DNA of 28,889 nucleotides from a virus, in the IMG/VR virus record IMGVR_UViG_3300017989_001665, positions 1 through 28,889 of that record, one strand, 5' to 3'. The first letter of the stretch is position 1. Each line of letters opens with the position of its first letter. Shown here in pieces: positions 1 to 28,889 of the stretch. The notes beneath the pieces are model-generated. The model saw only the letters and a list, made by a program, of their open reading frames with translations, had not been told where the DNA came from and did no database searches. Both the position numbers and the translations under genes were made by a program.

Positions 1-2
1 CG

Positions 3-1703
3 GTTTATGCTACGGTAACGGAGAAGGTTAATTTCCGTGTAGTCATGGGTTCTGAAGTCACAGCGCCGGCCACGGATTCAGACAAACCGGCATTGGATTC
101 TGAAGACATACTGGTTGCGGATATTAAAATCGACGAGAACACCGGATCCAACGGCATACAGAATGCGGATATTAATCCTCATAATGGGACCACTATTAAA
201 AACAGGCGTGAGGATTTCATCAGAGATGAGGATGCAAATAAAGCGTGGTCTACTACCAAGGAAGCACTGGCGGAGTTAATACAGCTTTACAGTTCGGGTG
301 GTGGGTCTATTCCGGTGAACATAACTGAAGACTGGCATAATGCAGAATCTCTGAGTTCCGACAATGTGGAAGATGCTATTAATGAGATCATAAACGAGCT
401 GGCGGATGACACTGGAGATACGGCATGTGGTGCTGACAGAATCGGGGCAGATGCAGAGACGGGTTCTCCTGATTCATTGTCTCAGGGCAGCATCAGAGAT
501 CAGCTGGAAGAACTTCTGGACATAGCAAATGCAAGAGTTAGAAAAGATATTGCGGATACCATTACTGCAAATCATACATTGACCAATGGCATTAAGTCAG
601 AGGGCATAATTCAGCTGCTTACGGATGACGCTTTCCTGAAAGGTGCGGACGCTGGAGTGGGCGGCGAAGACAATGTGGTTCCATTAGTCAAGACTGCTAC
701 AAAAAGCAGTGCAACAGGTATCCAGTGGGGAGATGATTATGCCAGTATTATAGATACTTTCAATTGCACATGGGATCAGTCGGGCGGTAAGTTTAAGAGA
801 GAAACAGCATCATTTGATTCTTATGCGGTCATGGTCACGGTTCAGGGAATTGTACTTGCATATAAAAGCAAACAGGATGCGGACCATGCGACCGGATGGG
901 ATAAGGGGATTATTGGTTCAGGTGGCTGGACGAATGCGTCAACCATTGCCAACGGACCAGACGGCAAAGTTACCGAAGTAGGACTTTCGTCCGGTAAGTG
1001 GCTGGCTGTAAATTGCAAATGGGACCCGACATTATTTACTGGTGCTGGCGGCTGGGACATGATTGACGGTTCGGAAGATGCTTATGCCATAAAGACAGAC
1101 GTGGTCGGATATGTTGTTTACTGGAAAGACCATAACAGACTTGATGGCGGTGGCAGTGGCAATGGCGTTTGGAAAGAAGATGATGTTGTTTTCGGAACTG
1201 GCACAGGATCGCCGGAACAGCAGTCATGGAACGGGACATGGTCGTGGGGCGGTCCTGCATCGTCGAGATCTGAAATGCTGTTTAGTTCTTCCGACGGACC
1301 GGAAGTACAGGAAACTCCAGCCGGAGGCGTGATAGTAAAACGCGGTCAGACGGTAAATCTCGGCAGTGTAACCTTATGGCAGAGCAGAGCGTTGGTCGCG
1401 GGCGAGGTAGCGATCATCGAAGCCAAGATCATAGGCATACAAGATGATAATTCTGAAGCAGCTGCATATTGGAAGGTAGGTTCTGTTTATCATAACGGAA
1501 CCAATTTGGTATGGGTGTATGGCAGTGGTGATCAGGAGGTAGTGCCCGAGAAAGAATCTAGCGGTGCTTCTGGGTGGGATGCAAACATATCTTTAAGTTC
1601 TCCGGTTATCCGAATAATCGCACAAGGGAACACCGGTGATACAGTAAACTGGAAGGCCGAGATTAAGGTAACTATCAGACGCAGCAACGAGAGTTGTGCG
1701 TAA
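3..1703 (+). CDS. Tail-fibre-like / receptor-binding structural protein, 5' partial
   Basis: The reading frame is open to the left edge of the window. The first in-frame ATG (position 45) has no ribosome binding site, so I treat the gene as cut at its 5' end; 552 residues follow that ATG. It is rich in Gly, Asp, Asn, Ser and Trp and contains a motif of the type SSDNVEDAINEIINELA (residues 104-120 from the ATG), common in phage fibre and appendage proteins, followed by a short coiled-coil stretch (about 150-170). Two similar segments (about 239-315 and 323-395) share NCxWD, then YA, then VxG and a Lys, suggesting duplicated beta-rich domains. Probable role is a virion surface fibre or host-recognition protein. 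No catalytic motif is visible. The class is inferred from composition, motif and its place upstream of the lysis-type genes. Confidence 0.6.
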   Translation, partial: VYATVTEKVNFRVVMGSEVTAPATDSDKPALDSEDILVADIKIDENTGSNGIQNADINPHNGTTIKNRREDFIRDEDANKAWSTTKEALAELIQLYSSGGGSIPVNITEDWHNAESLSSDNVEDAINEIINELADDTGDTACGADRIGADAETGSPDSLSQGSIRDQLEELLDIANARVRKDIADTITANHTLTNGIKSEGIIQLLTDDAFLKGADAGVGGEDNVVPLVKTATKSSATGIQWGDDYASIIDTFNCTWDQSGGKFKRETASFDSYAVMVTVQGIVLAYKSKQDADHATGWDKGIIGSGGWTNASTIANGPDGKVTEVGLSSGKWLAVNCKWDPTLFTGAGGWDMIDGSEDAYAIKTDVVGYVVYWKDHNRLDGGGSGNGVWKEDDVVFGTGTGSPEQQSWNGTWSWGGPASSRSEMLFSSSDGPEVQETPAGGVIVKRGQTVNLGSVTLWQSRALVAGEVAIIEAKIIGIQDDNSEAAAYWKVGSVYHNGTNLVWVYGSGDQEVVPEKESSGASGWDANISLSSPVIRIIAQGNTGDTVNWKAEIKVTIRRSNESCA

Positions 1704-1713
1704 GGAGATAATA

Positions 1714-1947
1714 ATGTCGAAAAAAGAGAAAGAGCCGAAACGGATAAAGGTTGTGCTGGGTCTTGGTTCCCGTAATAAGAAAGACATACCAAGTGATCCG
1801 AGCATTCAGAAACTAATTACTGAGGATAAGGAAAGAAAAAAGTCTGAGGCTAAGGCAATTGAAAAGGTTCAGGTGGCTCGTGAAAAAAGAGCTGCTATAA
1901 AAACAGAACGAAAAAAGAAAGCTGAAAAGACTAAGACTGAAAAATAA
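1714..1947 (+). CDS. Small Lys/Glu-rich protein of unknown function
   Basis: This 77-residue protein begins MSKKEKEPKRIK and has a long Lys/Glu/Arg-rich C-terminal half predicted to be one charged helix. I place the start at the ATG at 1714 because AAGGAGA lies 7-8 bases upstream; a GTG at 1696 would extend it but would put the Shine-Dalgarno inside the gene. It follows the fibre-like gene by 10 bases and is followed by a hairpin. It could be a small virion or nucleic-acid-associated protein, but nothing in the sequence fixes a function. Confidence 0.6.
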   Translation: MSKKEKEPKRIKVVLGLGSRNKKDIPSDPSIQKLITEDKERKKSEAKAIEKVQVAREKRAAIKTERKKKAEKTKTEK

Positions 1948-1952
1948 AAAAC

Positions 1953-1989
1953 AGCCCGGCTAACCAGAGAGTGAATGATCAGCCGGGCT
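1953..1989 (-). terminator. Hairpin with U-tract on the minus strand (terminator-like)
   Basis: AGCCCGGCT (1953-1961) and AGCCGGGCT (1981-1989) form a perfect 9-bp GC-rich stem with a 19-nt loop. On the + strand the stem is preceded by an A-run and followed by AAAAAGGG, so there is no U-tract for rightward transcripts. Read leftward, the stem is followed by TGTTTTTTATTTTT, the form of a Rho-independent terminator. It could block antisense transcription or act as a bidirectional transcript boundary between the structural and lysis genes. Confidence 0.4.
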
Positions 1990-2033
1990 AAAAAGGGTAA
2001 CGGAGTTAATATAGCAGAAAAAAAATTAATGTC

Positions 2034-2053
2034 TACTCTGGTTAATCAGAGTA
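2034..2053. repeat. Inverted repeat upstream of the membrane-protein cassette
   Basis: TACTCTG (2034-2040) and CAGAGTA (2047-2053) form a perfect 7-bp stem around the loop GTTAAT, ending 25 bases before the holin-like start codon. It may be an operator or a hairpin in the 5' leader of the lysis-type genes. No U-tract follows it, so it is not a canonical terminator. Confidence 0.4.
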
Positions 2054-2078
2054 CACTGAAGACACGGAGGAAAAAACG

Positions 2079-2387
2079 ATGGACTTTTTTGAAATACTTT
2101 TAAGCGTGAATTTCCTTTTACTGGCTGCAGGAGCCGGAGTAATTCTGGAGATACTGAGAAAGGTTCTCCCTGATAAAATCGAAAAGCACAAAGTGTTTAA
2201 GATAATCCTTCCTTTACTGCCATTCATTCTGGCAACAGCCGGTTCTTTTATTCCGGGATTAAGCCCTGCGGAAAATCTGGCACAGTCGGTCGTGTTTGGA
2301 TTACTGGCCGGCGCTTTGGCTGGATCTGTTTATCCGGCAGTTAAACGATTTATTAAAATGTTCGTAAAGAATAAGGCAGCGGAATGA
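2079..2387 (+). CDS. Holin-like small membrane protein
   Basis: A 102-residue protein with three hydrophobic segments (about 7-26, 40-58 and 68-87) separated by a charged loop (RKVLPDKIEKHK) and a Gly/Pro-containing turn, ending in a basic tail. Small size, two or three membrane spans, a basic C-terminus and the neighbouring membrane/coiled-coil genes fit a phage holin or other inner-membrane lysis protein. The start is supported by CGGAGG 8-9 bases upstream. The gene overlaps the next by ATGA. No endolysin is adjacent; the nearest candidates are at 24.1-25.6 kb, so holin is an inference from topology. Confidence 0.5.
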   Translation: MDFFEILLSVNFLLLAAGAGVILEILRKVLPDKIEKHKVFKIILPLLPFILATAGSFIPGLSPAENLAQSVVFGLLAGALAGSVYPAVKRFIKMFVKNKAAE

Positions 2388-2707
2388 TTCCGTGGATTAC
2401 AGTTCTTAAGATTGTCGGCGTGCTGGGCGGCGTGGCAATCCTGATAGCGGTCATTAGGAATCTATGCAGACGATTCGGCTGGTTTGGTTCAGGTGGGAAA
2501 GTTACTGCGGACGATGCAAAAGAGGCATTGAAAATTCTGGAAGATGCCGTGGAGAAACATGATAAGGACAGGGACGCTATAAATTCCAGTCACACGGAAA
2601 AAAAGAAAGCTGCAAAAGCTGCCTTGGAGAAGATTCGTAATGAATCAAATAAAAAGAGTCTGGAAGATGTACTCAACAGGTCACATAAAATACGCCGCGG
2701 TCGTTAG
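2384..2707 (+). CDS. Single-pass membrane protein with charged coiled-coil tail
   Basis: A 107-residue protein with one N-terminal membrane segment (about residues 3-24) followed by NLCRRFGW and then a long charged helix (about 41-100). Size, architecture, position after a holin-like gene and overlap with the next gene resemble an Rz-type inner-membrane spanin. However, the Arg pair directly after the membrane segment would favour a cytoplasmic C-terminus, which argues against a classic i-spanin. It starts by ATGA overlap with the preceding gene, suggesting translational coupling. Confidence 0.45.
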   Translation: MIPWITVLKIVGVLGGVAILIAVIRNLCRRFGWFGSGGKVTADDAKEALKILEDAVEKHDKDRDAINSSHTEKKKAAKAALEKIRNESNKKSLEDVLNRSHKIRRGR

Positions 2708-3212
2708 TTGTTTCATAGCGATTATTCTGGCGGCACAGAATTCATATGCGGATGACCAGTGCAAGGTGCAGGACTACGAGTCGGACAGAGAGCCGGATTT
2801 CAAGTGTCCTTCTCCGGGCGAACTGGAATTGCTCGGACATGTAGACCTCGAGCGTCCTGTTGTTTTGAAGGAAGGCGATATTGCTCCATATGAAGGAGCC
2901 TTATATACGAAGGCGGCGATCATCGAAACAGATTTGCAGATAATGGCACTGCGGCAGTTACGATGGCTGGACGGATGGAAAAGGCGACGGCTTCATCTGG
3001 CGGATACTGAGCTACGCAGATCAATGCACGATGCCAAGCTGGTTATAGCGGAAGCGGAAATACTTTCACTGAAACAGGAGAACAGCAGGTTGAGCGAGGA
3101 GGCGGAAGTGCAATGGTATGAGGAGCCGGTATTATGGCTGGCGGTGGGCACGGTTATTGGCGCGGTTCTCGGTGGGGGAATCGGTTACGGATATTCTCTG
3201 ATTTCACGTTAA
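2640..3212 (+). CDS. Exported spanin-like protein with C-terminal membrane anchor
   Basis: A 190-residue protein with a basic N-terminus, a hydrophobic stretch (about 19-33) and a likely signal-peptidase site after SYA (residue 37), a polar domain with Cys, a charged helical region (about 110-155) and a C-terminal Gly-rich membrane segment (about 164-186). Signal at one end, coiled coil in the middle and transmembrane segment at the other resembles a unimolecular spanin, although the only lipobox-like string (VVSC, 21-24) precedes the hydrophobic core and is unconvincing. GGAGAAG lies about 8 bases before the ATG. It overlaps the upstream gene by 68 bases in another frame, reminiscent of Rz/Rz1 nesting. 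Confidence 0.5.
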   Translation: MNQIKRVWKMYSTGHIKYAAVVSCFIAIILAAQNSYADDQCKVQDYESDREPDFKCPSPGELELLGHVDLERPVVLKEGDIAPYEGALYTKAAIIETDLQIMALRQLRWLDGWKRRRLHLADTELRRSMHDAKLVIAEAEILSLKQENSRLSEEAEVQWYEEPVLWLAVGTVIGAVLGGGIGYGYSLISR

Positions 3213-3246
3213 AAAACACGGAAAAACCAAGGAAATAGCGGCATTT

Positions 3247-3266
3247 ATTCCGTAACTATGCGGAAT
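3247..3266 (+). terminator. Weak hairpin after the lysis-type genes
   Basis: ATTCCG (3247-3252) and CGGAAT (3261-3266) form a 6-bp stem with an 8-nt loop, 35 bases after the spanin-like stop. There is a CTTTTT run about 20 bases downstream but none directly after the stem. It may be a weak terminator or an operator next to the promoter that follows. Confidence 0.25.
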
Positions 3267-3303
3267 CATTAGGGAACTTTCTGTCTTTTTATGTCGATTT
3301 TCC

Positions 3304-3333
3304 TTGATACCAATATAGAATATAATTTATACT
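3304..3333 (+). promoter_or_regulatory. Sigma70-type promoter of the accessory operon
   Basis: TTGATA (3304-3309) matches the -35 consensus at 5 of 6 positions and TATACT (3328-3333) matches the -10 consensus at 5 of 6, with an 18-bp spacer. The AT-rich spacer and the location 22 bases before the start codon of the first accessory gene fit an early phage promoter. The predicted start near 3340 would leave a very short leader containing only the Shine-Dalgarno AAAGGAGG. Confidence 0.55.
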
Positions 3334-3354
3334 TAAAATAAAGGAGGCAGCACG

Positions 3355-3732
3355 ATGAAACTAATAAATAAAAAACACTACATTAACAAGGACGCGGCAA
3401 TTGGGAAACTGAAGAAGGACCTGATGTCTCTTTTATTCGTGAATCCATTTTGCAGATTGGAAGCAAAATTCACGAGAGACGGCTGGCGGTGCGTGGTTGT
3501 TGAAAAAGGCAACGTTATAAAGCGCCCAAGAATTGAGACTGTCGAAGCACTTGCAAGAGCCGGTTACCTGAAGGCGGACAGGCTGGACCCGGATAAAAAG
3601 AAATCTTATCTGTACAATCCGACGGAAAAACTTTTCCGGAAAGTTCTCAAACTTCAGCACAAGGCAGCGGGCCCGGCGGATGTGTTCGATGCAATGATGA
3701 GGAGGTCAGCGACTTTTAATCTGTATGCTTAA
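3355..3732 (+). CDS. Unknown basic protein, first gene of the accessory operon
   Basis: A 125-residue Lys/Arg-rich protein, predicted mixed alpha/beta, preceded by AAAGGAGGCAGC. I recognise no family. It has one Cys near residue 33 and one in the GWRCVVVE strand, but no paired zinc motif. It is the first gene after the promoter at 3304-3333, and its stop codon lies inside the outer stem of a large hairpin (3729-3780), so the end of translation and the RNA structure are physically linked. A nucleic-acid-binding role is possible from the charge alone. Confidence 0.6.
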   Translation: MKLINKKHYINKDAAIGKLKKDLMSLLFVNPFCRLEAKFTRDGWRCVVVEKGNVIKRPRIETVEALARAGYLKADRLDPDKKKSYLYNPTEKLFRKVLKLQHKAAGPADVFDAMMRRSATFNLYA

Positions 3733-3780
3733 TCAATGATGACTGCCTATCGGCAACGGTAGGCAGAGATGATTGATTAA
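3729..3780 (+). ncRNA. Bulged hairpin H1 (member of a three-copy family)
   Basis: Outer stem TTAATCAAT (3729-3737)/ATTGATTAA (3772-3780) is 9 perfect pairs. A 5/5 internal loop (GATGA and AGATG) leads to a 9-bp inner stem CTGCCTATC (3743-3751)/GGTAGGCAG (3758-3766) closed by the loop GGCAAC. The overall architecture and the core CAACGGTAGG recur at 3973-4031 and 9771-9821. No U-tract follows, so it is not a simple terminator. The stop codon of the upstream gene is inside the outer stem. Confidence 0.6.
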
Positions 3781-3972
3781 TCACTGTTCTTTGAAATGCG
3801 AATCGGAACGAAGACATCAGCTTCCAAGAAAAATGTCCCGTTCCACTTTTAACAATTCTTGGCGAGTATCAAAGCGGCCAGAAAAACTGAGGCAAAAAGT
3901 AAGACCTCTTAAACAAATCCTTACCGGATGGCGGCGATACTTTTCCTAGCCGACAGGCAAAACGGAAAGCCA

Positions 3973-4031
3973 GCTTAATTGTTGTTAGAGTGCATCATTG
4001 GTAGATGGTGCACTCAATAGAATGATTAAGC
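3973..4031 (+). ncRNA. Bulged hairpin H2 (same family as H1 and H3)
   Basis: Outer stem GCTTAATTGTT (3973-3983)/AATGATTAAGC (4021-4031) forms 11 pairs including two wobbles. A 4/5 internal loop (GTTA and AATAG) leads to a 12-bp inner stem GAGTGCATCATT (3988-3999)/GATGGTGCACTC (4004-4015) with loop GGTA. The core CATTGGTAGA aligns with CAACGGTAGG in H1 and CAATGGTAGG in H3. It ends 62 bases before the HNH start and closes the structured segment on its 3' side. Confidence 0.6.
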
Positions 4032-4045
4032 GAGCAAAAAAAAAA

Positions 4046-4058
4046 CGTCCACCACCAG
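4046..4058. repeat. CGTCCACCACC repeat, copy 1
   Basis: CGTCCACCACCAG follows a CGAGC-A10 stretch in the leader of the HNH gene. The same 11-13 bases occur at 7942-7954 and 19763-19773. See the finding on this repeat. Confidence 0.5.
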
Positions 4059-4093
4059 ATCATAAAAAACAGATTAAAAAAAAGGAGGCGACC

Positions 4094-4489
4094 ATGAATA
4101 GGAAAGAAAAGAATCAAGGCATGAATTGGGTTAGGCAGTCAACAAGGTTGGCTATCTATCTCAGAGACGGACTTGCTTGTGCGTATTGCGGCGACTCATT
4201 GGAACAAGGCGCACAGCTCACGTTGGATCATTTGAAGCCGCATTCGAAAGGCGGAACGAATGAGGCGAAGAATTTAGTAACGTGTTGCCATAGGTGCAAC
4301 AGTGCACGCGGCAACAGGCCGGTGAAAACATTTTGCAAGACGGTAGCCGAGTATCTTAATCACGATGCGGATCCGGATGAGATTCTCAAGCATGTCAGGC
4401 GGACAGCTCGCAGGCAGTTACCACGGAAGGAAGCACGCAAGCTGATAAAGCGCAGAGGTTCCGTGGCGAGAGTACTGGCGAGAATGTAA
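4094..4489 (+). CDS. HNH homing-type endonuclease
   Basis: A 131-residue HNH-family nuclease that nicks or cuts DNA with a metal-bound His/Asn centre. C29-x2-C32 (CAYC) and C65-x2-C68 (CHRC) form the zinc site, the DH pair of TLDHLKP is at 45-46 and N60 lies in KNLVTCCHRCN. The C-terminal third is strongly basic and probably binds DNA. The start at 4094 is chosen because AAAGGAGGCG is 7 bases upstream; a longer frame from 3998 would run through hairpin H2 and has no ribosome binding site. It lies directly downstream of the structured RNA segment, as homing endonucleases often lie next to introns or RNA elements. The alternative is an ordinary free-standing phage HNH. Confidence 0.85.
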   Translation: MNRKEKNQGMNWVRQSTRLAIYLRDGLACAYCGDSLEQGAQLTLDHLKPHSKGGTNEAKNLVTCCHRCNSARGNRPVKTFCKTVAEYLNHDADPDEILKHVRRTARRQLPRKEARKLIKRRGSVARVLARM

Positions 4490-4528
4490 GCGAATAAAAA
4501 AATGTAAACCATAAAAAGGAGGCGAGTT

Positions 4529-4882
4529 ATGAGAATTAATTACACATGCAAAAAATGCGGTCAGATAATTCCGAAGAAAGATATTGATGAATTTCAGGAT
4601 GGATTGAAATGCGGCGGTGATCCTGAATGGGATTGTATTCCTGCATGGTGTGGTGATTGTGCTGAAAAATGTTCGGCTGGCTCGGCAGAGCCGTATGATG
4701 AAATACAGGAAAAGAATCCTGTAAAATCATATTTGGCGGACATCAAATACAATGTAGATTTACTTCTGGCAGATAAGGATTTCATGGAAAACTTTGAAGA
4801 CAGCGAGCATGTTGTTACGGAACTGGAGAAGGCCAGAAAGATACTTTGCAATGTATGGGATTACATTGGTGAGAGAAAATAA
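4529..4882 (+). CDS. Small zinc-ribbon protein
   Basis: A 117-residue protein with an N-terminal Cys-rich module (residues 1-47): CKKC near the start and CGDC after IPAWC, with further Cys between. The module closely matches the C-terminus of the protein at 7566-7934: both have CxxCG, then an acidic strand, a D-G pair, IP-x-xC and DCAE. The rest (about 60-117) is an acidic helical domain without a recognised family. The gene starts after AAAAAGGAGGCGAG. Probable role is a small regulatory or protein-binding phage factor; the zinc binding is inferred from Cys spacing. Confidence 0.6.
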   Translation: MRINYTCKKCGQIIPKKDIDEFQDGLKCGGDPEWDCIPAWCGDCAEKCSAGSAEPYDEIQEKNPVKSYLADIKYNVDLLLADKDFMENFEDSEHVVTELEKARKILCNVWDYIGERK

Positions 4883-4896
4883 AGGAGATCAGAACA

Positions 4897-5091
4897 ATGA
4901 AAAAAGCAATAAAGAAAATAAAAGTTAATTCAATGGGTGAGGCGCACAAAATAGCAATGGCGGTTGCTTTTAATTCTGGCAGGACAATCGAGGCCAGAGA
5001 AATGTTCGGCTGCTTTTTAATAATAAAAAATTCAGAGACTGTTTTGGCCATAGTTGGGGTTGGTCAAAAAAGTAAAGGAGATGTACAATGA
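4897..5091 (+). CDS. Small unknown protein
   Basis: A 64-residue alpha/beta protein with a basic start (MKKAIKKIKVNSMGE), a helix (about 13-25), and a hydrophobic strand region FGCFLIIKNSETVLAIVGVG. AAAGGAG lies 10-12 bases upstream. It overlaps the next gene by ATGA, indicating coupled translation. I do not recognise the family. Confidence 0.6.
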   Translation: MKKAIKKIKVNSMGEAHKIAMAVAFNSGRTIEAREMFGCFLIIKNSETVLAIVGVGQKSKGDVQ

Positions 5092-5321
5092 GTAAAATAG
5101 AAACCGACAGAAGAGAAATACTGGACGCTATTCATGCATTGGAATACGCAAATGAAAACGATTATGCATTGGATGGCATTACAGACGAAGATGTAAAAAA
5201 TTTCAGAGCTGTAGGCGGGGCAATATTTGAACTGAGAAAAAATTCTGCTGTTCGGAATTTATGCAGGAGCTTGAATCTCAGCATGGAAGACGTTCTGAAC
5301 ATTGCCATAAGATTTATGTGA
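5088..5321 (+). CDS. Small helical protein, NENDY/GITD family
   Basis: A 77-residue acidic helical protein. Its core matches the N-terminal half of the protein at 7566-7934: both have NENDY, then GITD, an FR motif, a Gly, and near the end L-x-LNLS-x-E-x-V-x-x-IA. I infer a common ancestor and call it a local paralogous domain; the LNLS-helix part resembles a small helix-turn-helix, but this is weak. It is coupled to the upstream gene by ATGA (AAAGGAG 7-9 bases before the start). Function unknown. Confidence 0.6.
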   Translation: MSKIETDRREILDAIHALEYANENDYALDGITDEDVKNFRAVGGAIFELRKNSAVRNLCRSLNLSMEDVLNIAIRFM

Positions 5322-5329
5322 GCGATGCA

Positions 5330-5509
5330 ATGACAAACAGGAAAGGTAAAATAAGGAAAGTAAAAATAACCAATCAAAGGCGAGCGAAGTGTTTCTACTG
5401 CAAGCGCACGGAACCAAGCTCAAAACGACTTCGAGAATTTGAAGCAATGCCGGACGAAGAATTCGACAGATTTTATTGCGGATGCCGGGATCCTGTTTCT
5501 AGACGATAA
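5330..5509 (+). CDS. Small Cys-containing basic protein
   Basis: A 59-residue basic protein with CFYC and CGC clusters that could bind one zinc ion, separated by an acidic stretch (EFEAMPDEEFDRFY). I start it at the ATG at 5330, 8 bases after the previous stop, instead of the in-frame ATG at 5261 that would lie inside the upstream gene. The Shine-Dalgarno is poor, so translation may depend on coupling. It is the least certain of the small genes here. Confidence 0.45.
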   Translation: MTNRKGKIRKVKITNQRRAKCFYCKRTEPSSKRLREFEAMPDEEFDRFYCGCRDPVSRR

Positions 5510-5546
5510 CCTTTTTTCAATCAGAAATAATTTTATAGCCAAGCGA

Positions 5547-5592
5547 AAGCCGGAACATTGTTTCCGGCTTGTCGGAGTGTGGCGACTCCGGC
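5547..5592 (+). ncRNA. Tandem back-to-back hairpins
   Basis: AAGCCGGAA (5547-5555)/TTCCGGCTT (5562-5570) is a perfect 9-bp stem with loop CATTGT. With no spacer it is followed by GTCGGAGT (5571-5578)/ACTCCGGC (5585-5592), an 8-bp stem with loop GTGGCG. The two could stack coaxially. CTGATGAG (5593-5600) and CGAAA (5605-5609) follow. The element fills the gap between the stop at 5509 and the gene at 5624 and has no U-tract. Confidence 0.5.
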
Positions 5593-5623
5593 CTGATGAG
5601 CAGCCGAAAAAAAGAGGTGAGCT

Positions 5624-5827
5624 ATGAAAAACAAAAAGGCGAAAAAGAAACTGAATGAGGCGGAACGAGAGTACAGCAAAGTACTTCGGACATATTCCGA
5701 TACGATGCTGGCCGAAACGATTGAGACGCTTGTGAGAGAGCACAAGAATCTCAGGATGAAAAAGACCATGGCAATTCATGAAGCACAGCGGCGTGGTTTT
5801 GCTGGCATTTGCCAGTCAAAAAAATAG
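5624..5827 (+). CDS. Small basic helical protein
   Basis: A 67-residue Lys/Arg/Glu-rich protein predicted to be two helices (about 5-22 and 25-58). AAAGAGGTGAGCT precedes the start. It follows the tandem hairpins, which lie in its leader. I recognise no family. Confidence 0.55.
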   Translation: MKNKKAKKKLNEAEREYSKVLRTYSDTMLAETIETLVREHKNLRMKKTMAIHEAQRRGFAGICQSKK

Positions 5828-5836
5828 GAGGCGAAA

Positions 5837-6106
5837 ATGAAGGGCAAAATTAAAATCGAATCGTTGAAGCGGTTCTTAGCAGTGAAGGTGGACGAGGCAA
5901 CGTTACAATCGGATGAGTATCGCAAAAAGGGCGAACACAAGGCGGCAGATATAGCGCATGGCCGGACGGATGCTTATGTGTATTTGTTCGATTTGTTTTT
6001 AAGAATTGATGATGCTGAGAATCCGGACAGTGATTTGAATCATCGAGTGCAGACAATATCTGCACAGATAAGGAGATTACAAAATGAAAAAGCGAAAGGG
6101 ATCTAA
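5837..6106 (+). CDS. Small helical protein of unknown function
   Basis: An 89-residue largely helical protein with AGGAGGCGAAA before the start. It has a His/Arg-containing centre (EHKAADIAHGRTDAY) and an acidic loop (DDAENPDSD). No family recognised. Its 3' end overlaps a 22-codon open frame with its own Shine-Dalgarno. Confidence 0.55.
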   Translation: MKGKIKIESLKRFLAVKVDEATLQSDEYRKKGEHKAADIAHGRTDAYVYLFDLFLRIDDAENPDSDLNHRVQTISAQIRRLQNEKAKGI

Positions 6107-6152
6107 TAAACCGAAGCCGATTAGCAATGAGGACGTCAAACATTGGGCGTAG
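6084..6152 (+). CDS. Possible 22-residue basic peptide
   Basis: ATG at 6084 opens a 22-codon frame (begins MKKRKGSNKPKP, ends HWA) preceded by AAGGAGA with about 8 bases spacing. It overlaps the end of the previous gene by 23 bases. The arrangement matches other coupled genes here, so it may be a real micropeptide, but length alone cannot prove it. Confidence 0.3.
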   Translation: MKKRKGSNKPKPISNEDVKHWA

Positions 6153-6175
6153 CCAAATAAAAAAGAGGGTGAATC

Positions 6176-6652
6176 ATGAACATTATTAAAAAGAACAGCG
6201 GTCACAAAATAGCAATGGTCAGCCATGCGAGAGCTTGTCAGAATAAAAATAATTATGAAGATGAAAATCTTCCAAAGGACAAGGCTACTCTGGTATTTTT
6301 CCTTATGAGAAAATGGCTGGAGATTGGAAATAAAAATGCATGGATCAGAGAGAGTATGGATCCTCCATTCAATGTGGAATCATTTTGCCCGTGTTTGTCC
6401 AGAGAAGACCTTCAAGAAAAATTCGAACATGGGAACTGGTGTCTCGGTCAGGCGTTTTATTACCTGAAGGATGGCAAGGGTTATTGCTTTATCAATCAGA
6501 TCAACGGCGGTGATGAATGGCTGGTTATCAGAAACTGTATTCAGTTTGAAAGTGTGACCATGGCGGCTGTAATACGGGACGGAAAATTTGAGGACTTTCT
6601 TGACCGGATCGAAAAGGCTACAGACAGCCAGTTAGCAAGACTGGAATACTAA
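6176..6652 (+). CDS. Unknown 158-residue protein
   Basis: A 158-residue alpha/beta protein with several Cys and aromatic residues (SFCPCLSRED, GNWCLGQAFYYL, GKGYCFINQINGGDEW). The alternating pattern YLKDGKGYCFINQINGGDEWLVI suggests a beta-sheet domain. No family recognised. The start follows AAGAGGGTGAATC, a weaker Shine-Dalgarno than its neighbours. Confidence 0.6.
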   Translation: MNIIKKNSGHKIAMVSHARACQNKNNYEDENLPKDKATLVFFLMRKWLEIGNKNAWIRESMDPPFNVESFCPCLSREDLQEKFEHGNWCLGQAFYYLKDGKGYCFINQINGGDEWLVIRNCIQFESVTMAAVIRDGKFEDFLDRIEKATDSQLARLEY

Positions 6653-6662
6653 GGAGAGGACA

Positions 6663-6893
6663 ATGCCAAAGAAACAGAACAAGGAAAAGAAAATTCGGGA
6701 ACTGGACAAAGAGATAAGAAAGACATTCCGTGAAATTTCGGACATCGGTTACGAGCTTTTCGATCTCTCAGGCGTAACATGGCAGGAGCAGGAGATACTT
6801 GAAGAACGGTTTAAGGACCTGCATGTAAAAAAGAACCGGTTAGTCAGAAAGTTCAAGCGTCTTACCGGGGAGGGAAAATACGATGCCTTATAA
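6663..6893 (+). CDS. Small coiled-coil protein
   Basis: A 76-residue, strongly charged protein predicted to form two antiparallel helices (about 4-32 and 40-70) around LSGVTWQEQ. AAGGAGAGG precedes the ATG. Its last 11 bases overlap the next gene in another frame. Function unknown. Confidence 0.55.
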   Translation: MPKKQNKEKKIRELDKEIRKTFREISDIGYELFDLSGVTWQEQEILEERFKDLHVKKNRLVRKFKRLTGEGKYDAL

Positions 6894-7374
6894 AATTGAA
6901 TGGAACGGCGGAGATTATAGCAACGTGGAACACGGAAGGTTTTATTGGGATGGCGAGTGCGGTCCATGCGGAAGGCCATCTGTAAAACGCAAAGGAGGGG
7001 TGAATAAAAATATACCGATTGTGGTTGATGCGTTTCTGGATTGCAGAGGGTATTCTCCGCAGTTGATCAGGATGCAGGGGTTATCTTTCATTGCTGGTGA
7101 GATTGTAGCGAAAGCATTGCACGACAGAATATCTTTCCTGCGGTGCAGTCATCCGGCAATAGGTTATGGTCCCGGCGGCAAGAAAACATACTTCTTGGTT
7201 CATCCCGGATTGATTGATCGTTTTATGACAGTATCCGGCTGGGGTGGTCGTAATGACAAGGAGAAGGGTCGGTCGGATGCCATAGGCGAAGTGGCATTGG
7301 CGATGATAGATTTAATTCCTTCGGCGGATGAATGCGAAAAGATGGCAGCCAGCATCAAGGAGAAAGCAAAATAA
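6883..7374 (+). CDS. Unknown 163-residue protein
   Basis: A 163-residue protein with a Gly/aromatic-rich N-terminus (EWNGGDYS, RFYWDGECGPCG), a CGPC pair near residue 27-30, a central helix with GLSFIAGEIVAKALHDRI, and a PGGKKTYFLVHPGLID strand region. No family recognised. Start at 6883 is supported by GGGGAGGG 10 bases upstream inside the previous gene, so the two are probably coupled. Confidence 0.55.
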   Translation: MPYKIEWNGGDYSNVEHGRFYWDGECGPCGRPSVKRKGGVNKNIPIVVDAFLDCRGYSPQLIRMQGLSFIAGEIVAKALHDRISFLRCSHPAIGYGPGGKKTYFLVHPGLIDRFMTVSGWGGRNDKEKGRSDAIGEVALAMIDLIPSADECEKMAASIKEKAK

Positions 7375-7387
7375 AGAGAGGTAAGCA

Positions 7388-7573
7388 ATGGCTAAGAAAT
7401 ATTATCAGGTCACTTTGACAGTGACGGTCGAAGAAAATGATCTTATCGAATCAGAACTGGATGTTGAAGGATGGATATGGAATCAGCTTCATGAAGAGAA
7501 TGAGTATATGGAACTTAATGCTATTAATGCAACAGAACATGTAAACCTTAAAAAGGAGGCGGGCTATGAATGA
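7388..7573 (+). CDS. Small acidic protein
   Basis: A 61-residue acidic protein starting with a beta strand (YYQVTLTVTVEEND) followed by helices. Its 3' end overlaps the next gene by 8 bases and contains that gene's Shine-Dalgarno AAAAGGAGGCG. Family unknown. Confidence 0.55.
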   Translation: MAKKYYQVTLTVTVEENDLIESELDVEGWIWNQLHEENEYMELNAINATEHVNLKKEAGYE

Positions 7574-7934
7574 CATAAGAAAGAAACTGATGGACATGGA
7601 CCGGGAAAAAATTTACAGCGCGATTCTAAAGCACGATTCAGAAAACGAGAATGATTATACTCGGGAGGGAATAACAGACCGAGAGGTGAGGATGTTTCGC
7701 ATAATAGGAATGCGCGGGATGGATGCCTTGTGGGTTGACGTAAAAGATTTGGCGAAGATGTTGAATCTGTCCGGCGAGACAGTCATGTCTATAGCGGAAG
7801 AATATTTTTCAATCTGCGAAAACTGCGGCAAGCGTATTACGGAATATGATATTAAAGTTTATCGGGACGGTGTAAATCATCCGGATGGCATTCCGTCATA
7901 TTGTGCAGATTGCGCGGAATTAGAATCAGCATAA
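7566..7934 (+). CDS. Two-domain protein: NENDY/GITD domain fused to a zinc ribbon
   Basis: A 122-residue protein that combines two modules seen separately nearby. Residues about 14-83 match the protein at 5088-5321 (NENDY, GITD, FR, LNLS, IA). Residues about 86-120 match the N-terminal zinc ribbon of the protein at 4529-4882 (CENCG, then a D-G pair, IPSYCADCAE). The four Cys of CENC and CADC probably bind zinc. This is a clear local case of domain fusion or fission. Function unknown; a small DNA- or protein-binding regulator is plausible. Confidence 0.65.
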   Translation: MNDIRKKLMDMDREKIYSAILKHDSENENDYTREGITDREVRMFRIIGMRGMDALWVDVKDLAKMLNLSGETVMSIAEEYFSICENCGKRITEYDIKVYRDGVNHPDGIPSYCADCAELESA

Positions 7935-7941
7935 ATAAAAC

Positions 7942-7954
7942 CGTCCACCACCAG
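7942..7954. repeat. CGTCCACCACC repeat, copy 2
   Basis: CGTCCACCACCAG followed by CCCCATAAAAAAGG, in the 43-base gap before the next gene. It shares CCACCACCAG with copy 1 and the AGCCCCA tail with copy 3. Confidence 0.5.
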
Positions 7955-7977
7955 CCCCATAAAAAAGGAGAGGCAAT

Positions 7978-8175
7978 ATGGATTACAAAACAAGAACAAC
8001 ATTAACAGAAAACAATGAAGGCAAATGGACGGTATCTGTTCAGGCATATGATAAGACCGTCTGGACAGGCGGGTATTATCATTCTTTTGGTGAGGCTTGT
8101 GCAGCTGCCGAGCGTGCAATAGGCGACGTTTATCAAATGATTGCAAGGCGCGAAGGAGGAGAAAAAAAATGTTGA
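7978..8175 (+). CDS. Small unknown protein
   Basis: A 65-residue protein with beta-strand character at the start (TRTTLTENNEGKWTVSVQAYDKTVW) followed by a helix containing HSFGEACAAAERAIGDVY. The strand-strand-helix pattern resembles small phage proteins that wrap a single sheet, but no family is recognised. AAAAAAGGAGAGG precedes the start; the 3' end carries the next gene's GAAGGAGGA. Confidence 0.55.
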   Translation: MDYKTRTTLTENNEGKWTVSVQAYDKTVWTGGYYHSFGEACAAAERAIGDVYQMIARREGGEKKC

Positions 8176-8459
8176 ACCTTTCAGACAGCATGCTCAAGGA
8201 ATTGAGAATTCTCAAAAGACATTCGGACGGCAAGATGGCATTCGGCATGAAGATCAAGGATAAGCCTCCGGTGTGCAGAACTGAAATGTTACTTAGCGTA
8301 GCTAATGAATTCGTTCAAAAAGGTTATGCAACATTCATGGATATTGATAAATCCAGAGTGAAGATAACCAAGGAGGGAGAAAAGCTCGTAGAAAAATTTT
8401 TTAATCGCAAGACATACAAGGCCGATAAGCGGTTTAATTATCTGGCACAGTCCAAGTAA
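8169..8459 (+). CDS. Winged-helix-like small protein
   Basis: A 96-residue protein. The start at ATG 8169 has AAGGAGGA 10 bases upstream; a longer frame from 8097 lies inside the upstream gene and is rejected. The pattern of a helical start (LSDSMLKELRILKR), a helix ending EFVQKGYATFMDIDKSRVKITKEGEKLVEKF resembles a winged helix-turn-helix: recognition helix, two-stranded wing and final helix. A transcription regulator is therefore possible, on fold pattern only. Confidence 0.5.
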   Translation: MLNLSDSMLKELRILKRHSDGKMAFGMKIKDKPPVCRTEMLLSVANEFVQKGYATFMDIDKSRVKITKEGEKLVEKFFNRKTYKADKRFNYLAQSK

Positions 8460-8476
8460 TAAAAAGGAGGGTAACA

Positions 8477-9139
8477 ATGAACGGAACAAAAAACGCAGAC
8501 AGGCCGAAGGAATTCGGACAGGTATGTGTATGGCCGGGAACGGTAGTGAAGACGGCGAGGGCTGAAGGAGACAGCGTAAAAGATTTCGAAGAGCATGTGC
8601 GAAAAGAATTTGGCGTGCGGGTAATGTATCTTGAGGAGATTACAACAGCCCCGGACATCGAGAATGGTAAACCTGTTGAAGGCACAGGCGGAAGGAATGA
8701 TTTGTTTTTCGCTGTACACAATGAGGACGTTGAAAAGTTCGCAGTGCCGAGGCTGTCGGTGGGAATCCGCTGGATAGGCGATGTCCTGTCAAAAGAAAAT
8801 TATCTGAGTCCAATATATCCGGAGAGGGTATTTGAGTACGTTTTGAGAAAAGATGTGCTTACGAAATACGCGGATGATGATGGCGAAGATGATGATTGTG
8901 ATTCCTACTTCGAAGACATTGAGCGTCTGGAAGAAATCCGTGAAAGGATGCATGAGCTTCTGGAGGAGGCCGAAGAAATAGTTCGTAATTTCGAAGGCGG
9001 CGATATGGCATACCAGAGGGCGAAGAGTTACTGGCTGGCACATATCAAAACGGCATTGGACGATGAGCATGATTATCTTGGCGGTTCAATGGTAACCATG
9101 GAGGACACTATTAACGAGATGGAGAAAGTAAACCAGTAA
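8477..9139 (+). CDS. Unknown acidic protein with helical tail
   Basis: A 220-residue protein, the largest of the accessory set. The N-terminal half is mixed alpha/beta (FGVRVMYLEEITT, NDLFFAVHNEDVEKFAVPRL). A very acidic linker (about 133-147, DDDGEDDDCD) leads to a long helical C-terminal part (EEIRERMHELLEEAEEIVRNF). It is the first gene in the window with the ribosome binding context GGAGGGTAAC. No enzyme motif is visible. Confidence 0.55.
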   Translation: MNGTKNADRPKEFGQVCVWPGTVVKTARAEGDSVKDFEEHVRKEFGVRVMYLEEITTAPDIENGKPVEGTGGRNDLFFAVHNEDVEKFAVPRLSVGIRWIGDVLSKENYLSPIYPERVFEYVLRKDVLTKYADDDGEDDDCDSYFEDIERLEEIRERMHELLEEAEEIVRNFEGGDMAYQRAKSYWLAHIKTALDDEHDYLGGSMVTMEDTINEMEKVNQ

Positions 9140-9163
9140 AAACAGAAAGGAGTAACAGAAAGC

Positions 9164-9409
9164 ATGATTTGTGTAATGGCAAAAATCAGGAGAGGTGAGT
9201 TCACTGTAGGTGGTCAGAAATTCGAACCTGTCGAAATGAACAGGCTGTTCGATGTGCCCGTAGACAACGTGGCGACAGCAGAAAAGGAGGTAAAAAAACA
9301 GATCGAAAAAATAAATAAAACTGGACGGCAGGGAAACTACGAGTATATCGGTCCCTGTAAAATGGCAGACAGCGGTGTTCAGCCCAAAGTCAAAGCCAAG
9401 GCTGAGTAA
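9164..9409 (+). CDS. Small unknown protein
   Basis: An 81-residue protein with strands (EFTVGGQKFEPVE) and a charged helix (VATAEKEVKKQIEKINK). AAAGGAG lies 11 bases before the ATG at 9164; a second ATG at 9176 is possible. No family recognised. Confidence 0.5.
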   Translation: MICVMAKIRRGEFTVGGQKFEPVEMNRLFDVPVDNVATAEKEVKKQIEKINKTGRQGNYEYIGPCKMADSGVQPKVKAKAE

Positions 9410-9442
9410 CTCAAAACGAAACAGAGAAAGGAGAAGAAACAG

Positions 9443-9763
9443 ATGGCGAAAAAAACAGGAAAAGGATCAAGCAACAAAGCCCCGAGCGCAACAAATCAGG
9501 AACCCAAGACAGACCCGAAACCTCCGGCACCGAAGACAAGCGAAGTCGTTTTCGAAAAAAAGGAAACGAAGACTCTGGTGATTGAAGATGACTCCAAGAA
9601 ACGGGCCATTTTTATCAAGGAGAAAGGCGAGAGAAAATCGTTGGTCATCCTTCGTTTTGCAAAGCAGCTTTATGTCAAAATGTCGGATGAGCAGCGCAAG
9701 GAGGTCGCGGAGGCATCCCTGAATGCAGTCATAAGCTCATTCAATAAACAGGGATGGAAGTAA
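9443..9763 (+). CDS. Small protein with disordered Lys/Pro-rich start
   Basis: A 106-residue protein whose first about 33 residues are Lys/Pro/Thr/Ser-rich and probably disordered, followed by a compact alpha/beta part (about 35-106) with strands EVVFEKKE and KTLVIEDD and a C-terminal helix. AAAGGAG precedes the start. Hairpin H3 begins 8 bases after its stop. Family unknown. Confidence 0.5.
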   Translation: MAKKTGKGSSNKAPSATNQEPKTDPKPPAPKTSEVVFEKKETKTLVIEDDSKKRAIFIKEKGERKSLVILRFAKQLYVKMSDEQRKEVAEASLNAVISSFNKQGWK

Positions 9764-9770
9764 CAGCGGT

Positions 9771-9821
9771 TTAATTACTGCTAGGGCCTACCAGCAATGG
9801 TAGGTCCACTGGAGTAATTAA
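9771..9821 (+). ncRNA. Bulged hairpin H3 (same family as H1 and H2)
   Basis: Outer stem TTAATTACT (9771-9779)/AGTAATTAA (9813-9821), extendable by three pairs with wobbles, a 4/5 internal loop (GCTA and ACTGG), and a 9-bp inner stem GGGCCTACC (9784-9792)/GGTAGGTCC (9799-9807) with loop AGCAAT. The core CAATGGTAGG is shared with H1. It lies in the 83-base gap between two small genes and has no U-tract. Confidence 0.6.
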
Positions 9822-9846
9822 GCTCCCATAAAAGGAGGCGAAAAAA

Positions 9847-10077
9847 ATGGACGCAGGAATAGAGCTTTGTTCTTTATGTGATTATGAGCTTTATAATTTG
9901 CTGGATAGTCTCATAGCAAAAAAGCAACGGTACTACGAGATGACAGCATTGGGCAAAGACGAAAAGCTCATGGAGATGCTTCGAGATGTTTATCATCTGG
10001 ATATCGAAAAAATAGATTTGGATATTCAGCGTGTCGAAGAAGAACTGGACATTCGATTTTCGGAAGAGACCTATTAA
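9847..10077 (+). CDS. Small acidic helical protein
   Basis: A 76-residue protein predicted to be mostly helical, with two Cys near the N-terminus (ELCSLCDYE), too few for a normal zinc site. AAAAGGAGGCGAAA precedes the start, just downstream of hairpin H3. No family recognised. Confidence 0.5.
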   Translation: MDAGIELCSLCDYELYNLLDSLIAKKQRYYEMTALGKDEKLMEMLRDVYHLDIEKIDLDIQRVEEELDIRFSEETY

Positions 10078-10092
10078 CAAAAGGAGGCGAAA

Positions 10093-10392
10093 ATGAAAAA
10101 CAAAATAGCGACTAATCGGCTTCTTGATTCGGTATGGACATTAGAATACCAAGAACTGAACACGGGTGAAATAGAAATCATTTCGTATTCAAGGGATAAC
10201 CCATACGGATATGATCGGGAAAGAGAAGTGCCAATGGTCAGGCTTGTTGAGGAAGACCCGAACAGGACCGTGAAGGCAGTAAGGTTTGCAGAATACGAAC
10301 AATTCGGACGTTGCACGAAGTGGGGTGAGTCTATTCCTGTTGCAAATCCAAAGCCAGTTTTTCAGTATCCATATCAGGGTCAGGTACAATGA
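10093..10392 (+). CDS. Small unknown protein
   Basis: A 99-residue beta-rich, polar protein (VWTLEYQELNTGEIEIISYSRD). AAAAGGAGGCGAAA precedes the start. It overlaps the next gene by ATGA. No family or catalytic motif recognised. Confidence 0.5.
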   Translation: MKNKIATNRLLDSVWTLEYQELNTGEIEIISYSRDNPYGYDREREVPMVRLVEEDPNRTVKAVRFAEYEQFGRCTKWGESIPVANPKPVFQYPYQGQVQ

Positions 10393-10772
10393 AAAAAAGA
10401 AGACAAAAAAAGCCTACATTCATTGAGAGAAAGATACTGATGAAGTATCTCAATCTTAGGCGAGTAGAATGTAAGGTTAAAGAAATGTCAGCATTGCTGA
10501 ATGAAAATTATTATGAAGCTGTTATCGCAAATGCAGAACGAAAAATTGTTCATACTATCCAAAGAGAGCTGGCAACCTTTTCGAATGAACATCTGCAATC
10601 CATAACGGCACATTACATAGAAAGGGCTAATGAAGAAATAGACGTTTATACAAAAAAGCGACATAGGAAAATCGAGGAAGAAAGAAAGGCGTATTGCAAA
10701 CAAAAAAGGAGGCGCGATGACGAAGAAACAGGAACCGAAAAGAAAAGCAGCCATGCTGGCAAAGTGTCATGA
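10389..10772 (+). CDS. Basic coiled-coil protein
   Basis: A 127-residue protein with a basic start and end and a long central helical region (about 25-110). Its last 56 bases overlap the next gene in another frame, so the C-terminal 18 residues are encoded across that gene's start and Shine-Dalgarno. Function unknown; nucleic-acid binding is possible from charge. Confidence 0.5.
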   Translation: MKKRRQKKPTFIERKILMKYLNLRRVECKVKEMSALLNENYYEAVIANAERKIVHTIQRELATFSNEHLQSITAHYIERANEEIDVYTKKRHRKIEEERKAYCKQKRRRDDEETGTEKKSSHAGKVS

Positions 10773-11001
10773 CTGCATGGGACATTATGCTGATGGCATG
10801 GTTGACTGCGAGAACGTTGGATGTCCTTTATATTCATGGATGCCTTACAGAGAAAAAGATGCAGACCTTGAATGGATGAAGTACAATCCAAAGCGTAAAG
10901 GTAAAGTAGTTAAGGAGAAAAAGAAACTTACTCCAGAGCAGCGTGAAATACTGAGTAAGCGCATGAAAAAGACAAGGAGAAAGTTAAAGAAAGGAAATTA
11001 G
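10717..11001 (+). CDS. Small zinc-finger-like basic protein
   Basis: A 94-residue protein with CHDCMG (17-22) and CENVGCPLY, giving four Cys in a C-x2-C...C-x4-C arrangement that probably binds zinc. The C-terminus is a strongly basic helix (EKKKLTPEQREILSKRMKKTRRKLKKG). Short proteins with this CxxCMG...DCxxxxCPLY layout recur in phages, but I cannot name a characterised member. AAAAGGAGGCGCG is immediately before the start. Confidence 0.55.
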   Translation: MTKKQEPKRKAAMLAKCHDCMGHYADGMVDCENVGCPLYSWMPYREKDADLEWMKYNPKRKGKVVKEKKKLTPEQREILSKRMKKTRRKLKKGN

Positions 11002-11004
11002 TTC

Positions 11005-11415
11005 ATGGCACCGAAGAGACAGCCCAAGCGATTCAAAAAAAGAGAGCGCATGAAAAAAGGCATGGAGCTGCGGCGTCTGGCTCAGGATGCGGTAAGTAAG
11101 ATTGACGAAACGGCACAAGTTCAGTGGGGGTGGGATCAAGGACATATGCTGATAGTAATATTTAAGCGCAGGGATATACTTGATGAAGCAAAAAAACATG
11201 CATCAGTCGGATGCAAGCCCGGGCACTACAGCGTACCAATGGCTACAGATTTCATTCATAAGAAAGAAACTGAGGCGAAGGATGAGCTGAAAAAAGCAAT
11301 CAGGACTGCCATTGGCAAAGATACTCCGGTAGCGATACATGCATATAATCGGGCTTATGAAGATGTGCTCGGCGTTAAACATGTAGGAGGAGGCGATGTC
11401 AGGAATATTAAATGA
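11005..11415 (+). CDS. Unknown basic protein
   Basis: A 136-residue protein with a basic N-terminus (KRQPKRFKKRERMKK), a central part containing HMLIVIFKRRDILDEAKKH and a final helix. The start at 11005 follows AAAGGAAATTAGTTC. The 3' end overlaps the next gene by 20 bases and supplies its GGAGGAGGCG ribosome binding site. No family recognised. Confidence 0.5.
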   Translation: MAPKRQPKRFKKRERMKKGMELRRLAQDAVSKIDETAQVQWGWDQGHMLIVIFKRRDILDEAKKHASVGCKPGHYSVPMATDFIHKKETEAKDELKKAIRTAIGKDTPVAIHAYNRAYEDVLGVKHVGGGDVRNIK

Positions 11416-11740
11416 TGTTCTGGACAGATGTTATGGATACGGTGGACCACTACTGAGCAGCGACCGTGAGGCAATTCAGGAATACGTCAGGCAGCCAAGC
11501 GAGGAAGGATGGAACAGAATAAAGGATGTCGTGGTCAATCCTAATTACGGACTGGGACTGAGTGTTGAAAATGCTCTGGTCGGATGGATGCTAAATCTGG
11601 ATGCTTCTGTCTTTTCAAGAGAGAACATGCGTCAGCAAATTATCAATCGAAGGATTCAGCCACCCAGCGGATTCAATCTGGTGCAAGCTTTAAAATTCGT
11701 AACAGCAAGGTATGAAAAACAGAAAGGCAATCGGGCGTAG
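11396..11740 (+). CDS. Unknown protein, last gene of the accessory set
   Basis: A 114-residue mostly helical protein (LNDVLDRCYGYGGPLLSSDREAI at the start). It ends just before the 712-nt non-coding region; the long hairpin there starts 8 bases after the stop codon. No family recognised. Confidence 0.55.
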   Translation: MSGILNDVLDRCYGYGGPLLSSDREAIQEYVRQPSEEGWNRIKDVVVNPNYGLGLSVENALVGWMLNLDASVFSRENMRQQIINRRIQPPSGFNLVQALKFVTARYEKQKGNRA

Positions 11741-11748
11741 CCAGTGAT

Positions 11749-11857
11749 TTTCCTTTCCGGCATACAGCCGATAGAACCAGATAATGCGGACAGGGTTTTA
11801 AGATTCGCCTCTTTTTTACCTGTTTGTGGTTCTGTCGGTTGTATGCTGGGAAGGAAA
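11749..11857 (+). repeat. 31-bp uninterrupted inverted repeat (long hairpin)
   Basis: 11749-11779 pairs with 11827-11857 over 31 consecutive positions with no mismatch, using four G-U wobbles. A second stem, ACAGG (11790-11794)/CCTGT (11819-11823), extends it towards a 24-nt apical loop. The wobbles mean the element is a better hairpin as RNA than as DNA, which favours selection at the RNA level. Confidence 0.7.
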
Positions 11858-12076
11858 GCGCAATTAAGCAGCGATACTTCAGTGAATGAACAAGGGTTAA
11901 GCATACGACATTAAAAAAGAAACCGGCTACAAAATGATACATAAAGAAAGGGGTGATATACCTAAGACAACAGCGACGCGGACTTCTTTAATAAAATTGG
12001 ATAGATAACTTTTCTATGAGCAAACTTTTTCAAGAAAGATACTAAGTGCTATTAAAAGTATGGAGCCGGTATTGTT

Positions 12077-12174
12077 GCATGGTTCGGTAATGATTTCATG
12101 CGGGTAGGTTCCCTATGAAGAAAAACGGCGTTTTGAAAACGCATGGTTCAGTAATGATTTCAGCCGGATAGGTT
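12077..12174 (+). repeat. Two-copy direct repeat, 34 nt, period 64
   Basis: Copy 1 (12077-12110) and copy 2 (12141-12174) match at 30 of 34 positions, starting GCATGGTTC and including GTAATGATTTCA and TAGGTT. Between them lies GCGTT/AACGC, a short hairpin. Copy 1 is flanked by GGAGCC/GGTTCC pairing, while copy 2 can form AAAAC/GTTTT around GGTT/AGCC. Confidence 0.55.
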
Positions 12175-12395
12175 TTGTATGGCGACAACATACAAATAGA
12201 ATGATCTTCTTTCTTTACCGGTACCTAATACTGCAGCATTATTTTTGCATTATGGCTGTACATCATACAGCAATTTTATATAATGCGTAGTACCTTAGTA
12301 CATAGTAAATCTTACGTTCTATTATTTTGATTGATTGAATATGAAGACGAATTGTCTTTAATCAAATTTATTAAAAGGCAATGTATTGAATCAAC

Positions 12396-12412
12396 AGGTA
12401 ATTTAATTACCT
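12396..12412. promoter_or_regulatory. Palindromic operator-like site before the RavA-like gene
   Basis: AGGTAATT-T-AATTACCT is a perfect 8-bp inverted repeat with a one-base centre, 40 bases before the start codon at 12453. The single-base centre is typical of a dimeric protein-binding site more than an RNA hairpin. No sharp -10/-35 pair overlaps it that I would defend. Confidence 0.4.
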
Positions 12413-12452
12413 TAAAAAACTGGAAAAAGAACCAGAGAAAGGAAAGGGTAAC

Positions 12453-13619
12453 ATGGACAGAGAGAGAATCGCTTTTAATAATCTGGCGAAGGAACTGAAG
12501 ACGGCATATCTCGAGCGCGGAGAGCTGGTTGATCAGGTATTGGCATGTCTGGTCAGTGGGAAGCATATCTTCCTGCTGGGCCCTCCCGGTACAGCGAAGT
12601 CGAGCCTTTTGAAAGCGGTATGTAATTCAATGGAGGACTCAAGATATTTTTCGTGGCTACTTACGCGGTACACGACTCCGGAGGAACTGTTCGGACCGCC
12701 GTCAATCGAAGGCCTAAAGAACGACAGATTCGAAAGAGTAACAAAGGGAAAGCTTCCGGAGGCGGATCTGGCATTCATTGATGAGATATGGAAGGCCAGC
12801 AGTTCAATAATAAATACCTTACTCACTATCATGAACGAGCGCGAGTTTTACAACAATGGTGGTGGTAAGCCGATGCAGTGCCCGTTAAAATTCTTGGCGG
12901 CTGCATCAAACGAAATGCCGGCGGATGATGAGCTTCAAGCGATGTACGACAGATTTCTGGTGAGGACGGTTGTGCAGCCTGTAGTTTCTGAATCAGCGAC
13001 AAGAGCTTTGCTTACGCAGGATGATCCTCAGAAAATGATAAAAGAAAAAATCACTGCGAAGATTCTGAAAAAAGCTATGGACACAGCCAGCAAGGTCAAT
13101 GTGCTGGACGATACTGTGGACACGGTGATTAAGATTCGTAAGACTCTCAAGGCGGACGAAGGCATTGTTGCCAGTGACAGAAGATGGAAAGAAATCTTTT
13201 CATTCCTGAAAGCGGTTGCATGGCTGAGCGGAGATGATGAGGTCATCCCGGAACATCTGTCAGCTACTGTGGACTGCTTATGGGAACAGCCGGATCAGCG
13301 TAATACAGTTGCAAGCGTTGTAGGCAAGATTTCTTCTCCGGCAGTTGCTGAAGCGCGTGAGCTTCTGGATGCGGCCAAGGACGAAGCCAAGAAGGCACTT
13401 GAGGCTGCGAACAATTCGGATGCTGGCAATAATCCCGAGATGCTTTCACAGCTCGGAAAGGCGAACAGTCGTCTGGACAAGAGTGTGAAACAGGTTCAGG
13501 CGTTGTATAACAAGACAAAAAGCAAGGCGTCGATGGAAAAGATAAAAGCCATTTCGGAAGAACTTTCAGGACTCTGCAATGAAGTGAAGGAGACGGCGCG
13601 GAAGACTCTGAAAATATAA
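12453..13619 (+). CDS. RavA-like MoxR-family AAA+ ATPase
   Basis: A 388-residue AAA+ ATPase of the MoxR group. Walker A is GPPGTAKS (43-50), Walker B LAFIDEIW (106-113), sensor 1 AASNE (150-154) and a likely arginine-finger region YDRF (165-168). The stretches TRYTTPEELFGPPSIEGLK and NTLLTIMNEREF are very close in pattern to E. coli RavA. It is shorter than RavA (about 500 residues) and ends in a charged coiled coil in place of RavA's extra domain. MoxR ATPases work with vWA-domain partners as chaperone-like or metal-insertion machines, and the next gene encodes such a partner. The start has AAAGGAAAGGGTAAC upstream. It follows a 712-nt structured leader region. Confidence 0.85.
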   Translation: MDRERIAFNNLAKELKTAYLERGELVDQVLACLVSGKHIFLLGPPGTAKSSLLKAVCNSMEDSRYFSWLLTRYTTPEELFGPPSIEGLKNDRFERVTKGKLPEADLAFIDEIWKASSSIINTLLTIMNEREFYNNGGGKPMQCPLKFLAAASNEMPADDELQAMYDRFLVRTVVQPVVSESATRALLTQDDPQKMIKEKITAKILKKAMDTASKVNVLDDTVDTVIKIRKTLKADEGIVASDRRWKEIFSFLKAVAWLSGDDEVIPEHLSATVDCLWEQPDQRNTVASVVGKISSPAVAEARELLDAAKDEAKKALEAANNSDAGNNPEMLSQLGKANSRLDKSVKQVQALYNKTKSKASMEKIKAISEELSGLCNEVKETARKTLKI

Positions 13620-13629
13620 GGAGGGTGCT

Positions 13630-15258
13630 ATGGTGATCGATAAGAAATTTTTCGATGACAATGAAGCGCCGGCAGTCAAGAAAGAAGTCATCAAGGAAAG
13701 TGTGCGCGGTCCTGATTTGAAGATGGACATGCCGAGAAATAGCTGGGAGAGAGTGCAGTGGGAAAAGTTCCTGAATGATACGGAAGGCAATGAAGTACCG
13801 GATGGACTGGATCCACGAGGGATGAACAAAGAAAAAAACGAACAGATGGTCAGTCCTACGTGGCCGGGCTTTTCCCGGGAATTGTTTTCCCGGCTGTTGA
13901 ATGCAGATCAGGTTGAATGGAAAAAAGAACCAAGTCCAGAACATGCATGGGCCGATCTTGCACATAAGTCAGCGGACGAAGTGCGGGAATGGGATAATCT
14001 TCAGCGGCGATGCTACGATGATGAGACGTGGTCGGCTATGGCGGCATTGAGCATTGCAAGTTCTGTGAAGGAAGTGGTTATCGGCATTGCGACTACTGAA
14101 GATTTACAACAGGAACGAGAACAGGCTGCAGGACTTCAGGCTCTTGCTCAGTGGATGCAGAATCAGGCAGACAAAGAACAGGATCCTGCGAGACAGCAAC
14201 AGCAACAGGAGAAGGCGGACAATCTCAACCAGCAAGTTGAAGACCTTATGAATCAGATTCAGCAAAAGGAACGACAGGCACAACAGCAGGCGAGTCAGGT
14301 AGATCCTTCTACGATGAGACAGGCGGTGCGTGCGGGTATTAATCAAGCACAGAATCGAATTGAAGAAACTGAGCGAGCGATGTCCATGCTTGGGGCAGGT
14401 AAGGATCCGGGCAAGCTTCAGCGTTCTGGCGGTTCGCAATTGAAGACAGCTCTTGCCAAGAAAATCATGGAGAGCGAAAAGCTTAGACAGATAGCGAAAC
14501 AGGCTGGACGACTTAGAACCACTGCATTGAGAAAGGCCAGAACAAAATGCAAGACCGGCCGGTCTGAATATTACGGCGTGGAGCTTGGTGATGACATCGG
14601 ACGGATGTTGCCGAGTGAATTGATCAAGCTTGTTGATCCGGCGCTGGAGAGTCTTTTTTATCGGGGACTTCATGAAAAGTCTTTGTCTCAGTATCGAGTG
14701 CGGTCAAGGGAGCGTGAGAATCGCGGACCGATAGTTGTGGCGATTGATACATCCGGATCCATGTACGGAGATAAGGAAGTGTGGTCGAAGGCGGTTGCCT
14801 TGGCATTGATTTCCGTAGCGATGGAACAGAAGCGACCGTGGGGTGTAATGTTGTGGGATACTTCACTTCAGGACACGGTTTTATCTGCAGACGGAATGGC
14901 ACGGCCTGAACAAATGATGGAATGGCTTGAGGCGTTTTCAGGAGGCGGTACACATATGGATGTACCTTTGAGAGAATCCATGCGGATGATTAATGAATGT
15001 AAGGAGCTGAGAAAGGCGGACGTGATTCTTATCACGGATGGTTGTGCGAACATTTCAAAAAGTGTTCAGGAAAAATATCTGAAAGCTTCCGAAGAAAACG
15101 GATGGTCAACGTTCGGCGTGCAAATCGGTGGCGGATGGGAATCAGGTCTTGAACTGCTGGCAGATATTTGCGGCAAGCAAAATGTACACGAGATAAGCGA
15201 TATGCTTTCGCGTGAAGATGAGGACAGAATTCTGGAGCGAATAGTTCCGGGCAATTAA
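13630..15258 (+). CDS. vWA-domain protein, ViaA-like partner of the MoxR ATPase
   Basis: A 542-residue protein. The C-terminal half (about 365-530) is a von Willebrand factor A domain with the metal-ion (MIDAS) motif DTSGS at 373-377, a Gly-Gly-Thr (SGGGTHMD) and ITDG further on. The central part (about 160-260) is a Gln-rich coiled coil and the N-terminal part is unassigned. In E. coli the RavA ATPase is paired with ViaA, a vWA protein; this gene is 10 bases downstream of the ATPase with AAGGAGGG before the start, so the two almost certainly act together. The substrate is unknown. Other phages are known to carry MoxR/vWA pairs, but their role is not settled. Confidence 0.85.
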   Translation: MVIDKKFFDDNEAPAVKKEVIKESVRGPDLKMDMPRNSWERVQWEKFLNDTEGNEVPDGLDPRGMNKEKNEQMVSPTWPGFSRELFSRLLNADQVEWKKEPSPEHAWADLAHKSADEVREWDNLQRRCYDDETWSAMAALSIASSVKEVVIGIATTEDLQQEREQAAGLQALAQWMQNQADKEQDPARQQQQQEKADNLNQQVEDLMNQIQQKERQAQQQASQVDPSTMRQAVRAGINQAQNRIEETERAMSMLGAGKDPGKLQRSGGSQLKTALAKKIMESEKLRQIAKQAGRLRTTALRKARTKCKTGRSEYYGVELGDDIGRMLPSELIKLVDPALESLFYRGLHEKSLSQYRVRSRERENRGPIVVAIDTSGSMYGDKEVWSKAVALALISVAMEQKRPWGVMLWDTSLQDTVLSADGMARPEQMMEWLEAFSGGGTHMDVPLRESMRMINECKELRKADVILITDGCANISKSVQEKYLKASEENGWSTFGVQIGGGWESGLELLADICGKQNVHEISDMLSREDEDRILERIVPGN

Positions 15259-15279
15259 AAAAAAGAAAGGGGTAACAAA

Positions 15280-16212
15280 ATGAACATGAGAAATTTATCA
15301 GCAAAAGGGAGAGTGGATGCAATCGTAAAGGCGGTAGAATTTGATGGAGCACTACTTGGACATATTGTCTGGTGGACTCTCAGGGAGGCGGAAGTGGATT
15401 GCGATGCTCTGAAAAAAGCGATGGAAGATGCTGGCATTGATTCTGAACAGCTCGGCATAAAAGAACCGAGCGCCAAGCGTATTTTAGGCCGTGCAGTAGG
15501 GAAGCTTTCGATAGAGCTTTCATCCAAAGAACGAAGGAATGGATCAACGTATCTTTTCAGGCCGGTACCTCTCGAAGACAGGACAGCAGCGTTTGCTATT
15601 GTATCCGAGAAGGAAAAGACAACTTCTGAAAAAGTGGAGAAGCTGATTCACAAGACTGTGGATGTCGTATCTGTGGACAAGGAAGGAGAGATATACAGCG
15701 AAAAGAATCATGATACGGCAGACAAGCTGATAGAAAAATATAAGCGTCTGAAAGGCAAACTGGCTCCACCGGAAGTCAGAGCCGCTATGATGCAGCTCAT
15801 GGTCAGTTGGGATTCTTTCCGGCTCAGAGACGGAGGGGGAATATATTTTGTTCCGGCTGGATTCGACAAGGAGCTGGCAGCATTGAAGGTCGCGGTAGAG
15901 TCCGTTGGTGCGTCGGTGTTTTATATCGTGCCGGTACCGGATGTGGCGGGAGCAAGAGAAGGTATAGCCAGTGCAGCCAAAGGAAGTCTGGAATCAGAAC
16001 TTGCAGCTATCCAGCAGGAGATGGAAAAATTTGACGACAGCACCAGAATGAAAACACTGGAAAGCAGAATCGGGACACTTCAGGATGTACTGCGAAAGGC
16101 CCAGTTATATAATGATGCGCTTGGCATGGCACAGTCTGACGTTAAGCGCATGGTTAGAAAATTGCAGACAAAAATTGAAGCGATTGTATTGGGCAGAGAA
16201 GATGCAGCATAA
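15280..16212 (+). CDS. Third protein of the AAA+/vWA module, function unknown
   Basis: A 310-residue protein. The first about 200 residues are mixed alpha/beta, with strands RNGSTYLFRPVPL and GGGIYFVPAGFD; the C-terminal about 80 residues form a coiled coil (ELAAIQQEMEKFDD onward). It follows the vWA gene by 21 bases with AAAGAAAGGGGTAAC and precedes a new promoter, so it belongs to the same transcription unit as the ATPase and vWA genes. It is a candidate substrate, adaptor or effector of the pair. It might belong to a phage DUF family seen near such genes, but I cannot confirm which. Confidence 0.6.
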   Translation: MNMRNLSAKGRVDAIVKAVEFDGALLGHIVWWTLREAEVDCDALKKAMEDAGIDSEQLGIKEPSAKRILGRAVGKLSIELSSKERRNGSTYLFRPVPLEDRTAAFAIVSEKEKTTSEKVEKLIHKTVDVVSVDKEGEIYSEKNHDTADKLIEKYKRLKGKLAPPEVRAAMMQLMVSWDSFRLRDGGGIYFVPAGFDKELAALKVAVESVGASVFYIVPVPDVAGAREGIASAAKGSLESELAAIQQEMEKFDDSTRMKTLESRIGTLQDVLRKAQLYNDALGMAQSDVKRMVRKLQTKIEAIVLGREDAA

Positions 16213-16236
16213 TATTAGCGATAGTAAATAATATGA

Positions 16237-16266
16237 TTGACAGCATAATAATATTTCCTTAATAAT
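16237..16266 (+). promoter_or_regulatory. Sigma70-type promoter of the replication/recombination operon
   Basis: TTGACA (16237-16242) is a perfect -35 box. AATAAT (16261-16266) matches the -10 consensus at 5 of 6 with an 18-bp spacer. The predicted transcript starts about 30 bases before the XRE-type regulator gene, whose product could act on this promoter. Confidence 0.55.
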
Positions 16267-16301
16267 GCAGATTGTGAAGAGGCGAGAGAGGAGCATGTCG
16301 T

Positions 16302-16688
16302 ATGAGCAATTCTAAAAACATAAGGACGGCAAAGCTGAATCGCAAACAGGCTATCAGCAAACGGAAGGTGAAGCTGAACAAAACACGCCCGGGCATTATT
16401 ATTGATAAGGACAAGTTATATCAGCGAGTATGTGAGATAGCGGATGAGCGCGGAGTAACACTGGCGGACCTTGCAAGAGATGCTGGTGTTACTCCGGCAT
16501 GGTTGAATACAGCTTTGACCAGCAAGTCGGGAATGACTCTGGACACTCTGGCAGTGTTTGCTCACATATGCAAAACGAAGCCGGGAAAATTATGCGATGA
16601 GTTTGCAGAGATAGTCCCATTAAAGAGAGGAAGGAATGACAAAAAGAAAAAGAGCCAGACAAAGACGGCAGTATCTATCTCAAAGTAG
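16302..16688 (+). CDS. XRE-type helix-turn-helix regulator
   Basis: A 128-residue DNA-binding protein. A basic N-terminal tail (1-28) precedes a Cro/C1-type helix-turn-helix domain (about 36-102): LADLARDAGVTPAWLNTALTS carries helices 2 and 3, followed by LDTLAVFAHICKTKPGKLCDE. The C-terminus is Lys/Thr-rich. It is the first gene behind the TTGACA promoter and probably regulates it or the replication operon. Its 3' end overlaps the next gene by 53 bases in another frame, so the basic C-terminal tail is encoded over that gene's start. GAGAGGAGCATGTCGT lies before the ATG. Confidence 0.75.
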   Translation: MSNSKNIRTAKLNRKQAISKRKVKLNKTRPGIIIDKDKLYQRVCEIADERGVTLADLARDAGVTPAWLNTALTSKSGMTLDTLAVFAHICKTKPGKLCDEFAEIVPLKRGRNDKKKKSQTKTAVSISK

Positions 16689-18018
16689 TGCTGGTGATTT
16701 CGGTTCCTGTCCGAGAAAATTTTATTACTCTCGGATATTGGGATTGAGCCTTCGTCCTGAACATCAGCCTTTATACTTGGACGAAGGTAAGTTGTGGCAT
16801 GAGCTTTTGGACAGGAGTATTTACGGTGAAGTGAAAAGACTTTGTCAGGACATGCCGAAGGCTATAAGCATTCAGGATGCTGTAGATGAATGGACGAAGG
16901 AACACATCAGACAACTTGAGGAGAGACAAAAGAATCAGCAATTCGATTTCGTTTCGGATTCGGTAACTGTTGAACAGATTGAGGACAAGGCTCGCATGTG
17001 GATTGACATTGCCAATAGATACCGGGACAAATATTTGCAAAAGGACATTGAGAATTATCAATTGCTGGGTACGGAAGTTAAATTTCGTTTTCCTTTAAGA
17101 GTACCTTGCAACAAGTGCAATGGCGAGACTCTGATGGATGGGCCTTACTGCGGTAAATGTTCCGGTACGGGTCTCGGTCGCAAGTCACCGAAGTGGGATG
17201 CAATGGGCATCATAGACCGCATTGTACGCGAGCGAAAAACGAATCGAGTTCTGGTTATCGAAAGCAAGACAACGGGGGATACTCCAGTAGGATATATGAC
17301 TGGTGCATGGTCCCGGGCACAGTCCCGGCTTTACCTGTTGGGTGCGGAACACTGGTTGAAGGAGCAAGGCGTTGATTCTACAGCGGACGGCATCATATAT
17401 GATGTAGTCAGAAAGAAAGTTCCTTCGGTTCCGAAGATGACTCAGTGCAGGACTTGTAAGAGTACCGGCGAGATGGATAAGCCTACGTTGGAGCGATATG
17501 CAAAGCGCATGAAGAAAAAGAATCCTGCGAAGGCGTTATTTGCGGAGGGACAATTGCAGAGCATGGGAGAATCTGATTCAGCACCTTGTCCGGAATGCGA
17601 AGGTACTGGAGTGGGCGGTATAAGTCGTGCGGCGTGTGATACTACGGTAGATGTTTTTCGAGCTACGGTTGAAAAATATCCACATATCAAGGAAGCGGAA
17701 TATCTGGAAACACTGCTTAAGCTGGAGCAGGTTGGGGATGTGCGATTTATGAACAGAGAGGAGTTTTTTGTCGAGCGCAAAAAACAGTATGAGTGGATGC
17801 TGGATGCATATTTCAAAGCGAGAGAAATTGATACCATGCGGTACTGGTATCGAAACGAGTCAGCTTGTGACCGGCCTTTTCCTTGTGCATTTTCAAGACT
17901 CTGCATTGATGGCGGCGAAGGTGCCATGGATTACTACTGGACACGAGACGAAAAGGAAGAGCAGGAGCGTGAAGAACAGGAACGGCAGCAAGCTGCCAAT
18001 GAAGATCCATTTTTATAA
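16636..18018 (+). CDS. Cas4/RecB-like PD-(D/E)XK nuclease with DnaJ-type zinc knuckles
   Basis: A 460-residue nuclease. C25 (FGSCPRKFYY), H55 (GKLWHELLD), D194 (GIIDRIV), and E209-x-K211 (IESKTTG) are the PD-(D/E)XK motifs of the Cas4/AddB type. C411, C417 and C423 near the C-terminus with C25 would hold a 4Fe-4S cluster. Unusually, it has four CxxC knuckles: C158/C161 and C172/C175 (CSGTG) before the catalytic Asp, C271/C274 and C318/C321 (CEGTG) after it, two ending in the CxGxG form of DnaJ central domains. It probably processes DNA ends for recombination or replication together with the Sak4-like ATPase and SSB-like protein downstream. It starts inside the XRE gene after GAGAGGAAGGA. Confidence 0.8.
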   Translation: MTKRKRARQRRQYLSQSSAGDFGSCPRKFYYSRILGLSLRPEHQPLYLDEGKLWHELLDRSIYGEVKRLCQDMPKAISIQDAVDEWTKEHIRQLEERQKNQQFDFVSDSVTVEQIEDKARMWIDIANRYRDKYLQKDIENYQLLGTEVKFRFPLRVPCNKCNGETLMDGPYCGKCSGTGLGRKSPKWDAMGIIDRIVRERKTNRVLVIESKTTGDTPVGYMTGAWSRAQSRLYLLGAEHWLKEQGVDSTADGIIYDVVRKKVPSVPKMTQCRTCKSTGEMDKPTLERYAKRMKKKNPAKALFAEGQLQSMGESDSAPCPECEGTGVGGISRAACDTTVDVFRATVEKYPHIKEAEYLETLLKLEQVGDVRFMNREEFFVERKKQYEWMLDAYFKAREIDTMRYWYRNESACDRPFPCAFSRLCIDGGEGAMDYYWTRDEKEEQEREEQERQQAANEDPFL

Positions 18019-18031
18019 AGGAGGGTAACAA

Positions 18032-18841
18032 ATGGGAGTGAATGTTAATGAGCAATGGGACATGCTAAAAGGAGGGGCTGGAGCTGTGAAGGTTACATCA
18101 GCCAAGGAGTATGCGTCACAGAACAAAGTTAAGATACTTGTTATTGGCGGGACAGGAACTGGCAAGACTTATTTGTGCGCTACAGCTGCGGAAGGAGACA
18201 AGGTGGTTATTGGTCTGGCTGAGCCACAAGGAATGACTACTATCAGAATGGCGAATCCTGAAGCCATTGTATTTCCTATCGGATGGCGAGAGCCGGATCA
18301 TGAGCTGTATGAAAAACTGGCGAACGGAGAATTAAACAGAGATGTGCTCGGAGCTTATGATCTGGATCAGTTCGCTGGTTTCGTTCAGGAGCATCATGCG
18401 GAAATTGATGCTGCGGCGCTGGATGGCATTACCGAGGCGCAGGAAGTAATACAGAATTATTTTCTGTTACTAAGCGGAAAAGGTCATGAGACTCCATCGC
18501 TGGACGAGTTTCAGAAAATCACAAAGCGAGTTCATAAATATATCAGGAAACTTCGAGATTTGCCGGTAAACTTTTTATGTACTGCCTTACAGCAGGAAGA
18601 TGTTTTGTCTGACAGCAACAAGGTAATCAAGCGGATGCTGATAGGCGGTCAGCGATTGCGTGAGCGTATTCCGCAGATGTTTACAGCGGTTGGTATGCTT
18701 GGGCGAGTTGAAGGCGAGGAAGAAAGTCAGCATGTAGCGATGTTTTCAGGTCGTAAAGATTGCCAGACGAAACCTTATGGCAAGTTGAGACTTGAACAGC
18801 CGCCGGATTTCAAAGAGTGGGTCAAGCTCATTACTGAGTAA
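18032..18841 (+). CDS. Sak4-like phage RecA-fold ATPase (AAA_24)
   Basis: A 269-residue P-loop ATPase with Walker A GGTGTGKT (39-46), a Walker-B-like strand AALDGITE (about 132-139) and a sensor-type strand NFLCTALQQ. Size and layout match the phage AAA_24/Sak4 group of RecA-like single-strand annealing recombinases, which are typically encoded next to a single-stranded DNA-binding protein and an exonuclease, as here. Probable role is homologous recombination and replication restart on the phage genome. AAAGGAGGGTAAC precedes the start, 13 bases after the nuclease gene. Confidence 0.75.
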   Translation: MGVNVNEQWDMLKGGAGAVKVTSAKEYASQNKVKILVIGGTGTGKTYLCATAAEGDKVVIGLAEPQGMTTIRMANPEAIVFPIGWREPDHELYEKLANGELNRDVLGAYDLDQFAGFVQEHHAEIDAAALDGITEAQEVIQNYFLLLSGKGHETPSLDEFQKITKRVHKYIRKLRDLPVNFLCTALQQEDVLSDSNKVIKRMLIGGQRLRERIPQMFTAVGMLGRVEGEEESQHVAMFSGRKDCQTKPYGKLRLEQPPDFKEWVKLITE

Positions 18842-18896
18842 ACAAATTAGGACGGTGCAGAAGGCACATGTCTGTTTATGTCGTAAACTTTTTAAC

Positions 18897-18913
18897 TAGG
18901 AATTTGATTCCTA
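18897..18913. repeat. Inverted repeat upstream of the SSB-like gene
   Basis: TAGGAAT (18897-18903) and ATTCCTA (18907-18913) form a perfect 7-bp repeat with a 3-base centre, ending 21 bases before the start codon at 18935. It could be an operator or a small hairpin controlling translation of the DNA-binding protein. The upstream half of this 93-base gap also holds GTTT/AAAC pairing, with no clear promoter. Confidence 0.4.
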
Positions 18914-18934
18914 AGAAAGGACAAGGAGGGTAAC

Positions 18935-19471
18935 ATGTCAGAGAAAGGCACATGGAAGCCGGGAGAATCATTTGATCCGACAAAAGAGTATGGCGAAGGT
19001 GGAGGAGGTATTCCCGATCCGGATAAATATTTTGCCATGGTAAGCGGTGTCGAGGTTGGAGAAAGCAGCAATCATAATCCTCAGATCGTTGTGAGTCTTC
19101 GGCTCATTCAGGGCAGTAAAACAAAGGGACAGTTCAGAGGAACGAGATTCAGAGACTGGCTAGTGCTTACAGAAAATTCAATCTGGCGATTGGAAAATCT
19201 GTGCAAGGCTATCGGACTTACTGAAAGTTTCGATCCTACGGATGCCGAAGTTGTTAATGAGCTTTTTTATCAGAAAATTCTGTATGCCAATGTGGGCAAG
19301 GACGGTGACAAGACGAGAGTAGTTAAGCCGTTTTTCGAACAGGCCAGCAAGGAGGACCAGAAAAGGTTCAAGCAATTTGAAGTTCCTGAAGACTGGGATG
19401 ATAGGTCTTTCGAGTTTCCGAGCGAAGAAGAGTCTGAAGAAAGTAGCGAAGCAGATCCGTTTGCGAGCTAA
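18935..19471 (+). CDS. Single-stranded DNA-binding protein-like (DUF669-like)
   Basis: A 178-residue protein. It starts with a disordered acidic/Gly segment, then has an OB-like pattern of strands (about 28-95: YFAMVSGVEVGES, QIVVSLRLIQGS, FRGTRFRDWLVLT) and ends in an acidic tail (EEESEESSEADPFAS), as in SSB proteins where the tail recruits partners. Placement directly after a Sak4-like ATPase is the usual context of DUF669-type phage SSBs. CAAGGAGGGTAAC is before the start. Its stop codon overlaps the next start (TAATG). The assignment rests on context, length and tail. Confidence 0.6.
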   Translation: MSEKGTWKPGESFDPTKEYGEGGGGIPDPDKYFAMVSGVEVGESSNHNPQIVVSLRLIQGSKTKGQFRGTRFRDWLVLTENSIWRLENLCKAIGLTESFDPTDAEVVNELFYQKILYANVGKDGDKTRVVKPFFEQASKEDQKRFKQFEVPEDWDDRSFEFPSEEESEESSEADPFAS

Positions 19472-20349
19472 TGCTGGATCAGTTTCTCAGCGAGCCTAAA
19501 GTAGGCCAGCTGTCGGACGCTGGTTTTAGGTTGTTGTTAGCTATGCTCAATGGCAAAGTAGATGCTAAAGGGCGAGGGCGAGCACATCCTATTTATTGGC
19601 GTTCGGCAGCTTGGCCTTTCAGAGAAATTCAAATTGAAGAAGTGCAGTGTGCATTGAAGGAGCTGGTGAGTGCAGGAGAGATTATTCCTTATCAGCGAAA
19701 CAAGGAATGGTATATTGTAGTTCCAAGAGCTTTGAAGATTCAGTCAGAGACCGAGCAAAAAACGTCCACCACCCCAGCCCCACCGACAGCGGTTTTGAAA
19801 AAGGCATTGGATGGTTTTCAGCATTCGGATGCAATCATCAAGGAGCTGGTTGATGATCAAGTATGGAGTGCGGAAAAGCGTGCAAAGCACAGGGGTCAAA
19901 TAGACCGAAGAGCATATCAGCTCGGACTGGGTCTTGATTGGGAAGGGGATTCTGCAAGTTCAGATTATTATAAACGCGCACCGATGAAAGTGGTGCATCG
20001 GTTATATGCAATATGGGTGCAGGTTACAGGAAGACATCCCGGCAAGACCAAGCTTACAAAAAAAAGAGAACGTATGCTTAAAGATCGAGTGAAGGAGTAT
20101 GGCCCTGAAAGAGTACTGGCAGCAATAAAAGGAGTACGACTGGATCCGTGGAATTCAGGACAGGACCCACGGACAGGTGGAAAGAGATATGATGACTTAA
20201 CATTAATATGCAGGAACGGAGAAAATATAGAAAGGTTTGCGGATTTATACGAACAGGCACAGCGCGGTGAAATTTTACCGGATGAGATCGAAGATGATAA
20301 TACGATAGCTAGAAGACTGAGAAAACGGAGACAATTAAATGGCGATTAA
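19471..20349 (+). CDS. Replication initiator / helicase-loader-like protein
   Basis: A 292-residue protein. The N-terminal part (about 1-85) looks like a winged helix (LSDAGFRLLLAML ... VQCALKELVSAGEII). A Thr/Pro linker (about 95-107) leads to a C-terminal domain with LTKKRERMLKDRVKEYGPERVLAAIKG, DPWNSGQDPRT and DDLTLICRNGENIERF, a pattern typical of phage replication proteins of the DnaD or replisome-organiser type. It sits directly before the primase-helicase. The linker is encoded by a copy of the CGTCCACCACC repeat. The 3' end overlaps the primase-helicase start by 11 bases. Confidence 0.6.
   Translation: MLDQFLSEPKVGQLSDAGFRLLLAMLNGKVDAKGRGRAHPIYWRSAAWPFREIQIEEVQCALKELVSAGEIIPYQRNKEWYIVVPRALKIQSETEQKTSTTPAPPTAVLKKALDGFQHSDAIIKELVDDQVWSAEKRAKHRGQIDRRAYQLGLGLDWEGDSASSDYYKRAPMKVVHRLYAIWVQVTGRHPGKTKLTKKRERMLKDRVKEYGPERVLAAIKGVRLDPWNSGQDPRTGGKRYDDLTLICRNGENIERFADLYEQAQRGEILPDEIEDDNTIARRLRKRRQLNGD
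19763..19773. repeat. CGTCCACCACC repeat, copy 3 (inside a gene)
   Basis: CGAGCAAAAAACGTCCACCA (19752-19771) and onward matches copy 1, and the following CCAGCCCCACC matches the tail of copy 2. It encodes the Thr/Pro linker of the replication-initiator-like protein. Confidence 0.5.
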
Positions 20350-22297
20350 GGAAGAGAGTGGCCGAGAGTATGTAGAAAGAAAAGGCTGGCATGTTGCGGG
20401 TATTGAGCGAACGTCAGCCGGTGAGCAATTGATATTAAAAATTTGCCCCTTGTGTAAGTCCGAAGCGTCGGGCCGGCACAAGGGGCTTTTTCATATAAAC
20501 GCAAGCAATGGATTATGGCTTACATATTGCTGCGGACAGAGTGGTAATCTCTGGCAATTAAAAAGGGAGCTGGGCGATCTAAAAATGAGGAGCATTGAGG
20601 AAGTTACTTCATGGGGCATGAAGAAAGAAGATTCCAAGATGGCTCAAAATTTTAAGCGAGTAATTGCCAAACGTCGAGAGAAGGGGCCGTTTTCCAAAGT
20701 TGATCAAAACGAAGTAAAAAAATGGGCAAGAGACTTATTGGGAAAAAGCGATGAAGCGAAGACTGCCTTGGAATATCTGACTAAAGTAAGATGTTTAAGC
20801 AAACAAGTTATCAAAGAATCAAGACTTGGATATACAACACGGTACGCGGCGAATGGTGAAGAAGTCGGTGTTGTATCTATTCCAATTTTTTACCGGGAAG
20901 AAATTGTAAATGTGAAATTTAGAGTTTTACCTGAAGACTTGGACAAGGCGGAGGGACAAAGATTTCTCAGGATGCCCGGATGCAGAACTGTTCTGTACGG
21001 CATAGATGATGTCAAGCCGAATACCGAGCGAATAATATTATGTGAGGCTGAGATAGATCGGTTATCCATGCTGGATTACGGCTTTGATAAATCAAGCGTG
21101 GTTTCTCTGTCAGCTGGTGCGAGCAAGCTGGACGATGATTCATTGGAGTGGATGGTACCTTTTAATGAAATACTTATTCTTATGGACAGCGATGATCCGG
21201 GCGAAAAGGCCGCGGATATTATTGCGGACCAGCTAGGACGATACCGATGCAGGAGAGTTCGGCTTCCATTGAAAGATCCCGGAGATTGTTTAAGGGCTGG
21301 CATTAGCAGAGAGGATATTCAGCGATGCGTTGAATCGGCTGCGGAATGCTTTACTCATAGAGTACAATCTCCGGGCGATTTGAGAGAAGAGGTTTTGAAC
21401 TGGATGGATGATCCGGGTCAGGCTAAAGGTAGGACTACCGGATGGACCGAAGTGGACGACTTGATAGGCGGGGTAAGGGATGGGGATTTTGTTATTGTTA
21501 CCGGCGAGACAGGCGTAGGCAAGACGACGTGGCTTACTGCATTGATGCATAATAGGTCGGTGGATAATGATTCTACATTGATAGCGTCTTTTGAAATGCG
21601 GCCAGCGAAAATACTGAGAAAGATGACCAGTATGGAAATTGGCGAGAGTCTTTTTAAGGTTACACCGGATGTGGTTGAGGATGCGCTGGACCGGATAGAA
21701 AAGCGTAAGATATATTTTCTGGATGCATACGGTCATTTTTCTGTAGCGGCATTGGAAGACGTTGTGGAGTACGGTGTCAGGAGATTCGGAGTGCAGCGTG
21801 TGGTTATAGATAACTTGCAATTCTTTTTAGACGACAGTGAGTTCGGCGGTGATGAGCGCAAGGCCGTAGACAATACTATAATGAGATGTAAGTATCTTAC
21901 GGACAGATTAAATATTACGATTTATTTGGTAGTGCATCCTAAGACACAGCGAATATTTAGAGGTAAGGTTTTACCGCCAGAGATTCATGATTTGCGCGGA
22001 AGTGCTATGATTAAGACGGTTGCGGATTTGGTCTTGAGAGTGGGACGACCTAATGAAAAAGACAAAAAGAAAAATAAGCCGCTGTATGAAAACAACAGAA
22101 TGAGCGAGTCTTTAATAACTTCATTAAAAATCAGGGAGGATTTTGTAGGCAAACTGGATTCATGTTTGTTGGCATTTAATTGTGATTCTTTAAGATATGG
22201 AGATTCTTCATTGTTGCCATTGTCAGAACCAGATGCAGACGAAGATTTAATAGATAACATTCCAGCTGGATGTGAGCTGGATTTTCAAATGTTCTAA
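20339..22297 (+). CDS. Bifunctional primase-helicase (T7 gp4/Twinkle-like)
   Basis: A 652-residue replication protein. An N-terminal zinc module has C36-x2-C39 and C64/C65 with H52. A Toprim domain follows, with E236 (LCEAEID) and D283/D285 (LILMDSDD). The C-terminal RecA-fold helicase has Walker A GETGVGKTT (389-397), Walker B-like VVIDNLQFF, and the DnaB-type strings VVHPKTQ and DLRGSAMIKTVADLVLRVG. It unwinds the fork and makes RNA primers. It overlaps the upstream loader-like gene by 11 bases. Length and domain order match phage gp4-type proteins, so I am confident of the class. Confidence 0.9.
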   Translation: MAIKEESGREYVERKGWHVAGIERTSAGEQLILKICPLCKSEASGRHKGLFHINASNGLWLTYCCGQSGNLWQLKRELGDLKMRSIEEVTSWGMKKEDSKMAQNFKRVIAKRREKGPFSKVDQNEVKKWARDLLGKSDEAKTALEYLTKVRCLSKQVIKESRLGYTTRYAANGEEVGVVSIPIFYREEIVNVKFRVLPEDLDKAEGQRFLRMPGCRTVLYGIDDVKPNTERIILCEAEIDRLSMLDYGFDKSSVVSLSAGASKLDDDSLEWMVPFNEILILMDSDDPGEKAADIIADQLGRYRCRRVRLPLKDPGDCLRAGISREDIQRCVESAAECFTHRVQSPGDLREEVLNWMDDPGQAKGRTTGWTEVDDLIGGVRDGDFVIVTGETGVGKTTWLTALMHNRSVDNDSTLIASFEMRPAKILRKMTSMEIGESLFKVTPDVVEDALDRIEKRKIYFLDAYGHFSVAALEDVVEYGVRRFGVQRVVIDNLQFFLDDSEFGGDERKAVDNTIMRCKYLTDRLNITIYLVVHPKTQRIFRGKVLPPEIHDLRGSAMIKTVADLVLRVGRPNEKDKKKNKPLYENNRMSESLITSLKIREDFVGKLDSCLLAFNCDSLRYGDSSLLPLSEPDADEDLIDNIPAGCELDFQMF

Positions 22298-22310
22298 AAG
22301 GAGGAGAACC

Positions 22311-22913
22311 ATGCCAAAGAAAAAGATGACGAGTAAGAAAAAGACTACAAAAAAACCAGCTACAAAAAAGCCCACGGCTCCAAAGGTGACAGCGAAGGTG
22401 ACGAAAGACCCGAAAATTTCGGCGGTGATTTGTCCCAGTTGTAATGGAGTGTTGGTTCCGGAGGGACATCAGCGAAAGGCGGTGCGGTTAATCTGTTCAC
22501 AGTGCGGGACGAAAGTCCCGGTCAATGCGCCCATAGTTAAGGTGGTTGTCAGCAAACAGTGTCTGGCCAAGGCCATGAAGAACCTTACACTGCCATTAGC
22601 GATAGCTCCTACCAAGGCCAGAGAAACGAAGTACGACCGGCGATTAGTTGTTACGTGTACGAGCGAGCAGCATAATCAGTTCATGAGAGCTTTTATGGCG
22701 TGCAGACAATTAAACGACGTTAAGGACGAAGACCGTTCATGGCTTGGTCAGGTTCTGGAATTAATCTGTGCGGATTTTCTTTCTGGCGTTCCTAGTGATA
22801 TATTGACCGATGTAGACAAGGTGCTGGGAGAGATGCAGAACAAGGAAGACAAGAGACAGAAAAAGATGAAGTTTGGTGAGGACAATGGTAAAGAAAAAGA
22901 AAAGCAAAAGTAA
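22311..22913 (+). CDS. Zinc-ribbon protein with basic N-terminal tail
   Basis: A 200-residue protein. The first about 35 residues are Lys/Thr/Pro repeats, followed by a zinc ribbon C41-x2-C44 (CPSCNG) and C62-x2-C65 (CSQCGTK) and a helical domain (about 115-185) containing RAFMACRQLNDV. I start it at the ATG at 22311 with AAAGGAGGAG 5-7 bases upstream; an earlier frame from 22272 would lie in the helicase gene. It may bind DNA or RNA next to the primase-helicase. No named family. Confidence 0.6.
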   Translation: MPKKKMTSKKKTTKKPATKKPTAPKVTAKVTKDPKISAVICPSCNGVLVPEGHQRKAVRLICSQCGTKVPVNAPIVKVVVSKQCLAKAMKNLTLPLAIAPTKARETKYDRRLVVTCTSEQHNQFMRAFMACRQLNDVKDEDRSWLGQVLELICADFLSGVPSDILTDVDKVLGEMQNKEDKRQKKMKFGEDNGKEKEKQK

Positions 22914-23547
22914 ATCTACCGGACCCGGTGTGCCTGTCGAATATATCGACGGATTGCTTAATCGGTGCAAGACATGTGCTCACAGTGCGGATGGACCGTT
23001 ATGCTTTATTAAAAAAGCGTTGTTGGAATCAAAGAACAAGGATGGTGCATTGGACTGCTGGCCTGAAGCTGTACGATTGAGCAAAGAACTTAAGCCGTAT
23101 CAGTGCGGCATGTATGTTGTGGTCGATGCAAAGCCCTGTCCTAAGTGCGGACGAAGGATAGCTCAATTTTATGAGGAGGGTACACGTCCCGGTAAAATTG
23201 ATGTAGTGGATGCTGATAATTGGGCATACATTCTTTATCCGGTGCCAGATGAATATAAGGAAGATACTGTTGAGCTGGTGGTAATGGATATAGACAACGA
23301 AAACAGAAAACTTGTTAGCGGTATTTATCTTGGCGGGTCTGTAGATCAGGGACTGGTTGATGAGGCGGGTAAGATGTTTCCGAAAACTAAGTTTAAGATT
23401 TTACTCGGCAGACAATCTCATTGGGATACATGTCCTGAATTAGAAAGGAATAAGGTCCATAAGAAAGATGACGGAGACGCCGATAGCGGTACTAGGAGTG
23501 GACCCCGACAGTCAGCACTCGGGCTGGGGACTGATCAGGCCGAATGA
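22885..23547 (+). CDS. Cys-rich protein of unknown function
   Basis: A 220-residue protein with a basic start, a CKTC...C cluster (28-40) and CPKCGRR (85-91), probably one or two zinc sites, and an alpha/beta central part with WAYILYPVPDEY and VELVVMDIDNEN. Start at ATG 22885 (GGTGAGG just upstream) overlaps the preceding gene by 29 bases. Its last 80 bases overlap the RuvC-like gene; the tail there is low complexity (DDGDADSGTRSGPRQ), which suggests that the overlap is constrained by the resolvase. Function unknown. Confidence 0.55.
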   Translation: MVKKKKSKSKSTGPGVPVEYIDGLLNRCKTCAHSADGPLCFIKKALLESKNKDGALDCWPEAVRLSKELKPYQCGMYVVVDAKPCPKCGRRIAQFYEEGTRPGKIDVVDADNWAYILYPVPDEYKEDTVELVVMDIDNENRKLVSGIYLGGSVDQGLVDEAGKMFPKTKFKILLGRQSHWDTCPELERNKVHKKDDGDADSGTRSGPRQSALGLGTDQAE

Positions 23548-24055
23548 AGGAATAGAATTCTGCGGTCTGGTCTGGCATGTTCTGGTTCGGAACGGCCCGG
23601 CCAAGAAATTGACTGAAGTGGTGAGCGATATAGATGGAATCATCCTTAGCTGCATGGAGATATGCAAAACGAAAGGATGGCGACTTGTGGTGGTTTGCGA
23701 GAATCAGTTTTCGGCAAAGAACTGGAAGTCATCTTTTATGATTGTAGAGATACGCAGAACATGGGAAACACTGGCAGCGAGACACGGATTGCAAACGGAC
23801 AAGATGATGCCTTTGAACTGGAGAAGTTTTGTTTTCCCCGGACAGAACAGGCGGACTACAAAAAAGCGCATATGGAAAAGACTTGCCAAGGAGTTAGTAT
23901 TAAATGAGCTTTTAGAGAACAAGAAACACATGACCAATGAAGAGAAAGAAAAATTCGAGCGAAGCTTGTTTAGCGATACGGCTGAAGGTTGTTGCATTGG
24001 CAAGGCGTGGATGCGATATAATCGCGGTTGCAAAGTGCAGCGAAAATTATGCTAG
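23468..24055 (+). CDS. RuvC-like Holliday-junction resolvase
   Basis: A 195-residue RNase H-fold nuclease. D12 lies in GVDPDSQHSGWG, the first acidic motif of RuvC-type resolvases, E78 in VVVCENQ, and D170/E173 in SDTAEGCCIGKA, the last motif. It would resolve branched DNA before packaging. The start at 23468 lies 80 bases inside the upstream gene in another frame, with only a weak AAGAAAG in front; a shorter start would remove D12, so the long form is right. Confidence 0.75.
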   Translation: MTETPIAVLGVDPDSQHSGWGLIRPNEGIEFCGLVWHVLVRNGPAKKLTEVVSDIDGIILSCMEICKTKGWRLVVVCENQFSAKNWKSSFMIVEIRRTWETLAARHGLQTDKMMPLNWRSFVFPGQNRRTTKKRIWKRLAKELVLNELLENKKHMTNEEKEKFERSLFSDTAEGCCIGKAWMRYNRGCKVQRKLC

Positions 24056-24063
24056 GAGGAGTC

Positions 24064-25050
24064 ATGCCAAAGATAAGACGATTGAAATATAAAAATTATG
24101 CTGGACTGCAAATTAAGGGCACGGTGCCGGTAAAAATATCACCTTATGGAATGCAGGAACATTTAGGTCGGGCAGCTTATCTGACAGAACAGGTTGAATC
24201 TAATGGCATGTATGGCTCGGTAATGAATTATGACAACACCGGCATGACTGCTGGGTTGCATCAGGCAATAGCTGTATATCCGAAAGAGCTGGAGGATAAG
24301 GATTTTAATGCTGCGGATGATCAAGGACCATTGTGGAAGTTGTTGCGGAGAATTGATCTGGTTCATTCTAATGAATGGACAAAGCTGGCAATAGCTTTTT
24401 TCGATGAGTGCAATTGGTACGTAGCGTTGGACGGTTCACTTCGGGATTATACTTCGGGGCGACTTATATCCGGAAAAGAAATCAGAGATGAATTTACCGG
24501 ATCGAGCAATGGGGTTGTTCCTGTAAGGGGAAAGGGAAGAGAGCGTGCTGAAAGATGGATAGAATTGTTTCATCGTGTAATGATTGATCCGGAAACTTAT
24601 TCTGTACAGGTCAAGGTAGGACAGGAACATATTACTAAGCGCGCAAGCCGGACAAGACTTTGGATGTCAAACAATTCCAGTTATAAAAAGAAAACTATTC
24701 AGGAAGCGGTTTATGGCAATAAGCATATTTCTGCAGTGACCATAATTGAAGATATAGAGCCAGAACTCGAATTAGCCATGTGTATGTTCTGGAGCAATAC
24801 AGTAAACGCGCCGGGTGCGGCATTAAAAAGGTTATGTCGTGTAATACACTTGAAAGATTCGAAAGGGCCGGTAGCTTTTGCTAAAGCACTTGTCAGAGCT
24901 TTAGGCAATACTACCTTCGGACGCTGGGATGATGACATTAAAGGTGGTCGATACCAGCGGACGAGATCAGCGGCAATGCAATCGGGGTTATGGAATGCGG
25001 AATTGTTCAGGGGCAAGACTGCTATAATGCCGAAAGATTTGCCGGGATAA
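24064..25050 (+). CDS. Putative lysozyme-like peptidoglycan hydrolase
   Basis: A 328-residue protein. The start at 24064 has CTAGGAGGAGTC upstream. E45 (TEQVESNGMYG) followed by VMNYDNTGMTAGLHQ (53-67) resembles the Glu, then Tyr-Asp and Gly-x-Ser/Thr-x-Gly-x-x-Gln pattern of some lysozyme-fold hydrolases. The C-terminal half (NTTFGRWDDDIKGGRYQRT) is unassigned. No signal peptide is seen. It is directly upstream of a secreted lytic transglycosylase, which supports a cell-wall role; alternatives include a virion-associated or replication-linked protein. Confidence 0.4.
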   Translation: MPKIRRLKYKNYAGLQIKGTVPVKISPYGMQEHLGRAAYLTEQVESNGMYGSVMNYDNTGMTAGLHQAIAVYPKELEDKDFNAADDQGPLWKLLRRIDLVHSNEWTKLAIAFFDECNWYVALDGSLRDYTSGRLISGKEIRDEFTGSSNGVVPVRGKGRERAERWIELFHRVMIDPETYSVQVKVGQEHITKRASRTRLWMSNNSSYKKKTIQEAVYGNKHISAVTIIEDIEPELELAMCMFWSNTVNAPGAALKRLCRVIHLKDSKGPVAFAKALVRALGNTTFGRWDDDIKGGRYQRTRSAAMQSGLWNAELFRGKTAIMPKDLPG

Positions 25051-25074
25051 ATTACACGGAGGTAATTAAAGTAG

Positions 25075-25635
25075 ATGTATAGATATATAGCGATGTTTAT
25101 TTTGGCGTGTTCGCTTTTGTTCTGTCCATTATGGAGCAAGGCGCAGATATGCGTCGGTGGAGATTGTGTTTCCTATCCGGATTTGGTCAGAACAACCAGA
25201 GGGATAATATGGATATTACGCACAGAAGGAGCAAGGCTTTCAGATTACAGATTGAAGTTTGCAGAATCGTTTGCATGGGCAATTGTACCACCGGCGAAAA
25301 AGTACGGAGTAGATTTAGATGCGATGGTGGTTACGGCTTATGCCGAGTCATCATTTTATCCGGAGGCAATAGGAAAGAAAGGTGAGTTCGGTTTATACCA
25401 AATACATCCGGACAAAGCCAAACGAATGAAGCGATGGATTAGCGTTCGTGAGAATGCTGATTACGGAGCGCGGTTATTGGCGCGAGCTACGAAAAGATGC
25501 AGAGAGAAGTTCGGAGACGAAGTAACTTGGGAACATGTGTTCGGTCATTATCGTAGCGGGTACTGCAATCCGGAGTATGGCGAAAAAAAAGCCAGACTGG
25601 TACGTAATTTGAAAGCGGCATTAAAGGAGGAGTAG
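25075..25635 (+). CDS. Exported SLT-type lytic transglycosylase
   Basis: A 186-residue protein with an N-terminal signal peptide (about 1-23, cleavage after SKA) and a transglycosylase SLT/goose-lysozyme-like domain (about 68-178). E91 in TAYAESSFYP is the catalytic Glu, GEFGLYQIHP (103-112) is the conserved substrate motif, and HYRSGYCNPEYG is the last motif. It cleaves the glycan strand of peptidoglycan in the periplasm and could be the phage endolysin or a wall-entry enzyme. ACGGAGG lies about 13 bases before the ATG. The next gene starts one base after its stop. Confidence 0.75.
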   Translation: MYRYIAMFILACSLLFCPLWSKAQICVGGDCVSYPDLVRTTRGIIWILRTEGARLSDYRLKFAESFAWAIVPPAKKYGVDLDAMVVTAYAESSFYPEAIGKKGEFGLYQIHPDKAKRMKRWISVRENADYGARLLARATKRCREKFGDEVTWEHVFGHYRSGYCNPEYGEKKARLVRNLKAALKEE

Positions 25636-25636
25636 G

Positions 25637-25957
25637 ATGAGTAAATTAAAGGTCGTAATAATAACAGGACGTGGCACAGGCGGCATAAGGCTGACGGAAG
25701 AACTGAAGCCTATGGCATTGCATGGTCGAAAATATGACGAGATAAAAAATGAGGCCAAGAAAAAGTTGCTGGATCGCGGATATGAAATTGAGACAATTTC
25801 TCAAGATACTGCTGGTAATATTATCGGATATGTATATGACCCGAAAAAATTCGGCAGGGAACAGGACAGGCAACTTTTATCAAAGACGGTGCCTAAGCCA
25901 AGGCGTATGCCTGAAAGAATCAGCGGTCGTGCGGTAAGGCGAATGAATAAAAATTAA
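25637..25957 (+). CDS. Unknown basic protein
   Basis: A 106-residue basic alpha/beta protein starting with a strand (LKVVIITGRGTGGIRL) and including IGYVYDPKKFG. AAGGAGGAGTAGG is immediately before the start, inside the transglycosylase gene. GRGTGG resembles a Gly loop but lacks a Walker Lys-Thr/Ser. No family recognised. Confidence 0.5.
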   Translation: MSKLKVVIITGRGTGGIRLTEELKPMALHGRKYDEIKNEAKKKLLDRGYEIETISQDTAGNIIGYVYDPKKFGREQDRQLLSKTVPKPRRMPERISGRAVRRMNKN

Positions 25958-25997
25958 AAATTGGAAACGCAAAACAGAAACAGAGATAGGAGACATT

Positions 25998-26354
25998 ATG
26001 ACTTTACCAGATGTAGCCGTTATTGTAGGCGATGGCCTTAAGAATGTCATAAAGCGTCTTGGACATGCTGCGGAAAGAGCTGGTGCCAAGGGCAACAGGG
26101 AAAAGGAGAAGGGATTTCTCTTGGCGGTTAAATGGATCAGCGAGGAGATGAATCAAGTTGAGCAATTACTGTCAGAGAAAGACGCGGAGCAGCTGGAGGA
26201 GACGTTAAACAAGCCAAACGATCCGGGCATTTTAATTGGCGATACCGGCAGAGAAATTGCTGAAAGACAGATAGAGCGAGAGAAGGCGGCAAGGCGGCGT
26301 CCTAGAAAACTTGGACCGCGAGGACTTGGAACTTTGCAGCCCGGAAAAAAATAA
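25998..26354 (+). CDS. Small helical basic protein
   Basis: A 118-residue mostly helical protein with a basic Arg/Gly-rich tail (ARRRPRKLGPRGLG). ATAGGAGAC precedes the start. Function unknown. Confidence 0.5.
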   Translation: MTLPDVAVIVGDGLKNVIKRLGHAAERAGAKGNREKEKGFLLAVKWISEEMNQVEQLLSEKDAEQLEETLNKPNDPGILIGDTGREIAERQIEREKAARRRPRKLGPRGLGTLQPGKK

Positions 26355-26355
26355 A

Positions 26356-26667
26356 ATGTGGTTCAATCCATTATCGGCCCGGCTGGAGATGCAGCGCAGG
26401 ATGGAAGCTGCTGAAAAACTGATGGACATGCTTGCATCATTGGAGCCTCAGTTACGGGCTAGGGAATCAGGATTTCTTATGAGCATGTTGAAAAACAGGT
26501 GCAGTGGTCAGTGGTTTGTTACTATTAAACAGCTTAGATATTTAGCCAGCATTGCACAGAAGTACGTTGAAGATGTTATCTGGATAGGCGGTGATGAAAT
26601 GGAAATGGCGTTGCCTGATAATACTATTATTTCATTAAAGGAAGAAAGGTTTCTCGAAGATGACTAA
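26356..26667 (+). CDS. Small helical protein
   Basis: A 103-residue protein. I start it at ATG 26356, one base after the previous stop, in preference to an upstream in-frame TTG at 26311. The Shine-Dalgarno (CGGAAAAAAATAAA) is poor, so it is probably coupled. It has a helix MQRRMEAAEKLMDMLASL and a segment SGQWFVTIKQLRYLASIAQKY reminiscent of short DNA- or metal-binding phage proteins. Family unknown. ATGA-type overlap with the next gene. Confidence 0.45.
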   Translation: MWFNPLSARLEMQRRMEAAEKLMDMLASLEPQLRARESGFLMSMLKNRCSGQWFVTIKQLRYLASIAQKYVEDVIWIGGDEMEMALPDNTIISLKEERFLEDD

Positions 26668-27103
26668 GCCGACCGGATGGACAAAATTAATAGGCTCGAT
26701 GGATGGACCTTATGTGTTCAGCGTACATGATGAGCCGGGTGCTATAATTGAAGCGGGCTCGGTGTTTCCTTTGTTTAGAATATTAGATGCTGGACTGGTC
26801 AGTGGAGAATTAAAAATACACACTATCAGGGGTGTAGCGCAGTCCAGAGGCAAACAGAAAAAGAATATAATCATTGCTAGGGTTGTGGTGGTCGATGCCG
26901 AGGGCAATGAGATTGAAATATACAGGCAAGCAATGAGTGAACAGCAAGCCGCTGATATGGCACAGGCACAGGACCGTTCTATCGTGCCCGGCATGGCGTG
27001 TGTTGTATGCGGAGAACCTGTAAGCAAAGAAAATTGTGAGCATACCAGACACGGGCCAGCACATATAATGTGCGCGGAGGAACTAAACGATGGCGAGCAG
27101 TAG
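26660..27103 (+). CDS. Beta-rich protein with C-terminal zinc knuckle
   Basis: A 147-residue protein. Strands (PYVFSVHDEPGAIIEAG, KKNIIIARVVVVDAEGNEIEIY) fill the first 90 residues; the C-terminus has CVVCGEPV, CEHTRHGPAH and MCAEE, a likely zinc-binding set of Cys and His. No family recognised. The 3' end overlaps the next gene and carries its CGGAGGA. Confidence 0.5.
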   Translation: MTKPTGWTKLIGSMDGPYVFSVHDEPGAIIEAGSVFPLFRILDAGLVSGELKIHTIRGVAQSRGKQKKNIIIARVVVVDAEGNEIEIYRQAMSEQQAADMAQAQDRSIVPGMACVVCGEPVSKENCEHTRHGPAHIMCAEELNDGEQ

Positions 27104-27425
27104 ACTTGAATTTCAAATTAAGCTTATTGAGCTTGTAGAGGGACTGGATGATACGCATGAAAAGAAAGCTATATTGCTTCACTTGTTTGGAAATCCTAAA
27201 GGTGATCCTGTAGTCCTTCCCGGTACGGATGAAAAAGTTCCGCGCGGAATTATGTATGAGGATTTTCAGGTAATGGAAGTTCAGCTTCAGGCAATTGGTG
27301 ATGTCATAGATGAGCATGTTATAGAGAAGGTGAATGAATTGATAGACGAATACAATCAATTGAGATTGGATTACAATAGTTCCACGGTGCCGACTACGGC
27401 ATCAGCTGTTGATAAAATAACGTAA
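27090..27425 (+). CDS. Small acidic helical protein
   Basis: A 111-residue acidic protein predicted to be helical (FQIKLIELVEGLDD, MEVQLQAIGDVIDEHVIEKVNELIDEY). GCGGAGGAAC lies 8 bases before the ATG. Function unknown. Confidence 0.5.
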   Translation: MASSRLEFQIKLIELVEGLDDTHEKKAILLHLFGNPKGDPVVLPGTDEKVPRGIMYEDFQVMEVQLQAIGDVIDEHVIEKVNELIDEYNQLRLDYNSSTVPTTASAVDKIT

Positions 27426-27450
27426 GGGTAACAACGAAAGGAGAGAGTAC

Positions 27451-27936
27451 ATGCCGATAAGCATTGAAGGACAGGAACTGAGTGAAATATTTATGGAGGT
27501 GGCGAAGCTTCTTAATTTGGATCCTATTGAGATGATCAAAAATATCGCCAGCTCAAGAGTGCAGTGTGCCAGAGGGATAAGGGATGAAATAAAAATCAGC
27601 GTTGAAGGCACAGAAATACAGACTTTGGAAATGGAAGTGGATGATCTTATGCGTGAAGCCGAAGCTTTGAAGGCTGAAGCCGCAGCAAAGTTGGCTAAGG
27701 TGGAAGTGTTACATGAAAAGGCAGAGCGCATGGTTTACGAAAAACTGTTTGAGATACGTCCGGATTTCAGAGACAAGAAAGATGATGTAGATATTTCTTT
27801 CAGGAAAGACAATACAGCTTTTCTGGCGAAGTATGATTATAAATCATGTTCAGACTGTCCAGCCAGACACGTATGCCCGAAGTCAGACGATAGGTCTGTT
27901 CCGGCGAAGGATGGAAAAAATGTCAGTGTCAATTGA
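27451..27936 (+). CDS. Coiled-coil protein with Cys-rich tail
   Basis: A 161-residue protein with an N-terminal helical part, a coiled coil (about 60-100, EVDDLMREAEALKAEAAAKL) and CSDCPARHVCP near residues 132-142, possibly a zinc or Fe-S knuckle. AAAGGAGAGAG precedes the start. It overlaps the next gene by 17 bases. Family unknown. Confidence 0.5.
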   Translation: MPISIEGQELSEIFMEVAKLLNLDPIEMIKNIASSRVQCARGIRDEIKISVEGTEIQTLEMEVDDLMREAEALKAEAAAKLAKVEVLHEKAERMVYEKLFEIRPDFRDKKDDVDISFRKDNTAFLAKYDYKSCSDCPARHVCPKSDDRSVPAKDGKNVSVN

Positions 27937-28339
27937 AGACGCAGTGAATACGGCCATTAAAGCGTGCAGTAGTGCTGGCATTACTCCAGACCAGCTAGCT
28001 GTTGAGTTATTAAAGCGCGGTGAGGAGATGGGCCGCGGATCCGTTTGGAACCGTGGCCCTGTTCGTTCTGAGGCGTATAGAAAATTTATTACTTCCAGAT
28101 TCAGCTGTGCTGTTACTGGTTCCAGCAATGTTCAGGCGGCGCATATGAATTGGTTATGGCATTATGAGAAACCGCCTTACGGTCGTGGAATGAAGACGGA
28201 TGATTTTAGATGTGTTCCGTTAGACTGCGGAATTCATCGTGCGGATGATCAGCTGTCCGGTGGATTCAGTGATCAGAAATTTGAAGTCGCTCTTGCGGCT
28301 GTGGATTGTTTAATAGCATGGATAAAGAACAGCCGATAA
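27920..28339 (+). CDS. Divergent HNH-like nuclease (DUF968-like pattern)
   Basis: A 139-residue protein. The C-terminal 80 residues read C63-AVTG, AAHMN (H75), GRGMKTDDFRCVPLDCGIH (C98, C103, H106), the spacing seen in phage HNH/DUF968-type proteins. It may be a DNA nuclease used in packaging or recombination. I start it at ATG 27920 with GAAGGATGG upstream; the ATG at 27911 is also possible. The last 22 bases overlap the TSCPD gene. Assignment by motif pattern only. Confidence 0.55.
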   Translation: MSVSIEDAVNTAIKACSSAGITPDQLAVELLKRGEEMGRGSVWNRGPVRSEAYRKFITSRFSCAVTGSSNVQAAHMNWLWHYEKPPYGRGMKTDDFRCVPLDCGIHRADDQLSGGFSDQKFEVALAAVDCLIAWIKNSR

Positions 28340-28889
28340 ATATAGAGGAGCTGCTGAACACTGGCAGTGTAAGACGGTCGTTACCTATGACCAGAGCAGC
28401 GGTTACCTTCAAGACTATGATTACGCAGTGGGATGTTTACATGACGGTCGGATTTTATGAGGACTGGCGTGTTGGTGAGGTGTTTGTATGCGTAGGTAAA
28501 GTAGGTCATACTTTAAGAGAGGCAATAAACTCATGGGCACGAGCTGTGAGTTTATTATTACAGGCAGGAGAGCCGCTGGAAATTGTAATACAGAAGTTTA
28601 GCGAAACAAATTTTGAGCCACAAGGATTCACTACGGATGAAGAGATTAATAATGCCAAGTCGATTATAGACTGGGTATCAAAAAAATTAAGGAGATATGC
28701 GGACCCACTGAAAAACGATTTGAGATTTAGTAAGATGGAGTACCTTATTCACAAAGGAGAAAGCCAGAGAGCAGGGCAGGGCGGTCCAGCAGGGGAAGGC
28801 AGGAATGAAAGCAGGTTCTCGGATGGAGAGCAGGGCAGGGCGGTCCAGCAGGGGAAGGCAGGAATGAAAGCAGGTTCTCGGATGGAGAG
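28318..28889 (+). CDS. Stand-alone TSCPD-domain protein, 3' partial
   Basis: The frame opens at ATG 28318, inside the HNH-like gene, and runs off the window (190 codons). Residues about 20-130 match the TSCPD domain found at the end of B12-dependent ribonucleotide reductases and as small separate proteins: LPMTRAAVTFKT, then YMTVGFYEDWRVGEVFV, then AVSLLLQAGEPLEIVIQKF, then NFEPQGFT and NNAKSIIDWVSKKL. It probably contributes to nucleotide metabolism; no reductase catalytic part is visible in this window. The C-terminal about 40 residues are Gly/Arg/Gln-rich and come from a 59-bp tandem repeat, read in a different frame in each copy. Confidence 0.75.
   Translation, partial: MDKEQPINIEELLNTGSVRRSLPMTRAAVTFKTMITQWDVYMTVGFYEDWRVGEVFVCVGKVGHTLREAINSWARAVSLLLQAGEPLEIVIQKFSETNFEPQGFTTDEEINNAKSIIDWVSKKLRRYADPLKNDLRFSKMEYLIHKGESQRAGQGGPAGEGRNESRFSDGEQGRAVQQGKAGMKAGSRME
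28767..28889 (+). repeat. 59-bp exact tandem repeat at the window end
   Basis: 28767-28825 and 28826-28884 are identical and a third copy begins with GAGAG at 28885-28889. The unit is G-rich (GCAGGGCAGGGCGG, AGCAGGGG) and unlike the surrounding sequence. 59 is not a multiple of three, so each copy shifts the reading frame of the TSCPD gene. It may be a true minisatellite or an assembly artefact at a contig end. Confidence 0.9.

Follow-up and report, generated by a model that had tools for sequence, protein, structure and literature searches.

Hairpins with the build of T7-type RNase III signals bracket a stretch without evident gene upstream of an HNH gene in an unclassified phage

What is encoded, if anything, by the 361 nucleotides at 3733-4093 that separate a gene without assigned family from a gene for an HNH endonuclease in an unclassified phage? 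The stretch lies within a window of 28,889 nt (the whole piece of DNA analysed here), which corresponds to positions 39748-68635 of the 86,553-nt record IMGVR_UViG_3300029267_001213 (99.997% identity, one gap). This longer record carries genes for the large terminase, portal and tape-measure proteins, together with a tRNA-Met and a tmRNA at 463-856; the tmRNA encodes the tag ANQQKALAA and, by blastn, has no counterpart among the phages of the collection. The first-pass annotation had described the 361 nt as a possible new structured RNA, with two interleaved helix pairs bracketed by two large bulged hairpins, and had proposed the HNH gene as its companion. On the whole, the pairing segments are present, the region is structured and the bracketing hairpins stand, whereas the second interleaved pair is at chance level.

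No close relatives of the phage were recovered. Scans of IMG/VR with its primase/helicase and its terminase, which as single-protein scans detect close relatives only, returned the same phage alone, and the matches to these two proteins in the phage collection all lie below 60% identity (about 22-27% among the matches listed). Across the four proteins used for IMG/VR scans (HNH, gene 3355, primase/helicase and terminase), relatives outside the same phage were obtained for HNH alone. The window ends in short tandem duplications at 28767-28889, where the overlapping matches correspond to 68513-68678 of the 86-kb record. The elements discussed below are the following:

3355-3732, + strand: upstream gene of 125 aa, neighbour of the 361-nt stretch, its stop codon overlapped by HP1
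3726-3783, + strand: hairpin HP1, with a lower stem of 9 bp, a 5/5 internal loop, an upper stem of 10 bp and a GCAA loop
3784-3971, + strand: the core, between HP1 and HP2, with an unremarkable nested fold (z -0.75)
3972-4032, + strand: hairpin HP2, with a lower stem of 11 bp, a 4/5 internal loop (GUUA/AAUAG), an upper stem of 12 bp and a 4-nt loop
4094-4489, + strand: gene for an HNH endonuclease of 131 aa, preceded by a ribosome-binding site of its own
5541-5609, + strand: hammerhead ribozyme of type II (54.9 bits, cut-off 37), flanked by small frames that belong to the same gene block
9766-9824, + strand: hairpin HP3, upstream of gene 9847-10077, with a lower stem of 12 bp, a 4/5 internal loop (GCUA/ACUGG), an upper stem of 10 bp and a GCAA loop

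As had been noted, no gene is evident within the 361 nt. The longest + strand frame inside them, a TTG-start frame of 58 aa (3773-3949), has no match among the PHROGs families at E 0.1 or among phage records at E 1, and a second TTG frame starting at 3998 is an extended form of the HNH frame. The 125-aa frame upstream has no match in PHROGs or Pfam, and no intrinsic terminator was found within 3200-4600. The string CGTCCACCACCAG occurs at 4045-4057 and again at 7941-7953, each time before a ribosome-binding site on the + strand; its 10-mer GTCCACCACC has a third copy at 19763-19772 and none on the - strand of the 86-kb record.

The 361 nt fold at -106.1 kcal/mol with a z of -5.90 (none of 100 shuffles as low) and of -5.53 in a repeat test. 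Taken by part, z amounts to -7.63 for HP1 (3726-3783), to -6.85 for HP2 (as 3972-4036) and to -0.96 for the core (3777-3971); the low value of the whole is thus nearly all due to the bracketing hairpins, which are the strongest part of the first-pass annotation. Its wider claim of a new structured RNA holds in so far as the region is structured and lacks a match in Rfam, but what rises above chance are bracketing hairpins of a known kind and not the interleaved core. We searched 4227 Rfam families, presumably including the introns, RNase P, HEARO, GOLLD and ROOL, and no family matches the stretch at its curated score: the sole gathering match in the window is the hammerhead, and the best match below threshold within 3200-4600 is to a Plasmodium RNA (E 1.5). 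The suggested kinship with ribozymes, tmRNA-like RNAs or introns finds no support, and the tmRNA of this phage lies elsewhere. The element was not found in the literature consulted on T7 processing, phage hammerheads and phage RNase III or non-coding RNA, and its absence is claimed no further.

The window holds a second gene-poor stretch, of 712 nt at 11741-12452, with a very strong fold (z -7.3, none of 20 shuffles as low). It includes a hairpin at 11744-11861 with a predicted uninterrupted stem of 31 bp plus 9 bp, and a 48-nt motif present twice at 79% identity (12077-12124 and 12141-12188). Rfam gives it no gathering match (best below threshold E 0.15, a miRNA family), and a scan of IMG/VR with one recurring 18-mer recovered no relatives; the nine other stretches containing the 18-mer share little beyond it by blastn and appear by eye to be coding. 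We regard the 712-nt stretch as a candidate second orphan RNA, larger than that at 3733-4093.

The hairpins share a distinctive two-part build. All three occupy gene borders of the gene-bearing strand, with HP2 and HP3 between frames. When two-part hairpins were scanned across all 86,553 nt, HP2, HP3 (there at 9767-9823) and HP1 ranked as the top three with 23, 22 and 19 pairs, followed by an 18-bp hairpin within a reading frame; the maximum in five shuffled copies was likewise 18. A rule chosen after the hairpins had been seen, which requires both stems to have 9 bp or more and the internal loop to measure 4-5 by 4-5 nt (the 9-bp rule), returns exactly HP1, HP2 and HP3 on the + strand of the 86.5-kb record and nothing on its - strand. 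Nothing passes it either in 40 shuffled copies of the record, in lambda, in HK97 or in two sets of other contigs, one of 40 (739,224 strand-bases) and one of 53 (408,620 bases, searched on both strands). With both stems relaxed to 8 bp, matches appear in the 40-contig set (six), in the 40 shuffles (12), in lambda (one) and in HK97 (two); one such match falls in L017, an HNH-bearing contig, over 1 kb away from the HNH gene.

The + strand versions of HP1, HP2 and HP3 fold at -28.8, -29.1 and -32.0 kcal/mol and their reverse complements at -20.1, -18.4 and -22.1 kcal/mol, which is 8.7-10.7 kcal/mol less well, and the structure therefore belongs to RNA of the gene-bearing strand. By energy alone the three are not extreme, since values of -34 to -30 kcal/mol occur in other 64-nt windows of the record, including several coding ones. 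The most stable 64-nt window of the record (12329-12392, -34.1 kcal/mol) is a long GC-rich hairpin, 72% of which lies outside frames of at least 55 aa. Compared with one another, HP1, HP2 and HP3 keep 19 of 19 pairs, 11 of which vary and eight of these on both sides, a result that is partly circular because the hairpins were found by their pairing. HP1 and HP3 have loop and stem letters in common, so that the paired changes look like change within one common element.

HP2 and HP3 have the build of the R-type signals of phages T7 and T3, and so does HP1 save for its 5/5 loop. Applied to T7, the 9-bp rule picks three sites, all coinciding with RNase III sites; in T3 it picks R1.1 and R4.7, both annotated as RNase III recognition sites, so that the rule is specific and not sensitive (two of the 10 annotated T3 sites). 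Of 10 T7 cut positions used at first, 2005 was dropped as it has no hairpin, and nine were kept. A covariance model was built from six of these nine, R1.3, R3.8 and R6.5 being left out for their differing folds, and recovers eight of the 10 annotated T3 sites above its background. With this T7 model HP2 scores 20.6 bits (E 0.0061 in the window) and is the sole one of the three above background; HP3 scores 13.4 and HP1 9.5, compared with 13.8 for a place on the - strand of the window and 13.5 for the best match in lambda. With filters off, HP2, HP3 and HP1 rank first, second and fourth within 3300-10300 and first, third and sixth in the window; under default filters on the 86-kb record none of them is returned, and the one match lies elsewhere (E 1.3). 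The likeness in build is therefore clear, and a T7-type likeness in sequence applies to HP2 only.

A joint model of the six T7 sites, six of the 10 annotated T3 sites and the three hairpins detects no additional site in the 86 kb; that it matches HP1, HP2 and HP3 holds by construction, as these are built into it. When the hairpins were aligned by MAFFT with the six T7 sites, 93.8% of cells pair as against 64.6% in shuffles, and with both T7 and T3 sites 94.1% as against 67.6%, counts that are owed largely to the T7 and T3 rows. In two of the alignments (A2 and A5) the lower stem of HP1 appears to be one column out of register, which lowers the pair counts.

Taken together, HP1 and HP2 are probably R-type RNase III signals of the T7/T3 kind within a polycistronic transcript, with HP3 as a third, and would free an RNA of about 249 nt. 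The observed geometry, strand and rarity of the hairpins and the pair-keeping changes among them carry this reading. We infer that the region is transcribed throughout and cleaved at the places given below, and that the middle RNA is released. Host RNase III would cut each hairpin once, on the 3' side of its internal loop; in T7 the cut falls there, after the third base at the six modelled sites. Mapped from the T7 positions, the cuts would come after 3769 in HP1, 4018 in HP2 and 9810 in HP3. The message of gene 3355-3732 would thereby gain a protective 3' hairpin, the upper hairpin of HP1, immediately after the stop codon, the message for HNH would acquire a 5' end some 75 nt ahead of the ATG, and the 249-nt RNA (3770-4018, + strand) would be released ending in the upper hairpin of HP2. 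The enzyme is assumed to be that of the host because the RNase III family PF14622 has no match in the 86-kb record, the same search being positive in eight of 14 control genomes; no T7-like RNA polymerase was found among the subset of phage proteins scanned. The hammerhead 1.5 kb downstream fits a transcript that is cut at several points.

What, then, is the core? Every pairing segment of the first-pass annotation is present at 3805-3942, all on the + strand:

3805-3862: candidate H-type pseudoknot, with stem 1 of 11 bp, stem 2 of 7 bp and loops of 6, 2 and 11 nt
3805-3810 GGAACG and 3813-3817 GACAT: 5' side of stem 1, separated by AA
3824-3830 CCAAGAA: 5' side of stem 2
3833-3837 ATGTC and 3839-3844 CGTTCC: 3' side of stem 1, separated by C
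3856-3862 TTCTTGG: 3' side of stem 2
3864-3942: second interleaved element, GAGTATC/GATACTT around GAGG/CCTC interleaved with GTAAG/CTTAC
3864-3870 GAGTATC and 3936-3942 GATACTT: outer stem of the second element
3889-3892 GAGG and 3905-3908 CCTC: first inner stem
3899-3903 GTAAG and 3920-3924 CTTAC: second inner stem

The first pseudoknot goes mildly beyond chance. With a bulged stem allowed, two of 400 dinucleotide shuffles are as good, as is one of 39 equally long pieces taken from window positions 12500-28000; in the simpler test with uninterrupted stems alone, 19 of 300 shuffles are as good, and these statistics are weak because the stretch was chosen after looking. The second interleaved pair has a summed stem energy of -14.3, whereas the best of each shuffle averages -17.0, and is thus not above chance. 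The best pair of pseudoknots in the stretch is reached by two of 400 shuffles, and its second member (3932-3969) clashes with GATACTT. With one pseudoknot mild and the other at chance, a fold of the core is not established.

Two readings accept the RNase III hairpins and differ on the core alone. In the first, each hairpin serves its neighbouring gene and the core is an untranslated spacer, the middle piece being broken down after excision without serving any function; we put the chances of this at about even. The unremarkable fold of the core speaks for it, as does HP3, which stands alone before a gene without such a core, and in T3 the annotated R sites sit at gene borders; weighing against it are the two sites that flank some 190 nt without evident gene in a compact phage, and the one pseudoknot that lies slightly beyond chance. 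In the second, the core would be a new functional pseudoknotted phage RNA, trans-acting or protein-binding, which two cuts set free. This we consider unlikely, even though signals bracket the core, its first pseudoknot is matched by so few shuffles when bulges are allowed, and the predicted product 3770-4018 folds with a z of -3.86 (in part the hairpin of HP2 itself), since the second pseudoknot is at chance, the first is matched by 19 of 300 shuffles in the simpler test, and neither the phage collection nor three exact-pattern scans of IMG/VR yielded a homologue.

In the phage collection, blastn with the core gave matches at E 0.4 only, all of them outside the stretch, in query sequence that precedes it. 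The three exact core patterns recovered 15, 20 and 45 stretches from IMG/VR, the own record counted in each, by scans that overlook diverged relatives; nhmmer found nothing significant among them (best E 0.45, in the tRNA array of contig L046, and E 3.9) and reached E 1.5 at best, in two contigs, among the stretches from the 18-mer scan. The second pseudoknot has an 80%-identical match in the 86-kb record, at 69794, which we rejected as chance; the match falls within a 222-aa open frame (69663-70331) that, read from its letters, may be queE-like. The core may be an excised functional RNA or a spacer, and we lean to the spacer. The fuller proposition, that a pseudoknotted RNA of about 250 nt and of a new class is cut out by two T7-type RNase III signals and acts on its own, strikes us as distinctly doubtful.

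A cis-acting role is very unlikely by our estimate. The stretch would then be either an antitermination site of the rrn kind, with HP1 followed by a boxA-like string, or a leader of the HNH gene. The string in question, TGTTCTTTGAAA (3785-3796), resembles the rrn boxA consensus, follows directly on HP1 and occurs once in the 86.5 kb. An excerpt of PMC10250234 gives the order of rrn elements as boxB-boxA-boxC, with which this arrangement would agree, but the 10-mer TGTTCTTTGA is found twice more on the other strand and is thus not rare.

The link to the HNH gene fares worst. In Pfam the 131-aa protein matches three HNH families and no others. Its relatives outside the phage comprise two viral contigs and five genome contigs, the latter obtained via the HNH alignment, and in the fetched DNA of all seven there is neither a similar core, nor a hairpin passing the 9-bp rule, nor an Rfam match at gathering score. 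The 361 nt upstream of these genes have z values from -3.72 to 1.24, compared with -5.53 in the window; those of L015 (-3.72) and L016 (-2.79) are somewhat structured. An HNH-associated RNA, be it a guide RNA or the remnant of a homing intron, as the first-pass annotation had it, is hence highly improbable in spite of its place directly before the HNH gene, for seven of seven relatives lack the element, Rfam has no match and the protein belongs with HNH families alone.

What holds is two probable processing signals, of a kind already known, in a new phage. This suggests that T7-style RNase III signals, with a loop near that of T7 and T3, are used also by an unclassified phage, one whose DNA also specifies a hammerhead ribozyme and a tmRNA. 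A concrete prediction follows, of three cut sites and one released RNA, that can be assayed in vitro.

The closest parallels are the sites R0.3, R0.5, R1, R1.1, R4.7 and R18.5 of T7 and T3, which like the hairpins described here have lower and upper stems of about 9-12 bp and a small loop, and occupy gene borders of the strand that bears the genes; the inner pair predicted in HP2 and HP3 is the same as theirs. T3 R4.7 has the internal-loop pattern of HP2 and HP3, a mismatch, one pair and then a 2/3 loop. In R1 of T7 and T3 the loop CUUA/AAUAG stands beside GUUA/AAUAG in HP2, the inner UA/AAU being identical, and the single loop base that differs is paired in R1 and mismatched in HP2. T7 R1.1, an RNA of 60 nt, is described as having an asymmetric internal loop of 4/5 (excerpt of PMC6121014), a loop matched by HP2 and HP3, and as being cut by the Escherichia coli enzyme at one bond into 47 and 13 nt (excerpt of PMC4858673). 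Differences lie in the stem sequences, in the 5/5 loop of HP1, in the common T7/T3 loop ACUC/UAUGA, which is missing here, and in the two hairpins that here flank a stretch without evident gene.

The leader and trailer of pre-rRNA offer a second comparison, in that RNase III sites flank a non-coding RNA, and a boxA-like string follows HP1 here. In pre-rRNA, however, the leader pairs with the trailer, whereas HP1 and HP2 each fold locally; a 9-bp cross-pairing between them (3727-3735 with 4023-4031) may be possible. Phage hammerheads provide the third. They differ in being self-cleaving, and no hammerhead matches at HP1, HP2 or HP3. Hammerheads that flank prophage genes have been interpreted as serving to process the long transcripts of phages (excerpt of PMC3088659), and in this phage the hammerhead and the hairpins would together divide one long transcript into pieces of gene size.
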